Below are positions 1 to 64,000 of a stretch of DNA of 64,000 bases, piece after piece. The translations under genes were made by a program, and so were the position numbers. The notes beneath the pieces are model-generated. The model was not told the origin of the DNA and ran no database searches. It was given only the letters and a program-made list of their open reading frames with translations. This DNA is from Loktanella sp. 5RATIMAR09 (lineage in GTDB: Bacteria; Pseudomonadota; Alphaproteobacteria; Rhodobacterales; Rhodobacteraceae). The stretch lies in contig NZ_LJAL01000001.1 of NCBI RefSeq assembly GCF_001419985.1, positions 1-64,000 on the forward strand, written 5' to 3'. Positions within the stretch are counted from its first letter, which is position 1; each line of letters begins with the position of its first letter.

Positions 1-27
1 TGGTGTGGCTCCTTCAAATTTAGGTTT

Positions 28-91
28 GGGCGGCGGGGCAGGCCCCGCCCTACGGGGTGTTGGGTAGGGCGGGGTTCACCCCGCCATCCCG
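28..91. repeat. REP-like double palindrome between fusA and the next gene
   Basis: Two GC-rich hairpins face each other. The first has an 8-bp stem at 32-39/42-49 and ends in CCTAC. The second starts with GTAGG, has a 7-bp stem at 68-74/79-85 and ends in ATCCCG. The first half is the exact reverse complement of the 22-base core at 2754-2775. It lies downstream of the fusA stop, so it may act as an attenuator or mRNA-end structure within the str operon. Confidence 0.7.
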
Positions 92-92
92 A

Positions 93-2210
93 TTAAGCGT
101 ATTTTGCCTGGATCTCTTCCGAGATGTTGCTTGGCACTGGATCGTAGTGGTCAAACTGCATCGTAAACTGCGCACGGCCCGAAGACATGGACCGCAGTGT
201 GTTGATGTAGCCGAACATGTTCGCCAGAGGCACCATCGCGTCGATGACAATCGCGTTGCCGCGTGTGTCCTGACCCTGCACCATGCCGCGGCGTGATGTC
301 AGGTCACCGATGATCCCGCCGGTATACTCCTCGGGTGTTACCACCTCGACCTTCATGATCGGTTCGAGCAGTTTCGCGCCAGCTTTGCGCATGCCTTCAC
401 GCATACACATACGGGCCGCGATTTCGAACGCCATGATGGAGGAGTCAACATCGTGGAACTTACCGTCGATCAAGGCCACCTTGAAGTCGATCACGGGGAA
501 GCCAGCCAACGGGCCGTTATCCATGACAGACAGGATGCCTTTTTCAACACCGGGGATGTATTCCTTCGGCACGGCACCACCAACGATGCGGCTTTCAAAC
601 GAATACCCCTCGCCTGGAACTGTCGGCGAGATGATCATCTTCACTTCAGCGTACTGACCCGAACCACCAGACTGCTTCTTGTGCGTATAGGTGTGCTCGA
701 CTTCGTGGCCGATGGTCTCGCGGTAGGCCACTTGCGGCGCACCGATGTTCGCTTCGACCTTGAACTCGCGCTTCATGCGGTCGACCAGAATGTCGAGGTG
801 CAATTCGCCCATGCCCTTCATGATGGTCTGACCGGATTCCAGATCGGTTTCGACACGGAAGGATGGATCTTCTGCCGCCAGACGCGCCAGAGCGATACCC
901 ATCTTCTCTTGGTCGGCCTTTGTTTTCGGCTCGACCGCAATCTCGATCACCGGATCGGGGAAGGTCATTGTTTCGAGAACAACAGGATCGGCTGCATCAC
1001 AAAGTGTGTCACCGGTTGTTGTGTTCTTCAGACCACCCAGTGCGATAATGTCACCTGCCCAAGCTTCGCTGATCTCTTCGCGGTTGTTGGAGTGCATCAT
1101 CATCATGCGGCCCACACGCTCTTTGTTACCCTTGGTAGAGTTGAGCATGGTGTCACCCTTCATCAGCTTACCGGAGTAAATCCGTGTAAACGTCAAAGAG
1201 CCCACAAACGGGTCGTTCATGATTTTGAACGCAAGGCCGGAGAACGCCATGTTGTCATCCGCACGACGCGGGATGTTGCGTGTCTCTGTCTCGTCGCCGG
1301 GCTTGAAGCCCATGTAGTCAACGACGTCCATCGGGCTTGGCAGATAATCGACAACTGCGTTCAACAGAGGCTGAACACCTTTGTTCTTGAACGCAGAACC
1401 ACCCAGCACAGGAACGAATGCCATCGCCAGCGTCCCCTTGCGGAGCAGCTTGCGCAGTGTTGGCACGTCAGGCTCGTTGCCTTCAAGGTATTCCATCATC
1501 GCGTCGTCGTCCATTTCGACGGCGGCTTCGATCATCTTGCCACGCCACTCGTCAGCCATGTCCTTGAGGCTGTCGCGGACGGGCGCTTTGATCCAGGACG
1601 CACCCAGATCTTCACCCTGCCACAACCACTCTTCCATGGTCACGAGGTCAATGAGGCCTTCCAGTTCGGTTTCGGCACCGATTGGAATACCCACTGGGAC
1701 AGCTTTTGCGCCAGTACGGTCTTCGATCATGCGCACGCAGTTAAAGAAGTCTGCGCCGATCTTGTCCATCTTGTTGACGAAAACCATACGCGGGACTTTG
1801 TAGCGGTCGGCCTGACGCCAAACAGTCTCTGTTTGCGGCTCGACACCAGCGTTGGCGTCAAGAACACAAACCGCACCGTCAAGCACGGCCAGTGAACGCT
1901 CGACTTCGATGGTGAAGTCAACGTGGCCGGGGGTGTCGATAATGTTCAGGCGGTGCTTGGGGCTGTCAGGCTCAACGCCATTTTCAGTGCGCTCCCAGAA
2001 CGTGGTCGTCGCAGCAGAGGTGATCGTGATGCCACGTTCCTGCTCTTGCTCCATCCAGTCCATGGTGGCGGCGCCATCGTGCACTTCGCCGATGTTGTGG
2101 GATTTACCGGTGTAATACAGGATACGCTCGGAACAGGTGGTCTTACCTGCATCGATGTGCGCCATGATCCCGAAGTTACGGTAAAGTTCGAGGGGGTAAT
2201 CGCGTGCCAT
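93..2210 (-). CDS. fusA: Translation elongation factor G
   Basis: Cytoplasmic translational GTPase that drives ribosomal translocation and, with RRF, ribosome recycling. The 705-residue length is normal. The G1 loop AHIDAGKTT is at about residues 17-25, followed by the DTPGH and NKMD nucleotide-binding motifs, then the domain II-V sequence typical of bacterial EF-G, including the [15 protein letters not shown] segment near the C terminus. The start is supported by a GAGGAAAG ribosome-binding site. It is third in the rpsL-rpsG-fusA operon, 15 nt after rpsG. In this group tuf commonly follows, which would lie beyond the window edge. Confidence 0.98.
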
Positions 2211-2225
2211 TGTGGTGCTTTCCTC

Positions 2226-2782
<557 letters not shown>

Positions 2783-2785
2783 AAA

Positions 2786-3157
2786 TTACTTCGGACGCTT
2801 CGCGCCGTACTTGGAACGACGCTGCTTGCGGTCTTTGACACCTTGGGTATCAAGCACACCGCGCAGAATGTGGTAACGCACACCTGGAAGGTCTTTTACA
2901 CGGCCGCCGCGGATCAGAACCACAGAGTGTTCCTGAAGGTTGTGGCTTTCACCGGGGATGTAAGAGATGACCTCAAAGCCGTTTGTCAGGCGCACTTTGG
3001 CAACCTTACGCATCGCCGAGTTCGGCTTCTTTGGTGTCGTGGTGTAAACACGTGTGCAGACGCCGCGCTTCTGCGGGCAGCCTTCCATGTGCTGAGATTT
3101 GGATCGTGTGACTTTTGGCTGGCGCGGCTTGCGGATCAGCTGCTGAATCGTTGGCAT
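2786..3157 (-). CDS. rpsL: 30S ribosomal protein S12
   Basis: Decoding-centre protein of the 30S subunit, and the classical target of streptomycin-resistance mutations. I place the start at the ATG beginning [10 protein letters not shown], giving 123 residues, the normal length; an open frame continues upstream but has no S12 sequence. Key residues Lys43 (in [10 protein letters not shown]) and Lys88 (in [10 protein letters not shown]) are the wild-type forms associated with streptomycin sensitivity. It is the first gene of the str operon and follows a leader of about 210 nt from the promoter at 3378-3406. Confidence 0.98.
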
Positions 3158-3371
3158 CGTTTGATGTTCCCATCTATTCACATTTTGCGTCCGGCAAACG
3201 CGGGTTTCAAAAAATATGCTTCCAGTTCGGAAAGCACAAAAATTCCGCAGTCGAACCCTTACCGGAGGTTCGGTGCGGTGAGCTCCAGAGGAACAAAGCT
3301 GTAAAAGCGCTCGGTTCTTGGCCACTACGTGGTATGATATCGGGACGACGGGGATTGCCCCCAGCCCGGAT
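3158..3371 (-). other. Long untranslated leader of the str operon
   Basis: From the predicted start point near 3371 to the rpsL ATG there are about 210 nt with no convincing gene on either strand. The length is unusual for a plain promoter-to-start distance. It could hold regulatory RNA structure, but no known ribosomal leader motif was recognised. The rest of the gap up to 3576 holds the promoter and the upstream region of the lipoprotein gene, whose ribosome-binding site is TAGGAGA. Confidence 0.5.
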
Positions 3372-3377
3372 GAGCGG

Positions 3378-3406
3378 CGTATAGGGGGAGTCTCTTGGCC
3401 TGTCAA
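3378..3406 (-). promoter_or_regulatory. Sigma-70 promoter of the str operon
   Basis: On the minus strand a perfect -35 hexamer TTGACA (3406-3401) is separated by exactly 17 nt from TATACG (3383-3378), a good -10 hexamer. It points toward rpsL-rpsG-fusA. No other match of this quality was noticed in the gap. Confidence 0.75.
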
Positions 3407-3576
3407 CAGCGCCGCGACACCCACGCGTCTTCTGCGTCGCATGCCTGCAATTCCACCTCTGTTATCCCATATCATGCGGGCCTTATTGCCTAGCAGATCA
3501 CACTAGCCCCAAGTCATGGCCCAAGGCGCGCCCGGCGTGCCGTCCAATACAAACACCCTTTGTAGGAGACCCACAC

Positions 3577-4158
3577 ATGATGCGGTTTACAGTCAGCCTT
3601 GTGGCACTTGCCACCCTCTCCGCCTGCGCAGCAACAACAGTCGCGCCCACTGCCCCAACCGTCTCGGCCCGCGATGTCGATAACGCCATGTTCGAGGCAG
3701 AGCGTATCGCAGTTCTTCCACTCACCCCCCTGTCCGACCTGCCCTCCGGCGGCGTCACCTACCGTGGTCACGTCGGGGCGGATGTTACGGGGGACGCGCA
3801 GGGCAGTATTCTGGGCGATATGACAATGCTGGTCGATTTCGGCGACAACGATATTTCTGGCAACGTCACCAATATCAACCTGATTGACCCCGACGGCACC
3901 CCGAACCAGCGGTTTGGTGGCAGCCTTGGCATTACCGGCACCGAAACACGTGGTGATCTCGATGCCTTTGCATCCGGCCAGATCTCGGGTGTTAATAACG
4001 ACGGATTTGCCGTTGACAGCCAGATGGTGCTGACACTCGACGGGACGGTGCGCGATAACTTCAGGGAAGGCGACGCCGTCTTTGGGTCCGCAACCGGTTT
4101 CGCGACAGGAGATTTCAACATGGACGTGAATGGTGTGTTCTTTGGCACCGCGAACTAG
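3577..4158 (+). CDS. TbpB-like beta-barrel lipoprotein
   Basis: A 193-residue exported protein. Residues 1-16 form a short signal peptide ending in a lipobox (LSAC, Cys16), so it is predicted to be lipid-anchored. The remainder is rich in Gly, Asp and Asn with alternating beta-strand patterns (GHVGADVTGDAQGSILGDM; GGSLGITGTETRGDLDAF). It ends in an asparagine-tipped strand, resembling the C-lobe barrel domain of transferrin-binding-protein-like lipoproteins. No partner receptor or Slam-type translocator gene is nearby, so a metal-uptake role is not supported by context. TAGGAGA precedes the ATG. It is probably monocistronic. Confidence 0.75.
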   Translation: MMRFTVSLVALATLSACAATTVAPTAPTVSARDVDNAMFEAERIAVLPLTPLSDLPSGGVTYRGHVGADVTGDAQGSILGDMTMLVDFGDNDISGNVTNINLIDPDGTPNQRFGGSLGITGTETRGDLDAFASGQISGVNNDGFAVDSQMVLTLDGTVRDNFREGDAVFGSATGFATGDFNMDVNGVFFGTAN

Positions 4159-4164
4159 GGCAAC

Positions 4165-5067
4165 CTATCTGATCCGGTCCGGAACCATCCGGTTCCGGAT
4201 TCGCAGCTTGGTTTCCCGATAAAGCGTGAACAGCCCCGTTGCGACAACGATGACACCGCCTGTCAACGCCAGCGCATTGGGCCATTCGCCAAACACAACC
4301 ACCCCGAGGACCAGTGCAACGAGAAGGCTGGTGTACCGGAACGGCGCCACAAACGCGATGTCCCCGAAACGCATGGCACTGACCGACGCGATATACCCGA
4401 AGATCAGGAACCCAGTCGCACCGGCCAGCTGCATTCCGGAGAGCGTGGTAAAGGGCTGCCATTCCACAAAAAGAGAGCCAACACCGCCAAGCCCTGTCAC
4501 ACCGACCGCCGCGACAAGGGCGACAAAGACAGACGGCACGCTGCGCGACATCCTGCGCACCGCGATATCGCGCAATGTGACACAGGCCACCGCACCGAGC
4601 GCATAAATGCTGTAGGCGCTGAAATCCGCGCCCCCCGGCTGGATAATCAAAAGAACACCGCAAAAACCAACGATAATGGCCGAAAGCCTGCGCCAGCCCA
4701 AAGGCTCGCGCAGGAAAAGCGCCGCAGCCAAAGCAACAGAAAGCGGTAGGACCTGCAAAATCGCACTGACATTCGCGATGGGCATGTTGAACAACGCGGT
4801 CAGAAAAAAATAGGTGCCGCCGATCTCGCCCGCGGTCCGCAGGATCACAAGACCCCAATCCCGCGCAGGGAATGTGAAGCGAAGCTGCCCCAGCACCTTG
4901 CACATAACGACAAGGAAAACGACGGCCCCGAGACCGCGAAGAAAGATCGCCTGAAACAAGGGAATTTCATCCGCCAACGACTTCATGAAAGCGTCGTTAA
5001 GCGTATAGGCGCACATCGCCCCCATCATCAAAAGCGCCCCGCGGATGTTGTCGGATAGAACAGGCAT
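4165..5067 (-). CDS. DMT-superfamily transporter (EamA domains)
   Basis: A 300-residue inner-membrane protein with about ten hydrophobic segments in two repeated halves, the layout of the drug/metabolite transporter superfamily. It begins MPVLSDNIRGALLMMGAM; the frame stays open upstream, but that part overlaps the end of the preceding gene and has no family sequence. Substrate is unknown; relatives export amino acids, purines or other metabolites. It lies 13 nt after the stop of the Rossmann-fold gene upstream, so the two are probably co-transcribed. It converges with the lipoprotein gene, with only 6 nt between them. Confidence 0.9.
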   Translation of the reverse strand: MPVLSDNIRGALLMMGAMCAYTLNDAFMKSLADEIPLFQAIFLRGLGAVVFLVVMCKVLGQLRFTFPARDWGLVILRTAGEIGGTYFFLTALFNMPIANVSAILQVLPLSVALAAALFLREPLGWRRLSAIIVGFCGVLLIIQPGGADFSAYSIYALGAVACVTLRDIAVRRMSRSVPSVFVALVAAVGVTGLGGVGSLFVEWQPFTTLSGMQLAGATGFLIFGYIASVSAMRFGDIAFVAPFRYTSLLVALVLGVVVFGEWPNALALTGGVIVVATGLFTLYRETKLRIRNRMVPDRIR

Positions 5068-5080
5068 TATGCGGTGCCCT

Positions 5081-5689
5081 TCAGCGCAGCGAAAAGAACC
5101 ATGGCACGACATCTGAAAATGCATCCGGTGTGAGCATGCCCGGACGGACTGTAAACTGTGCCATGCGTCCGGCAAACAGGTCTGGTTTCACGTATCGTTC
5201 TATGACGTGGTAAAAGTTGCGGTTTGTGTAATCATCAAAAAGGACAGTCGTTTCCTGCTTGATGTTCATCATGACAGCCGCAAAGCATGCCGTCCGCATA
5301 CGCCCATCTATAAGAACAAGGTCAGGTTGATCGCGCGTTGACTCTTCCCAGACAGAAAGCGGGTAACGCCAGAACTGCCCCCAATTCCTTGCATTCTTGG
5401 GATAACCCCATTCCTTGGTTGGCCCCATAAAAACAGGAAAGACCCGCGCAGACGGGCGTCCGTGAAAACGGTCATTAAGCCGTTCAGTCAGCATCTCTGC
5501 CCATTGCTGATCAGATTCAACCGAAACACACGGCTTGCCATACTCTGCCGCCAGAACGGTAGAGCCCCCACTCCCGTATTCGAGGATCGTACCGGCCTCC
5601 CGGTAACGCTCTTTGACGAACGCGTTTTCTTCCTCAGGGAAGGTCAGTTCGAAAGCGGGCTTTTCAGTGTTTTCCAGCGTGTCTGCCAA
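5081..5689 (-). CDS. Small class I methyltransferase-like Rossmann protein
   Basis: A 202-residue cytoplasmic protein. A glycine-rich motif LEYGSGGST (36-44) matches the AdoMet-binding loop of class I methyltransferases. It is followed by an acidic residue after the next strand (SVESD, about 57-60) and the motif LVLIDGRMR (124-132). The protein lacks an obvious substrate-binding lid, so the methyl acceptor cannot be stated and catalysis is inferred only from the fold. It is followed closely by the DMT transporter, which suggests a shared small-molecule role. Confidence 0.7.
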   Translation of the reverse strand: MADTLENTEKPAFELTFPEEENAFVKERYREAGTILEYGSGGSTVLAAEYGKPCVSVESDQQWAEMLTERLNDRFHGRPSARVFPVFMGPTKEWGYPKNARNWGQFWRYPLSVWEESTRDQPDLVLIDGRMRTACFAAVMMNIKQETTVLFDDYTNRNFYHVIERYVKPDLFAGRMAQFTVRPGMLTPDAFSDVVPWFFSLR

Positions 5690-5787
5690 AGTATTTCTCC
5701 CGCGTGAACGAAAGATGTCACCGCGTCAGATATCGGTACACGCCGCATGGCATTCAGACAAGTCACCCACGGCAGCTTGAACCTATT

Positions 5788-6195
5788 TCATCGCAGCACA
5801 TGCACCGCACATTTTGCGTGGCGCACAACCTTGGCCGCAGTCGAGCCCAGCAGATAGTCCTGCATCTCCGGCTGATGGCTGGCGATGATGATCAGATCAA
5901 CACCGTTCTTTTCGGCAAAACCCAGTATGGTGCGGGAGGCGTGACCATCCACCACGACAGCGGTCGCATTGTCGACATCCGCCACCAATGACTTGAGGTT
6001 CTCGACCATCTCGGCCTTCGCCGCCTCCAGATGGCCCGGAGGCAGGTATTGCGTCGCATATTGCGGAAGCTGCTCGATGACGTGCAGGCAGGTGATTGCA
6101 CCGCCCGCGCCGCACAAGACCTTGGCGATTTCCATCGCACCTTGGGCATTGCGGTCCGCTTCGAATGAGACGGGAACAAGGATATTCTTGTACAT
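5788..6195 (-). CDS. Universal stress protein (UspA family)
   Basis: A 135-residue cytoplasmic protein beginning MYKNILVPVSFE, the typical first strand of Usp proteins. The C-terminal part has the ATP-binding signature G-2x-G-9x-G-(S/T) in the form LLGSTAAKVVRHAKCAV. The central IIIASHQPEMQDYLLGS segment is diagnostic. The start is set by an AAGGAAAA ribosome-binding site nine nt before the ATG; an open frame upstream is not Usp sequence. It lies alone between the Rossmann protein gene and ftsK. Usp proteins aid survival under starvation or oxidative stress. Confidence 0.93.
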   Translation of the reverse strand: MYKNILVPVSFEADRNAQGAMEIAKVLCGAGGAITCLHVIEQLPQYATQYLPPGHLEAAKAEMVENLKSLVADVDNATAVVVDGHASRTILGFAEKNGVDLIIIASHQPEMQDYLLGSTAAKVVRHAKCAVHVLR

Positions 6196-6314
6196 CGGGT
6201 TTTCCTTTTGTTGCTGGCCCCAGCCTATCAGCGCGCAGAGGCGCACTCTTTGATCTGGGTCAGTCCAAAAAAGGAAATGCAAGGCAGCAGGCTGGCCGCT
6301 GCCTTGCGCAAATA

Positions 6315-9239
6315 CTAATGCTGCTCCGGCACCAGAATCTCGCGTTTGCCGACGTGGTTGGCGGAACTCACCACGCCCTCGTCTTCCATCTGCTCCACCA
6401 ATCGGGCGGCCTTGTTATACCCAATCGCAAGTTTGCGCTGGATATAAGAGGTCGAGCATTTGCGATCCTTGATGACAATCGCGACCGCCGTATCGTAGAG
6501 CGCGTTTTCGCTATCGGACCCATCGCCCAGACCAAGCACCAGATCAATGCTGCTTTCCTGATCGTCAGACGGCCCATCAACAACACCGGACATATACTCG
6601 GGCGGGCCAAAGCCTTTGAGGTGGTTGACGATTTCCTCAACCTCTTCGTCACTGACAAACGGCCCATGCACGCGGGTGATCTTGGACCCGCCCGCCATAT
6701 AAAGCATGTCACCCATGCCCAGCAGTTGTTCTGCCCCCATTTCACCCAAAATCGTCCGGCTGTCGATTTTCGAGGTCACCTGGAAAGAAATCCTTGTGGG
6801 AAAGTTCGCTTTGATCGTACCGGTGATGACATCCACCGAAGGACGCTGCGTCGCCATGATCAGGTGAATACCCGAGGCACGCGCCATCTGCGCAAGGCGC
6901 TGAATGCAGGCCTCGATCTCCTTGCCCGCAACCATCATCAGGTCGGCCATCTCATCGACGATCACGACGATGTAAGGCAAAACCTCCGGCTGGAATTCCT
7001 CGGTCTCGAAAATCGGATCGCCGGTTTCATCGTCAAAGCCTGTCTGCACCGTGCGGCTGAACGTCTCGCCCTTGGCCAGCGCATCCTTCACGCGGCCATT
7101 AAAACCATCAATATTCCGCACGCCCATCTTGGACATCTTGCGATAGCGTTCTTCCATCTCGCCCACGACCCATTTGAGGGCGACAACCGCCTTTTTCGGG
7201 TCTGTCACAACAGGCGATAGCAGATGCGGGATGCCGTCATAGACGCTCAGTTCCAGCATCTTGGGGTCGATCATGATCATCCGGCATTCTTCAGGGCTCA
7301 GCTTATAAAGCAGCGACAGGATCATCGTGTTGATCGCCACCGATTTACCCGAACCCGTTGTACCGGCAATCAGCAGGTGAGGCATCTTGGCAAGGTTTGC
7401 GATGATCGGTTCACCACCAATATCCTTGCCCAGCGCCAAGGGCAGTTTCTGGTTGCCGTCACCGAAATCACGGTGCGACAGGATTTCGCGCAGAACCACT
7501 TTTTCACGGTTCTCGTTCGGCAATTCGATACCGATCACAGACCGGCCCGGCACGGTGGATACACGGGCAGAGAGCGCCGACATCGAACGTGCGATGTCAT
7601 CTGACAGGCCGATCACGCGGCTGGCCTTCAACCCCGGCGCGGGCTCCAGCTCGTACATGGTGACAACAGGACCGGGGCGCACCGACACGATCTCGCCCTT
7701 AACACCGTAATCATCCAGCACACTTTCCAGCATGCGGGCGTTCTCTTCCAAGGCCTCATCGCTCAGGTGATGGCGCTGGATTTCAATCGGGTTCATCAAT
7801 AGGCCCAGCGGTGGGTGCTCATAGGCGGCGTACTTATCGTCGAACTTCAGCGCAGGTTGCGCTTCGGCCTGCGCCTGACGTGAGGGTTGTGGCGCACGTT
7901 TGGGCGGGTGCTGGACAACGCTGCGTGGCTCGGGCGCAGGCGGTGTGGGCACGCGCACTTCAGGGATGGGCATATGCGGTGCGGCCATGCGTTCCATCCC
8001 ATCCGCACGGTCCATCACCATTTCGCCCGCGCTTTCCAGCACTGCGTCAGCCACGCTTTCCATTACCGAATCTTCTTCCTGCGGTGCAAAGACCAGCGGC
8101 TTCGGGCCGCGCCCTGCGGTCAGCGAAGGCTCAATCCGGACACCTGTGGGGGATGGCGGGATCGCACGGTTCTTGATCGCATCCGCGATCCGCGCACTCA
8201 CACGCTCTGCGCCGCCTGCGGCAGGCACACCATGCGCGACAGGTTCCCGTGTCACCAATTCGGGTTCCGGCATCGGATCATTGCGTTTGAGCAGACCAGA
8301 CAGGAAACCGCCCTGCGGCTCTGGCGCTGCGGTGGCACGGGCCGGAGCGGTCAGCGGTGGGGCGGGTGGCATTTTTGGTGCCGTTACAGGTGGCTGCGAG
8401 GTGGGCATGACTGGGTTGGCGCGCACGACGGCTGCGGCACGCGCGCGCGCATCCTCAGCCAGTGGTGGCACCGAGAAGGGATCGTCCACAGCAGGTTCCT
8501 GCCTGCGAGCGGCACGGATCTCATGCATTTGTTCGCGGCGGGCCTGTACGGTTGCAGTCATCCCCTGTGCGGCCTGCGCAGAGAGCGCGGCCCCTTTGCC
8601 AAGAACACGCAGGACCATCGCATAAAGCATCACGGTGCCCAAAAAGACAAAGCGCCCGCCCGTTTTCAATTCAGGACGCGTAAATCCAAGAACAAATGCC
8701 ATCAGGGCCAACAGCGCCACACCGGTCAGGAACGACAACAGCTTTACCCCGAAGATCGCACCGAACGGCACAATCGTCAGGATCACGCCAAGAACAGTAT
8801 CGCCAAACAGCCCGCCCAGACCAAAGTTTGCAGGCCAGTCCACACCGGGCGTCAGAGTTGCGGCATGCACCGACGCAAGCACAATCGCAACCGGCGCAAA
8901 GATCACACGGCCAATGGCGCGTTCTTGGCCGTGATGCAGAACAAAGCGCAAACCCCATGTCAGCAAGATCACAGGCATGACCCAAGTGCCCAGACCGATC
9001 ACCATCATCAAAGGTGCCGCAACCGATGCGCCAAAATGGCCCAACCAGTTTTGCACGGGCGCATCTGTTGCAGAAATCCAGCTTGGATCATCAGGAGAAT
9101 AGCTGCCCACCATCACGGCGATCAACAGACCCAGACAGATCAGGCCAATACCCAAGAGCTCTTTGCTGCGTTTCTCGATCGCGGCCTGTGTGGTGCTGTC
9201 CAAAAGCGGGTCGCGCCGCCGGGATTGGTAAGATGCCAT
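6315..9239 (-). CDS. ftsK: DNA translocase FtsK
   Basis: Septum-anchored DNA pump that clears and resolves the chromosome terminus at division. It has 974 residues, on the long side. Four to five membrane segments span about 30-215. A Pro/Ala-rich cytoplasmic linker covers about 220-480. The motor runs from about 485 to 890, with Walker A GTTGSGKS at 626-633, Walker [10 protein letters not shown] at about 758-766 and the [12 protein letters not shown] segment near 796-807. The winged-helix gamma domain that reads KOPS sequences is at about 912-970 ([21 protein letters not shown]). It is followed upstream by an aminotransferase gene, 12 nt away, likely in one transcript. Confidence 0.97.
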
Positions 9240-9251
9240 TACTCTTGTTCC

Positions 9252-10427
9252 TCAACCATATAGACAGTCGCGGATCAGGGTCAGACCGCGCTGCATTTCT
9301 TGTGTTGGGGCCACCATGGCGACCCGGATATATGTCTTGCCGGGGTTGTCCCCGTTTGTCTCTCTGCTCAGATATGCGCCGGGCAGCACCCGCACACCGG
9401 TTTCCTGCCACAGCTTGACGGCGGATGTTTCGCCATCGTCAGTCGGCAACCACAAAAAGAAACCCGCCTGCGGGGATTGATAGCCGTCAACATGGCCCAG
9501 AATATCATCCGCAATTTCGTACTTGCGGTGATACAGGGCGCGGTTTTCGATCACATGCGCCTCATCACTCCACGCAGCAGCCGCGACCGCCTGCAACGGC
9601 TCGGGTAGCGGCGCACCGGCAAAGGCGCGCAATAGACGGACACGTTCCATCGACTTTGGCCCGCCCGCGCAGAAACCGGACCGCAGACCCGGCAGGTTCG
9701 AGCGTTTGGACAGCGAATGAAAGATCACAACCCGTTCAGGATCGGCCCCCATCTGTTTCGCAACCTGCAAGGCACCGGGGGGCGGCGTATCGCGGTAAAT
9801 CTCGGAATAGCACTCATCCGCAAAAATGATGAAATCATGCTTCTCGGCCAGCGTGATCAGATTGCGCCAATAGTCCTCGTCCGCCACAGCGCCTTGGGGG
9901 TTGGCGGGCGAGCAGATATAGGCAATGGCCGTGCGGTCCAGAATATCGGCAGGTAACGCATGAAAGTCAGGCAAATGACCGGTTTCGATCGTGGCGGGCA
10001 CATAAACCGCCTCGGCCCCGACTGACAGGGCGGCCACCGCATAGACCTGATAGAACGGATTGGGCGTCAGGATAACCGGCTTGCCGTTCTTCTCTTCGCG
10101 GCAGAGCGCCATGGCGGCATTGTATAGCCCCTCGCGCGTGCCGTTCAGCGTGAGAATTTGGGTATGGGGGATATCCAAGTCATAGCGCCGCTTCAGAAAA
10201 CCGCTGATCGCGTCCAGCAAGGCGGGTGTGCCGTAGTTATCCGGATACTTCCCGAAACCCGCCAGATTCTGCGCAATGATATCACCCACAAAGCCGGGAA
10301 ATGCGTGGCGTGGTTCGCCAATTGTCATGTTGATCGTCTCGGACGCCTTTGTCGGCACGTCTAAAAGAGCACGCAAGCGTGGCCACGTCGCTGCCGGAAG
10401 GTCCGAAAACCGCTCAGGAAATACCAT
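9252..10427 (-). CDS. PLP-dependent class I/II aminotransferase
   Basis: A 391-residue cytoplasmic aminotransferase. Asp204 (FADECYSE) should bind the pyridine nitrogen of PLP. Lys241 in HSLSKRSNLPGLR should form the Schiff base. SPANPQG (173-179) and NGTREG (95-100) are fold-type I signatures. The FSDLPAATWPRLRALL start and overall pattern resemble alphaproteobacterial proteins annotated as succinyldiaminopimelate aminotransferase (DapC), which would place it in lysine and peptidoglycan precursor synthesis together with dapB at 60.1 kb. Substrate specificity cannot be read directly from the sequence. It is adjacent to ftsK on the same strand. Confidence 0.9.
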   Translation of the reverse strand: MVFPERFSDLPAATWPRLRALLDVPTKASETINMTIGEPRHAFPGFVGDIIAQNLAGFGKYPDNYGTPALLDAISGFLKRRYDLDIPHTQILTLNGTREGLYNAAMALCREEKNGKPVILTPNPFYQVYAVAALSVGAEAVYVPATIETGHLPDFHALPADILDRTAIAYICSPANPQGAVADEDYWRNLITLAEKHDFIIFADECYSEIYRDTPPPGALQVAKQMGADPERVVIFHSLSKRSNLPGLRSGFCAGGPKSMERVRLLRAFAGAPLPEPLQAVAAAAWSDEAHVIENRALYHRKYEIADDILGHVDGYQSPQAGFFLWLPTDDGETSAVKLWQETGVRVLPGAYLSRETNGDNPGKTYIRVAMVAPTQEMQRGLTLIRDCLYG

Positions 10428-10571
10428 AACTGCCTCAATTTACGGGATCATTTCGCCCCGCTTTTTTTCAAACTAACGCGGCAGGGTGCGTTCTGTCCAG
10501 AAGAAGGGATCAGTCTGGACAGAATTTGTGGCTTTTCGGTCAGTTAGGGGATGAACGCGACCACAGTTTAT

Positions 10572-11900
10572 CTACCCCAGCACCTGCTCTGCCGCCGCCG
10601 CCAGCCGCAACAGCGCGGCTTCCGTTCCGCTCTGCCCGTTGAACATGATCCCGCAGGACGGCACGCCTGTTGGCAGCGTCATGGAACACACATCCATCAG
10701 GTTCGCGATACGTGTGTTGCGCAGGGCCAGCAGGTTTTCGGTCTTGTAGTACGCATCATCCGTCATCAACCGCGCGGCATTGGGAGGCAGGTTGGGTGCA
10801 GTCGGCATGATCACGGCATCAAACTGGGCCGTGGCCGCGTGGTATTTTTTACGGATATGGCGCACCAAGTTCCAACCCGCACAATAATCCGCGCCGCTCA
10901 CCGCCTTGCCACCCCGCACCCGTTCAAGGATTTGCGGGAACATCTTTTCGGGATGCGCTTCAACAAGCGGGCGCCACCACCCGTAACTATCCGCACCGTA
11001 GAGCGGGCCTGCGACGTCAAACGAGTCAATCAAAGGCGCAAAGGCGCGGTGCTCAACCTGCGCACCAGCCGCCTGCAGGCGTTCCACCGCACTTTGAAAC
11101 GCCGCGCGCGGCGCATCGCGGACATCGTCGGGCGCAATCGTATCCAGAACCATCAGGCGCACACCTTCAAGGCTGCTGCCCGCAAGATCGGTGGCGTTGC
11201 TGCCCTCGAGCACGGCCAGCAACAAAGCAGCATCCTCAACCGACCGGCACAGCGGTCCGACGGTATCAAACGTCAGGCAGAGCGGCACGATCCCCTCAAG
11301 CGAAAGCCGTCCGTGCGTGGTTTTCAACCCCACCAGATCATTCCATGCCGACGGAATACGCACAGAACCACCCGTATCAGAGCCAACCCCCGCCGCCGCC
11401 AAGCCGAATGCGACCGAGGCCGCAGCGCCTGACGAAGACCCCCCCGGCACCGCATCAGGGTCGTTCACACAAGGCGGAGTTGCGGTGATGGGGTTCAGCC
11501 CGAGGCCCGAGAAGGCGATTTCGGACATATGCGTCTTGCCAAGGCAAACCAGCCCTGCGGCAGTTGCGTTTTGCAAAACCGCGGCATCCGTATCAGGCAC
11601 ACGGCCTTCCATCAGCGCGGTACCGGCTTCGGTGCCCACGCCAGCGGTATCGAACAGGTCTTTCCATGACACAGGGACGCCATCTAATGCACCCCTGCGC
11701 ATCCCTGCCTTGGCACGTTCCGATGCCGCCTTCGCCTCAGCGCGGGCCCGATCATGCGTCACCCGGGCATAGATGCGGTCGCGGTGTTCGTGTTGGTCAA
11801 TCGCCTCAAGATAGACCTCGGTCAAAGCGACCGGATCAATCGTGCCCGCACCAATCGCGCGGCCCAGATCCGCCGCAGTCATCCATCGCCAGTCTTGCAT
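10572..11900 (-). CDS. Amidase-signature family hydrolase
   Basis: A 442-residue enzyme of the amidase signature family. The Ser-Ser-Lys triad is visible: Lys80 in VSWKDLFD, the cis serine in GGSSSG (153-158) and the nucleophile Ser179 in GSDTGGSVR. I choose the ATG at MQDWRWMTAADL, which follows an AGGAGA ribosome-binding site; the open frame upstream overlaps the divergent flavoprotein gene and is not amidase-like. It resembles GatA in the core but no gatB or gatC is nearby. A catabolic amidase acting on small amides is therefore more likely than the tRNA amidotransferase. Confidence 0.9.
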   Translation of the reverse strand: MQDWRWMTAADLGRAIGAGTIDPVALTEVYLEAIDQHEHRDRIYARVTHDRARAEAKAASERAKAGMRRGALDGVPVSWKDLFDTAGVGTEAGTALMEGRVPDTDAAVLQNATAAGLVCLGKTHMSEIAFSGLGLNPITATPPCVNDPDAVPGGSSSGAAASVAFGLAAAGVGSDTGGSVRIPSAWNDLVGLKTTHGRLSLEGIVPLCLTFDTVGPLCRSVEDAALLLAVLEGSNATDLAGSSLEGVRLMVLDTIAPDDVRDAPRAAFQSAVERLQAAGAQVEHRAFAPLIDSFDVAGPLYGADSYGWWRPLVEAHPEKMFPQILERVRGGKAVSGADYCAGWNLVRHIRKKYHAATAQFDAVIMPTAPNLPPNAARLMTDDAYYKTENLLALRNTRIANLMDVCSMTLPTGVPSCGIMFNGQSGTEAALLRLAAAAEQVLG

Positions 11901-11978
11901 GTCGTTCTCCTGTTCGCGGCCACGGTAGCGGCCAAGCAGCGCATGGACAATCCCGTCGCGCTGCGCATATTGCAGGGT

Positions 11979-13187
11979 ATGACAACAGATCTCATCATTG
12001 TAGGCGGCGGGCTCAACGGGCCAGCCTTGGCACTGGCAACAGCGCAGGCGGGATTTACCGTCACGATCATTGACAGCCTGCCACTGGATACCCGCAAACA
12101 GGTGGGTTTTGACGGACGCAGCTACGCGCTGGCGCTGGCCTCCAAGCGGCTTTTGGCAGGGATCAGCATCTGGCCCCAGATCGCCGATAACGTGCAACCG
12201 ATGCTGGAAATCAAGGTGACCGACGGGCGCGCGGGCGAAGGGCCATCGCCTTGGATGATGCACTTTGACCATGCCGAGATCGAAGAAGGACCGATGGGTT
12301 TTATGGTCGAGGACCGCCACCTGCGGCGCGCTTTCCTTGATGCCATGGCGAAAGACGACCGGATCACGCATCTGTCCGGCGAAACCGTTGTCGCGCAATC
12401 GGTTGATGCCGCTGGCGTACAAGTGACACTGGCCTCTGGCGCGCAAATCAGTGGCAAAATTCTTGTTGGCTCTGACGGGCGCAAAAGCGGAACAGCCAAA
12501 CGCGCCGGGATCAAGCGCACCGGCTGGGGTTACGGGCAAACCGCCGTGGTTTGTGCCGTAAAGCACGAACACCCCCACGGCGGCATCGCGCATCAGTTCT
12601 TTATGCCCGCAGGACCGCTGGCCATCCTGCCCCTGACCAAAGACCGCAGTTCGATTGTCTGGAGCGAAAGCGACGCCCGCGCGCAGGCGCTGATAGCGAT
12701 GGATGACGCAGATTTCCTCGCAGCCCTCCGGCCCGCCTTTGGCAGTTTTCTGGGACAAATCAGCCTCACCGGCGCACGCTTCAGCTATCCTTTGGGCCTG
12801 ACGCTCGCCAACAGCTTTATCGCTGATCGCACTGCGCTGATCGGCGATGCCGCCCACGGCGTGCACCCGATTGCGGGACAGGGGCTCAACGCAGGTCTGC
12901 GTGATGTCGCGGCCTTGGCCGAGGTGCTGGAAAGCGCCCGCGCGCGCGGCGAAGACATCGGCGGCGCGCAAACGCTGGCGCGGTATCAGACATGGCGGCG
13001 CTTTGATACGGCAACGCTGGCTCTGGCCACTGACACGTTCAACCGGCTCTTTTCCAACGACAACCCGATCTTGCGCGCCGCGCGCGATGTCGGCATGGGG
13101 CTGGTTAACGCAGCACCGGGGTTGCGGCGCAGCTTTATCCGCGAAGCGGCGGGCCTGACCGGTGATTTACCGCGACTGATGCGCTGA
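11979..13187 (+). CDS. UbiH/UbiF-type FAD monooxygenase
   Basis: A 402-residue flavoprotein. The N-terminal dinucleotide-binding motif IIVGGGLNGPALALA is at 5-19, and the second FAD motif RTALIGDAAHGVHPIAGQGLN is near residues 285-305, the signature of ubiquinone-ring hydroxylases. The family hydroxylates the ubiquinone ring during aerobic quinone synthesis. The start MTTDLIIVG is 78 nt from the divergent amidase start; the frame extends further upstream but without family sequence. The position of hydroxylation (UbiH, UbiF or UbiI type) is not resolved here. Confidence 0.9.
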   Translation: MTTDLIIVGGGLNGPALALATAQAGFTVTIIDSLPLDTRKQVGFDGRSYALALASKRLLAGISIWPQIADNVQPMLEIKVTDGRAGEGPSPWMMHFDHAEIEEGPMGFMVEDRHLRRAFLDAMAKDDRITHLSGETVVAQSVDAAGVQVTLASGAQISGKILVGSDGRKSGTAKRAGIKRTGWGYGQTAVVCAVKHEHPHGGIAHQFFMPAGPLAILPLTKDRSSIVWSESDARAQALIAMDDADFLAALRPAFGSFLGQISLTGARFSYPLGLTLANSFIADRTALIGDAAHGVHPIAGQGLNAGLRDVAALAEVLESARARGEDIGGAQTLARYQTWRRFDTATLALATDTFNRLFSNDNPILRAARDVGMGLVNAAPGLRRSFIREAAGLTGDLPRLMR

Positions 13188-13229
13188 TCTGGGGTAGATG
13201 TTACGCCGAACGGCGATGGTGAAGATCAA

Positions 13230-14027
13230 ATGCAAGTAGAGTGGTTGCCAAATTCAGGCATGATGACGGATGAGACCCCAAAGAGGGTTGCCGTCACGGT
13301 TCCCTCTCTGGACAGTCTACTGTCTGATTTACAAAGCCATTTTGAAAGCCAACAGGGCTTTGCCATTGCCACGCTGAACCTTGATCACGTTGTGAAATTG
13401 CGCGAAGACCCCGCGTTTCGGGCGGCCTATCTTGCGCATAGTCATGTCACGGCAGATGGCAATCCGATCGTCTGGATGTCGCGCATTGCGGGCGCGCCCG
13501 TCGACCTGTTGCCGGGTGCAGACCTGATTGCGCCGCTTTGCGATCTCGCAGCGGCGACGAACGTGCGTGTGGCACTTTTGGGCAGCACAGATGAAACACT
13601 GAAGGCGGCGGCCAGCGCGCTCATGTCGCGCCACCCCGGTCTTGACGTTGCATTGTGCATGTCGCCCCCGATGGGTTTTGATCCCTCCGGCAGCCTCGCA
13701 GATAGCTACATTACGCAACTCGCAGATGCAAAGATCGGGTTGTGCTTTCTGGCACTTGGCGCACCCAAGCAAGAGCTATTCGCCGCGCATGCCGTTTCAA
13801 AAACTGATACGGTCGGATTTGTGTCTATCGGCGCCGGATTGGATTTCATTGCGGGCACACAAAAGCGCGCGCCGAAACTCATTCGTCTCATTGCAGCCGA
13901 ATGGCTGTGGCGGCTTTTGACCAACCCAAGGCGGTTGGGCCTGCGATACGCAAGATGCATTGCGGTATTGCCACAGTTGTTTTGGTCTGCGTTGAAGGCG
14001 CGTTTGAGCGCTCGGCGCGCACCTTGA
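13230..14027 (+). CDS. WecG/TagA/CpsF-family glycosyltransferase
   Basis: A 265-residue GT26-family transferase, which adds a sugar (for example ManNAc) from a nucleotide donor to a lipid-linked intermediate at the inner face of the membrane. Diagnostic segments are ATLNLDHV, TADGNPIVW, LLPGADL, LGAPKQE and the C-terminal GAGLDFIAGTQKRAPK followed by EWLWRLLTNPRRLG. Starts at 13230, 13260 and 13263 are all possible; 13230 has a weak GGTGAAG site. This gene marks the left edge of the polysaccharide locus and is followed by a GT2 gene on the same strand. Confidence 0.9.
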   Translation: MQVEWLPNSGMMTDETPKRVAVTVPSLDSLLSDLQSHFESQQGFAIATLNLDHVVKLREDPAFRAAYLAHSHVTADGNPIVWMSRIAGAPVDLLPGADLIAPLCDLAAATNVRVALLGSTDETLKAAASALMSRHPGLDVALCMSPPMGFDPSGSLADSYITQLADAKIGLCFLALGAPKQELFAAHAVSKTDTVGFVSIGAGLDFIAGTQKRAPKLIRLIAAEWLWRLLTNPRRLGLRYARCIAVLPQLFWSALKARLSARRAP

Positions 14028-14084
14028 TGAAAGAGTGCAATTCTATTGGCAGGGCAATATAGTCGCGAGATATTGTTATAGTCA

Positions 14085-15110
14085 TTGGGTTTCTGCGTGA
14101 AACAACACCTCAAAATCGATCTTGGTATTTTTGCCCACAACGAAGCGGCGAACATTCAGGCCATGTTGTTGATGCTGCAACGCCAAGATATTTTTGGCCT
14201 GCCAGATATTTCGTTGCGCGTTTTTGTTTTAGCCAACGGGTGTGATGACGCCACAGTAGAATTGGCAGAACAAACGATTGCCGGCATGATGCATGCGGCG
14301 CAATTTGAGGTGTGCAACATCGCCATCGGCGGGAAATCCAGAACATGGAACGCTTTCGTCCACGATATCGCCCGTGCTGATAGCAACTACCTGATCTTTT
14401 GCGATGCAGACATCGACATCCCGCAACCGGATGCTCTGCGCAAGATGATCGCTTTTGTTCAGTCACACCCCAAAATTATCGTGTCATCAAGCCGCCCCGT
14501 GAAAGATATCGTTTATGCGCCGGAGCGTCTTAACCTACGCGATAGAATGATCGCCGCCGGCGGTGGCACTTTGGATGACTGGCGCAAGAGCGTTTGCGGG
14601 CAGCTCTATATTCTAAAGGCAGATATCGCCCGAAGTTTTCATTTGCCAATCGGCCTGCCTGTTGAAGATGGCTTCGTCCGGGCGATGGTGTTGACAGATC
14701 TTTTCCGACAAGCTGAAAACCCGGATATGATTGATGGCGATGAAAGCGTCTTTCACGTTTATCAGTCCGAACGGGGTGTGCTGGCCTTGATCCGGCATCA
14801 GGTAAGGATCGTGATAGGAAGCGCCCTGAATGCCGTCGTCTTCGAGACCCTGCACGGATCCGCCGCCCCGCAGACTATGCTGGAGACGGCTGCCAGAGAT
14901 CCGGATTGGCTTGGTGCGCTTTGCCAAAAGAAGCTGCCGCAGCGGTACGGATTTGTCCCTTTCCATTTCCTGACAAAGCGTTTGTCGGGACTTTCATCCG
15001 CGACCCTAAAAAGGAAAACGATTGTTCTGATGGGTTTTGGCTTTGATCTGGTGGTCTATGTCATCGCGCAGGTCAAAATGGCGCGCGGTGTTGGCGCCGG
15101 CTATTGGTAG
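14085..15110 (+). CDS. GT2-family glycosyltransferase
   Basis: A 341-residue GT-A fold transferase. The N-terminal DLGIFAHNEAANI and the metal-binding IFCDADIDIP (a DxD-type motif near residue 105-112) are seen, with an acceptor-side segment PVEDGFVRAM. One hydrophobic segment near the C terminus (VLMGFGFDLVVYVIAQV) suggests membrane association. The start is uncertain: a TTG at 14085 or a GTG at 14097, both lacking a strong ribosome-binding site. The 57-nt gap to the previous gene and the same orientation suggest one unit. Codon use and the surrounding DNA look less GC-rich than the flanks. Confidence 0.85.
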   Translation: MGFCVKQHLKIDLGIFAHNEAANIQAMLLMLQRQDIFGLPDISLRVFVLANGCDDATVELAEQTIAGMMHAAQFEVCNIAIGGKSRTWNAFVHDIARADSNYLIFCDADIDIPQPDALRKMIAFVQSHPKIIVSSSRPVKDIVYAPERLNLRDRMIAAGGGTLDDWRKSVCGQLYILKADIARSFHLPIGLPVEDGFVRAMVLTDLFRQAENPDMIDGDESVFHVYQSERGVLALIRHQVRIVIGSALNAVVFETLHGSAAPQTMLETAARDPDWLGALCQKKLPQRYGFVPFHFLTKRLSGLSSATLKRKTIVLMGFGFDLVVYVIAQVKMARGVGAGYW

Positions 15111-15361
15111 GCAGGTCTGTTGACGCATCAATGGGCAACTCGTACCAATGACTTGCGTCTTTATTACAATAAAAATTGAAACCTATTTTATCCGTCGAAA
15201 TTCACTATAGAAAATGCTTGTTTGCGAATAATTTCCCGAAAAGACACAATACTGCCTGTTTCGGCCTTTAGTACACTTTCTGTCTTGAAGGTGGATTTCA
15301 GGTCTAATGAAGCGGTGTTCACCATATGACGCCCCCTTCATGGCAGGCTAAGGATTAGAGT

Positions 15362-16741
15362 ATGGGTATCCGCTCAAGGCTAGCCACCAAAACGAAGGGT
15401 CTGCTGCAGGGCGGCAGCCTGACTGCGCGTGTCATGCGATCTTCTGCTTTGACACTCTTTGGTTTCGGGTTTTCCCAAGGAACTAGATTACTTTCCAACC
15501 TCATACTGACCCGCATCCTGTTTCCCGAAGCCTTTGGTCTAATGGCCCTCGTGACGGTCTTGATCGTAGGTCTCAACATGTTTTCGGATATGGGGATCAG
15601 CCCCTCGATTATGCAAAGCAAGCGTGGCGATGATCCCGCGTTTCTGAATACCGCGTTCACGATCCAGATCATTCGTGGCGTGGTATTGTTCCTTCTCGGC
15701 TGCGCGCTGGCGTACCCCGTGTCACGTTTTTACGGCGAAGACATCCTGTTTCCCATGATGGTTGTGGCATGCCTGCAATTTGTCGTCACAGGTTTTACGC
15801 CAACGCGAAAACAGACGGCCCAGCGCCACTTGTTGCTCGGGCGTGTCACGCTTCTGGATGCGATCAATCAGGTTCTGTCACTCGCCCTCATACTGGCATT
15901 GGCACTCTGGATGCAGTCAGTGTGGGCGTTGGTGATCGGTGGCCTGCTTGGCGCCGTGATTGGCGTTGTCATGTACAGTTTGTTCCTGCCGGGCGAGAGA
16001 AACCGTTTAACCTGGGATAAGCCGGCAGTGCATGAACTGATCCACTTTGGTAAATGGATCTTCCTGAGCACAGCTTTCGGTTTTCTCATCTCGCAAGGCG
16101 ACCGGCTCATCTTGGGGAAATTTCTGCCGCTGGATGCCTTTGGCGTTTACGTCATCGGCTTCTTTCTTGGCAGCTTTGCGATGATGCTGGGGGCGGCAGT
16201 GAGTGATAGGCTACTGATTCCTGTTTACAGGGATCGCCCGCCAGCGAACTCCAGAGAGAACTTTATCAAGCTGCGTAAATTGCGTAGCAGTATTACCCTT
16301 TTGATCTTTGTGCCGCTTGCAATCGCCGCCTTCTTTGGGCCGTCGATCGTCGATATCCTGTATGATGACAGATACATCAGCGCCGGAACCATCGTCGTGC
16401 TGATTTCCTGTTTCAGCTTCCCGCTGGCGATCGGTCTGACCTACGATTCGGCGGCGCTCGCCGTCGGCAACTCCAAAGCCTATGCGCTTCTCAGCTTTAC
16501 CAAGGCATCCTTGGCCCTGCTCGGTCTTTTCATTGGCGTATCACTCGGCGGACTTGTTGGCGCGCTGGTGGGCCAGTTCTTGGGAATGATAGCGTTCTAT
16601 CCGTTCCTGGCATGGCTGTCTGTGCGATTGGGAACGTGGGACCCTCTCCATGACGGCGGCTTCACCATTCTGGGTGCGGCGATCATGGCCTGCGCATTTT
16701 GGATCCACTGGCCAGAGATCGTCTTGCTTGCGACCGGCTAA
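15362..16741 (+). CDS. Wzx-like polysaccharide flippase (MOP superfamily)
   Basis: A 459-residue integral membrane protein with about 12-14 hydrophobic segments and the typical N-terminal sequence SSALTLFGFGFSQGTRLLSN of O-antigen and exopolysaccharide flippases. It should move undecaprenyl-linked repeat units to the periplasm, working with the Wzy-like polymerase at 41.5 kb and the Wzz-like protein at 47.4 kb. AAGGAT precedes the ATG. The 251-nt gap before it is AT-rich and holds no gene; it probably contains the promoter, though no clear hexamers could be fixed. Confidence 0.9.
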   Translation: MGIRSRLATKTKGLLQGGSLTARVMRSSALTLFGFGFSQGTRLLSNLILTRILFPEAFGLMALVTVLIVGLNMFSDMGISPSIMQSKRGDDPAFLNTAFTIQIIRGVVLFLLGCALAYPVSRFYGEDILFPMMVVACLQFVVTGFTPTRKQTAQRHLLLGRVTLLDAINQVLSLALILALALWMQSVWALVIGGLLGAVIGVVMYSLFLPGERNRLTWDKPAVHELIHFGKWIFLSTAFGFLISQGDRLILGKFLPLDAFGVYVIGFFLGSFAMMLGAAVSDRLLIPVYRDRPPANSRENFIKLRKLRSSITLLIFVPLAIAAFFGPSIVDILYDDRYISAGTIVVLISCFSFPLAIGLTYDSAALAVGNSKAYALLSFTKASLALLGLFIGVSLGGLVGALVGQFLGMIAFYPFLAWLSVRLGTWDPLHDGGFTILGAAIMACAFWIHWPEIVLLATG

Positions 16742-16779
16742 TAACAAGACACTGCGGATCCGGCCTTGTGCGCCGACCT

Positions 16780-17829
16780 TCAGAGTACTGCCCCTGCCAC
16801 GACGCCAAACACAATGGCGCTGGCCACGACACTTGGTATCCACTTTTGTCGCACAACCGCGACCACCAAAAGCACGACACCGAACACCAATGCGACAGAG
16901 CCAATCACGCTATTCGTTTTGGCGAGCGCAAGACTCGCGGTGGCAATCGTCAGCAGGCAGAGCCCCATGAACAGAAAGACGCTGCTATCTGCGGTCTTGC
17001 GAAAAATCCGGAAACTGAATGCCTTCCGGTCTGGCCAAACAGGGCGATACTTTGACGCCCACGAAAAATAGTGGCACAGCACTGTCGGACTTTGCGAAGC
17101 GAATGCACCCAGCATTGAAATCTTTGCCGCCAACCGCGCCTCTGTGTCGCTATACATTCTTCCCGCTGGTCCCCCGAAGAATGCTGGTGATACCGACCGT
17201 CTTGGTAACATCCCGCGAAAAATCGGGAACTCTGCGAGCAAGAGGCAAACCACCCGAATTGGATCGTGACGCATCGAAAGAATTTCATTGTATTCGGCTG
17301 TCTCAACCAACTGGATATCGTTGCGGCCCGATTGTTTGACCGCACGTATTGCCGCCAAACGGGCGTTCTCATGGTCGATGTGGGTTTCGCGTGCCGCAGG
17401 AATCAGCACGATCGCGCGCTCTGACAGCTTCGCCACCATCTGCGCCAACAAATCCACAAAACGCTCCAGATCTTCTGACGCGTAATTGGCAGCGCCCCCG
17501 ATAACAGACTGGGGCAGGTTGGCCTCTTGAAAACTCACGCAATCACCAAACTGCTGTCGCCATGCGGTGCGCGCCTCTTGTGCCCGCACCTGCGCGATTT
17601 GTTCGCGCGGATCCGCAGCAGAACAGGTCATATAGGCAATCCGCACATGCCCACCGTCACGAACGACCCCCCACGCCATTTCCGCACCCATAATCACACA
17701 GTCGTCTGAATGTGCCGATACGATCAGCAATTCCTGCGCCTGTATATCTGCTGACGCGGCGCGACTTGTGCGCAAGAAGAATGCAAACACAACGAGAAGA
17801 AAAATCAGAGATGCGAAAAACCATCCCAA
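16780..17829 (-). CDS. Membrane-anchored PIG-L/LmbE-type deacetylase
   Basis: A 349-residue protein with an N-terminal membrane segment (about 3-22), a PIG-L domain (about 33-250) and two or three hydrophobic segments at 285-349. Zinc ligands are visible in SAHSDDCVIMG (38-48, an AHPDD variant) and in HIDHENARL (about 149-157). The family removes N-acetyl groups from GlcNAc-containing molecules. Its membrane anchoring and setting suggest deacetylation of a lipid-linked sugar or the polymer. The start is a TTG at 17829 with AGGA about 12 nt upstream. It converges with the flippase gene. The 256 nt between it and 18086 contain no recognisable gene. Confidence 0.83.
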   Translation of the reverse strand: MGWFFASLIFLLVVFAFFLRTSRAASADIQAQELLIVSAHSDDCVIMGAEMAWGVVRDGGHVRIAYMTCSAADPREQIAQVRAQEARTAWRQQFGDCVSFQEANLPQSVIGGAANYASEDLERFVDLLAQMVAKLSERAIVLIPAARETHIDHENARLAAIRAVKQSGRNDIQLVETAEYNEILSMRHDPIRVVCLLLAEFPIFRGMLPRRSVSPAFFGGPAGRMYSDTEARLAAKISMLGAFASQSPTVLCHYFSWASKYRPVWPDRKAFSFRIFRKTADSSVFLFMGLCLLTIATASLALAKTNSVIGSVALVFGVVLLVVAVVRQKWIPSVVASAIVFGVVAGAVL

Positions 17830-18085
17830 GTCGGCAAACTTTCCTGTGAAACCTCAAACGCGGCAAAGCAGTTGGACGGTCAGCGTAACGCGTTTACCAT
17901 CGAAAATAAAATTGCTTTGTTCCAGCGCGCGTTGGCGACAACCCGTTTCGTCAGCCCACGGCGCCTTAAATTTAGTCGCACCGTCCAATTTCACGCCGTT
18001 TTCGCAAAGCAGCCGTGCCTTGACGTACTCTCGCATCGTGAATAGCGTTTGAGGATAGTTTTGTTATCCCCGTTAGGTTTGTGTC

Positions 18086-18919
18086 ATGTCCAGTGCATTG
18101 CTCATTGATCCCGAAACGCTTGATTTTGATCGGGAGGCTGCAAAACAGCTGGGCACCAGTCTGGCCCAGGACTACCAGTCAAAGACACCTTACCATTATA
18201 TCTGCGTTGATAACTTCCTGCCGCCAGAAATCATATCGCGCGTGCGCGAAGAGGCGCTGCAAATGGGCGAAAAGCCGGCAGAGCATGAAAGCCCGAACGA
18301 GAGGCTCAAGACATCGTTCAACCCTGATCGCATGCCGCCTTATTCAAAATCGGTCTTCTATGCCCTCAATTCGCGACCGTTCATCCAGTTTCTCGAGAAT
18401 ATGTCAGGCATCAAGGGCCTGATCCCTGACCCTTACTACGGTGGAGGTGGCATTCACCGGACCAATACCACCGGATTTCTTGGGATCCATGCGGACTTTA
18501 ACCACCACCAGATCATGAACCTCGAACGGCGTTTGAATGTTCTCATCTACCTCAATCCGGACTGGAAAGAGGAATATGGCGGCTCGTTCGAAATCTGGAG
18601 CGATGACATGAGCACAAAGATCGACTCTTTCGCGCCCGTGATGAACCGGATGTGCTGTTTTTCGACGGGTGACAACACAATGCATGGCAATCCCGAGCCA
18701 GTGAACCACCCCGACGGTGATCCGCGTTTGTCGATTGCCTTGTATTATTACACGGCAACTTGGGAAGCAGGCCGCAGGGGGCAATCCACTGTCTTCAAGA
18801 AGCGCCCTGGCTCTAACGACACCGTGGACAACGAGGCGAAGTTGCGTGTCATCCGTGACTTTGTGCCACCGATCCTGTACCGCAAAACAATGGGCCTGAT
18901 GAACAAGCTACGCCGCTAG
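18086..18919 (+). CDS. 2-oxoglutarate/Fe(II)-dependent oxygenase
   Basis: A 277-residue protein with the double-stranded beta-helix pattern of prolyl-4-hydroxylase-like oxygenases. The iron site is seen as HADFNHH (HxD near residues 134-136) and a distal His in MHGNPEPV, followed by DPRLSIALYYY, whose Arg would bind 2-oxoglutarate. Homologues in polysaccharide loci are usually called 2OG-Fe(II) oxygenases without known substrate. It could hydroxylate a sugar, a lipid or a protein here. It is convergent with the GT4 gene at 18966. Confidence 0.85.
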   Translation: MSSALLIDPETLDFDREAAKQLGTSLAQDYQSKTPYHYICVDNFLPPEIISRVREEALQMGEKPAEHESPNERLKTSFNPDRMPPYSKSVFYALNSRPFIQFLENMSGIKGLIPDPYYGGGGIHRTNTTGFLGIHADFNHHQIMNLERRLNVLIYLNPDWKEEYGGSFEIWSDDMSTKIDSFAPVMNRMCCFSTGDNTMHGNPEPVNHPDGDPRLSIALYYYTATWEAGRRGQSTVFKKRPGSNDTVDNEAKLRVIRDFVPPILYRKTMGLMNKLRR

Positions 18920-18965
18920 GCCAGCGCCGTAGTTGGGGTAACGTTGTGACAGCAAAAGCGGCACA

Positions 18966-20039
18966 TCAGTTGCGCTGATGTGACCCAAGCACTTGCATGA
19001 AACGTTGCGTGCAATCGGCCCATGTCCAATCCGTGACAGTGCTGCGGGCCCGCTGGGCAAACTGCAACCTTTCCACATCCTCCAAGGCCGCAAAGCGTTC
19101 AACGGCATCTGCAAATGCCTCGGCGGTCGGTTCGCAAAGGTAGCCATTTTCGCCTGTCCGGACGATTTCCGGCGCAGCGCCCGCACGCGTGGCCACAACA
19201 GGCGTGCCACAAGACAAAGCTTCGATGATTGGCAGACCAAAGCCCTCTTCCAGCGATGGGAACAGCCAGAGATCGCATTGTTGGTAAAGGGAAGGGATCT
19301 GTGCTTGAGAAGGCTGCAGATACGACTTCAGCCCGGGACGGTTTTGCAGCGCGACAGGCAACGGCCCGCTGTGAAATGCCAGCAGGTCGCAGGACAGGCC
19401 ACGCGCGGTCAGAACATCCTGCAATGCGAAGGCCAATTTCGAATTTTTGATCTCCATCGGCCCATAGACGAAACCAAGCGTAATTCTCGCATTCTTGCGT
19501 TCTGGCCGGAATGCGAAATGATCCACATCAACGGCATTGTGAATGATAGCATCTGTTGCGCTGCCATGGTGCTTTCGCACCTGTTCGCTGATCCAATTGG
19601 AAACCGAAATCCTGATCGCGTCTGCTTCATATGTCGCGGCAACCCGGTCACGCGGCAACCAGGGAAACATCTCGTAGCCTTGCATCAAATGAACGAGCCG
19701 TCCTTTGGATGGTGGCATAGGTATGGCCCATTCAACAGTCTCCCACCAAGTGCCAACCAGGAAATCGGCATCAGGCAGATCCGAAGGTCGCAGAGAACGA
19801 TCCGAAGAAATATAAGTGACCAAGTTCTCCAGACCGGGAAAGTAGTCTGTCACAACCTGCGCGGACGTGTTGGATGACACACGGCCACGCAAAATATCGC
19901 GCAATCTCTGCCGTTTCGGTTTGCGGGTAACAAGAGCGACGTCGTGCCCCAGTTTGACAAGTTCCTGCGCATATTGGCCAACGACACGGTTTCCCCCGGC
20001 CAATACAAGTTCAGGTAAAATAAATGTAATGCGCGCCAT
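18966..20039 (-). CDS. GT4-family glycosyltransferase
   Basis: A 357-residue GT-B fold retaining glycosyltransferase. The start at MARITFILPELVLAGGNRVV places the acceptor-binding glycine loop at the N terminus as expected. The C-terminal donor site has the EX7E motif in LEEGFGLPIIEALSCGTPVV. It should add a sugar to the lipid-linked repeat unit on the cytoplasmic face. Upstream open sequence before the chosen ATG has no GT4 character. It is transcribed away from the rhamnose operon. Confidence 0.88.
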   Translation of the reverse strand: MARITFILPELVLAGGNRVVGQYAQELVKLGHDVALVTRKPKRQRLRDILRGRVSSNTSAQVVTDYFPGLENLVTYISSDRSLRPSDLPDADFLVGTWWETVEWAIPMPPSKGRLVHLMQGYEMFPWLPRDRVAATYEADAIRISVSNWISEQVRKHHGSATDAIIHNAVDVDHFAFRPERKNARITLGFVYGPMEIKNSKLAFALQDVLTARGLSCDLLAFHSGPLPVALQNRPGLKSYLQPSQAQIPSLYQQCDLWLFPSLEEGFGLPIIEALSCGTPVVATRAGAAPEIVRTGENGYLCEPTAEAFADAVERFAALEDVERLQFAQRARSTVTDWTWADCTQRFMQVLGSHQRN

Positions 20040-20425
20040 CTTTAAACCAACCAATCCTGCCGGGTCGTCCACTTTGCAAACAACCACTTTCGACAGCGAC
20101 TTAGCGCGGCACTTGCGCGCAACCACTCGCGGACCAGACCATGGGGTTCAAACAGATCGAAAACCTGCCCTTTTTGCCCGTTCGAGCGGGAACTTGCACG
20201 AGCAACTGTCGACAAGCAACTGCAAATGTCCGCACCCGTTTGATGCTGCATCTGTTGCGGCGCATTCGACACATCGCTCCCAAGGATGCACCCCGCGTGA
20301 AGCGGTTGCACGCCACCGCCTTAGTCGCTTGTCATCACCAAACTGAGCATGGATTATCAACGGAAAACACCTTAGACACATCGTAGATGGGTGGTAGGCA
20401 ATAGCGTGGGATCGTTGCGAGAGTT
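20040..20425. other. 386-nt gap between divergent GT4 and rfbC
   Basis: No gene is supported. On the minus strand a short frame ending at 20042 carries a basic, aromatic-rich tail that could be the decayed end of a glycosyltransferase, but it has no recognisable motif. The last 80 nt before rfbC probably carry its promoter. Confidence 0.4.
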
Positions 20426-20989
20426 ATGAAACAAACCGACCTCACTGGCGTCTTCGAACTTACCCCGCGCCGTTTTGCAGACAGCCGCGGGCATTTTAGC
20501 GAAACCTATAACGCAGACACGCTGGCCCGGCACGGGATCAACACGCTGTTTGTGCAGGATAACCAGTCTTATAGCCGCGACATCGGCACCGTGCGCGGAT
20601 TGCATTTTCAGGCACCACCTTCGGCGCAAGCGAAACTTGTCCGGGTTCTGCAAGGCGTTATCTGGGATGTCGCTGTGGATATCCGCAGAGGATCACCGAG
20701 TTATGGCCACTGGGTGGGGCGCGAATTATCCGCCGAGACAGGCAATCAGTTATTCATTCCCGCAGGTTTTCTGCACGGTTTTGTCACCCGCACTGCCGAT
20801 TGCGTGGTCGCCTATAAGTGCTCGGCGACGTATGCGCCTGCCACGGAAGGAGCTGTCAGATTTGACGATCCCGATCTGGCGATTGATTGGGGGATAGACG
20901 CGCAAGACGCCGTGCTGTCCGACAAAGATGCAGCAGCGCCCCATTTTGCCAGCCTCAATTCACCCTTTACCTATGCGGATGCGACATGA
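20426..20989 (+). CDS. rfbC: dTDP-4-dehydrorhamnose 3,5-epimerase
   Basis: Third enzyme of dTDP-L-rhamnose synthesis; it epimerises C3 and C5 of dTDP-4-keto-6-deoxyglucose. At 187 residues it has the normal length. The cupin-fold signatures are present: FVQDNQSYS, the catalytic-base region RGLHFQAPP and [11 protein letters not shown], with [13 protein letters not shown] following. It is first in a four-gene rfbCBDA operon in which every junction overlaps; its TGA overlaps the rfbB ATG. Confidence 0.97.
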
Positions 20990-22023
20990 AAATCCTAGTC
21001 ACAGGCGGCGCAGGTTTCATTGGGTCGGCGGTTGTGCGGCAGGCGGTCGCGCAGGGGCATCACGTCGTTAACCTTGACGCGCTGACCTATGCCGCCTGTC
21101 TGGCCAATGTCGCCAGCGTCGCGGACAGCCCGCTTTATGCGTTCGAAGAGGCCGATATTTGCGACCGCACGACAGTAGACCGCATTCTCGCACGGCACAG
21201 GCCCGATGCGATCATGCATCTTGCCGCCGAATCCCACGTCGACCGCTCAATTGATGGGCCAGGTACGTTTATTCAGACGAACATCACCGGCACCTACACC
21301 CTGCTTGAGGCCGCACGCAGCTATTGGGACGCACAAGGCAAACCCGACAGCTTCCGCTTTCACCACATCTCGACGGATGAGGTTTACGGCTCGCTTGGCG
21401 CGGAGGGCCAATTCACCGAAACCACCCCCTACGATCCGCGCAGCCCTTATTCTGCCTCCAAAGCCGCCAGTGATCATCTGGTGCGCGCTTGGGCGGAAAC
21501 CTACGGGTTGCCTGTGGTTCTGACCAATTGCTCAAACAACTACGGCCCCTATCATTTCCCCGAGAAACTGATCCCTGTCGTGATTCTGAACGCCCTGCAC
21601 GGCAAACCGATCCCTGTGTACGGCAAAGGCGAAAACGTGCGCGACTGGCTTTATGTCGAAGATCACGCCGATGCTTTGCTGACGGTGCTGACGCGCGGAG
21701 AGTTGGGGCGCAGCTATAACATCGGCGGCGAAAACGAGGCGCGGAATATTGATCTGGTGACGATGATCTGCGCCCTGCTCGATCAACACCGCCCCGATGC
21801 CGCCCCCCATGCCGACCTGATCACCTATGTCACCGACCGTCCGGGCCATGACCTGCGCTATGCGATCGACCCCACACGCATCAGCACGGAATTGGGCTGG
21901 CGGCCATCCGTGACACTGGAAGAAGGCCTTGCGAAAACGGTCGCATGGTATCTTGATAACCCTGACTGGTGGCAGCCACTCTTGGACCGCGACGGTGTGG
22001 GTGCGCGATTGGGCAAGGCATGA
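20986..22023 (+). CDS. rfbB: dTDP-glucose 4,6-dehydratase
   Basis: Second enzyme of dTDP-L-rhamnose synthesis, an extended short-chain dehydrogenase of 345 residues. The NAD motif GGAGFIGS lies at about 7-14, the [10 protein letters not shown] segment near 80-90, the catalytic YSASK near 159-163, and [14 protein letters not shown] binds substrate. The chosen ATG overlaps the rfbC stop in an ATGA junction, which implies translational coupling; a longer frame exists upstream but lies inside rfbC. Confidence 0.97.
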
Positions 22024-22898
22024 AAATTCTGGTTTTCGGCAAAACCGGCCAGGTCGCCCGCGCCCTTAGCGCCGCGGGCCCTGCCGCTGGAGTCGAGATC
22101 ACCGCCCACGGGCGCGATACCGCTGACCTGACCAATCCCGCCGCCTGTGCCGCGATCATCGCCGCCAGTGAGGCGGATGCGGTGATTAACGCCGCCGCCT
22201 ATACCGGCGTCGATGCCGCTGAAACCGATGAAGCGACCGCCCATATCATCAATGCAGACGCCCCCGCCGCGATGGCGCAAGCCTGTGCGATCAGGGGTAT
22301 TCCGTTTGTGCATATCTCGACTGACTATGTCTTCGACGGAACCGCAGGCGCGCCTTGGCACCCCACAGACCCCACCGGCCCGCTTGGCGCTTACGGGCGG
22401 ACAAAACTGGCCGGCGAAGAGGGCGTGAAAGACGCTGGCGGCACCTTTGTCATTCTACGCACCGCCTGGGTCTTTGACGCGGAGGGCAAGAATTTCGTCA
22501 CCACCATGTTACGGCTCTCAGAGACACGCGATGCCCTGAGCGTCGTGGCCGACCAGATCGGCGGGCCAACGCCCGCCCCCGCGATTGCTGATGCCTGTCT
22601 GAAGATCGCCAAAACCTTGGCCGCAGGACAGGGCACCGGCGGCACCTATCACCTCAGCGGCGCACCCGATGTGTCTTGGGCTGATTTTGCCCGCGCAGTC
22701 TTTGACAGTGCCGGCCGCAATGTAACGGTTACCGACATTCCCACGGCAGAATATCCAACCCCTGCAAAACGCCCCGCCAATTCACGGCTGGATTGCACCA
22801 GCACCCTTGCAACATTTGGTATCATCCGCCCGGATTGGCACCGCGCACTTGCAAAAATGCTGCCGCAACAGACCTCATCGCGTAGGACAATGGTATGA
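22020..22898 (+). CDS. rfbD: dTDP-4-dehydrorhamnose reductase
   Basis: Last enzyme of dTDP-L-rhamnose synthesis; it reduces the 4-keto group with NAD(P)H. It has 292 residues. The N-terminal [10 protein letters not shown] motif, the [12 protein letters not shown] segment, STDYVFDG and the catalytic YGRTK are all present. The start overlaps the end of rfbB by four nt (ATGA). It is alanine-rich and very GC-rich compared with the genes at 14-20 kb. Confidence 0.97.
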
Positions 22899-23764
22899 GT
22901 ACACGTAAAGGACTAATCCTCGCAGGCGGCACCGGTTCGCGGCTTTGGCCGATCACGCAAGGGCTGTCGAAACAGCTTATGCCCATCTACGACAAGCCGA
23001 TGATCTATTATCCGCTGTCGGTGCTGATGCTGACCGGCATCCGCGAGATCGGGATCATCACCACACCGCAAGATCAGGCGCAGTTCCAGCACCTGCTGGG
23101 CGACGGCACGCAATGGGGCGTACAGATCACTTGGCTCGTGCAGGAAAGCCCCGATGGTCTGGCGCAGGCCTATCTGATCGCCGAGGATTTTCTGGACGGT
23201 GCCCCCTCTGTCATGGTGCTGGGTGACAACATCTTCTTCGGCCATGGCCTGCCAGAATTGCTGGCCAGCGCAGATGCGCAGACGGATGGAGGCACGGTTT
23301 TCGGCTACCGCGTGGCCGATCCGCAGCGGTATGGCGTAGTGGGAATGGACGCAGACGGGCGTGTGACCCAGATCATCGAAAAGCCTGAATTGCCACCCTC
23401 CAACTATGCGGTCACAGGTCTTTACTTTCTCGACGGAAGTGCCCCCGAACGCGCACGCGTCATCAAGCCCAGCGCGCGCGGAGAGCTGGAAATCGTGAGC
23501 ATGCTGGAAAGCTATCTGGCCGAGGGCACGCTGAAAGTCGAAACGATGGGGCGCGGCTATGCGTGGCTTGATACCGGCACGCATGGCAGCCTGCTGGACG
23601 CTGCCAATTTCGTGCGCACGCTGCAAAGCCGACAAGGCATGCAAACCGGATGCCCCGAAGAGATTGCCTATGATGCTGGCTGGATCAATGATGCGGAACT
23701 GATGGCGCTGGCAGATCGCTATGCCAAGACAGAGTATGGTGCCTATTTGCGCGGGCTGCTCTGA
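22895..23764 (+). CDS. rfbA: Glucose-1-phosphate thymidylyltransferase
   Basis: First enzyme of dTDP-L-rhamnose synthesis; joins dTTP and glucose-1-phosphate. At 289 residues it is of normal length. The nucleotide-binding LAGGTGSRLWP is at about 10-20, KQLMPIYDKPMIYYPLS follows, and the catalytic VLGDNIFFGHGL and EKPELPPSNYAVTGLYF segments are seen. Overlaps rfbD by four nt. Allosteric inhibition by dTDP-rhamnose is known for the family. Confidence 0.97.
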   Translation: MSTRKGLILAGGTGSRLWPITQGLSKQLMPIYDKPMIYYPLSVLMLTGIREIGIITTPQDQAQFQHLLGDGTQWGVQITWLVQESPDGLAQAYLIAEDFLDGAPSVMVLGDNIFFGHGLPELLASADAQTDGGTVFGYRVADPQRYGVVGMDADGRVTQIIEKPELPPSNYAVTGLYFLDGSAPERARVIKPSARGELEIVSMLESYLAEGTLKVETMGRGYAWLDTGTHGSLLDAANFVRTLQSRQGMQTGCPEEIAYDAGWINDAELMALADRYAKTEYGAYLRGLL

Positions 23765-23765
23765 T

Positions 23766-24956
23766 ATGGGCCTTGCCTATCTGATGAACACCTACCCGAT
23801 CACGTCGACCACATTTGTGCGCCGCGAAATTCATGCACATGAAGCGGCTGGCGTGCCTGTTGCCCGTTTTGCAATCCGCGACTGGGCGGAAGTACCCGTC
23901 GATCCGCGCGACCGCGACGAGGTTGGCAAAACGACCTATATTCTCAAACAGGGTGCCTTGGCACTCGCAGGGCGGACCTTGTCCGAGATCGTCACGAACC
24001 CGATCGGTTTCGCCCGCGCGGCAAAGACAATGCTGCATCTGGCCACACGGCCCGGCAGTACAGGGCTTCGGAACGTGGCCTATCTGGTCGAGGCTGTGTT
24101 CTTTAGGCAGGCCGCAAAAGCCCGTGATATCCATCACGTGCATGCGCATTTCTCGACCAATTCGGCAGCTGTCGCATTGCTTGCGCGCCGGATGGGCGGC
24201 CCCAGCTACAGTTTCACAGCCCATGGTCCAGACGAATTCGACGATCCTGCTGCTAATGGCCTGTCTGCGAAAGTGGGACATGCGGCTTTCGTTGCTGCGA
24301 TCACCGATTACGCGCGCGATGTGATCCTGACTGCGACAGGCGTGGCGGGTGCGGACAAAGTGCATGTCGTGCGCTGCGGGATTGATCTGGACGAATTCGA
24401 ACTGACAACGCCGCCGGAAAACGCGCGCATTGTCTGTGTCGGCCGGCTCTGTCCGGCAAAAGCGCAGGCCTTGCTCGTGGAAGCGGTGGCGCCACTGGTC
24501 AATGACTTTCCCGATCTGGAACTGGTGTTTATCGGCGATGGTGAAGACCGCGCATCCATCGAAAGGCGCATTGCAGAATTGGGCCTCGAGAACCATGTCA
24601 CACTGGCCGGTTGGGGCACCGGTGATGAGGTGCGCGCCGCCATCCAGGGCGCGCGCATCTTTGCCTTGCCCAGTTTCGCCGAAGGCCTGCCCATCGTCTT
24701 GATGGAAAGCCTTGCCATGGGGCGCGCGGTCGTCACCACGCGGATCACAGGGATCCCCGAACTGGTAGATTCAGAGGTTGGCTGGATCGTCGATGCAGGT
24801 GACGTGCCCGCCCTGCAAGACGCGGTAGCACAGGCGCTCTCGGCGGATACTGAAACACTGGGTGCACTTGGCGCCACGGGCCGCGCGCGCGTTGCAAAAG
24901 CCCATGATCAGACACGGAATGCAGCAAAGCTGCGCGCGTTTTTCCCTGATGGCTGA
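23766..24956 (+). CDS. GT4-family glycosyltransferase
   Basis: A 396-residue GT-B glycosyltransferase that begins MGLAYLMNTYPITSTTFVRR, a start typical of colanic-acid-type GT4 enzymes. The donor site EX7E motif is FAEGLPIVLMESLAMGRAVV. Other signatures are VRCGIDLDEFE and VGRLCPAKAQ. It begins one nucleotide after the rfbA stop, so it is translated from the same operon. A rhamnosyltransferase is a fair guess from context but is not proven by sequence. Confidence 0.9.
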   Translation: MGLAYLMNTYPITSTTFVRREIHAHEAAGVPVARFAIRDWAEVPVDPRDRDEVGKTTYILKQGALALAGRTLSEIVTNPIGFARAAKTMLHLATRPGSTGLRNVAYLVEAVFFRQAAKARDIHHVHAHFSTNSAAVALLARRMGGPSYSFTAHGPDEFDDPAANGLSAKVGHAAFVAAITDYARDVILTATGVAGADKVHVVRCGIDLDEFELTTPPENARIVCVGRLCPAKAQALLVEAVAPLVNDFPDLELVFIGDGEDRASIERRIAELGLENHVTLAGWGTGDEVRAAIQGARIFALPSFAEGLPIVLMESLAMGRAVVTTRITGIPELVDSEVGWIVDAGDVPALQDAVAQALSADTETLGALGATGRARVAKAHDQTRNAAKLRAFFPDG

Positions 24957-25038
24957 GGTCGCCCTACTAAGGCCAGATTAAGCGGGCATGGAGACACCCG
25001 ATGAAACAATTTTTGCAAACCACCGGAACGTATAGCGC

Positions 25039-26010
25039 ATGACAGACACGCCCGACATTGCCGTGGTGGTGATTGGCCGCAACGAAGGCGCACGCTTGGT
25101 AGCCAGCCTTGCATCATTGCAAGGAATCGTGCCGCGTATTGTTTATGTCGACAGCGGATCAACTGACAACAGCCTGCAGGCTGCACGTGATGCGGGCGCA
25201 CAGGTGGTCGAGTTGGACCTCAGCGTCCCCTTCACCGCTGCAAGGGCGCGCAACGCAGGGTTTGCGGCCCTTGATCCGGTGCCTGAATTTGTCCAGTTCA
25301 TCGACGGTGATTGCATGGTCGAACCGGGCTGGATTGCGCGCGGGCTTGCAGCACTTGCCGCACATGATGACATGGGTATCGTCACAGGCTGGCGATCCGA
25401 GATTTACCCCGATGCCAGCGTGTATAACGGACTGGCCGATTTCGAATGGCACAGGCCCGCCGGTGATATTGGCGTCTGCGGTGGTGACATGATGGTGCGT
25501 TCAAGTGTCTTTCTTCGAGTCGACGGTTTCAACCCCGTGATCATTGCCGGAGAGGATGAAGAGTTCTGCCTCCGCGTCGGTAAAGCAGGCTGGCGATTGC
25601 ATCGCCTGCCTGAAAAAATGACCAAACATGATGCAGATATGATGCGCTTTGGCCAGTGGTGGCAAAGGGCAGTACGCGCGGGGCACGCCTATACCCAAGT
25701 GAGCAGGTTGCATCCCGAATATGCACGGCGAACCCGCATCCGCATCTTGGTTTTCGGCGCAATCCTGCCAATGATTGCACTCTTCGGTTTGATCTTTGCA
25801 CCATGGCTGCTGATGCCGGTCTTCGCGCTCTATCTGCTGTCTTACCTGCGCACTGTGCGCGGTTTGCAAGCCGAAGGGTTGGCATCAGGCAAAGCGCGCC
25901 ATCAAGCTGTTTTCCTCAGTCTGTCCAAAGTGCCCAATGTCATCGGCATGCTGACATATTTCTGGCGCAGGTTTCGGAACAAAGACATGGTGCTGATTGA
26001 ATACAAATAG
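25039..26010 (+). CDS. GT2-family glycosyltransferase, membrane-attached
   Basis: A 323-residue GT-A transferase. VVVIGRNEGARL at the N terminus, the VDSGSTDNS nucleotide-binding segment, FIDGDCMVEPGW (DxD) and the ED motif in GEDEEFCLRVG are clear. Two hydrophobic segments at about 235-275 suggest membrane attachment. It lies 82 nt after the GT4 gene and is probably the last gene of the rhamnose operon. It converges on the SGNH-like gene with only 6 nt between stops. Confidence 0.88.
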   Translation: MTDTPDIAVVVIGRNEGARLVASLASLQGIVPRIVYVDSGSTDNSLQAARDAGAQVVELDLSVPFTAARARNAGFAALDPVPEFVQFIDGDCMVEPGWIARGLAALAAHDDMGIVTGWRSEIYPDASVYNGLADFEWHRPAGDIGVCGGDMMVRSSVFLRVDGFNPVIIAGEDEEFCLRVGKAGWRLHRLPEKMTKHDADMMRFGQWWQRAVRAGHAYTQVSRLHPEYARRTRIRILVFGAILPMIALFGLIFAPWLLMPVFALYLLSYLRTVRGLQAEGLASGKARHQAVFLSLSKVPNVIGMLTYFWRRFRNKDMVLIEYK

Positions 26011-26016
26011 CCCGGG

Positions 26017-26943
26017 TCAGCTTCGCACCCCTGTGCGGGGCATGGATGTTACGACATCCCAGACGACGTTTTGCATCAGACGCGCAGCCGCAGCGCCCGG
26101 ATCATCCGCAGGTGTGCCATCAGCCCGCACAAGCTGGTATGGCAGCCCGACAGGGCTTTGCTGATAAAGCACCGCATAATGCGTCAGCGCGATCAGATAG
26201 GCACCGTAGTCGTTGAAATGGATATTATCGCCGAACAGATCTTCATGGCTTGCCAAAGGCCCGACCGGCCCCTGATTTTCCAAAGCACGCGCGAGCGCCG
26301 CCATGACCTGACCACCGGGAATCAGATAAACCGGTTGTGGTGCCTCGGCCCGCGCAAGTGCGGGGCGTAGAATAGCATCTTCCCAGTATAGGCCAAGATC
26401 CTGATCAAGCCGGGTCAGCCAACCGGTCTCATCATTCAACGGGTGCCATGTCTCATAGAGATAAACCGGCAAACCACGGGCTTGGGCCTTTTCGGCCCAG
26501 CGATGAACATAGGTTGGGCTGTCAAAATACCTGATCGCATCCTTGATCTCGACCATTTCGGTCAACACAAGCGTGTTGTAGTCACCGGACTCGACCGCTT
26601 CATGGGCGTCACGGTATTTTGCATGCGCGTTTTCTTCGGCGAAACCGTTGATCGCAACATCCGGTTCCCAATGCGATTTCAGCGTCGCACCCCATCCCAA
26701 CTGGCTTGCATAGTCGTGCCCCTCACCTGCCAGTTGGGCAAGCATCGCAGGCATGTCCCGCCCCACAAGACTATGGCCGATATGAAAGACCTGCCGCGGG
26801 CCGTCGGGCCTTGGGGCCGGTTCTGCGTAGAGAGCCTCAAAAGCCTCTTTATCCAGCGGCGCAGGATCGCGCGCATAAAGGCCAAGCGCGGCCAAGACAG
26901 CGAGGGCGGGTGCAACAACCAGAAACGCGATACGTTTAACCAT
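26017..26943 (-). CDS. SGNH-like exported protein, paralogue 1
   Basis: A 308-residue protein with an N-terminal hydrophobic anchor or signal (about 4-22). A likely SGNH-type nucleophile block is IGHSLVGRDMP (GHS in place of GDS). A DxxH block is DNIHFNDYGAYL near residue 235-246. The middle carries NTLVLTEM and LYETWHPL. Close matches to all four blocks recur in the protein at 40549-41397. The family may hydrolyse or transfer acyl groups on polysaccharides; this is inference. The ATG at 26943 overlaps the phosphopantetheinyl transferase gene by 8 nt, so it is the last gene of the PKS operon. Confidence 0.65.
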   Translation of the reverse strand: MVKRIAFLVVAPALAVLAALGLYARDPAPLDKEAFEALYAEPAPRPDGPRQVFHIGHSLVGRDMPAMLAQLAGEGHDYASQLGWGATLKSHWEPDVAINGFAEENAHAKYRDAHEAVESGDYNTLVLTEMVEIKDAIRYFDSPTYVHRWAEKAQARGLPVYLYETWHPLNDETGWLTRLDQDLGLYWEDAILRPALARAEAPQPVYLIPGGQVMAALARALENQGPVGPLASHEDLFGDNIHFNDYGAYLIALTHYAVLYQQSPVGLPYQLVRADGTPADDPGAAAARLMQNVVWDVVTSMPRTGVRS

Positions 26944-27562
26944 CGGCAACAGATAGGATCAGACCGTCCGCGATCAAGATCGCTCCTTTCAGCTTTGCAA
27001 GGGTGGGATGACCAACGACATGAAAGGCACAGTCGGTCATATCAAGCGTCACCGCATGAAAGTCGATGACCTTGCCGGTCAGCGGATATTGGGCCTTATA
27101 GACGGCCTCTTTCGCGCTGAAAATCATCTTTGCTGCAAGGCCGGGATCGGGTTCATCCGCCAGCCATGCGCGCTCTGCCGGGGTGCAGACAATCGCGACC
27201 AGATCAGGGGCGAGCGGCGTTGCAGGCTCAACATCGACACCCAGCGCAGCGTAATTCTCTTGCAAAGCAACAATGGACACGCAGCAGCTATCGCAATGGG
27301 CAATGGACCCTGACATCTCAGATGGCCAGATGGGAGCGCGGTCACGGCCCTGCGGGATCGCTCGGGGGAGAAGCCCAATCTCCTCCATTGCAGCGCGGGC
27401 GGCACAGCGCCCCGCCGCAAATTCTGTGCGGCGTTTCGGAATGGCGCGGGCGACTGCGGCAGCCTCTTCATCCCAAAGCACGGCGTCTCGGGCCGGATCA
27501 GTCACACCGATCCCGGCATGGGGGCCAAGCATCTGCCGCAAAGCCGCCCTGACCCCTTCCAT
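26936..27562 (-). CDS. 4'-phosphopantetheinyl transferase (Sfp/EntD type)
   Basis: A 208-residue enzyme that loads the coenzyme A-derived pantetheine arm onto the serine of carrier-protein domains. The magnesium-binding motif LGVDVEPATP and the C-terminal FSAKEAVYKAQ are both present, which together define the family; the upstream AGRCAARAAM segment also fits. Its ATG overlaps the TGA of the NRPS-like gene by one nt. This coupling says it serves Ser1428 of that protein and Ser1810 of the PKS. Confidence 0.95.
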   Translation of the reverse strand: MEGVRAALRQMLGPHAGIGVTDPARDAVLWDEEAAAVARAIPKRRTEFAAGRCAARAAMEEIGLLPRAIPQGRDRAPIWPSEMSGSIAHCDSCCVSIVALQENYAALGVDVEPATPLAPDLVAIVCTPAERAWLADEPDPGLAAKMIFSAKEAVYKAQYPLTGKVIDFHAVTLDMTDCAFHVVGHPTLAKLKGAILIADGLILSVADG

Positions 27563-30500
27563 CAGCGATTGCGCCTGCGCGCGCGCATTTCGCGGCGACG
27601 GGCCATCGCATCTTGCAGCGGATCACCTGTAGCGTGTTCCACCGCAACAGGTACCGCAGTCGGTAGCGCTTCAGCGGCGGGTTGCGGCGGTGCGGGCTTC
27701 GCGCCTGCCTTTTGTGCGACGATCTTTGCCAAAGCGCCCAAGGTGGGTGCGCGGAAAATATCTGTAATCGACAGTTTTTGCACACCCATCGTTGCGCGAA
27801 TTTCGCGGTGGACCTGAACCGCCAGCAACGAATGCCCCCCAAGGTCAAAGAAACTGTCTTTCGCCCCGATTTGCTGCACGCCAAGCGTGGCAGACCAGAT
27901 CGCCGCGATCTTGTCGCTGATCTCGGCCTCCGATCCCAAATCAACCGGGGCCGCAGACGACGCGGGTGTCACGACCGACGCGGGTGCAGCGGGGGCCTGC
28001 CCAAGGGTGGGCGCAGGCAGCGCCTTGCGGTCAATCTTCTTGTTGGGCGTCAAGGGGAAGGCATCCAACGTCACAAAATGGCGGGGCACCATATAGTCCG
28101 GCAGGGATTGCAGCATCTCCTTGCGCAACGCGGCCTCGTCCACTTTGCCATCGGCCAACAGATACCCAACCAATTGCACAACGCCCGGCGTGTCCTCGCG
28201 CGCCACGACCACGGATTGCTGAACGGTATTATGCCGGTCGATCACGCTTTCGATTTCGCCCAGTTCCACGCGATACCCGCGTAGTTTGACCTGAAAATCG
28301 GCCCGCCCCAAAAAGTCGAGCCGCCCGTCCGGCCGCCAGCGGGCCAGATCACCGGTGCGATACATCCGCCCTTCAGCAAAGGGGTTGGGCAGGAACCGCT
28401 CGGCAGTCAGTTCGTCACGCTGGAAATAGCCCCGCGTGACACCTGCGCCGCCGATATAGAGTTCGCCCGGCACACCAATCGGCACCGGCTGCATGTCGTC
28501 ATCCAGCACATAAACCTGCGTATTCGCGATGGGCGTTCCGATGGGCACCGCACCCTGTCCCGCTTGCGCGGTCTGGGTAGTTGACCAGATTGTCGTTTCG
28601 GTTGGGCCGTACATGTTTTCAACATGCCCGCCTGTCACTTGGCGCAAATCATCCGCAAGAGCACCAGGCAGGGCTTCACCCCCGACCATCATGTGTTTGA
28701 TCCCCGAAAGGGCCACGCGCGCTTCATCATTCATCGTCAGCATTTGCGCCATGGACGGGGTGCATTGCAGATGCGTGACCTTATGGCGGGCAATCTGGGC
28801 CGCGATGGAATAATCGCCCTGTGCGACCTCCTGATTGCTGGCCGCCACGACCTTTGCCAGCGGCTTCAACCCCTCCAACACAAGATCAACGTCGATGCCG
28901 TAATCAATCAGACAAGCCACCTCGGTCACGCCAATGGCCTTGACCTCTTTGACGCGTTCAATCGCATCCTCAACGGTCCCAAACAGACCGCTGTCGTTGA
29001 AATAACGCTCAAAGGCGAATTCCAGAATGCCGTCCATCTCATCCTCGTCGAGCGAGCCGAGATCAATCTGCATCGGGTTATCGACGCCCTTGGGTTTCTT
29101 GAACGCAGGAAAGGCCCAGGCGTATTGCTTGATCAGGCCAGCAGCCGCACGCAGATAGTCCTTCATCGGTTCGCGGGCGATTTCGCGGGCATGGTCGCGG
29201 GTGTCCGACAGGAAACTGTGCAACATCAGGGTCACGGTGAAATCATCAGGGTTATGGCCTGCCGCGCGCAAGGCCTCGTGATAGATCACGATCTTTTCGG
29301 CCACTTCGCCCACGCTTTGCCCCAACAGATGGGTCAGCACGTTACAGCCGTTGGCGCCCGCCTCTTTCCATGTCTCGGGGTTGCCTGCGGTCGTAACCCA
29401 CACGTTCAGTTTCTTTGAAACAGGGCGCGGCTGCGTGACGACACCGTGCATTTCTCCGTTTGCACGCGGGAACTCTACCGTTTCCCCAACCCAGAGTTTG
29501 CGTAAATCGCGGATCGCATCGAACATCGCGGGTTTGTTCTGGGGTGGCGTGTTTTCGGGCCGCAGGACAAAATCATCGGGCTGCCAGCCAGAGGCAATGG
29601 CAAGCCCCGTGCGCCCGTTGGTCAGGTTGTCAATCACTGCCCATTCTTCGGCAATCCGCGCGGTGTGATGTAGAGGAGCGACACAAGACCCCGCTCGCAC
29701 CGCCAAGTTCTTGGTCACGGCAGCAACGGCGGCACCCGTCACAGACGGGTTCGGGTAAGGCCCACCAAAAGCATGGAAATGCCGCTCGGGCGTCCAGACA
29801 GCGCAGAACCCGTTCCTGTCGGCGAACTGCGCGCCTTCCAGCAAGGAGCGGTATTTGTCGCGCCCGATCCCGTCATCATTGCCCCAGTAGAACAGACTGA
29901 AATCCATGCCCACACCCGGCGCACTGCCTTCGCCAGCGACCAGCGCACGGTTTTCATCGCCGGAAATCACGAGCTTGAAACCGCGTGCGAGGGTCCAGAA
30001 TAGCTCCAGCACCGAAATATCGAACGACAACGATGTGACCGCCATCCAGACACCGGGCGGATCATGCGCGATGCGGTCATCCATGCCGGTAAAGAAATTG
30101 GCAACATTGCGATGTTCGACCATCACGCCTTTGGGTTTACCGGTCGAGCCGGAGGTATAGATCATATAGGCCAGATGCGCGCCGGTAACGCCGCTGTCGG
30201 GATTGCCCGTCTCGGTGCCTGCGGGCATTGCATCAACCAGCACCGTTTCAGCATCGGATTGCGGCAGATCGGCGGCAAGGGCGCTATCTGTCACGATCAC
30301 CTTCGTGCCGCTGTCTGCGATAAAATGGGCTGTCCTGTCGGCGGGATAGGCAGGGTCCATCGGCAGATAGGCACCGCCCGCTTTCATGATCGCCAAGGCC
30401 CCGATCAAAAGAGCAGACGAGCGCCGCAAATGCAGACCGACAATCGCGTCAGGGCCAACGCCTTTGGCGCGCAGCACATGGGCCAGCGCATTGGCGCGGG

Positions 30501-32112
30501 TGTTCAGCTCCGTATAGGTGAGGCTTTCGCCTTCAAATGCCAGCGCTTCGGCATCAGGGGTGCGGGCGACCTGCGCCTCGAATGCCTGATGGATGCACAG
30601 GTCGGCGGGGTAGTCCGTGGCAGTTGCATTCCAGTCATAAAGCACGGTCTGCCGCTCTGTTTCGGGCAGGATGGTAGGGGCCTCGCCTTTGGCGATCTGG
30701 GTTGCCATGTGCTCAAGGCGCGCGGCCATGAGTTGGGCTGTCTGCGCCGTTAACTTGCCCGTATCAGCGTAGAGCTTATTGTCAGCCACCGTCAGGGCGG
30801 TCCCTTTGATGTGGCCCTTTTTGGACAGGCCCAAGGCAGGCATCGCCACGCCACCGGGAATGCGGGCACAAAGATCAGCAGCAAAGGGGCCACGGGCGGC
30901 GGCGGCATCAAAATCATCCTCCGCGCGAACGGGCACCCAGTCATTCAGATAGCCGGGGTGATCATGGGACACGGCCAAAGCCAACGTGACCGGATCGTCA
31001 GACAACGCAGCACCCAACGCCCCAAGCGCGAGGGCCAAATCAGCGTCATCGCCCGTCAATGGCAAGCTGATGATCTCGCCTGCATCCGCGCTCATGTCGA
31101 TCAGTGGCAGGTTCGCGGGTGACATCACCTCAAGCGCTTTGCGCCATTTTCCCTCGTGTTTAAGTGTGGCTTTGAGGGCCGCCGTCAGCGCCGCGCCTTC
31201 TTCGGGTGACAGCTTTGGCAGCGCCTCGCCGACCCGCGCAATATCTGCCACAGACACGGCGCGCCCCACCGCATCGCGCAAACCCCGCAGGGTGACCGGC
31301 GCAGTAGCGGTGGCAACCGTCAAACTGTCATCACCCACTGCAATCAGCGTACCGGGGGCCGCATCAGACGCCGTTTTTTCAGCAGCCGCTTTCGCCACAA
31401 GAAACACACCCGCATCCGTAGCGATCTTGGGACAGGTCAGCGGGTTCCAATAATCGCCGTGGTCCAGCGCATGAACCAGAGTCGTAATCTTGCGGGCAGT
31501 CTGCGTGAAATCCAGACGGGCGGCGTTGGCCGGTCTGTCATTCTTGGCAAAATAGGTCCGCTGGGACAGATCCTGCGCGGTCACGACGGGGGCGTCGCTG
31601 GCCAGCTTGTCAATCACAGTCTCGAAACTGTCGATGGCAGCGGCATAGCATTTCGCGTTCAGCGTCAGGACGTTTTCATCAGGGGCCACATCGAAGAAGC
31701 TCTGCGCGAGCAGCCTACCCTCATCCACGCCACCTTCGATCAAATGCCAACTGATCCCGTACTCGGCCTCACCCGCCAGCAAGGCCCAAACGGGCGCGTT
31801 CAGTCCCGCATAGCGCGGCAAAGGGCCGTCATGGAAATTCGCCGCTCCGCGCAGGGGTAGCGCCAGCACAGCGTCGGGGATCATATCAAGGTTGGCGATG
31901 GACAAGAGCCAGTCGAAAGAGACGGCCGACAGTGCAGTCAGCAGATCATCATCCGATGACACCACCGGTAGGCCCGCATCCCTGGCCCATCGCGCCACAT
32001 CCGTGTTGCGTGTCACAACCGCCGCAAGGGTGTGGCCCGCATCGCGCAACATCTCGCCACATTGAATGGCAAGGGATTCGTTCCCGATGATTACCGCACG
32101 AAACGTGGACAT
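27562..32112 (-). CDS. NRPS-like protein: formyltransferase-A(LLM)-PCP
   Basis: A 1516-residue protein. Residues 1-300 resemble methionyl-tRNA formyltransferase, with the triad Asn92, His94 and Asp130 and a C-terminal FMT-like part. Residues about 310-490 look like the tail of a condensation domain without HHxxxDG. The adenylation domain runs 500-720 and 1095-1370: YTSGSTGKPKG (652-662), SFDISVLE (A4), MYGPTETT (A5), YRTGDLARW (A7), LRGYRVELGEIE (A8) and NKKIDRKAL (A10). A luciferase-like monooxygenase (about 735-1090) is inserted between A4 and A5, an arrangement known for natural-product LLM domains. The carrier serine is Ser1428. The pocket residues suggest glycine. The start follows GGAGAAG, one nt after the GT2 stop. 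Confidence 0.92.
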   Translation of the reverse strand: MSTFRAVIIGNESLAIQCGEMLRDAGHTLAAVVTRNTDVARWARDAGLPVVSSDDDLLTALSAVSFDWLLSIANLDMIPDAVLALPLRGAANFHDGPLPRYAGLNAPVWALLAGEAEYGISWHLIEGGVDEGRLLAQSFFDVAPDENVLTLNAKCYAAAIDSFETVIDKLASDAPVVTAQDLSQRTYFAKNDRPANAARLDFTQTARKITTLVHALDHGDYWNPLTCPKIATDAGVFLVAKAAAEKTASDAAPGTLIAVGDDSLTVATATAPVTLRGLRDAVGRAVSVADIARVGEALPKLSPEEGAALTAALKATLKHEGKWRKALEVMSPANLPLIDMSADAGEIISLPLTGDDADLALALGALGAALSDDPVTLALAVSHDHPGYLNDWVPVRAEDDFDAAAARGPFAADLCARIPGGVAMPALGLSKKGHIKGTALTVADNKLYADTGKLTAQTAQLMAARLEHMATQIAKGEAPTILPETERQTVLYDWNATATDYPADLCIHQAFEAQVARTPDAEALAFEGESLTYTELNTRANALAHVLRAKGVGPDAIVGLHLRRSSALLIGALAIMKAGGAYLPMDPAYPADRTAHFIADSGTKVIVTDSALAADLPQSDAETVLVDAMPAGTETGNPDSGVTGAHLAYMIYTSGSTGKPKGVMVEHRNVANFFTGMDDRIAHDPPGVWMAVTSLSFDISVLELFWTLARGFKLVISGDENRALVAGEGSAPGVGMDFSLFYWGNDDGIGRDKYRSLLEGAQFADRNGFCAVWTPERHFHAFGGPYPNPSVTGAAVAAVTKNLAVRAGSCVAPLHHTARIAEEWAVIDNLTNGRTGLAIASGWQPDDFVLRPENTPPQNKPAMFDAIRDLRKLWVGETVEFPRANGEMHGVVTQPRPVSKKLNVWVTTAGNPETWKEAGANGCNVLTHLLGQSVGEVAEKIVIYHEALRAAGHNPDDFTVTLMLHSFLSDTRDHAREIAREPMKDYLRAAAGLIKQYAWAFPAFKKPKGVDNPMQIDLGSLDEDEMDGILEFAFERYFNDSGLFGTVEDAIERVKEVKAIGVTEVACLIDYGIDVDLVLEGLKPLAKVVAASNQEVAQGDYSIAAQIARHKVTHLQCTPSMAQMLTMNDEARVALSGIKHMMVGGEALPGALADDLRQVTGGHVENMYGPTETTIWSTTQTAQAGQGAVPIGTPIANTQVYVLDDDMQPVPIGVPGELYIGGAGVTRGYFQRDELTAERFLPNPFAEGRMYRTGDLARWRPDGRLDFLGRADFQVKLRGYRVELGEIESVIDRHNTVQQSVVVAREDTPGVVQLVGYLLADGKVDEAALRKEMLQSLPDYMVPRHFVTLDAFPLTPNKKIDRKALPAPTLGQAPAAPASVVTPASSAAPVDLGSEAEISDKIAAIWSATLGVQQIGAKDSFFDLGGHSLLAVQVHREIRATMGVQKLSITDIFRAPTLGALAKIVAQKAGAKPAPPQPAAEALPTAVPVAVEHATGDPLQDAMARRREMRARRRNR

Positions 32113-32113
32113 A

Positions 32114-33106
32114 TCACTCTTCTCCGGTTTGCGGACGCCCCTGATCAGGCCGTGCGCGCATAGGTTTGAAAACTGCAGCAAAGTCATGTGCAGCCATCGT
32201 CCGCAGGAAATGCGGGGCCGCACCAGAGCGCTTGCCGGTTAGTTTGCAGCGCAACCAATGCAGGCTGCCGCCAATCAAGTGCAGGACCGTTGCACAGATC
32301 GCATAGGCGCGCCCATGGTTCTTGGCAAAATAATACCAGCGCGAGTCGAACCAGTAGTCCGGCACGCGCCGCCATTCCTTCATACCCGTTGAAACCGATC
32401 CCAGATGCGTGACCACGCTATCGGCAAGAAACATCCCTTGATGCCCCGCCTGTTGCACACGACGGCACAGATCGGTTTCTTCGAAATACAAAAAGAAAGT
32501 CTCGTCAAACAATCCGATTTCATCCAGCACGTCCTGCCGGATCATCATGCTGGCACCGGCGAGCCAATCGACAGGGGCAGTATCGCTCAGCTCTCTTGGC
32601 ACCCGATAGGATTTCAGCAGCTTGCTGACGGGGCCGAAGTGGATGGACCCTTCCAATTCGCTCCAGATTGAGGGGAAACGGAAAGTCGTGGTGTGCTGAT
32701 CACCATCTTCGCCGGCGATAAAGCTACCGGCGAAACCGCTACCGGGGGTGGTATTCAGATGCTCGTAAAGCACACGGATCGCATCCGGTTTTGGAAAGGC
32801 GTCCGAGTTCAGGATATAGACGTAATCCGGCCTGCTGCCGTCAGATAGGCCCGCGCGGATACCCACATTGTTGCCCGCTCCAAAACCGCCATTGCGACCT
32901 GACTGGATCACGCGGATGTTGTCCCAGCCAGCGGATGCGACATGCGCCGCCATCGTTTCAAAAGACCCGTCCTGACTGTCGTTGTCGACAATCACAATCT
33001 CGCCTGGCAAACCCTGCATCGCAACCCGTGCCGCCTGTGCCGCATCCAGCGTCATCTGTGCAGTCTTGTAGTTCAGCACGATTGTCAGGATGCGCGGGTC
33101 AGCCAT
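32114..33106 (-). CDS. GT2 glycosyltransferase of the PKS operon
   Basis: A 330-residue GT-A enzyme of the rhamnosyltransferase-like branch. ILTIVLNYKTAQMT, IVIVDNDSQDGS, YVYILNSDAFP (DxD region), WLAGASMMIRQDVLDEIG and FLYFEETDLCRR are present. Its ATG directly abuts the PKS stop and its stop is one nt from the NRPS-like start, so it is built into the operon. It may glycosylate the PKS/NRPS product, and dTDP-rhamnose made by the neighbouring operon is a reasonable donor. That is inference from context. Confidence 0.88.
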   Translation of the reverse strand: MADPRILTIVLNYKTAQMTLDAAQAARVAMQGLPGEIVIVDNDSQDGSFETMAAHVASAGWDNIRVIQSGRNGGFGAGNNVGIRAGLSDGSRPDYVYILNSDAFPKPDAIRVLYEHLNTTPGSGFAGSFIAGEDGDQHTTTFRFPSIWSELEGSIHFGPVSKLLKSYRVPRELSDTAPVDWLAGASMMIRQDVLDEIGLFDETFFLYFEETDLCRRVQQAGHQGMFLADSVVTHLGSVSTGMKEWRRVPDYWFDSRWYYFAKNHGRAYAICATVLHLIGGSLHWLRCKLTGKRSGAAPHFLRTMAAHDFAAVFKPMRARPDQGRPQTGEE

Positions 33107-36100
33107 TTACTCAGCAGCTTCCTTGTAATTTGCCGCAACGCTTGGCGGTCGTTCGAGATAGCGGCGGATGCGGGCGGCCAGCACACGCACGTTGGGTTCG
33201 AGCACCATGCTGTCGTGATCACCGGGAACCTCGAAAACATCCAACCCCGGCACAAACTGGGTCCAATCGTTATCGGGATAAAGATAGGTGCGCTCTGAAC
33301 TGATCAATCGGCCCCCTACGGTCCATTTCGGCACCAAAGGCGGACGGAACAGTGCCATGGTCCCATCCCAAGGTTTCACCTGATAGGCGCCCACGCTTTC
33401 GAGAAACGCATCCTGAATCGCCAGATTGTGAAACTGCTGGCCTTCCTCGGCGGCGTCTTCGCGGCCCTTTCGTTTTGCAATCTCCCATGCAACCCGCGAC
33501 TTGAACCAGTCCACCAGATACATCGGCCCACCGCGCTGGATATCCTGCAACTTTGTCCGCAAACGGTCGCCCCGATCCATGATCGGGCGGACCGGCAATG
33601 GCGTATCCAGCAACACAAGTGCGGCCACCTCTTCACCCTGCGCGCGTAGCTGGTGGGCGATTTCATAGGCTGTAATGCCGCCCCCCGAAAAACCGCCCAA
33701 GTAATAGGGGCCATGCGGCTGTACCTGCCGCATCTCAGCGATGTAATCCGTGGCGGCGGCCTCAATCGTGCGGTGCGGTTCTTCATCCCCCAAAAGGCCA
33801 CGCGCCTGCAAGCCATAGAAGGGACGATCGTTGCCGATCAGATGCGCCAGATGACGCAGGTTCAGCACATTGCCGAACATCCCCGCCACAAGGAAAAAGG
33901 GTGGTTTGCGTCCGCCTTCGCCCTGATGCATCGGCACCAGATGGGTGAAACGGCGGGCGGGCGCTTTGGGGGCGTCGGCGGGGGCATCCTCGCCCTCAAC
34001 AGTGACACCGCGTGCGGCAATCAGGGCCGCGCATTTGCGGATCGTCGGGGCCTCAAACAAAACCGAGATGGGGAAATCGACGGCGAATGCTTTGCGGATT
34101 TGCGCAAAAAGGCGCACCGCGATCAGGGAATGTCCGCCAAGATCAAAAAAACTGTCCTCGGCACCGATTTGATCGACCCCCAACAGGTCCTGCCAGAACC
34201 CTGCCAGCCGCTCTTCGATCGCGCCTTCGGGCGCGACATAGTCACTATCCAGCTGCGGACGCGAGAATTTCTGTCCGTCTTCGGCATCATCGTCATCACT
34301 CTGGCCCGCCTGCGCAATCAGCGCATCCAGATCAAGCGATGATAGGATCACTTGCTGATGCGGGCTCATTAACGCGCGCAGAAACAGGTCCGCCCCCTCT
34401 TCGGCACGGATGCCTTGCGACAGGTTGTGGCGCAGCCGTTCTTCGGCGGGCGACAAGGGGCGTGCGACATCATCCTGCCCCGCCGTTACGGGGGCTGGCT
34501 CTTGCGCGCCAAAGCCTGTCATCTCGGCCATCTGGCGGATCGTAAAGCCGGTGATATCAACACAAACCGTCCCGTCTGGTGCGGCAATCGTGATGTCAAA
34601 GCTCGCGATTTCACTGTCTGATGTGTTGTCGCGCGCGTTGCGCACCCAGCTGACCACCTGCGCGGGCAGCGGGGCATAGACCTTGACCGACCGGTAGGAC
34701 ACCGGCACCCAAAGGTGTTGTGCCGCATAGCCCGCGATCAGTTTCATGGCCCAACCTGTTGCCAAATCCATCATGCCCGGATGCAGCAGATAACCCGCAT
34801 CGGTATCTCCCGCCGCAACCTGCGGCAGCGCCAGCGTGGCAAGCCCCTCGCCATCCCCAAGGGCCGTAGACTGCAGCACCCGCCAGCGCGGGCCAAATTT
34901 CAAATGCGCCTCTTGCGGCGAGGCAATCCAACCCAGATCGCCCGCCTCGATTGGTGCCGCACAGCGCGCGGCAATGGCGGCAATATCCAGCGGCGCAGGC
35001 GCACCCATGGGTAAGATCTGCAAACTAGCCTGCGCGTTCTGGATAAAGGCACCATCCGCGCCGCTTTCCACCAGAAATTCATAACCCGTCTCGCTGCGCG
35101 GCAGGGTCAGACGCAGGTCCACCGCACCGCTGTCACCCACCGCGAAGGGGCGCAGAAAATAGAGATCACGGATTTCGAAGGCTGCCGTCTCACCCATGCC
35201 TTGCAGCGCTTCGGCCGCCATTTCCAGATATCCGGTACCGGGCACCAGCGCGTCACCCGCCTTGGTGCGGTGTTCGTCCAGAAACCAGCGGTCGGCCACC
35301 GTGTAGGACGCCGTGAAGACGCGCGCGCCTGCCCGATCAAATGTCGCATGGTCCAACATCGGCATGCCAACTTCCGTCACCTCTACGGGGGCGGCCGCAC
35401 CTGTGCGTTCTTCCATCGCATCCGCAGCCATACCCACATCGGCCCAGATGCCCCAGTTGATCGCACGTACCATCGTCGCATCACTGCTGCGCGATTTGGC
35501 ATAGGCGTTCAGGTATTCGTTAGCGGCCACATAATCGACCTGACCGATGGGCGCTGTCGCGGTCGAGCTGGAGGCGAACAGCACAAGCCAATCCAGATCG
35601 CCGTCAGGAAAGACCTCATCCAGCACTTGGGTGCCGTGGATTTTGGGGGCAAAGACATCTTCGATGCTGGTCACATCCTTGGCCATGATCGGCGCGTCAT
35701 CGATGTGTCCAGCGGCGTGGATCACCCCGTTGATCGGTCCGAACGCCGCCTCAACCTGTGCACGCGCATCGCGGATATCTTCCACGTTGCTGACATCTGC
35801 CGCCACTGAAATGATCTCACCGCCCAGCGCCTCAAGCGCTTGCACCGCCCTGATGCGCCGCGCAAGCGATGCATTGGGCGGAGTGTTCTTCAGGGTCGTA
35901 TCCCATGCATCACGCGGCGGCAAAGCACTGCGCGACAACAGCGCAATCCGCGCACCGCAGCGTTTGATCAACGCCTCCGCCAGCGTAAGACCAATGCCGC
36001 CAAAACCGCCGGTGATCAGATAGACACCTTTGTCTTTTAACACAGGCAGCGGACCATCATCGGGCAAATCAGTCAGCGCCGCAGATTTGTAGGTGAGTGC

Positions 36101-39100
36101 GAACCGTTTGCCCCCGCGCACCAACGCCGTGCCATTGCCCGGATCGGCCAATGCATCCTCAAGGATATGCCCCACCAAACGGTCGATATCGGCCTTGGCC
36201 AGCCTCCGTTTCTTGCGCCCCTCAAGCTGCGGCAGTTCAAGATCAAGCGTCGCGACTGTCAGATGCGGAAATTCACGCGGGATGACACGTGCAGGTCCTG
36301 CAAGCGTGGCTTTCTCGGGGTGCTGCAGAGCCTCACGTTTATGCTGCGCGGCCCCGTTGGAGAGCACAGTCATATGGATATCGCCCGGTAAATCCTCGCC
36401 GCCAATCGCTTGGGCAAGGAAGAACAGACTGTAGAACCCCTGCTCTTGCACACGGTGGAAAAAGCTTGAACCGGGGCGGAAACTCTCATCCGCGGTAATC
36501 ATCCAGCCATGTAAAATACGGGTGGGGATTAGATCGCGGGTGTTGAGATCGGCGATGAGCAGATCATAGCCTTCGCGCCCCCGTTCAGGGGCAAGGAAGT
36601 AGCTACCCTCCCCATCGCGCGCAAAGGTGTCTCCGGGACGCACCGTGATCACGTCATGCCCGGCGTCGCGCAGTCTGTCACCGGCGGCGGCAGTCAGCCC
36701 TGCATCATCGACAAAGACCAACCATGTCTGCTTGTCCGCCTCGGACAGATCACCGGTGACGTCCACATCACAGGCCGCATAACGCGGCAACCACGCAGGC
36801 CGATAACCCCACGCATCAGGTGTATCACTGCGGGTCAGCCATTCGCTGGCCTCTTCTGTCGCGGCCTTGCCCGGTTCGATGAAATAGGCGGCATGCTGGA
36901 ATGCATAGGTCGGCAGCGGGACCCGCAAACGCCGCGCATCGCCCCAGATCTGGCCCCAATCGAACGTGCCGCCAACGGCCCAGACACGGCCCAGCATCGC
37001 CATGAAATACGCATCATCCGCGATATCGTCCTTCGGGTGGCGCAGGCTTGAAATCACCTGGTTTGCGGTCACCTTTCCATGCTGGCCTGCCAGCGACGAC
37101 ATTGCCTTACCCGGACCCACTTCGATAAAGACGCGCGCGTCTTTATCGGCCAGCGTGGTCAGGCAATCGGCAAAGCGCACCGTGCCGCGCAGGTGTGCGA
37201 CCCAATATTCGGGGTCTTGGGCCTGCGCATCGGTGATCAGTTCTCCCGTGCGGTTGGACGTAAAGGGGATCTTCGGGGCATGCAGGTCAATCGACCGCAG
37301 GTAATCGCCAAAATCCTTCAGGATCGGATCAAGCATCCGCGAATGGGCCGCGATGTCGATCGGGATCCGCTGGCAATCAATATCTTTGGCCTTCAGGCGC
37401 GCTTCAAGATCATCCAGCGCAGATTGCGGACCAGTAGCGACGCTGAGTGACGGGGCGTTGACCGCACCCAAATCCAGATCATCGCCCAAAAACGGCTCCA
37501 ACTGATCCGCAGACAGGGCAACCGACAACATGCCGCCCGCAGGGACGGTATCAAAGAGCTTGCCGCGCAAATGAACCAAACCAATGCAGTCCTCAAAGGA
37601 TATCACACCCGCCACACAAGCGGCGGTGTTTTCACCCATCGAGTGGCCGGTCAGGGCCGCAGGCTGCACACCCCAGCTCATCCAAAGCTGCGCCAGCGCG
37701 TATTCCACGATCATGATGAGCGGCAATTGCACCGACGGTTGGGTCAGCTTGGCATCAGCGGCCGCTTCCTGCCCCTTTTCGGGCAGCCAAAGCGCGCGGA
37801 TATCGTAATCCAGCTTGGGTTGCAGAATGGCGAGACCCTGATCCATCCATTCCGCAAAGACAGGCTCGGTCTCGTAAAGGTCCCGCGCCATGCCAGCATA
37901 TTGCGCGCCACCGCCGGGGAACATGAAGACATAATCAGGGGCTTCACCCACGACCGTGTGACTGAACGCGCGGCGGGGGTCGTTTGTTTCAAGCTGTGCT
38001 GCGGCGTCTTCATGGGTTTCGGCCACGACAACGCGGCGGCGCTCGAAAGCGCGACGCCCCTTTTGCAATGTCCACGCCACGTCAGCAAGCGGCTGGTCAG
38101 GGTTTGCGCGCAGGTGCGCGGCCAGTGCCGCACAGTTGGCATCAAGTGCCGCCTTGTTGCGTCCCGAGACTGTCAGGATTTGAAACGGCCAATCCGATGC
38201 CTCCGAAGGCGGCAATTCAGGTGCTTCCTGCAACACGACATGGGCGTTGGTGCCGCCCACACCCAGCGAATTCACACCAGCGCGGCGCGGTCCTTTGTGG
38301 CTGACCCAATCGGTGAGCGTATCATTGACACGGAAGGGCGACGTTTCGAAATCAATCGCCGGATTTGGTTTCTCGTAACCCAACGAGGCAGGGATCTGTT
38401 TGTGATGCAGTGCAAGCGAGGTCTTGATCAGGCTGGCCACGCCTGCCGCTGTATCCAGATGCCCGATGTTGGTTTTCACCGAACCGATCCGGCAGAACCC
38501 CACCGCGTCCGTGGTTTCCTGAAACGCTTGTGTAAGGGCGGCAACCTCAATCGGGTCGCCCAGATAGGTGCCGGTGCCGTGGCATTCGATATAGTCGATG
38601 GTGTCGGCAGGTGTTTCGGCGATCATCTGCGCTTCGGCAATCGCCTCGGCCTGCCCGTCGACGGACGGGGCAAGATAACCGGCCTTGGCCGCGCCATCGT
38701 TATTGATGGCCGAACCCTTGATGACGGCCCAGATATGATCACCATCGGCAATCGCATCTTTCAGGCGGCGCAGCACCACAACACCGGCACCTGACCCAAA
38801 AACCGTGCCTTGGGCGCGGTGATCAAAGGCGTGGCAATGGCCGTCAGGCGACAGCACCTCGCCCTCTTTGTAAATATACCCGCGGTCCTGTGGCAGTTCG
38901 ATTGTGACACCGCCCGCCAGCGCCATGTCACATTCGCCCGACAGCAGCGCCTGCGTGGCGTAATGGGTGGCGACCAACGATGTGGAACAGGCGGTCTGCA
39001 CGTTCACACTCGGGCCTTTGAGATCAAAAATATGGCTCAGCCGTGTGGACAGGAAATCCTTGTCGTTGCCGGTATGGCGCAACAGGAACATGCCCACGTT

Positions 39101-39556
39101 GTCGACCAGTTTCGGGTTCGAGCAGATGTTGAAATAGAAATAGCTGCCCATACCGCAGCCTGCAAAAACGCCAATCGGGCCTTTGGCGTTTTCCGGCATA
39201 TGGCCTGCGTTTTCCATCGCCTCCCACGCCACCTCAAGGAAACGGCGATGCTGCGGATCCATGATGGCGGCCTCTTTGGCGGAGAGGCCGAAAAATTCGG
39301 TATCAAAGTTCTGATAGCCCGAAAGCGGGGCCGCCGCAGGCACGTAATCGGGCCGGTTCAGACGATGCGCGGCCTCACCCGCTGTCAGCAAGTCTTCCTT
39401 GCTGTAATGGCGGATCGATTCAATCCCGTTCCTGAGATTTTCCCAATAGGCCGCAACTGTATCTGCCCCGGGCAAATGCGTAGCCATACCGACAATGGCG
39501 ATGTCGGTTTCAGCAAAATTGATATCGTCTCGTGATAGGGGCAACACAACTACCAA
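33107..39556 (-). CDS. Type I PKS: KS-AT-KR-DH-ACP-TE
   Basis: A 2149-residue single-module synthase. The KS (about 15-445) has Cys190, His326 and His366. The AT (about 543-840) has Ser639 in GHSMGE, but IAAH replaces the HAFH or YASH specificity block, so malonyl use is likely but unsure. The KR (about 1175-1375) has GGFGGIG, Tyr1342 and a B-type HIDD. The DH (about 1410-1680) has His1429 and Asp1597. The ACP serine is Ser1810. The TE (about 1880-2135) has Ser1957, Asp1984 and His2114. KR precedes DH, the reverse of the usual order. The start is uncertain: TTG at 39556 with GAGG just upstream, or GTG at 39547. First gene of a five-gene operon. Confidence 0.95.
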   Translation of the reverse strand: MVVVLPLSRDDINFAETDIAIVGMATHLPGADTVAAYWENLRNGIESIRHYSKEDLLTAGEAAHRLNRPDYVPAAAPLSGYQNFDTEFFGLSAKEAAIMDPQHRRFLEVAWEAMENAGHMPENAKGPIGVFAGCGMGSYFYFNICSNPKLVDNVGMFLLRHTGNDKDFLSTRLSHIFDLKGPSVNVQTACSTSLVATHYATQALLSGECDMALAGGVTIELPQDRGYIYKEGEVLSPDGHCHAFDHRAQGTVFGSGAGVVVLRRLKDAIADGDHIWAVIKGSAINNDGAAKAGYLAPSVDGQAEAIAEAQMIAETPADTIDYIECHGTGTYLGDPIEVAALTQAFQETTDAVGFCRIGSVKTNIGHLDTAAGVASLIKTSLALHHKQIPASLGYEKPNPAIDFETSPFRVNDTLTDWVSHKGPRRAGVNSLGVGGTNAHVVLQEAPELPPSEASDWPFQILTVSGRNKAALDANCAALAAHLRANPDQPLADVAWTLQKGRRAFERRRVVVAETHEDAAAQLETNDPRRAFSHTVVGEAPDYVFMFPGGGAQYAGMARDLYETEPVFAEWMDQGLAILQPKLDYDIRALWLPEKGQEAAADAKLTQPSVQLPLIMIVEYALAQLWMSWGVQPAALTGHSMGENTAACVAGVISFEDCIGLVHLRGKLFDTVPAGGMLSVALSADQLEPFLGDDLDLGAVNAPSLSVATGPQSALDDLEARLKAKDIDCQRIPIDIAAHSRMLDPILKDFGDYLRSIDLHAPKIPFTSNRTGELITDAQAQDPEYWVAHLRGTVRFADCLTTLADKDARVFIEVGPGKAMSSLAGQHGKVTANQVISSLRHPKDDIADDAYFMAMLGRVWAVGGTFDWGQIWGDARRLRVPLPTYAFQHAAYFIEPGKAATEEASEWLTRSDTPDAWGYRPAWLPRYAACDVDVTGDLSEADKQTWLVFVDDAGLTAAAGDRLRDAGHDVITVRPGDTFARDGEGSYFLAPERGREGYDLLIADLNTRDLIPTRILHGWMITADESFRPGSSFFHRVQEQGFYSLFFLAQAIGGEDLPGDIHMTVLSNGAAQHKREALQHPEKATLAGPARVIPREFPHLTVATLDLELPQLEGRKKRRLAKADIDRLVGHILEDALADPGNGTALVRGGKRFALTYKSAALTDLPDDGPLPVLKDKGVYLITGGFGGIGLTLAEALIKRCGARIALLSRSALPPRDAWDTTLKNTPPNASLARRIRAVQALEALGGEIISVAADVSNVEDIRDARAQVEAAFGPINGVIHAAGHIDDAPIMAKDVTSIEDVFAPKIHGTQVLDEVFPDGDLDWLVLFASSSTATAPIGQVDYVAANEYLNAYAKSRSSDATMVRAINWGIWADVGMAADAMEERTGAAAPVEVTEVGMPMLDHATFDRAGARVFTASYTVADRWFLDEHRTKAGDALVPGTGYLEMAAEALQGMGETAAFEIRDLYFLRPFAVGDSGAVDLRLTLPRSETGYEFLVESGADGAFIQNAQASLQILPMGAPAPLDIAAIAARCAAPIEAGDLGWIASPQEAHLKFGPRWRVLQSTALGDGEGLATLALPQVAAGDTDAGYLLHPGMMDLATGWAMKLIAGYAAQHLWVPVSYRSVKVYAPLPAQVVSWVRNARDNTSDSEIASFDITIAAPDGTVCVDITGFTIRQMAEMTGFGAQEPAPVTAGQDDVARPLSPAEERLRHNLSQGIRAEEGADLFLRALMSPHQQVILSSLDLDALIAQAGQSDDDDAEDGQKFSRPQLDSDYVAPEGAIEERLAGFWQDLLGVDQIGAEDSFFDLGGHSLIAVRLFAQIRKAFAVDFPISVLFEAPTIRKCAALIAARGVTVEGEDAPADAPKAPARRFTHLVPMHQGEGGRKPPFFLVAGMFGNVLNLRHLAHLIGNDRPFYGLQARGLLGDEEPHRTIEAAATDYIAEMRQVQPHGPYYLGGFSGGGITAYEIAHQLRAQGEEVAALVLLDTPLPVRPIMDRGDRLRTKLQDIQRGGPMYLVDWFKSRVAWEIAKRKGREDAAEEGQQFHNLAIQDAFLESVGAYQVKPWDGTMALFRPPLVPKWTVGGRLISSERTYLYPDNDWTQFVPGLDVFEVPGDHDSMVLEPNVRVLAARIRRYLERPPSVAANYKEAAE

Positions 39557-39604
39557 ACAGCCTCATGAATAGAAGCAAAACAAGTAACAGCAACAATAGA
39601 CTAA

Positions 39605-39632
39605 ATTATGTCAGATTTTCTTGATGTCACAA
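39605..39632 (-). promoter_or_regulatory. Candidate promoter of the PKS operon
   Basis: On the minus strand TTGTGA (39632-39627) is followed after 16 nt by CATAAT (39610-39605), about 50 nt before the PKS start. The DNA is clearly more AT-rich than the flanking genes. The spacing is one short of the ideal 17. Confidence 0.4.
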
Positions 39633-39669
39633 GAAGGTTTCCTTTTCCTCTTTGTCACCCGTCAGCCTA

Positions 39670-40518
39670 TCAGTTGCGGCCACGACGCCAAACCTCTTTG
39701 CCATCCCCGAGACTGCGTCTCGCGCGGATCGTGCTGACCACATAGACCAGCACAAAGACGGCTGACGAAAACGGCGTGCGGAATAGCAGAGGTATGTTGC
39801 CACCCGATGCGTTGACCTCGCTGTCGTTGGCCAACAACGCGGGGTATTTTTCGGCCAGTTCGAGGTTGCCCTCGCGCCACCGATGGCGGACGTTGACCAA
39901 ATTGGCAAATCCTTCGGGAAGCGGCCAATCATGCATCGCGCGGGTCTTGCACCTTTCCTGCGGGGCAAATTGAAGCCGCACAAAACGGTCATCGGCAATA
40001 ATCGCAGGAAAGGCATCCCACCGCGCACGACCTTTGGCGTTGACGGCATATAGTCCGATGCCCGGCACACCGTCCCGCACGAAAGGCATCTGCGTCCAGA
40101 CTTTGGCATAGGCCCGTGTGATCAGGCTTTGCGGGCGCTGGATGCGGACGGTTCCACTGGCGTAGACGGGTGCGTCCCTGGACAAAATCTCTGCCATTTC
40201 GGCAAGCATTGTCCGCCCGATCATCACGTCGGCGTCAAGGAAAATCCGGTTATCATAAGAGGCCACAACCTCGGCCTCGTTCAGGGCATTCATCTTGTTG
40301 CCCCGCACAATATCCAGCACGACAAGATCAAAACCGACAGCCTTCAATGCAGGTTCTTTTTGCTGCGCAAGCGCAACGGTCCGGTCACTGCATCCGTTTG
40401 CTGCGACAATCACCTGAACACCATGGTGGGGCGGCAGATCACGCTGCGCAATCACCGCGTCCAGACATGCCTGAATGCGGTTTTCTTCATTGTGACTGGG
40501 GATAATGACAGTAAGCAA
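39670..40518 (-). CDS. GT2-family glycosyltransferase
   Basis: A 282-residue GT-A transferase beginning MLTVIIPSHNEENRI, with VIVAANGCSDRTV and FLDADVMIGRTM (DxD). A hydrophobic stretch (SSAVFVLVYVVSTI) lies near the C terminus. The start is a TTG at 40518, preceded by AGGGTG at good spacing. It lies 30 nt after the second SGNH-like gene and before the PKS promoter region, so it belongs to the upstream polymerase-side group of genes. Confidence 0.88.
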   Translation of the reverse strand: MLTVIIPSHNEENRIQACLDAVIAQRDLPPHHGVQVIVAANGCSDRTVALAQQKEPALKAVGFDLVVLDIVRGNKMNALNEAEVVASYDNRIFLDADVMIGRTMLAEMAEILSRDAPVYASGTVRIQRPQSLITRAYAKVWTQMPFVRDGVPGIGLYAVNAKGRARWDAFPAIIADDRFVRLQFAPQERCKTRAMHDWPLPEGFANLVNVRHRWREGNLELAEKYPALLANDSEVNASGGNIPLLFRTPFSSAVFVLVYVVSTIRARRSLGDGKEVWRRGRN

Positions 40519-40548
40519 CGATCACCCTTTGACAGTTTTCCGTCGACA

Positions 40549-41397
40549 TTATCCGTACAGAACGTTCCACACGAGATCCTGCAGATACCGCGCCTGTTGC
40601 GGCGTCACACCATCGAGATTTTGCAAACCACGCGGGTCACGGCCATAAATCACTGCGAAATGCGCCAACGCAATATAGTAGTTCCCCAATCCGTTCAGGT
40701 GGATGGTATCCGAGAACAGATCAGAAATACCCGTCATCCCCGGCGCGTTGCCTGCTGCGATATCGTCATAGATCGCCGCCATTAACAACGGCCCCGGGAT
40801 CATCCGCATCTCTGGCGCGCCATCGGGGCGGTTCGTATTGACGTGGGCGCGTATCTCTTCCCAGCGTGCCATTTCCAAATCCAGTCTTTGACGGAAGGGA
40901 ATGTTACCCTCCGGGTCCCTGTGCGGATTTTCGAAATCTGGGCCGCTCTCGATATCAACCCAAGTGGCGTAAAGGATGGTTTCCGCACCATTCCCGCCAT
41001 TGCCGTTGGTCCATGCATTTTCGAACCAAAGCAACGCTTGTGCGAGCGAGTTATGAAACGGCATCGTATTCGACAAGGACGCGCGCTCGGTCAGGACAAG
41101 GGTATCATAGCGCGCAATATCATGGCGTGCATCGGGCTGGTCACAACATGGTACATTGGTCCAGCGGAAATCCAACGGACTGCCGGGGATGGTTGATTTG
41201 TCGATGACAACGGCGGAATCGCCTGTCTGTCTGACCATCGCGCGCAGTGGATCCAGAACCCCGTCGGTCAGACTATGGCCGGACTGAATGACCCGTTGTG
41301 TCAGCGGCCTCTCCTGCGCGTGGGCCATCGCACCCCACGCAAACAGCAGCGCGACCAGCATACTTGATAATAGAAAAGGCGGGATCCTGAGAGACAT
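40549..41397 (-). CDS. SGNH-like secreted protein, paralogue 2
   Basis: A 282-residue protein with a clear signal peptide (MSLRIPPFLLSSMLVALLFA then AMAHA, cleavage near residue 28). The nucleophile-type block is QSGHSLTDGVL and the DxxH block is DTIHLNGLGNYY. It shares TLVLTE, MIPG and the ALAHFAVIYGRDP-type tail with the protein at 26017-26943. It should act in the periplasm. The ATG was chosen to start the signal peptide; the frame continues upstream without export features. Its activity is unknown: esterase or acyltransferase are the main options. Confidence 0.65.
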   Translation of the reverse strand: MSLRIPPFLLSSMLVALLFAWGAMAHAQERPLTQRVIQSGHSLTDGVLDPLRAMVRQTGDSAVVIDKSTIPGSPLDFRWTNVPCCDQPDARHDIARYDTLVLTERASLSNTMPFHNSLAQALLWFENAWTNGNGGNGAETILYATWVDIESGPDFENPHRDPEGNIPFRQRLDLEMARWEEIRAHVNTNRPDGAPEMRMIPGPLLMAAIYDDIAAGNAPGMTGISDLFSDTIHLNGLGNYYIALAHFAVIYGRDPRGLQNLDGVTPQQARYLQDLVWNVLYG

Positions 41398-41549
41398 AAC
41401 ACTTCCTAACCAAAAAACGACAAAGGTTGGCGCAGAGCAGTACAACCACGGCAGAGCTGACAGCCAGCTTTACGCCACACAAACCATAGGCCACATCCCT
41501 ACCGCAGTCGAAGCGTAATTCACAGCACATCAGAACACGCCTGCGACGC

Positions 41550-42992
41550 TCAAATCTCCGGGGCGCCGCGCCGCTGCGCTACTTTGTGGGGGAATCTGGT
41601 ATAACTTCTGGGCGCGCGCCTGCCCTGCAATACGGCGTCGGGCACATCGACAGGCTCTTGTTTCCGGTCAAATTGTACAAAACCGGCCAGAGCCCCGAAA
41701 CAAAGCAGCCCGATTGGCGTCAAAGTCGCATTCGGGATCAAGTAAATGAAATTACCTGCGCAAATCAGCGCCAAAGCAATGGTTTCGGGCGGTATCTCTT
41801 TGCGGCGGGCCGTTGCAGCCAAGAACAGCAAGGGTGCCGCAAGCACGCCGAAAAAACCCGCGTATCCGACCCAACCCCATCCGCCGAGCACAATAATCCA
41901 AAGCCCGTCTGTCACGGAAATATCAGAGCCAAATTCATTGTAGATACGGTCGCGGCCCCAGGTGCCCCATCCGAAAAGGGGTTTTTCATAGGCCCGCGCC
42001 AGCAATTGGTCTTCCTGATCAAGCCGGTATTCCAGCGATCCGGCACGATCCTCGGATATGCTTGCCGCCGCCGACAAGATACTATCAATCGGCACAAGAT
42101 GCGCTTGCCGCAAAGCCGGAAAGCTGAGCGTTGCGAGAGAAACACAGATGACAAACCAAATTTGCATCTTTCTGCGCAGGGCAAAAAAGACAGCAAGACA
42201 CATCAGCCCGATGACAAAAGCACCCAGATTCTTGCTGACCATCAAAATGACCAAGAGCCACCCCAAGGCCCAAAGCCATTTGGTTTCCTTCTCGGCTTTC
42301 CAAAGCGCAGCGGCCGCCATCACGGCCATGAAAATAAAGAACCCGACCCAAAGCCCGTGCTGTAGAAACACCATCGGCCGATAACCGTCCCGGATATGCT
42401 GCAGAAATGAATGCTGGTGGAAGCCGTATACCCAGTTATGCAGTTGCGGGCTCAGCCGGAACTCGACAAGCATAAAAAGCGTGTAGATCAGGCCGGACAG
42501 CGCAAACACCTTTAACAACGCGCGATGCATATCAGGTGTGGCAAGATATTTGCGCGCCACAAAGAAAGGCAGCGCGATAATGATGAGTTCGGCGATGCGC
42601 CCGATGGCATCCCAAGGCCGCAAAGCAGGGAGCACCGTTGGCCCAAAAACCAACCATTCACCGTTGTTGCGAATTGTCACAAAGACTCCGCCTATGAGTA
42701 CTGCAAGCAGCACATACAGAACAAACCGAAACCTGAACCCTTCAGTTTTCAATGCCGGCACATCAGGCGCTTTGCGCCCGCGCACTGCAAAAAAGAGCAA
42801 TCCGACAATCAATCCGCCTGTGATTGCAAAGGTCTTGTCGAGATCGGGCAATCCCGGAAGGTTGATGGCAAAAGCTTCTGGCAAAAAGAGATAAGGCAGC
42901 ACTGTGGCCGTCAATATGGCGGGTACGATTGCTCTGTTCGTAAATATCAGCAAGGCGATCGCTGGCCAGATCAAGATCGCGAAAGCCGCCAT
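41550..42992 (-). CDS. O-antigen ligase/polymerase-like (Wzy) protein
   Basis: A 480-residue integral membrane protein with about 11-12 hydrophobic segments and a large periplasmic loop rich in charged residues (about 300-370: EDRAGSLEYRLDQEDQLLARAYEKP then LFGWGTWGRD). The loop with its G-W-G motif is typical of Wzy and WaaL proteins. In this locus polymerisation of Wzx-flipped repeat units is the likely role. The start follows GAGAGGTG; the frame is open further upstream without hydrophobic character. It follows the small membrane protein gene on the same strand. Confidence 0.85.
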   Translation of the reverse strand: MAAFAILIWPAIALLIFTNRAIVPAILTATVLPYLFLPEAFAINLPGLPDLDKTFAITGGLIVGLLFFAVRGRKAPDVPALKTEGFRFRFVLYVLLAVLIGGVFVTIRNNGEWLVFGPTVLPALRPWDAIGRIAELIIIALPFFVARKYLATPDMHRALLKVFALSGLIYTLFMLVEFRLSPQLHNWVYGFHQHSFLQHIRDGYRPMVFLQHGLWVGFFIFMAVMAAAALWKAEKETKWLWALGWLLVILMVSKNLGAFVIGLMCLAVFFALRRKMQIWFVICVSLATLSFPALRQAHLVPIDSILSAAASISEDRAGSLEYRLDQEDQLLARAYEKPLFGWGTWGRDRIYNEFGSDISVTDGLWIIVLGGWGWVGYAGFFGVLAAPLLFLAATARRKEIPPETIALALICAGNFIYLIPNATLTPIGLLCFGALAGFVQFDRKQEPVDVPDAVLQGRRAPRSYTRFPHKVAQRRGAPEI

Positions 42993-43109
42993 ATTTGGTG
43001 CACCTCTCTTGGGCCGCTGGAAAGAAAAACCTGATGATATCCTTACCACATTCGTCAAAGTTGCCAAGTTATGGCAGGCGATCCGGCAATTGCATACCGC
43101 CAGCATCGT

Positions 43110-43685
43110 CTAGGGGCGGGGTTTTTCTTTCACCCAAAGCAGAACAATCGCATTTATGGCAATAAATAACGCGCCGCCAAGCTCAAGGATAACGTTCATG
43201 CGAAAGCCGCCGAACTTCACTCCGATGAACTGGTCGAAATGGTGAAACCCTGCAGCGCGGATCGCGATGAAAGCCAGCAAGCCGACAATTCCGATGAGTG
43301 CGGGCCAGATCAAAGACACCTCGCGCCGCATGACCCAAAGCAGCAATGCCCCGACAACACAACAGAACCCGACAATCGTCAGGATGAATGCAATCTGGAC
43401 AGTCCGCCGGTCTTCGTACCACCCTTGCGCCTTGGCCAAACACCGCCCGGCAGCCGTAAGGGCCGACTGCAAATCAAGCTGTTTGTTCACAGCCAGCATC
43501 ACAAGAAGAATTGCCAGTCCCAGCCAGAAGAGCCGCAGTTTCCCGGAATGGCGGTAAAGCACCATCACAGAAAGGCAACTTGTGCCCAGATAGGCAGCAA
43601 CCGTGATCCAGCCGGTCAGCGTCGGATCACCGATCGTCGGAGACCAATCCGCGAAAAGACATGCAAGAAGACCACGCATACTCAT
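43110..43685 (-). CDS. Uncharacterised five-pass membrane protein
   Basis: A 191-residue protein with about five hydrophobic segments (roughly 25-45, 50-66, 98-118, 124-142 and 165-186). Charged loops carry YRHSGKLRLFW and KAQGWYEDRRTVQ. I do not recognise a functional family. It sits immediately upstream of the Wzy-like gene and beside the exosortase gene, which is transcribed divergently. It could be an accessory of export or polymerisation, but sequence alone does not show this. Confidence 0.7.
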   Translation of the reverse strand: MSMRGLLACLFADWSPTIGDPTLTGWITVAAYLGTSCLSVMVLYRHSGKLRLFWLGLAILLVMLAVNKQLDLQSALTAAGRCLAKAQGWYEDRRTVQIAFILTIVGFCCVVGALLLWVMRREVSLIWPALIGIVGLLAFIAIRAAGFHHFDQFIGVKFGGFRMNVILELGGALFIAINAIVLLWVKEKPRP

Positions 43686-43694
43686 CGGGTTTTT

Positions 43695-43838
43695 CTACCT
43701 CAAGCCAGCGTAACGACAACACCCCCGCAAAGAAGTGATGCAAAGACGAAGATATGAAATCTCCATTTTGCACAAGGGCCAGCGCCATCTGGCGAAGACT
43801 GCCCCCACCAATGGCACAATAAACACGTATGCCATGAT
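43695..43838 (-). CDS. Possible 47-codon membrane peptide
   Basis: A short frame beginning MAYVFIVPLVGAVFARW, preceded by a strong AAGGGAGAT ribosome-binding site seven nt upstream. It has one hydrophobic N-terminal segment and a basic, cysteine-containing tail. It lies in the 215-nt gap between the membrane protein gene and xrtD. The good ribosome-binding site is the only real support; it could be chance. Confidence 0.3.
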   Translation of the reverse strand: MMAYVFIVPLVGAVFARWRWPLCKMEISYLRLCITSLRGCCRYAGLR

Positions 43839-43900
43839 CCATCTCCCTTGGAAATGTGCTACCAGAAACACACCCAAGTGTTCTTACCGAGTGATTCCAG

Positions 43901-45505
43901 ATGGCATTGACCCAAGACCATGACCTATCGGCCACCAATTCGGGGTATCTGACGACAGGGGTCTTCTGGCTGGTTTTCACCGTGATTGCCGGATTGATCT
44001 TTTTTCAAGAAGGCTTCAATGCCCTGCTGACCGCCTGGCAACTTCCCGAATATAGTCATGGGCCGCTTATCCCGGTCCTGTCGCTCTTGCTCTTTCTGCG
44101 GCAGCTTAAAGGCATTCCTGTCAACGTTGCCCGGGTCACGGATCGGGGGCCGGGAATTGCGCTGATGCTCTTTGCAATCCTGCTCGGCGTACTTGGCAAG
44201 CTGAGCCAGATCGACGAAGTCGTCGCCTATGCGATTATCCTTTGGTTCGGTGCCCTTCTGCTGATTTCCTGGGGATGGCAACAGGGCAAACATTTCTGGC
44301 CGCCTGTGCTGCATCTGGTCTATATGCTGCCGCTGCCGGGTGTGATCTATTACAAGGTATCGACGTCGCTGCAGGTGTTCTCGTCCGAGTTGGGCGTCTG
44401 GATGCTGCAACTGCTTAGCATTCCCGTCTTTCTCGAAGGCAACATCATTGATCTGGGGGTTTACAAGCTCCACGTCGCCGAGGCCTGTTCTGGGTTGCGC
44501 TACCTGTTCCCCATCATGTCGTTTTCCTATGTCTTTGCGGTGCTTTTCAAAGGGTCGGTTTGGCACAAGGCGGTGCTGTTGCTGGCAGCAGTCCCGATCA
44601 CGATTGTGATGAACTCGGTCCGGATCGCGTTTGCGGGATGGCTGGTGAACTACGTTGGCCTCGAATACCTTGAAGGCTTCACGCATTTCTTCGAAGGCTG
44701 GATCATTTTCATGATCTGCGTGGTCCTGCTTTTTCTTCTCGCATGGGTAATGTTGCGCTTTTCAGGTTCACATTCGGGCCTTGTTGACGCGCTCGACCTC
44801 GACACCTCCGGCTGGGCTTCACAGGCCGCGCGTATTCGCTTCATCGCCCCCTCACGCGCCCTGGTCTTCTCGGCCATCTTGCTTGGCGCAGGGGCAATCG
44901 CGTGGGAGGCGCGGCCACAAACCACAACGATCGCCGTTGATCGCGAACCCTTTACGGTCTTCCCCGCACGTTTGGGCGCATGGGCTGGCGATATCCCAGA
45001 GGTGCTTGCCCCCGACGTCGCCGAGACCCTTGCGGCAGATGATTACCTGTCGGTCCATTTTACCAACAGCGCCCGGACCGCGCCAGTGCAACTCTTCATC
45101 GCGTGGTATGACAATCAAACCCAAGGCGGCATCCATTCGCCCGAAATATGCCTGCCCGGCGCTGGCTGGGAAATTGCAAAACTGGATCGCGTCGATATCG
45201 CGCCTCAAATGGGCTTTGCCACGCCCTACAACCTCAACCGCGCCATCATTCAAAGAGATCAGACGCGGATGCTGGTTTACTACTGGTTTGAACAACACGG
45301 ACGACATACAGCGTGGGACTTTGCTGCGAAGATGTACCTGCTCTGGGACAGCATCACGATCGGCCGCACGGACGGCGCATTGGTGCGCCTGACAACCCCG
45401 ATCATGTCGGGCGAAACCGAGGCAGACGCAGAAGCCCGCCTGCAAGAGATGTTCCGCGAAACGGTCGCTGTTTTGCCGCGATTTGTGCCGGGGTCGGAAA
45501 CCTAA
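43901..45505 (+). CDS. xrtD: VPLPA-CTERM exosortase fused to EpsI domain
   Basis: A 534-residue inner-membrane transpeptidase-like sorting enzyme. Residues 20-290 hold about eight membrane segments with the exosortase triad: Cys196 in AEACSGLRYLFP, Arg241 in MNSVRIAFAGW and His262 in FTHFFEGW. Residues about 340-530 form a periplasmic EpsI-type (DUF3485) domain with IHSPEICLPGAGW at 411-423. The fusion is characteristic of the exosortase D type. Its likely substrate is the VPLPA-CTERM protein encoded next at 45824. Exosortases of this kind are found with exopolysaccharide loci, as here. Confidence 0.93.
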   Translation: MALTQDHDLSATNSGYLTTGVFWLVFTVIAGLIFFQEGFNALLTAWQLPEYSHGPLIPVLSLLLFLRQLKGIPVNVARVTDRGPGIALMLFAILLGVLGKLSQIDEVVAYAIILWFGALLLISWGWQQGKHFWPPVLHLVYMLPLPGVIYYKVSTSLQVFSSELGVWMLQLLSIPVFLEGNIIDLGVYKLHVAEACSGLRYLFPIMSFSYVFAVLFKGSVWHKAVLLLAAVPITIVMNSVRIAFAGWLVNYVGLEYLEGFTHFFEGWIIFMICVVLLFLLAWVMLRFSGSHSGLVDALDLDTSGWASQAARIRFIAPSRALVFSAILLGAGAIAWEARPQTTTIAVDREPFTVFPARLGAWAGDIPEVLAPDVAETLAADDYLSVHFTNSARTAPVQLFIAWYDNQTQGGIHSPEICLPGAGWEIAKLDRVDIAPQMGFATPYNLNRAIIQRDQTRMLVYYWFEQHGRHTAWDFAAKMYLLWDSITIGRTDGALVRLTTPIMSGETEADAEARLQEMFRETVAVLPRFVPGSET

Positions 45506-45738
45506 CCAACCCCGCACGAAAAGACACGCTGTGCGCGCACCGTCGGGTGCCATGCGGCCATTACACGGACAGGTCCATCGCGATTTCCCGACTCAGCGGA
45601 TGATCATCAAAGATCACGCTGCCTGGCGGGTTTGTTTCGCCTGCGGCCACAACCGCTATGGAATTGCGGAACTGTAGCGACAAAATCCCTGAAAACTGGG
45701 ACTGAAGCGCAAATCTAGGCGAACTTGCCATATTTTAC

Positions 45739-45755
45739 TTGGACTTTCCAATGCA
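45739..45755 (+). promoter_or_regulatory. Weak sigma-54-like -24/-12 element
   Basis: TTGG followed by ten nt and then TGCA gives the invariant GG-N10-GC spacing of RpoN promoters, but only the core dinucleotides and flanking T/A match. It is about 70 nt before the VPLPA-CTERM start. The rest of the 318-nt gap between 45506 and 45823 holds no gene. Confidence 0.25.
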
Positions 45756-45770
45756 GAAAGCGTTATAGTG

Positions 45771-45786
45771 TTAATGATATGTTAAT
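45771..45786 (+). promoter_or_regulatory. CtrA-type box before the VPLPA-CTERM gene
   Basis: The sequence TTAATGATATGTTAAT contains a perfect TTAA-N7-TTAA, the full-site consensus for the alphaproteobacterial response regulator CtrA. A weaker TTAA-N7-TCAA follows at 45809-45823, overlapping the start region. Fifteen of 16 bases match the box at 50166-50181. Confidence 0.6.
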
Positions 45787-45823
45787 AAGTGTCGTCACGT
45801 TCTGACGGTTAATGGTGGATCAA

Positions 45824-46474
45824 ATGATCAAGAAAATTCTCGCCGGCTTTGTTACAGCAATTGCCCTTACGGCGACAGCAGCAAGCGCCGCAACGCTAAG
45901 CTTGCACGGGACAGGCCAGACACATGTTGTCACGAACAACGATGTCTTAAGCTCTTTGAACAATACAACGATCGACATGATTGACGGTTCGCGGAAGAAC
46001 GCGTCAAACGGTCTTTTCCTCGATATTGTGACGGGCGCAGCACAGATCACCTATACCTATCTGGGTGCCGAAGCGGCTAACAGCAACTACACTGCCGTTG
46101 AAGGTACAGCCGTATTTGACAACCGCGGACCAGGCTACACCGCGACAAACGCATCCGTCACTGTGACACAGACTGTGAGCGGCTTTCTGGACTTTGCATT
46201 CGGGACCTACGCCCCGACTTGGGCAGTTGGTTTGTTCAACAACGATGGTGTCGCAGAGCAAGCAACACGCCATTATGCGATGGGTTTTGTAGCGATCAGC
46301 GCCAACGCGTTTTATGTACTTTTCGACGATATCGCGCGCGGTGACCGTGACTTTGACGATATCGCGATACGCATTGATGTGGCTGCGGTTCCACTGCCCG
46401 CAGGAAGTTTGCTCTTGCTGTCGGCACTTGGTGGCGCATTGGTTCTGCGCCGTCGCAAGACCGTCGCGGCCTAG
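45824..46474 (+). CDS. VPLPA-CTERM sorting-domain protein
   Basis: A 216-residue exported protein. A signal peptide (MIKKILAGFVTAIALTATAA, cleavage near ASA) leads to a Ser/Thr/Gly-rich beta-sandwich-like body. The C terminus has the tripartite sorting signal: VPLPAGSLLLLSALGGA then a hydrophobic run and a basic RRRK tail. This is the recognition signal of exosortase D, encoded just upstream. An alternative ATG at 45812 would add four residues; I prefer 45824 because GGTGGA lies just before it and the signal peptide starts there. It is the only such substrate seen in the window. Confidence 0.92.
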   Translation: MIKKILAGFVTAIALTATAASAATLSLHGTGQTHVVTNNDVLSSLNNTTIDMIDGSRKNASNGLFLDIVTGAAQITYTYLGAEAANSNYTAVEGTAVFDNRGPGYTATNASVTVTQTVSGFLDFAFGTYAPTWAVGLFNNDGVAEQATRHYAMGFVAISANAFYVLFDDIARGDRDFDDIAIRIDVAAVPLPAGSLLLLSALGGALVLRRRKTVAA

Positions 46475-46495
46475 GCAAGCAAAACTCTCGAAGAC

Positions 46496-46526
46496 CAAAA
46501 AAGCCGGCTCTCAGCCGGCTTTTTTG
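46496..46526. terminator. Strong bidirectional rho-independent terminator
   Basis: A perfect stem AGCCGGCT with flanking A5/T5 (46498-46509 and 46513-46525) and a three-base CTC loop. It has a T-run in both orientations, so it can end the VPLPA-CTERM transcript on the plus strand and the kinase-Wzz-ATPase transcript on the minus strand. Confidence 0.9.
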
Positions 46527-46550
46527 TTGTCGTAATCCATGGTCGCAGGA

Positions 46551-47423
46551 TCAGTAATAGGCACCGGCACCGCGAGACTCTTTGTCCAGATAGCGGCACT
46601 TGTTCAGCAAGACACCCATCACATTTGTCTGCGATGCCAGATCACGCTCGCAGACGTCGATTTCACCGATCGAGGTGGATTCAGCGGCAGCAATCAAAAG
46701 CACGCAATCGACCTGGCCCATAAAGGCCATTGTATCATCACTGCTTAACATCGGCGGCATATCAAAGATCGTCAGGTCCGGCGCGAACTGCTCTTCGATA
46801 TCGGCCAAAGCACGCCCCACTGTTGAACTCTGCAAAAGCTCTGCGGGATTGCGCGTGCGTGCGTAATTCAAACCAAAGGCCAAGTTGGGGCGCGGGCGTT
46901 TCGCGATGTCGGAAAACGCGGCCTCTCCGCCCAGAACAGTGGAAAAACCGGTTTCGCCGGACAGCCCGAAGATAGACGCCATCGACGGACGTCGCATATC
47001 CATTTCCGCCACGACCGTGAATACCTCGGGCTGTTTCGCCAGAGAAAAGGCAAGGTTCATCGACACTGTCGTTTTCCCGCAGTCGGCGCTGGGTGACGTA
47101 ATCGCAAGGCGACGCCATCCGTTGATCCGCATCTCCTGCAAGACCTTGGTACGAAGCTTGTCAAAAGCCACAACACCCTGATCCGATTGCGGGCCAGTCT
47201 CGAATGTGACGACACGATGTTTTGCCATCTGCTTGGCTGGCGGCGCAAAGGTGGCAAGCGGTTGCCAGATTGCGGCGCGGTCAGCCATAGCAACATCATG
47301 TTCTTTGTTGAGCGCCCGGCGCCTGCTGGCGATGTAGGATTGCCGTTGACTCGTCTTTGCGTCGCCGGTGACTTCCTCGCGGGCAGCGCGCGCTTTGGCG
47401 ATTGCGGCTTGTATCTTGTCCAT
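46551..47423 (-). CDS. BY-kinase-type tyrosine kinase (CpsD/ExoP C-domain)
   Basis: A 290-residue cytoplasmic P-loop protein. It has a variant Walker A (SPSADCGKTTVSMNLA), a Walker A' VVAEMDMRRPS and a Walker B IFDMPPM. The cysteine and aspartate in the P-loop replace the usual PGEGK pattern. The C terminus ends in only two tyrosines (GAYY), a minimal autophosphorylation cluster. It should partner the separate Wzz-like protein encoded 17 nt upstream and control chain length through phosphorylation cycles. Confidence 0.88.
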   Translation of the reverse strand: MDKIQAAIAKARAAREEVTGDAKTSQRQSYIASRRRALNKEHDVAMADRAAIWQPLATFAPPAKQMAKHRVVTFETGPQSDQGVVAFDKLRTKVLQEMRINGWRRLAITSPSADCGKTTVSMNLAFSLAKQPEVFTVVAEMDMRRPSMASIFGLSGETGFSTVLGGEAAFSDIAKRPRPNLAFGLNYARTRNPAELLQSSTVGRALADIEEQFAPDLTIFDMPPMLSSDDTMAFMGQVDCVLLIAAAESTSIGEIDVCERDLASQTNVMGVLLNKCRYLDKESRGAGAYY

Positions 47424-47440
47424 ATCGTCTCGCCCTACCC

Positions 47441-48991
47441 TTAGTCCAAACCGACGCGGCGCAGCATCTCATCAAAGATCGGCTGCAGCGGTTGGATATT
47501 CTCGTCAATGTACCAGATCAGGGCAGGCACCCCGATGAAAACAACAGCCAAAGCGGCAAGTATCAGAAGCCGCCGCCGCCAGATCTGACTGCGTGTCCTG
47601 ATGTATGGCATCGTCATGAACGGCGTGATTTTCAACCCATCCACAATATCGGCGGGGCGGCGCACGGCGGTGTTCAACAGTTCAAGCAGCACAATTAATC
47701 CGAAACCCATCCCCAGCCCTGCTGCAACGCCAGTCGCCGCTATCAAACGTCTGTTTGGTCGTGTCGGGCTGGTTGGTGGAATAGCTTGTTCGATGACCGT
47801 TATGCGCTGCCCTTTGGACAACGCCTCGATCGTATCCCCCACCTCTGCGATTGCACGGTTTTGCACGGCACGGTCATATTGTGTCCGCAAGTTTTCAAAG
47901 TTTCGCTCAAGCGTTGCCAGCGTGAGTGCATTTCCAGGTGTTGCTGCGATCGACGCCGACAGCTCTTCCAGATTCTGTTCAATGAGCGCCTTTTGCTCAT
48001 CGATAAAGGCGATCTGACCCTCAAGATCTGCCAGTTGCAGGTTGAAGGGAGTCAATGGCGCGCCTTCGGTATCAAGGGTTCCGCTGCTCGCAGCGGCCTG
48101 TTGGGCTGCGACAATTCTTTCCAGTGCGGCGACCTGTGCCTGCAATATACCGATGCGGGGATTACCGGGCGAAAGCAGTGCCGAGGCCCGCGTCAACTCA
48201 TCCAGCAAATCCTGCAGTTCCGCTTCCTCGGGGGTGCGCGCGGCGACGCCAAGCAGGCCAACCTCTCCGGTCTGTTCAAAAAGCTGCACGAGGCGGTCAC
48301 GACGTTCACGTAACTGTATCCGTTCACGGTCAAGCTCCAGAATGCGCTCCGCCGCTGCGGCTTGCTGTGATCTGCGAAACTCGAGGCTATCCGGCAACGC
48401 TTCCAGATTGGCCTCTTGGAACGCCAGAATCTGGCCGCGCATCTGGGATAGTTCCTGCTCCAGCTGCTCTGTCTCTTGCGCGAAGAAGTCCAGCGTCTGT
48501 CCCGAGACCGTCGTGCGCATCTCGATGTTCTCTTGCAGAATCAAGGTGACGATTTCGTTGACCACCGAAGCCGCACGATCCGGCAGCGGATCGTCAAAAC
48601 TGACCCTCACGATGATCGCCGCCGACCTGCCGCCAAGGTCAACGTTGATCCGCTGGCTCATGTCCTCCGCTTTTTCATCAGGACGCAGACGGTCTTCGGT
48701 GGCATCGGTTTCGGTGTAAACCCCGAGGCGGTTCGCCATGTCGAGCAGGTTATCCCGCGTGAAGATCCGCTGCTGGATAATTTGCAACTGTTCCGCGGCA
48801 TCAGTGCGCACAGTAGATGCGGCAAGTTCGTCAGGGATCTGCTGGGATTCAACAACCAAGCGGGCTTCGGCCACGTAAATCGGTTTTTGGGTCAGCGCCA
48901 CCGTGAGCCCCGCCGCTGTCCCAAGGGCCAGCAGGATCAGGACATATGGGAAGCGCCTCCAAAAGACTGCCAGATAAAATTTAAGATCCAT
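47441..48991 (-). CDS. Wzz/GNVR-domain polysaccharide co-polymerase
   Basis: A 516-residue inner-membrane protein: a first membrane segment at about 15-35, a large periplasmic coiled-coil region (about 150-400), and a second segment near 430-450 (ATGVAAGLGMGFGLIVLLEL) just after the proline-rich IPPTSPTRPNR motif. A third hydrophobic segment lies near 475-493. It sets chain length with Wzy. The kinase domain is a separate protein (46551-47423), the split arrangement also seen in XrtA-type loci. It starts MDLKFYLAVFWRRF. Confidence 0.9.
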   Translation of the reverse strand: MDLKFYLAVFWRRFPYVLILLALGTAAGLTVALTQKPIYVAEARLVVESQQIPDELAASTVRTDAAEQLQIIQQRIFTRDNLLDMANRLGVYTETDATEDRLRPDEKAEDMSQRINVDLGGRSAAIIVRVSFDDPLPDRAASVVNEIVTLILQENIEMRTTVSGQTLDFFAQETEQLEQELSQMRGQILAFQEANLEALPDSLEFRRSQQAAAAERILELDRERIQLRERRDRLVQLFEQTGEVGLLGVAARTPEEAELQDLLDELTRASALLSPGNPRIGILQAQVAALERIVAAQQAAASSGTLDTEGAPLTPFNLQLADLEGQIAFIDEQKALIEQNLEELSASIAATPGNALTLATLERNFENLRTQYDRAVQNRAIAEVGDTIEALSKGQRITVIEQAIPPTSPTRPNRRLIAATGVAAGLGMGFGLIVLLELLNTAVRRPADIVDGLKITPFMTMPYIRTRSQIWRRRLLILAALAVVFIGVPALIWYIDENIQPLQPIFDEMLRRVGLD

Positions 48992-49030
48992 CGTTTACCA
49001 ATCACATGCGAGGTCAGGCTCAAGAGGCCG

Positions 49031-49876
49031 CTAACTCGCGGACATACCACCACCGAAAAAGACACCATCGTTCAACACTTGTTTCACCGTCACCTCGTTC
49101 ACCTTATATTTGTCTTCAGTATAGGCATAGAGCAGCGAAAAATCACAAAGCTGGTTGATCAGACGGGGCACGCCACGCGTCTCTGTATAGATCCGCTTGC
49201 AAGCGCCGGGGCTAAAGATCTGTTCCTTGGCGCCAGCAACTTTCAGGCGATGATGAATATATTCCGCCACTGTCTCGGCGTCGAGAGTAGGCAGATGGAA
49301 GCTTGAGGCAACCCGCTGTGCAAACTGTGTGAGATTGGGGTGGCGGACATTTTCGCGCAGCTCGGGCTGGCCAACCAGCACAAGCTGCAAAAGCTCGTCC
49401 TTGTTGGCGTTGATGTTCGTGAACATACGCAGTTCTTCAAGCGACTCGCGACTGAGGTTCTGCGCCTCGTCAAAAATCAAGGCAACGCGATGACCTTTGG
49501 CATAGGTCGAAATGAGAAATTCCTCAAACTGACCAAACAGGGCGACATAGTCGGCCCCCGGCGGCACCGGTTGATCGAGCGATTGCAGAACCCAGCGCAA
49601 AAGCTCGTCCCGCGTGCCATGGGCGTTCGAGACCAGACCAACCACAAGTTCGTCACCGATTGATTTCAGCAAGTGATGCAAAAGCGTGGTCTTACCGGCA
49701 CCAACCTCGCCCGTAATCAGCGTGATGGGCGAACGGGTCACAAGACCGAATTCAAACATCGCATAGGCCCGTTCATGCGCCGGTGACCAATAAATAAAGT
49801 CAGGGTCCGGCACCAAGCTGAAAGGGCGTTCGCTCAACCCGAAATGGTTAAGGTAGATACTGATGGCTTGGTTCAT
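49031..49876 (-). CDS. XrtA-system-type ATPase (ExeA-like AAA)
   Basis: A 281-residue AAA ATPase. It begins with the FGLSERPFSLVPDPDFIYWS motif typical of ExeA-like ATPases. Walker A is GEVGAGKTT (about 56-64), Walker B is VALIFDEAQNLS, and the sensor segment is LVLVGQPELRE. The pattern matches the ATPase that accompanies exosortase/PEP-CTERM exopolysaccharide loci. It lies 39 nt upstream of the Wzz-like gene, forming a three-gene minus-strand operon. The role is probably export or assembly energetics, not known in detail. Confidence 0.9.
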   Translation of the reverse strand: MNQAISIYLNHFGLSERPFSLVPDPDFIYWSPAHERAYAMFEFGLVTRSPITLITGEVGAGKTTLLHHLLKSIGDELVVGLVSNAHGTRDELLRWVLQSLDQPVPPGADYVALFGQFEEFLISTYAKGHRVALIFDEAQNLSRESLEELRMFTNINANKDELLQLVLVGQPELRENVRHPNLTQFAQRVASSFHLPTLDAETVAEYIHHRLKVAGAKEQIFSPGACKRIYTETRGVPRLINQLCDFSLLYAYTEDKYKVNEVTVKQVLNDGVFFGGGMSAS

Positions 49877-50286
49877 TCAGACCCCGAAACAAAGACACTC
49901 TCGTTCCAACTACATCCGAACAAACACGATTCGGCACCTGATGATGTCTAAAGGAAAAGCTGTTTTCAGACCACCAGAACCCTCGGACTTTGGCAAACTG
50001 CCTTAGGGTAAGGCGATTCTATGGACACATTGGTTCGCATACAGAAACAATGGTGAGCCTTTGGCAAAACCACCGATGAATTTGTGAACACATTACCGCG
50101 AACTATGGCGAAAAACGTTCTTTTTGATGATCAAAATCCAAAGGATAGGTTCACGTGATCTCTGTTTAATGATATCTTAATTTTTGCCAGCGCACCGCAG
50201 GGCGACCAGTTTTTTTCGGTAATCCGGTGCTGCAGAATTTGTTGTTATTTCTGGCGAGTAAATTTGGTTAACGAGTGAGCAATTAA
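49877..50286. other. AT-rich divergent control region, 410 nt
   Basis: No gene is supported. The DNA is far more AT-rich than its neighbours and must hold promoters for the minus-strand ATPase operon and the plus-strand sugar-transferase operon. The word TTTGGCAAA occurs twice (about 49988 and 50060). A CtrA-type box is at 50166-50181. Confidence 0.5.
50166..50181 (+). promoter_or_regulatory. CtrA-type box before the sugar-transferase operon
   Basis: TTAATGATATCTTAAT holds a perfect TTAA-N7-TTAA. It differs at one base from the box at 45771-45786. It lies about 105 nt before the sugar transferase ATG. Confidence 0.6.
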
Positions 50287-50964
50287 ATGTCGACAGACTA
50301 TTCTGACGTAAGAAAACACACCAATTCACGACTGATCGGACCGTCGCTTCCGATTAAAGGTCTTTATGAGCTTGGACTGAAGCGCATCTTTGATGTGTTG
50401 TGTGTTGTCGCCTCAATTCCCTTTATCCTACCACTTATCGGTGTGCTTGCGCTTATGGTAAAGCGTGACGGGGGCCCCGCCTTCTATCGTCAGGATCGCG
50501 TTGGCATGAACGGCCGCCTCTACCGTATCTGGAAACTGCGCACGATGGTGGTGGACGCGGAATCCAAACTGCAAGACCACCTGTCAAAGAACCCTGAAGC
50601 CGCTGCCGAGTGGACGCTGACGCAGAAACTCAAGCGGGATCCACGGATCACGAAAATCGGGGTGCTCTTGCGCAAAAGCTCGATTGATGAACTACCGCAA
50701 CTGTGGAATGTCCTGATCGGAGATATGAGCCTTGTCGGCCCACGTCCGATGCTGCCAGAGCAACAGACGATGTATCCCGGACTTGCCTATTATTCCCAAC
50801 GCCCCGGCATTACGGGCAGCTGGCAGGTATCCGAACGCAACGAATGTACTTTTGCGGACCGTGCGCGCTTTGACACCGCCTATATCGCCGATATGTCCTT
50901 CGCAAACGACATGAAGCTGCTGTTGGCGACCGTACGTGTTGTGGTAAAAGGGACCGGATATTAA
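50287..50964 (+). CDS. Initiating sugar transferase (WbaP/ExoY type)
   Basis: A 225-residue polyisoprenyl-phosphate hexose-1-phosphate transferase that starts repeat-unit synthesis on undecaprenyl phosphate. An N-terminal membrane segment (about 37-60, DVLCVVASIPFILPLIGV) is followed by FYRQDRVGMNGRLYRIWKLRTM. The catalytic region SSIDELPQLWNVLIGDM and SLVGPRP follow. The short form lacks the N-terminal multi-pass domain of WbaP, so it is closer to ExoY/PglC-type enzymes. First gene of a unit with the TPR, Wza-like and barrel proteins. Confidence 0.93.
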   Translation: MSTDYSDVRKHTNSRLIGPSLPIKGLYELGLKRIFDVLCVVASIPFILPLIGVLALMVKRDGGPAFYRQDRVGMNGRLYRIWKLRTMVVDAESKLQDHLSKNPEAAAEWTLTQKLKRDPRITKIGVLLRKSSIDELPQLWNVLIGDMSLVGPRPMLPEQQTMYPGLAYYSQRPGITGSWQVSERNECTFADRARFDTAYIADMSFANDMKLLLATVRVVVKGTGY

Positions 50965-51003
50965 TCCAGGGTCTTCACGTGAGGCCGGTACACTAGGTAA
51001 CTC

Positions 51004-53430
51004 ATGCCACATTTTCTGCGCGTTTGTCTGATTTGCCTGAGCATGGCTGCGCTTTCTGCCTGCAAAACAAACGAAGAAAAGGCAGACGCGTTTTACCAGT
51101 CAGGGCTTGTATTGCTTGACGCCGGAGATCTGGACCGCGCGGCGATCCAGTTCCTGAATGTGTTTCAACATGACGGATTCCATGAGGATGCGCGGCGCAA
51201 GCTGGCCGAAATACGCCTTGAACAGGGGGATATCGGCGCAGCTTATAGCCAATATCTGCGGCTGATCGAACAATACCCCGATACTGCAGACGTCCGCATC
51301 ATACTGGCCAGAATTGCCATTGATATCAGCAATTGGGGCGAAGCGCGCCGTCATGGTCAGGCTGCGATCGCGCTTGCGCCGGATGACGCGGCCGCGCAGG
51401 CAGTTGCTGTGGCACTTGCATACCGCGACGCGACGCAAATCAATGACACGACAGCGCTTGCGCAGGCCGCAACCCGCGCGCAGGCACTACTGGATGCCAA
51501 TCCCGACGATGAAGTTGCACGGCGTGTTGTGATCGACAGCCTGATGCGCAGTAATACACCGCAAGAGGCTTTGCCGGAAATCGACAAAGCACTCGCAAGT
51601 GACCCAGAGAGCTATGTCTATCATACAGCCCGCCTGCAGGTTTTGACGCAGATCGATGACATGCCGAGTATCGGCCAGCAACTCAAACGGATGGTGGCGC
51701 TGTTTCCCAATGACGCCAATCTGAAGCAAGCCCTCATTGGTTGGTACTTTGTGCAGGACGATCTGGCAGGCGCGGAAGGTTACCTGCGTGAACTCGCGGG
51801 TGTGGATGCCGCCCCGATTGAAGGCCATATCGCTGTCGTCCGGTTCTTGCAGGACACACAAGGCCCGCATGTCGCGCAGCAAGAGCTTGAACGCCTTGCC
51901 GCTGCCAATACGGGTACTCCAAACGCAGATGTCTATATCACCCTCGCTGCAGCGCTCCGTTTTGAAGCGGGCGACAGGGACGCGGCCATCGCCACCTTTG
52001 AAACCGTGCTTTCAGGTGCTGCGCCTTCAGACCAGACGCGACAGATCCGCAATACCTATGCCCGCCTTCTCATCGCGACAGGTAATGAGGCTGGCGCGCG
52101 CGCGCAGGTGGACATGATCCTTTCGGAAGATGAAACGAACGTTGATGCACTGAAACTGCGCGCCACATGGCTGATTGCGGATGATCGCGCCAGCGAAGCG
52201 GTCCTTGCTTTGCGTCAGGCACTCAGCTTGCAACCGCGCGACGCCGAGACACTGACATTGATGGCACAGGCGCATCAGCGCGAGGGCAATCGCGCCCTTG
52301 CGGGCGAACGTCTTGCTCTGGCGGTCGATGTCACACGCAGCGCGCCGGATGAGGCGATCCGCTATGCAAACTTTCTGCGCGAGGACGGACGCAAAGCCGC
52401 TGCGCGCGCGGTTCTGACGGATGCACGCGTCGCAAATCCAAACAACGTTGCTGTCATGACAAGTCTGGCCGGTATCCTGCTTGGCGAAGGTGCCTGGATT
52501 GAAGCGCAAGGCATTGCGAATACGCTCAGGTCCATTAAAACCGCAGAGGCGCAGAAGGCCGCAACATCCCTGCAAGCGGCGTTGTTGCTGGGCCAGAACA
52601 GAGTTGAAGACAGCCTTGCCTTTCTTCAAGCTGAAATAGAGCAGGGCAATGGCGATGTCGAAGCCATCACACAGCTGGTGCAAATCCATCTTCTTGCCGG
52701 AAACCTTGTATCAGCGCGCAGTAGTCTCGATCAGGCGCTGACCCGTTTTCCAGACGACGACAGCCTACAAATGCTAAGCGCCAGCCTGTTCGCAATGGAC
52801 GGCGATTTCGAAACCTCCGAAGGTGTATTCCGACGGATCATCGCAAGGTCACCGCAATCCGAGCCCGCCGTTCTGCGCCTTTACAACCTTCTTGTTGCCA
52901 CAGACCAACCCGCGAAAGCAGATGCTGTGCTCGAGGCTGGTCTTGATGCGCTTCCAAACGCGCTCAATCTGCGCTGGCTCAGCGCCACGCGGTACGAAGA
53001 GCGTGGAGACATTGATGCCGCAATTGCGATCTATGACGCAATGTACGCGGCAAATTCGGATGCCGTGGTCATCGCCAACAATCTCGCGTCCTTGATCGCA
53101 ACCCATAAGAACGACGAGGCCAGCCTTACGCGGGCTGCAGCGATCGCCAAACGCTTGCGTGATCTTGATGTTCCGGCTTTTCAGGACACTTATGGCTGGA
53201 TTGCGTATCGTCAGGGTAATCCGGAAGAGGCCCTGACCTATCTTGCACCGGCCGCCGCCGGTTTGCCCGATGATCCGCTGGTCCAGTACCATCTTGGCAT
53301 GGTCTACGCAGATCTGGGCCAAACCGAAAACGCGACAACCCATTTGCGGCGCGCATTGATGCTTGCCGGTGATCAATCCCTTCCCCAGTTCGATATTGCC
53401 CGCACAAAACTGACCGAATTAGGTCAATAG
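51004..53430 (+). CDS. PrsT-like TPR-repeat lipoprotein
   Basis: An 808-residue protein with a lipobox signal peptide (LSAC, Cys20) and TPR-type helical repeats along nearly all its length, for example GLVLLDAGDLDRAAIQFLN, KLAEIRLEQGDIGAAYSQY and YHLGMVYADLGQTENATTHL. Length and layout match the PEP-CTERM-system TPR lipoprotein PrsT. It is predicted to sit in the periplasm on a membrane anchor and to act as an assembly scaffold for polysaccharide export. It starts 39 nt after the sugar transferase gene. Confidence 0.88.
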   Translation: MPHFLRVCLICLSMAALSACKTNEEKADAFYQSGLVLLDAGDLDRAAIQFLNVFQHDGFHEDARRKLAEIRLEQGDIGAAYSQYLRLIEQYPDTADVRIILARIAIDISNWGEARRHGQAAIALAPDDAAAQAVAVALAYRDATQINDTTALAQAATRAQALLDANPDDEVARRVVIDSLMRSNTPQEALPEIDKALASDPESYVYHTARLQVLTQIDDMPSIGQQLKRMVALFPNDANLKQALIGWYFVQDDLAGAEGYLRELAGVDAAPIEGHIAVVRFLQDTQGPHVAQQELERLAAANTGTPNADVYITLAAALRFEAGDRDAAIATFETVLSGAAPSDQTRQIRNTYARLLIATGNEAGARAQVDMILSEDETNVDALKLRATWLIADDRASEAVLALRQALSLQPRDAETLTLMAQAHQREGNRALAGERLALAVDVTRSAPDEAIRYANFLREDGRKAAARAVLTDARVANPNNVAVMTSLAGILLGEGAWIEAQGIANTLRSIKTAEAQKAATSLQAALLLGQNRVEDSLAFLQAEIEQGNGDVEAITQLVQIHLLAGNLVSARSSLDQALTRFPDDDSLQMLSASLFAMDGDFETSEGVFRRIIARSPQSEPAVLRLYNLLVATDQPAKADAVLEAGLDALPNALNLRWLSATRYEERGDIDAAIAIYDAMYAANSDAVVIANNLASLIATHKNDEASLTRAAAIAKRLRDLDVPAFQDTYGWIAYRQGNPEEALTYLAPAAAGLPDDPLVQYHLGMVYADLGQTENATTHLRRALMLAGDQSLPQFDIARTKLTELGQ

Positions 53431-53559
53431 CGCAAAAATCGCCGTATTCGCGATGTTTGCCCGTGTTTTTACTTTGGGGAATTGACCTCAATAGGTTAAC
53501 CTTTTCCAAGAGCGGGAGGGTGTTGCCCGCATCATTGTACTGTAAAAAGAGGCCGCGTT

Positions 53560-54138
53560 ATGTCCCGTATTGTTACCCTTCTTGGGTCGCTTCTGACCCT
53601 GTTGCTATTGTCCACGATCACTTTTGCACAGGAATACAGGGTACAGCCCGGTGATACCCTGCGTATCGAAGTGGCCGAGGATGCCAGTTTGAACCGCGTG
53701 GTGCTGGTCGCACCTGACGGACGTATCGCACTGCCCGGTACGGGGAATATCCGCGCAAGCGGGCTTACGACAGCGCAAATCCAATCCGCTTTGACCAGCC
53801 GCTTGGCCGCGGGTTTTGTCAGCCCTCCAAACGTCTTTGTCGGTATCGAAGGGCTCGCACCCGAACGTGAGCCGCAGACAATCGGTATCTTTGTGGTCGG
53901 CGAAGGCGCAACCGTTGGCCGGATCGAGATTGAGCCGGGCACAAATTTGATGCAGGCGATCGCCCAGTTCGGCGGCTTTACAAACTTTGCCGCGGTCAAA
54001 CGCATCCAGTTACGCCGCGGCAGTGACGTCTACACGATCAACTACAACAGCATCCTTGATGGCAGCAGCGAAAACGGTGCCGTCCGGATGCGCGATGGTG
54101 ACGTCATCGTCATTCCGCAACGCAAACTGTTCGAGTAA
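53560..54138 (+). CDS. Wza-like polysaccharide export protein
   Basis: A 192-residue periplasmic protein. Signal peptide (about 1-23) without a lipobox, a PES domain (YRVQPGDTLRIEV, then APDGRIALPGTGNIRASGLT) and one SLBB-type domain (about 108-165, IFVVGEGATVGRIEIEPGT). It is much shorter than Wza of E. coli, lacking the C-terminal helix that makes the outer-membrane pore. The barrel protein encoded next could supply the outer-membrane channel. Upstream, the GGTTAACC palindrome lies at about 53494. Confidence 0.9.
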   Translation: MSRIVTLLGSLLTLLLLSTITFAQEYRVQPGDTLRIEVAEDASLNRVVLVAPDGRIALPGTGNIRASGLTTAQIQSALTSRLAAGFVSPPNVFVGIEGLAPEREPQTIGIFVVGEGATVGRIEIEPGTNLMQAIAQFGGFTNFAAVKRIQLRRGSDVYTINYNSILDGSSENGAVRMRDGDVIVIPQRKLFE

Positions 54139-54177
54139 GAACCCAGACCCCTAGCTTCCGCTCGGGGGCGGATAAAC

Positions 54178-55410
54178 ATGAAACCTGTAGTCAGCCTTGC
54201 TCTCTTGACCTGCCTTTGTCCTGTTGCGGCGTCCGCGCAAGAGGCCGAACCCGGCGGTGTGTTCTTCACATTTGGCTTGGGTCAGACCTTTATCGCCTCA
54301 ACCGACCGTGACCTGGAAACGACAGAAGCCGAAGACGGGTTAGAGAGCGTGACCGACCTCAGCTTTGGGGTGGTAACGGAAACACGCGAACAACGCCTGT
54401 CGTTCGATTTGGACACTGCATTCAGCTTTACCGAAGATGAATTTGCCGATGAGGGCATTGTTGCGCGTTTGGCCTATAGCCGAAACAGTGCTGATGCGTC
54501 GCTTGATTTCTCGCTCGAGGGACGGCGCGAAGACATCGCATTTTTGCGCGACGCCACAGATTTTCTCGATGATGACGGTGTGATCGTTCTGCCTGACGAT
54601 TTTGATGATCTGACGGGGACCGGGTTTCGCAATCAAACAACTTTGTCAGTTGCGTTGACATGGGGCGATACCGCGCCGGTGGGCTATAGCCTGAGCGGCA
54701 GTCTGACAACGCTGCGCTATGATGATGCAAGCGCCGCACTGGTCGACAATGACAGCGGCACCATTGCGCTTGGCATGCGACTGAACATCAATGAGGTCAT
54801 CACCAGCAATATCGGACTTTCCTATACGCAGTCAGACGACGCGGACGCCCCGGTAACGGAAACCACAACGTTGTCGGGCGCGCTGGTCTTTGCGCGCCCG
54901 CTTGGGGCTCTGACAACAGGTGTCAGCGTATCGCGTGACGAAGAGGACGAGACCTTCTGGGCTGCCTCCGTTGCCCGCGACTATACCTTGCCCAATGGCA
55001 GCCTGCGGGGCGAACTGGGCGTCGTCGAAGATGAATTCGGTGACGTGCGTTTGACCGGGGGACTTGCGTTCCGCTATCCGCTGCCTGCGGCCGAAATTAC
55101 CCTCAGTGCAGACCACAGCCTTGCCGCGGGTGACGACCGCGCCGCAACGACGTTCAGCGCCAACTATCTTCAGGAACTCAGCCCCGTCACCAGCATGCAG
55201 GTTGGTTTTGACTTTGGCCAAACAAGCGATCCTGACGGAAGCGATGTCATTGCCACCGGCAGCCTTTCGGCAAGCTACGGTTACAGCATCAACGAATTCT
55301 GGCAGGTCAATGTCGGCGCAAGCTTTGATTTCCGCGAGGATGACGGTGTGGGCACGGACAGTACGTCAATCTTCCTGGCACTCGATCGGCAGTTTTCCTT
55401 CCGGCCGTAA
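54178..55410 (+). CDS. Outer-membrane beta-barrel protein
   Basis: A 410-residue protein with a signal peptide (MKPVVSLALLTCLCPVAASA, cleavage after AQ region). The rest alternates short amphipathic strands with acidic loops (for example TQSDDADAP, SRDEEDETFW). It ends FLALDRQFSFRP; the aromatic near the end fits a barrel assembly signal. It lies 39 nt after the Wza-like gene in the same unit, as expected for an outer-membrane part of the exporter. No exact family was recognised. Confidence 0.75.
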   Translation: MKPVVSLALLTCLCPVAASAQEAEPGGVFFTFGLGQTFIASTDRDLETTEAEDGLESVTDLSFGVVTETREQRLSFDLDTAFSFTEDEFADEGIVARLAYSRNSADASLDFSLEGRREDIAFLRDATDFLDDDGVIVLPDDFDDLTGTGFRNQTTLSVALTWGDTAPVGYSLSGSLTTLRYDDASAALVDNDSGTIALGMRLNINEVITSNIGLSYTQSDDADAPVTETTTLSGALVFARPLGALTTGVSVSRDEEDETFWAASVARDYTLPNGSLRGELGVVEDEFGDVRLTGGLAFRYPLPAAEITLSADHSLAAGDDRAATTFSANYLQELSPVTSMQVGFDFGQTSDPDGSDVIATGSLSASYGYSINEFWQVNVGASFDFREDDGVGTDSTSIFLALDRQFSFRP

Positions 55411-55531
55411 GGCCCTGATCGGCTGATTTCTGCCCTTTCGGGAACAACCGGCGCAGTGCGCTTGGCAACCTCGTTTCACCTCTTATAGCTTCACGCGAAC
55501 CAATACTGCCCAGCAGTTGGGCCACGTGAAG

Positions 55532-55546
55532 TTAATGGAATATTAG
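55532..55546 (+). promoter_or_regulatory. Near-match CtrA-type site
   Basis: TTAA-N7-TTAG, one base off the full consensus and sharing TTAATG with the two perfect boxes. It lies about 110 nt before the small membrane protein gene. Confidence 0.3.
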
Positions 55547-55654
55547 GATTTACCCTACAGACTGGTCAGAATTGGAACAAAGTTTTGACACGAAGCCAAC
55601 CTAGGCTGACGGGATCGTAGGGCGAAAATACCGCCAAGCAGAAAAGAGCAGCTG

Positions 55655-55855
55655 ATGTTCATCTTGTATATCATACTCGGAATAGCCTCTGGAATGCTGG
55701 CAACGGCCGTTGCATTGCTCTCGGGTGCTGGCATCTTTGTGGCAATTCTTGCGTATGTTCTTGGTGGCATGTTCGGCTGTGTTGCAGGTCTGGTCTGGGT
55801 CAACGCGCCGCAACAAGAACGCTCCGAAAAGCACGCAGCCGCACAACGTAGCTAA
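55655..55855 (+). CDS. Small two-pass membrane protein
   Basis: A 66-residue hydrophobic protein beginning MFILYIILGIASGMLA, with two membrane segments (about 2-23 and 28-50) and a charged C-terminal tail (PQQERSEKHAAAQ). It is glycine-rich in the segments, suggesting helix packing. A weak AGAGCAG ribosome-binding site precedes it. Function unknown. It lies alone after the polysaccharide locus. Confidence 0.6.
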   Translation: MFILYIILGIASGMLATAVALLSGAGIFVAILAYVLGGMFGCVAGLVWVNAPQQERSEKHAAAQRS

Positions 55856-55965
55856 CTCGCTTTCTGTTCTGACATCGTCCGAAAGGGGCGCGTTTATCGT
55901 TACGCGGTATGGCTTTGCCTGCAAAGGATATATTGCTGGCCCTCTGCATGCGACAGCAACAAAGG

Positions 55966-56148
55966 CTATTTCTCCAGCGGGCGCGCCTCATCAACCAGCA
56001 TGACAGGTATCCCGTTGCGGATCGGAAATGCGACCTTGCCAGCCTCGCTGACAAGCTCTTGTTTTTCCGCATCATAGCGCAGCGTCCCCTGTGTCAACGG
56101 GCAAACCAGCGCCTCGAGCATTTTGGAGTCGAATGCTGTTCCACTCAT
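55966..56148 (-). CDS. Trm112-family protein (YcaR-like)
   Basis: A 60-residue protein with the [16 protein letters not shown] start, conserved [17 protein letters not shown] end and one cysteine, typical of bacterial Trm112-like proteins. Eukaryotic Trm112 activates methyltransferases of tRNA and translation factors; bacterial partners are less clear. The ATG overlaps the stop of the LON-domain gene (ATGA). Confidence 0.92.
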
Positions 56149-56786
56149 TGCATTACCTCTTCACCTGATCCACCGCGCAATGCGAATTCGATCAAAGTCA
56201 TGAGCGTTTCACGCCGTGTGGTCAAGGAGGGGGCTTCAAGCAAGGCTTGTTTGTCCTCGGGCGCAAACGGGCAAAGCATTGAAAGCGAATTGATCAACAA
56301 CTCGTCTTCCGCCTCTCCCAGACTTTCCCAATCAGTCGATAGTCCCTGATCGACAAGATACCGGCCCAGCGCCTCCATAAAGGCCTCGCGGTTGAAGCTG
56401 TCGTCGCGTTCAACCGGGCCAAGATCGCGGTCGAATCCTTGCCAGCTGACGTTGCAGCGGCGGTAGGGCGTGAACCCTTCGACTTCCTGCGTAATCCGGA
56501 AGCGCGACATACCCGCAAGAGTAATCATATAGCGCCCGTCCTCGGTCTCGGAAAACGCCGTCACACGGCCAGCGCAGCCGATACTGTGCAGCTTTCCGCC
56601 TTTGCCGGGCGCATCGTAAGGCTGCACCATCCCGATCAGCCGCGATGGCGTTTTCAGCACATCGTCCAGCATGGCGAGATAACGGGGTTCAAACAGATGC
56701 AACGGCAGACGCGCGCGCGGCAAAAGCAATGCCCCCGGCAGCGGAAAGACGGGAATCGTGTCAGGCAGATCATATGATGATGTCAT
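56145..56786 (-). CDS. LON substrate-binding-domain protein
   Basis: A 213-residue protein made only of the N-terminal LON domain ([33 protein letters not shown] region) without the AAA or protease parts. The family is widespread in alphaproteobacteria, without a clear role. The ATG at 56786 is preferred over a TTG two codons upstream. It is coupled to the Trm112-like gene and follows the thioredoxin-TPR gene at 27 nt, so the three may be one operon. Confidence 0.93.
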
Positions 56787-56813
56787 GACCAATAACCTAG
56801 GCCGATGCCACGG

Positions 56814-57731
56814 TCAGGCAAATATCATCGAAGAAAGTTTTCGCCGCCCGTTCAGTACAATCGGATCTTTTGCATCATGCGCATCGAAAATCTTGAATAG
56901 CTGGGCCTTGGCCGCCCCGTCATTCCATTCCCGATCACGACGAAAGAGCTCCAGCAACGTGTTCACGGCCTCTTCCACCTGACCGCTGGCATGCAACGCT
57001 GTTGCCAGATCAAACCGCGCCTGATGGTTGTCGGGTTCCGCCTCAACCGCCGCCTGCAATTCCGCCACAGGCCCTGCATTCGCGGCCTCGCGCGCCAGCA
57101 TGATCTGCGCATGAACGGCCTCAAGCAGCGGATCGGTGGATATTTCGGCAGGTGCACCGTTCAGGATCGCCTCGGCCTGATCAACGTCGTCCATCGCCAG
57201 ATAGGCACGCACGAGCCCTGCATAGGCAGGCGCATTGTGCGGCTCTTCCTGCAGGATCGCGGCAAAGGTTTCGGCGGCATCGGTTGCCGCACCGTCCGCC
57301 AACATCTGCTCTGCTGCCTCGATGGCCGCGCTCAGGCCCTCTGCTTCGGGGTCACCGGCAAGAGCTGCGACCTTGTCGACAAAGGCGTTGATTTCGGAGG
57401 GGGGCAAAGCGCCCTGAAACCCGTCAACGGGACGTCCCTGATAAAACGCATAGACCGTCGGGATCGACTGCACCTGCAACTGGCCTGCATAGGCCTGGTT
57501 CGCATCCACGTCGATCTTCACCAGCTTGACCCGCCCTTTGGCATTGGTCACCGCTGCTTCAATCGCAGGGCCCAGCGTCTTGCACGGGCCGCACCAGGGC
57601 GCCCAGAAATCTACAATCACCGGCACGGTTTGCGACGCTTCGATCACGTCCTTGGCAAAGCTTGCGTCGGTCCCGTCCTTGATCAGATCAGCGGCGGCAC
57701 CTGCGTTTGCATTTGCGTCCAACTCCAGCAT
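56814..57731 (-). CDS. Thioredoxin-TPR protein (CnoX/YbbN-like)
   Basis: A 305-residue protein: a thioredoxin domain (about 20-130) with the redox motif WCGPC (Cys47, Cys50), then helical TPR-like repeats to the end (LVRAYLAMDDVDQAEAIL; FDLATALHASGQVEEAVNTL). E. coli CnoX (YbbN) is a chaperedoxin that protects proteins and passes them to GroEL, but its thioredoxin motif is not CXXC; the intact CGPC here suggests real redox activity. Begins the three-gene operon with the LON-domain and Trm112-like genes. Confidence 0.93.
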   Translation of the reverse strand: MLELDANANAGAAADLIKDGTDASFAKDVIEASQTVPVIVDFWAPWCGPCKTLGPAIEAAVTNAKGRVKLVKIDVDANQAYAGQLQVQSIPTVYAFYQGRPVDGFQGALPPSEINAFVDKVAALAGDPEAEGLSAAIEAAEQMLADGAATDAAETFAAILQEEPHNAPAYAGLVRAYLAMDDVDQAEAILNGAPAEISTDPLLEAVHAQIMLAREAANAGPVAELQAAVEAEPDNHQARFDLATALHASGQVEEAVNTLLELFRRDREWNDGAAKAQLFKIFDAHDAKDPIVLNGRRKLSSMIFA

Positions 57732-57839
57732 GGCCTGTCTCCTTCAACTTTCTGTTAGCCCCTATATGTGCGCTCTGCGCCATAAGTCCAAGAGGCAATG
57801 CCGCTTTACCAAACCACGCGCTGCGCATAGCGTGGTGAT

Positions 57840-58478
57840 ATGACAAAAACCATCCTCACCTTCGGCGATAGCAACACCTACGGCACGCCCCCTGCGCATG
57901 CGCGGGGTGAGAACCGGCGCCTCGGGCCCGAGGCCCGATGGCCCACGGTGATGCTCTCAGAACTCGGGGCCAGTTGGGCGCTGATCGAAGACGGCCTGCC
58001 CGGACGCACAACCAGCCGCGCAGACCCTGTGATGGGCGCACATATGGACGGGCAGCTTGGGCTGCGCATCGCGCTGGAAAGCCAAGGACCGATTGATCTG
58101 TTAACCATCATGCTGGGCACGAATGACCTTAAGACGCACCACGGCGCAAGCGTGGATCAGGTGGTCGCGGGTCTTGCAGGGCTGCTGGGAATCGCCCGCT
58201 CCGAGCCGTACCAGACGCGCCATAAAGGCTTTGACATTCTACTGATCGCCCCGGCGGTCGTGCTCGAACAAGGGACGTATCGTGACGGGCTCTTGGGTGC
58301 GCAGACGAAATCGCGCGATCTGCCCTTTGCGATTGCGCAACTGGCTGATCACTGGGGCCTGCCGTTTCTGGATGCAGGGATGCATATCAAACCCAGCCCC
58401 ATTGACGGGCTGCATTTCGACGCGCAGGACCACATCACGCTGGGGCGTGCTGTCGCCGCGAAAGTCGCAAGCCTGTGA
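57840..58478 (+). CDS. SGNH/GDSL hydrolase (arylesterase type)
   Basis: A 212-residue cytoplasmic esterase. The nucleophile block TFGDSNTYGTP (6-16), an oxyanion LGTND block and the DGLHFDAQDH block (Asp and His of the triad) are all canonical. The ATGA junction with the following NUDIX gene shows coupling. It differs from the two GHS-type proteins of the polysaccharide locus. Confidence 0.92.
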   Translation: MTKTILTFGDSNTYGTPPAHARGENRRLGPEARWPTVMLSELGASWALIEDGLPGRTTSRADPVMGAHMDGQLGLRIALESQGPIDLLTIMLGTNDLKTHHGASVDQVVAGLAGLLGIARSEPYQTRHKGFDILLIAPAVVLEQGTYRDGLLGAQTKSRDLPFAIAQLADHWGLPFLDAGMHIKPSPIDGLHFDAQDHITLGRAVAAKVASL

Positions 58479-58879
58479 TGCAGCCCAGGCTTGGCGCTAT
58501 CGCCGTCGTGCGACATGAAAACCGTTTCCTTCTGGTCAAACGCGCGAAAGAACCCAATGCCAACACTTGGGGGTTTCCGGGTGGTCATGTCGAACTGGGT
58601 GAAACCGCGCTTGATGCGGCAGTGCGCGAACTGGCCGAAGAAACCGGCGTCGTCGCTACCGCAAAGGACTACCTGACCAATCTTGATGTCATTACACGCG
58701 ACGCGGATGGTGCGGTGCTCTTCCACTACCTCTTGGCAGTGGTTGTCTGTTCATTTGACCATGGCGCGCCCGTTGCAGCCGATGATGCGCTTGATGCAGG
58801 CTGGTTCACAGCGGATCAGGCGAAGGCTCTCCCACAAAGCCCGAACCTGCAATACGTGATAGACCTGTGCTGCAGGTAA
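58475..58879 (+). CDS. NUDIX hydrolase
   Basis: A 134-residue protein with a full Nudix box (G-x5-E-x7-REUXEEXGU) in GHVELGETALDAAVRELAEETG, starting near residue 32. It hydrolyses a nucleoside diphosphate linked to another group; the substrate is unknown. Overlaps the esterase gene by four nt. A REP-like hairpin ends the transcript. Confidence 0.92.
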   Translation: MMQPRLGAIAVVRHENRFLLVKRAKEPNANTWGFPGGHVELGETALDAAVRELAEETGVVATAKDYLTNLDVITRDADGAVLFHYLLAVVVCSFDHGAPVAADDALDAGWFTADQAKALPQSPNLQYVIDLCCR

Positions 58880-58902
58880 GGTGGATTTCAACCCACCCTA
58901 CT
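58878..58902. repeat. REP-like hairpin, terminator position
   Basis: A small hairpin (GGTGG/CCACC with a short loop) followed by CCTAC, an AT-variant of the elements at 28-91 and 2724-2782. It lies exactly between two converging genes, where a bidirectional terminator would be expected. Confidence 0.6.
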
Positions 58903-59614
58903 CGACAACGCCAACCATCGGCCCAAGCTGGAACCCGAAATCACTGCGCCCTTGGGCGCGCGAATAAAGCCGCGACACCTTGCCATCGAAATACAGCGCA
59001 TTCGGCATCGCGAGGTAGTCTTTGAAAAAAGACCCGAACTCGTGAAATGTGACACTATTGTTGGAAATCACAAAGACTGCGGTCGCCCCATCGGCACTTG
59101 TGCCCACACCGTTGCGCACGAATCGCGATGTACTGTCGGGCAAGAACCGCGGATGCAGTGCGCCGTCAATCACCAGCATCGGCCCTGATTGGGTGGCATC
59201 CCGACAGGCGGGCGGATTTGCGACATAGGCAAGCGTTTCATAGACCTGTGCCGAAGTATCCGTGATGCAGAAAACCCCGTTAGGCAGCAGGCCAAAATTC
59301 CCCGGTCCCGCATTCGGGATCACGCGCATCGTCTCAACACCGCCTTCGACGTAATGACCCACAGGCGAGCGGTCATCATGGTACATCCCCGCATTCATCG
59401 CAAAGGCAAGGCTGCCTACTGACGGCAGATCCTCTAGCGCGCCAAAGCTTCCGATCACGCCACCGTTCGCATCCTTGTAGAAAAGGCGCAAATCCTCTCG
59501 CGTCGCATCCACCGTGCAGACCGTATAGCTATTACCCAGATAATCGACGTCCTCGCAACTCACCGCCGCTGCCGGCAGCGCCCAAAAGAGCAATGCCACA
59601 GCAAGCCAGCGCAT
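58898..59614 (-). CDS. Phosphodiester glycosidase-like protein (NAGPA/DUF2233)
   Basis: A 238-residue exported protein. Signal peptide (MRWLAVALLFWALPAAA), then the DUF2233 core: AFAMNAGMYHDD, GNFGLLPNGVF, SGPMLVIDG and RNGVGTSADG. The family includes the mammalian uncovering enzyme NAGPA, and bacterial members act on phosphodiester-linked sugars. It could act on a cell-surface glycan. Its ATG overlaps the rbfA TGA by one nt. Confidence 0.85.
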   Translation of the reverse strand: MRWLAVALLFWALPAAAVSCEDVDYLGNSYTVCTVDATREDLRLFYKDANGGVIGSFGALEDLPSVGSLAFAMNAGMYHDDRSPVGHYVEGGVETMRVIPNAGPGNFGLLPNGVFCITDTSAQVYETLAYVANPPACRDATQSGPMLVIDGALHPRFLPDSTSRFVRNGVGTSADGATAVFVISNNSVTFHEFGSFFKDYLAMPNALYFDGKVSRLYSRAQGRSDFGFQLGPMVGVVE

Positions 59615-60018
59615 CAGTCGTCCAGATCCTGACGTACATGATCTTTCGCCAATAGGGCGCGTGTCGCGTCGATCTGGTCAAATGTGCCGTCAATCTCAAA
59701 CCGCAACTCGGGTGCGAATTTCATCGTGCCGCCTTTGACCACCAGATGGCGGATTTCATGCCTGTTGCGGCGCAGCGCCTCAAGCGCTTCTTCCTTGCCC
59801 TGCCCGCCAAGGGGCAACACAAAGGCAGTCGCAATCCGCAGATCGGATGTCATGCGCACCTCGCCCACCGTAATGGACATGCGCGCCAGTTCATCATCAT
59901 GCACGTCGCCGCGTTGCAGCACTTCGGAAAGGGTGCGGCGGATCACCTCGCCCACGCGCAACATGCGCTGGGTAGGGGCCTTGCCGTCTCTGTTTGCATT
60001 CTTTGCCATGGCCCTCAT
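59614..60018 (-). CDS. rbfA: Ribosome-binding factor A
   Basis: A 134-residue KH-like ribosome assembly factor needed for late 16S rRNA maturation and growth in the cold. It shows MLRVGEVIRRTLSEVLQRGD, ITVGEVRMTSDLRIATAFVLPLG and the LRFEIDGTFDQID end. I choose the ATG at 60018 because AAGGA lies at good spacing; an ATG at 60009 would shorten it by three residues. It diverges from dapB. Confidence 0.93.
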   Translation of the reverse strand: MRAMAKNANRDGKAPTQRMLRVGEVIRRTLSEVLQRGDVHDDELARMSITVGEVRMTSDLRIATAFVLPLGGQGKEEALEALRRNRHEIRHLVVKGGTMKFAPELRFEIDGTFDQIDATRALLAKDHVRQDLDD

Positions 60019-60106
60019 GTAGTCCTTGATCGCGCCATTGCCAAGCAAGCCTTTGCGTCCACGGCAATCCGCCGCTAAGAGAAGGCACGGATAAAGGAAA
60101 CGGACC

Positions 60107-60916
60107 ATGACAGACACACCAGGCATCGTGATCACAGGCGCATCGGGCCGTATGGGCCAGATGCTCATCAAAACCGTGCTGGCCTCGGACAAATGCCGCC
60201 TTGTGGGTGTGCTGGAACGCGCTGGCCACGACTGGATCGGGCAGGATGTGGGTACAGCCATGGGTGGTCAGCCTGCCGGCGTTACTGTGACGGACGACGC
60301 GGTCGAGGTCTTTGCCAAAGCCCAGGCGGTGATTGATTTCACAGCCCCCGCCGCCACCGTCGGCTTTGCGGGGTTGGCCGCACAGGCGCGCGCGGTGCAT
60401 GTGATTGGCACGACAGGGCTTTCTGACGATGACCTCAAGGCGATCAACGCCGCCGCGCGCCATGCGGTCATCGTGCGGGCAGGCAACATGTCGCTGGGTG
60501 TGAACCTGCTGGTACAGCTGACCAAAAAGGCCGCAGCCGCTCTCGACGAAGAATTCGACATCGAAATCATCGAAGCGCATCACAACCAGAAGGTCGACGC
60601 CCCTTCCGGCACCGCGCTAATGTTGGGCGAAGCGGCGGCTGAGGGGCGCGGTGTTACGCTGAACGACGTCAGCGACAGCGGGCGCGACGGTATCACCGGT
60701 GCGCGGACGCGCGGCGACATCGGCTTTAGCGCCATTCGCGGTGGCGATATTGTGGGCGAACATGATGTGCTCTTTGCGGCCGCAGGTGAACGCGTTGTGC
60801 TACGCCACATCGCAACAGACCGCGCGATTTTCGCACGCGGTGCGCTGAAAGCGGCACTCTGGGGCCAGGACAAAGCGCCAGGTGAATACGATATGATCGA
60901 CGTTCTAGGCATCTAA
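60107..60916 (+). CDS. dapB: 4-hydroxy-tetrahydrodipicolinate reductase
   Basis: Lysine and peptidoglycan-precursor enzyme of 269 residues. The NAD(P)-binding [10 protein letters not shown] is at about 9-18, and the substrate segment [16 protein letters not shown] holds the His-His-Lys residues. [20 protein letters not shown] is also typical. AAGGAA precedes the ATG. It is followed 24 nt later by rpiB in the same direction. Confidence 0.97.
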
Positions 60917-60940
60917 CCGACAACAAAAGGCAAACCTTCC

Positions 60941-61390
60941 ATGACCAGCAAACGCATTGTGCTTTCCTCTGATCACGCCGCCATCGGCATGCGCCAGACC
61001 ATCGCCAACCACATCGCAGGCTTGGGATACGAGGTCGTCGATATCGGCCCGACTACCCCCGAAAGCACGCCCTATCCGCAACACGGCGAGGCCGCAGCGC
61101 GGCGTGTGGCCTCTGGCGATTGCGCGCTGGGGATTATCCTGTGCGGCACTGGCCAAGGCATCATGATGGCCGCCAACAAGGTCAAAGGCGTGCGCTGCGG
61201 GGTGTGTTCCGACGCGTTTTCGGCGCGCATGATCCGGCAGCACAACGACGCCAACATGCTGTCACTCGGCGCGCGCGTGATCGGCGAGGCGCTGGCGCTG
61301 GATATCATCGATGCGTTTCTATCTGCCGATTTCGAAGGCGGCCGCCACGCCACCCGCGTCGATATGATTACCGCGATTGAAAAGGGATAA
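60941..61390 (+). CDS. rpiB: Ribose-5-phosphate isomerase B
   Basis: A 149-residue LacA/RpiB-family enzyme that interconverts ribulose-5-phosphate and ribose-5-phosphate. SSDHAAIGMRQ near the N terminus, the phosphate loop GIILCGTGQGIMMAANKV with the catalytic Cys and the CSDAFSARMIRQHNDANMLSLGARV block are clear. Transcribed after dapB. A hairpin terminator is at 61442-61477. Confidence 0.95.
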   Translation: MTSKRIVLSSDHAAIGMRQTIANHIAGLGYEVVDIGPTTPESTPYPQHGEAAARRVASGDCALGIILCGTGQGIMMAANKVKGVRCGVCSDAFSARMIRQHNDANMLSLGARVIGEALALDIIDAFLSADFEGGRHATRVDMITAIEKG

Positions 61391-61441
61391 GGCGCTGGGC
61401 GCCAGACCAGATTGGCGCGAACACCACGTGTGATGGACCAC

Positions 61442-61477
61442 AGCCGACCTTGATAGCATTTCGCGTCAAGGTCGGCT
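61442..61477. terminator. 12-bp perfect inverted repeat after rpiB
   Basis: AGCCGACCTTGA (61442-61453) pairs with TCAAGGTCGGCT (61466-61477) across a 12-nt loop, followed by TTTG. There is no long T-run, so it may be a rho-aided or bidirectional end between rpiB and the converging DUF305 gene. Confidence 0.6.
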
Positions 61478-61564
61478 TTGCGGTCGATTTGCAAGTTTCC
61501 TGCGGTTGAAAATGACCAGTTGTTTTGGCGTGCCAGAACATGCAGCACCATCTCGCCCGATCAC

Positions 61565-61999
61565 TTACTGACCGCGTGCCGCCAGCCAAGCCTTCATCTG
61601 TTCGATCTCGCGCTCTTGCGCCACGAGAACCTCTTCGGCCAGTGCACGCACTTCAGGATCGGAGCCATGTTCCAAAACGATACGCGCCATTGCGAGGGCG
61701 GCTTCGTGGTGCGGGATCATCCCAACCATAAAATCTACGTCCGCATCGCCGGTATAGGGCACCATCATATCGACCATCATTTTGTCCATGGCTTCGGCAT
61801 AGGCTTTTGTGGCCGGATCATCGGCTAGCTCGGGCGGAATCAAATAGGAATGGTCCATGATGGCCATGCCGCTTGTGGACCCGTCAGCCATGTTGCCGTG
61901 GTCCATATTTGAATGATCCATTTCCGCCATTTGGGCAAAGGCAATGCCGCCAGCGGCAAGAAGAGTAGCAGCAAACAGCGTAAGCACAGTCTTCTTCAT
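61565..61999 (-). CDS. DUF305 periplasmic protein
   Basis: A 144-residue exported protein. Signal peptide (about 1-22), a Met/His/Asp-rich segment ([14 protein letters not shown]) that looks like a metal-binding stretch, and a ferritin-like helical core with the conserved [13 protein letters not shown] motif. The family often occurs with copper-handling genes, but none are seen here. A CGGAGAC ribosome-binding site supports the start. Confidence 0.9.
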
Positions 62000-62348
62000 T
62001 TTTGTCTCCGTTTGGTCAGTCAGACGGGCGCAAGGCCCAAATCGGTGTTTTTCCGGAATCCGCGGCAGACAAACATCAAGTTTCTATTGCCGAACCGCTT
62101 GGTCGGAATGATCTGAATACCGCACTCATTCAACGCAACTTGTCGTGATAAAATCCGGATACAAAGGCAGCGGGTAAACAGCGGCACAGCGGGCGCAGAG
62201 CCAACCTTCGCAGCACGCCGCGCAAAGTTCCGTTTTTTCTGTCGGGTCCATCGCCCCGGCGCGCCCTGCCGCTGCTCTCACGGCCCAAAGTGAACCAAGC
62301 CCTGTGCCACAACGTAGAAGAAGTGTTCGACAATATACGGAGGACCTG
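62000..62348. other. 349-nt divergent gap
   Basis: Holds the upstream regions of the DUF305 gene and the small periplasmic protein gene. A minus-strand frame ending at 62126 has a cysteine-rich stretch (ELCAACCEGWLCARC), but no good start site, so it is not called. No tRNA-like or repeat structure was seen. Confidence 0.4.
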
Positions 62349-62711
62349 ATGAAACACGCGATTTTGACCTTGGCACTCGCCACCGCAGCCGCGCCTGCCC
62401 TCGCGGACAGCTATGTTCCGGTCAAAGACCAGGCGACTTTTGTTTCGCTCGTCGAGGGCCGTGAACTCAGCAATTTCTTCTACGGCGTCAGCCTCAGCGT
62501 TTCCCCTGACGGAAACATCGCAGGCTCGGCGATCGGGTGGGACATTGTCGGCAACTGGACATGGGAAGACGGCTATTTCTGCCGTGAACTCAGCTGGGGT
62601 GGCGATCCGATCCCCTATAATTGCCAATTGGTCGAAGCACGCGGTGATGACCGGTTGCGCTTTACCGTCGATCAGGGCGCAGGCGACAGCGCGTCTTTCC
62701 GCTTGCGCTAA
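62349..62711 (+). CDS. Small periplasmic protein of unknown function
   Basis: A 120-residue protein with a signal peptide (MKHAILTLALATAAAPALA) and a compact Trp/Gly/Asp-rich body (GWDIVGNWTWEDGYFCRELSW) with two cysteines that could form a disulfide. GGAGGA precedes the ATG closely. The family is common in Rhodobacterales but uncharacterised as far as I can tell. It converges with the hemerythrin gene, one nt between stops. Confidence 0.75.
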   Translation: MKHAILTLALATAAAPALADSYVPVKDQATFVSLVEGRELSNFFYGVSLSVSPDGNIAGSAIGWDIVGNWTWEDGYFCRELSWGGDPIPYNCQLVEARGDDRLRFTVDQGAGDSASFRLR

Positions 62712-62712
62712 C

Positions 62713-63282
62713 CTAGCCCAGATCACGTGATCCATAACGCAGGATCACCGGCACGATCAGTTCTTCTTCATCAATCAAATGGCGGTCAAGCAGGCTTTCC
62801 AGCTTGGCCAGTCCGGACTGGAAATGTCCGGCCGCTGTCAGGAGCTTGTTGCGGTTCGCAGTCAGGCCAATAACCTCATTGGCACGCCCCACAAAATCAG
62901 CCAGAAATTCGTCCAGATCGTGGTGGTCCTTGTCAAGAATGGCAAATCCCTTTGCGATCCGCGCATCTTTCTGCACCAGTTTCGGGAAATAATAGGTGTC
63001 CTCGATGGTGTGATGCTCATGCAGCCCGTTGACCAGCATACCACCATAGCGCGAAGTCAGCCCCGCGAAACGATCCGCCTCAATCTTGCGGTCCAGAAGC
63101 GCCTCTGTCCCGCTGCGCAACTCTCCCATGAGCCGCCGGAACATCAAATGACGGTCCAGCCAGAACCGGATCAGCCCGTCAAAACCCGGGTCCAGTTCCC
63201 AACCGTCACGCGGGTATTCGGCCAGAAGGACGCGCAAGGCATCCGGCAATGCATCCCGTTCGGCAAGTGCAAGTTTCTTCAT
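62713..63282 (-). CDS. Hemerythrin-domain protein
   Basis: A 189-residue four-helix protein with the His/Glu metal-ligand pattern: DRHLMFRRLMGEL, LHEHHTIEDTYYFPKL, DKDHHDLDEFL and DRHLIDEEELIVPVIL. Diiron hemerythrin domains bind oxygen or NO, or repair iron-sulfur proteins. The start at MKKLALAERDALP was chosen because the upstream extension lacks the fold. Confidence 0.92.
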   Translation of the reverse strand: MKKLALAERDALPDALRVLLAEYPRDGWELDPGFDGLIRFWLDRHLMFRRLMGELRSGTEALLDRKIEADRFAGLTSRYGGMLVNGLHEHHTIEDTYYFPKLVQKDARIAKGFAILDKDHHDLDEFLADFVGRANEVIGLTANRNKLLTAAGHFQSGLAKLESLLDRHLIDEEELIVPVILRYGSRDLG

Positions 63283-63525
63283 CGCGAGGCCTTTCCAACC
63301 AAACGTGGATATTTCGACATAAACCGCAGGGCATGACCAGCACAACCACACCGTTTCCCTTCGCGTCGCACCGACACGAAACCTTGGAAAACTTCGTGGC
63401 GGTTCCCGAATTCAGTTACAATTGTGCGCGCATGCCGTCGGCTGCGAAATAGAATGTAGTGTCGCGGGGTCAACTGCCGATTAGTCTTGCCATTTCCTGC
63501 CCGGAGTCAAAAGATGACCTCAGAT

Positions 63526-63573
63526 GCGTATCGGATACGCGCGCACTTCAACGATTGCGTCGCCAAGACGCAA
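63526..63573 (+). promoter_or_regulatory. Two dyads in the OppA-like leader
   Basis: A perfect 15-nt palindrome GCGTATC-G-GATACGC (63526-63540) and a second dyad TTGCGTC-gccaa-GACGCAA (63555-63573) lie just before the GGGAGA ribosome-binding site. They could be an operator or an RNA leader structure. The remainder of the gap from 63283 shows no gene. Confidence 0.45.
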
Positions 63574-63590
63574 CCTCAGGGAGAAACACC

Positions 63591-64000
63591 ATGACATTGA
63601 AAAAGAGACTATTGGCAACAACTGCGGCGGTACTGGTTGCCACCGCTGGCGCAGTCTTCGCAGATGCGCATGCCACACACCCCGTGACCGGCGAGGCGCT
63701 GGCTTCGGATCAAACTTTTACCTACCGCGTGGGTGACGAGAGCCCGTCGATTGACCCCGGTCTGGTCGAGGACGTGGATGGTGCCGCTGTGGTGCGCGAC
63801 CTTTTCGAAGGTCTCTACAATCAGGATGCCGCAGGCAATCTCGTCCCCGGCGTGGCGCTCAGCCACGCGGTAAGCGACGACGGTCTGATTTACACATTCA
63901 CGCTGCGTGACAATGCAATGTGGTCCAACGGTGACACGGTGACAGCCGGTGATTTCGTCTACGCCTGGCAGCGCGCTGCGTCGCCCGCGCTGGCATCGCC
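63591..64000 (+). CDS. Peptide ABC transporter binding protein, 5' part
   Basis: Starts of a substrate-binding protein of the oligopeptide family (SBP_bac_5), cut by the window edge. Signal peptide (MTLKKRLLATTAAVLVATAG, cleavage near VFA), then FTYRVGDESPSIDPGLVED, VRDLFEGLYNQDAAGNLVPG, LIYTFTLRDNAMWSNGDTVT and AGDFVYAWQRAASP, all typical of OppA/DppA. GGGAGA precedes the ATG. The downstream permease and ATPase genes would lie beyond the window. Confidence 0.92.
   Translation, partial: MTLKKRLLATTAAVLVATAGAVFADAHATHPVTGEALASDQTFTYRVGDESPSIDPGLVEDVDGAAVVRDLFEGLYNQDAAGNLVPGVALSHAVSDDGLIYTFTLRDNAMWSNGDTVTAGDFVYAWQRAASPALAS

What the first reader, a model, noticed from the sequence alone, without database searches (positions are those of the whole stretch)
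26017..39556. Compact PKS/NRPS operon embedded in an exosortase-linked exopolysaccharide locus
Seen: five minus-strand genes (PKS, GT2, NRPS-like, Sfp-type transferase, SGNH-like protein) with gaps or overlaps of 0-8 nt, flanked on both sides by polysaccharide genes. The operon has its own carrier-protein activator and its own glycosyltransferase. Inference: it makes a small acyl group or metabolite that is glycosylated or attached to the polysaccharide, and not a free antibiotic. No resistance or efflux gene of the usual kind is present in the operon.
Basis: partly seen in the sequence, partly recalled or inferred. Interest (0 to 1): 0.85.

Follow-up and report, generated by a model that had tools for sequence, protein, structure and literature searches.

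The report
PKS-NRPS module of exopolysaccharide loci
A small antibiotic-style assembly line in a marine bacterium sits, here and in its relatives across dozens of genera, inside the genes for a slimy surface sugar polymer, which suggests that it makes a chemical group for that polymer and not a free antibiotic.

Summary
The five-gene minus-strand operon is real: PKS (KS-AT-KR-DH-ACP-TE), GT2, NRPS (formyltransferase, adenylation domain split by a luciferase-like monooxygenase, carrier), Sfp-type transferase, SGNH-like protein. Upstream on the same strand lies a Wzy-like polymerase. It is the orphan NRPS/PKS/GT/PPTase cluster already reported in many roseobacters, so the cluster itself is not new. 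What I add is its context. In 120 Rhodobacteraceae genomes, each of another genus, 46 carry the NRPS marker; 45 of 46 also carry a WecG/TagA-type exopolysaccharide transferase, on the same contig in 40 and within 20 kb in 38. Of 66 relatives with both flanks, 59 have a core EPS homologue beside the operon, against 0 of 20 control stretches. The link persists on plasmids, at other chromosomal sites, in changed gene orders and in Hyphomicrobiales. Exosortase XrtD is a neighbour mainly in one clade. The named catalytic residues are kept in all 73-74 orthologues aligned. Best reading: a glycine-derived, formylated, oxygenated short acyl unit made for the exopolysaccharide. Covalent attachment is inferred; the product is unknown.

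The parts
33107..39556 (-). type I PKS, one module, KS-AT-KR-DH-ACP-TE
   Evidence: named catalytic residues kept in 73 of 73 orthologues
32114..33106 (-). GT2 glycosyltransferase of the operon
   Evidence: match in 80 of 80 loci
27562..32112 (-). NRPS: formyltransferase - (no Pfam condensation domain) - A domain with inserted luciferase-like monooxygenase (TIGR04020) - PCP; longest ORF from 32223
   Evidence: named residues kept in 74 of 74 orthologues
26936..27562 (-). Sfp-type phosphopantetheinyl transferase, one of two ACPS-family matches in the genome
26017..26943 (-). SGNH-hydrolase-like protein with N-terminal hydrophobic helix (probably periplasmic); longest ORF from 26949
39670..40518 (-). 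GT2 glycosyltransferase upstream on the same strand
40549..41445 (-). second SGNH/DUF4886-like protein
   Evidence: weak Pfam hit; aligns with the first one, 32% identity
41550..43106 (-). Wzy/O-antigen-ligase-like polymerase (below the Pfam cut-off)
43110..43685 (-). small ORF at the head of the minus-strand run, no family
43901..45505 (+). exosortase XrtD
   Evidence: TIGR04152 640.9 bits, cut-off 400
45812..46474 (+). VPLPA-CTERM protein
   Evidence: TIGR03370 27.4 bits, cut-off 25.35
46551..48991 (-). tyrosine-autokinase-like and chain-length-determinant-like proteins (below the curated cut-offs)
13230..14027 (+). WecG/TagA/CpsF-family glycosyltransferase
   Evidence: TIGR00696 92.6 bits, cut-off 69
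15362..16741 (+). Wzx-type flippase (best models below their cut-offs)
20426..23764 (+). rmlC, rmlB, rmlD, rmlA (dTDP-rhamnose)
23721..26010 (+). GT4 (EpsE-like, below cut-off) and GT2 glycosyltransferases
50287..50964 (+). probable priming sugar transferase, homologue (52%) of L042:19451-20113, which matches PF02397
13188..55908 (.). 42.7-kb island holding all of the above, between genes that adjoin in most other genera sampled

Best explanation
The operon is a dedicated accessory module of a Wzx/Wzy-type exopolysaccharide pathway. Sfp activates the two carrier domains (inferred). The NRPS loads an amino acid, most likely glycine (from the A-domain pocket), formylates its nitrogen (formyltransferase) and oxygenates it at C-alpha or N (luciferase-like domain). 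The PKS adds, in the simplest case, one malonyl unit, reduces and dehydrates it, and its thioesterase releases or transfers the short acid, for example an oxygenated 4-formamido-butenoyl unit. The acyl unit is put on a sugar of the lipid-linked repeat before Wzx flips it and Wzy polymerises it, with the operon's GT2 acting on the decorated or the acceptor sugar; the periplasmic SGNH protein adds, moves or trims ester groups on the polymer. Shown by computation: domain content, conserved catalytic residues, conserved linkage. Inferred: glycine, number of extensions, attachment, order of steps.
For: Linkage: 45 of 46 NRPS-bearing genera also have a wecG-type gene, same contig in 40, within 20 kb in 38; Fisher p 2e-19, not corrected for phylogeny. 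59 of 66 fully flanked loci have a core EPS homologue and 64 of 66 any EPS homologue; the other two have GT4, GT2, polysaccharide deacetylase or ManC-type genes; controls 0 of 20 and 2 of 20. Linkage survives different gene orders, plasmids and another order, Aminobacter and Shinella, and different chromosomal sites. Dependence looks one-way: 14 of 59 wecG genera lack the NRPS, 1 of 46 NRPS genera lacks wecG. By carrier domains (2 of 4 matches in the genome) it is the only such assembly line there, and it has one of the two PPTase matches. The named catalytic residues are all kept. SGNH fold nearest DUF4886; carbohydrate esterases and PatB are among the further matches.
Against: No product, mutant or polysaccharide structure is known to me. 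No acyltransferase that would carry the acyl unit to a sugar is recognised in the five genes; the PKS thioesterase could simply hydrolyse the product. The operon's GT2 is not the best match of any gene in the Hyphomicrobiales loci. SGNH was found in 52 of 80 loci only (some loci are cut short). A related starter NRPS is used outside EPS loci. Export genes of other kinds lie near in Hyphomicrobiales: a TolC-family gene next to the PKS in Aminobacter, a HlyD-type gene in Shinella. In the Rhizobiaceae genome G401 the 20 kb fetched around the NRPS matched no EPS gene of the window; its wecG lies 28 kb away. The SGNH fold also matches thioesterases and lipases. The glycine call rests on a recalled code.
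Confidence: 0.52

Rival explanations
1. The operon makes a free, possibly glycosylated, small metabolite (signal, metal ligand or inhibitor) that is co-expressed with exopolysaccharide because both serve surface life; the polymer is not modified.
For: Thioesterase-terminated PKS and a GT2 fit a released glycoside; the starter module with the same pocket also occurs in a non-EPS cluster; TolC- and HlyD-type genes near the operon in Aminobacter and Shinella; the literature lists it among secondary metabolite clusters (PMC4337385, passages).
Against: No transporter in the five genes and none recognised among the recurrent neighbour families of Rhodobacteraceae that I annotated, apart from Wzx (10 representatives each, several without a hit); linkage to flippase, polymerase and chain-length genes across two orders.
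Confidence: 0.27
2. The PKS/NRPS makes a lipid-like or acyl-amide primer or anchor on which the chain is started or held at the cell surface, a role suggested by RkpA/WcbR-type PKSs of capsule loci (role recalled).
For: Precedent of a type I PKS inside capsule clusters (PMC3908369, passages); an iterative PKS could build a longer chain; KR-DH order recalls iterative systems (recalled).
Against: No enoyl reductase domain, so no saturated chain; formyl-amino-acid starter is polar; a priming sugar transferase homologue (PF02397 type) lies in the window at 50287-50964, in 6 of 80 relative loci and in 5 of 8 further loci searched, so chains can be started the usual way.
Confidence: 0.12
3. The linkage is inherited neighbourhood or island hitch-hiking without functional coupling.
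For: The window's locus is a 42.7-kb island and relatives are on plasmids.
Against: Gene order around the operon varies and the site differs between genera (12 NRPS-bearing genomes, G022 included, have the two genes that flank the window's island within 2 kb), yet polysaccharide genes were found in all 66 fully flanked loci.
Confidence: 0.06

Closest known systems
Conserved roseobacter NRPS/PKS/glycosyltransferase/PPTase cluster (Martens et al., cited in Collins et al. 2015, PMC4337385)
   Same: Same four genes; orthologues are in Leisingera sp. ANG-M1 and ANG-Vp (L037, L041), strains of that paper, for which it lists one PKS/NRPS cluster each
   Different: Nothing in kind; the passages I read do not mention the exopolysaccharide setting, the formyltransferase or the monooxygenase domain, and call the product uncharacterised
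RkpA/WcbR-type polyketide synthases of capsular polysaccharide clusters (PMC3908369, passages)
   Same: Type I PKS placed among polysaccharide synthesis and export genes
   Different: Here an NRPS starter module, PPTase, GT2, thioesterase and KR-before-DH order; EPS of Wzx/Wzy type
Formyltransferase-adenylation-PCP starter modules (linear gramicidin LgrA; conglobatin CongA and oxazolomycin, glycine; PMC4504003, passages)
   Same: FT + A + PCP feeding a PKS; LgrA is the best PDB sequence match
   Different: A domain carries an inserted luciferase-like monooxygenase; no cyclodehydratase seen in the operon
MupA/Atu3671-type luciferase-like monooxygenases (MupA alpha-hydroxylates an ACP-bound beta-ketoacyl chain, PMC10952193, passages)
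   Same: TIGR04020, 469 bits against a cut-off of 244; the insert matches the solved PuwE (6ket)
   Different: Built into an A domain of a loading module; substrate would be an aminoacyl- or formylaminoacyl-PCP
XrtD / VPLPA-CTERM exosortase system
   Same: xrtD and a VPLPA-CTERM protein in the same island
   Different: Association with the operon is mostly limited to one clade

Membership tests
Roseobacter conserved NRPS/PKS cluster | NRPS, PKS, glycosyltransferase and PPTase genes together | tested here: met
   orthologues in two strains of PMC4337385
RkpA/WcbR-type capsule PKS | type I PKS among polysaccharide genes | tested here: met
RkpA/WcbR-type capsule PKS | stand-alone fatty-acid-synthase-like module without NRPS (domain content of RkpA recalled; no RkpA sequence was compared) | tested here: not met
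   NRPS partner and TE, no ER; not filed as a member
FT-A-PCP starter modules | formyltransferase with N-H-D catalytic residues, A and PCP | tested here: met
   N129, H131, D167 in 80 of 80 aligned NRPSs (role of the triad recalled); domains
FT-A-PCP starter modules | glycine-activating pocket | tested here: inconclusive
   code DILSMGMIWK in 55 of 80 and variants at position 5, once also 8, in 25; closeness to a glycine code DILQLGLIWK and the choice of positions are recalled
TIGR04020 luciferase-like monooxygenase | score above the curated cut-off | tested here: met
   469.1 bits, cut-off 244.45
TIGR04020 luciferase-like monooxygenase | alpha-hydroxylation activity | not testable with these tools
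   needs an assay
XrtD/VPLPA-CTERM system as the operon's partner | linkage conserved wherever the operon occurs | tested here: not met
   xrtD in 3 of 46 operon-bearing genera, on the operon's contig in 1; clade-level linkage
DUF4886/SGNH hydrolases (fifth gene) | Pfam gathering score | tested here: not met
   13.7 bits, cut-off 26.7
DUF4886/SGNH hydrolases (fifth gene) | SGNH fold with Ser and Asp-x-x-His | tested here: met

The most novel reading that the evidence does not exclude
A hybrid NRPS/PKS assembly line dedicated to decorating a bacterial exopolysaccharide: a polymer repeat unit that carries a nonribosomally made, formylated and oxygenated amino-acid/polyketide acyl group, in more than a third of the Rhodobacteraceae genera sampled (46 of 120).
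Probability: 0.42. Interest if true: 0.85.

Novelty: new variant of a known kind. Interest (0 to 1): 0.64.

Why it matters
The same orphan cluster has been listed as a secondary metabolite cluster of roseobacters, common colonisers of algae and surfaces. If it serves the exopolysaccharide, the product is to be sought in the purified polymer and not in culture extracts, which makes an open question directly testable, and would add assembly-line chemistry to the known ways of decorating surface polysaccharides.

Tried and rejected
Exosortase as the general partner: rejected as a family-wide rule (3 of 46, negative association, p 0.004), kept as a clade feature. My first impression from 10-kb flanks that xrtD is hardly ever linked (2 of 80 loci) was too strong; wider positions corrected it.

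G022, the one NRPS genome without wecG, holds on its 6.8-kb contig an NRPS-then-PKS order without GT2, so it is probably another cluster; it was kept in the count of 46. G118, G086, G028, G098 and G069 have the two genes on separate contigs of draft assemblies; whether they are linked there is unknown.

Papers on this cluster's mutants: locus tags of the P. inhibens genes searched gave only the genome paper. Searches for print linking this cluster to exopolysaccharide (open-licence PMC texts only) showed none in listings or in the passages read; subscription papers, among them Martens 2007, were not seen. One search found nothing; two searches gave general papers, of which I read passages of three. 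Searches (Pseudovibrio; Tad pili) had nothing on this cluster in the passages shown.

A check for a remnant condensation domain failed because the motif I gave was not in the protein; it was not repeated. Fold of the 838-aa neighbour (alignment A2) could not be run: machine busy. The Foldseek search was also busy; the VIA second look was used. AT substrate was not settled: the motif reads IAAHS, neither of the two recalled classes. One control stretch (L130) had weak NRPS-like matches of 28-32%, not followed.

Promoter scan: a site at 39632-39605 upstream of the PKS, but fewer sites than in shuffles, so no weight given.
Full report
What is there. The window comes from a rhodobacteral genome; the nearest NRPS relative found is that of Loktanella sp. 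PT4BL (94% identity in the best segment). Pfam gives KS-AT-KR-DH-ACP-TE for the PKS, formyltransferase - A (split by a luciferase-like monooxygenase) - PCP for the NRPS, GT2, and a PPTase. The monooxygenase insert is TIGR04020 (residues 775-1125, 469 bits, cut-off 244) between A-domain stretches 548-758 and 1125-1339. A condensation domain was not found by Pfam at 0.001.

Setting. Left of the operon lie wecG-type and other glycosyltransferases, wzx, PIG-L, a 2OG oxygenase and rmlCBDA; right of it a GT2, a second SGNH-like protein, a Wzy-like polymerase, xrtD, a VPLPA-CTERM protein, tyrosine-kinase-like and chain-length-like proteins (wzx, wzy, kinase and chain-length genes score below the curated cut-offs). 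The GT2, the second SGNH-like gene, the polymerase and a small ORF are on the operon's strand directly upstream, with gaps of 113, 30, 104 and 3 nt. All this is an island: the genes on its two sides (11754-13187 and 56814-57731) lie within 2 kb of each other in 36 of the 43 genomes that have both on one contig, and 43.6 kb apart here (61 genomes searched, 59 with both genes, 16 of these on different contigs). In G055 the sequence shows the left gene and the homologue of 55909-56349 side by side.

Is the linkage conserved? Three tests. (1) 120 Rhodobacteraceae genomes, each from another genus: the NRPS marker TIGR04020 in 46, wecG family in 59, both in 45; on one contig in 40, all within 30 kb, 38 within 20 kb. 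Phylogeny was not corrected for. (2) 80 loci fetched by NRPS sequence (the best 80 of 289 relatives): PKS, GT2 and NRPS matches in 80 of 80, Sfp 75, SGNH 52; of 66 loci with enough sequence on both sides 59 hold wzx, wzy, wecG, tyrosine kinase or chain-length homologues and 64 hold some EPS homologue; the remaining two (L009, L010) hold GT4, GT2, polysaccharide deacetylase or ManC-type genes. The same queries in 20 stretches of 20 kb at round-number positions of six related genomes found 0 with a core gene and 2 with a distant rmlB-like hit. The 14 loci cut short were left out of the 66; 10 of these 14 show a core homologue, one more some EPS homologue, three none. (3) Annotated plasmids (28 records matched, 7 regions read): Ruegeria (two), Paracoccus and Parasedimentitalea, and the Hyphomicrobiales Aminobacter and Shinella, six in all, have the NRPS and PKS among EPS genes, five of them with a PPTase or its pieces (in Parasedimentitalea none was annotated or matched in the stretch). 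In Aminobacter a TolC-family gene adjoins the PKS, and in Shinella a HlyD-type gene is near. The seventh region, an Aliiroseovarius plasmid at 45% identity, has another PKS/NRPS partner and no EPS locus, though a VPLPA-CTERM gene is near. In 149 Rhizobiaceae genomes 5 have TIGR04020; three of them (G401, G474, G446) have an open frame of about 1540-1730 aa and a wecG gene 13-30 kb away on the same contig; only for G401 were the domains checked, and there the 20 kb fetched matched none of the window's EPS genes, with a beta-helix protein, a LuxR-type regulator and an epimerase as neighbours.

Exosortase. xrtD occurs in 24 of the 120 genomes, but in only 3 of the 46 with the NRPS, and on the operon's contig only in the window's own genome. 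In 21 genomes that I chose (20 high in NRPS identity, plus L079 because its flank had shown xrtD) xrtD occurs in 15; in 13 it is on the operon's contig by equal contig length, about 9-33 kb from the NRPS in 12 of them and 63 kb in L016 (my arithmetic); L026 was not checked this way and L004 has it on another contig. On the NRPS tree all xrtD-linked loci but L016 fall in the clade of the window, with five members that lack xrtD and L004; L079 is not in the tree. The other loci of the tree were not searched for xrtD beyond their flanks. So xrtD is a clade-level companion; the general partner is the exopolysaccharide locus.

What is known. The four-gene cluster was reported in 28 of 57 roseobacter genomes with uncharacterised product (PMC4337385, passages); PKS and NRPS genes of Phaeobacter inhibens (PMC4062626, passages) and a PKS/NRPS hybrid of Rhodoalgimonas, Lentibacter and Aquicoccus (PMC10608839, passages) are probably the same, not checked gene by gene. 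Type I PKSs inside capsule clusters (RkpA/WcbR) are known (PMC3908369, passages). I saw no paper that ties this cluster to exopolysaccharide, which is limited to open-licence texts.

Verdict. Polysaccharide linkage is conserved and strong; exosortase linkage is clade-level; attachment to the polymer is the best-supported but undemonstrated function.

Noticed in passing
window 13188-55908: The whole EPS/xrtD/PKS-NRPS region is a 42.7-kb island between genes that lie within 2 kb of each other in 36 of 43 genomes with both on one contig; 12 NRPS-bearing genomes (G022 included) have this site closed and the operon elsewhere.
   Followed up: yes
L080:18330-20846 and 30 other loci: An about 838-aa protein (cluster of 31), in many loci next to SGNH: N-terminal half with SGNH-like GHSL and DDIHPN motifs, C-terminal half with a conserved EYSNEVWN stretch; no Pfam hit. 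It may be an esterase joined to a glycoside hydrolase.
   Followed up: partly
window 40549-41445: Second SGNH/DUF4886-like protein between the Wzy-like gene and the GT2 upstream of the PKS.
   Followed up: partly
L118:10636-24375: Aliiroseovarius plasmid with the same FT-A-monooxygenase-PCP starter type and identical pocket code, but with a large NRPS/PKS partner and no EPS genes: the starter module is used in more than one pathway.
   Followed up: partly
L113:22134-22920: In Ruegeria sp. SCSIO 43209 the Sfp homology comes in two pieces near a transposase.
   Followed up: no
L115:16508-21099: In Paracoccus marcusii the formyltransferase is annotated as a separate gene before the NRPS, and the PPTase lies about 9 kb away within the same EPS locus.
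   Followed up: no
L113:25783-29697: UbiA-type prenyltransferase, GtrA, FAD oxidoreductase and SDR genes near the operon in Ruegeria, a set that recalls decaprenyl-phosphoryl-arabinose synthesis (recalled).
   Followed up: no
L114:6069-7412: TolC-family gene adjoining the PKS in Aminobacter sp. MSH1; could be part of the polymer's or of a small molecule's export.
   Followed up: no
L088 (G330, 1.5-Mb genome of another family): TIGR04020 domain among several PKS-like stretches in a small genome.
   Followed up: no
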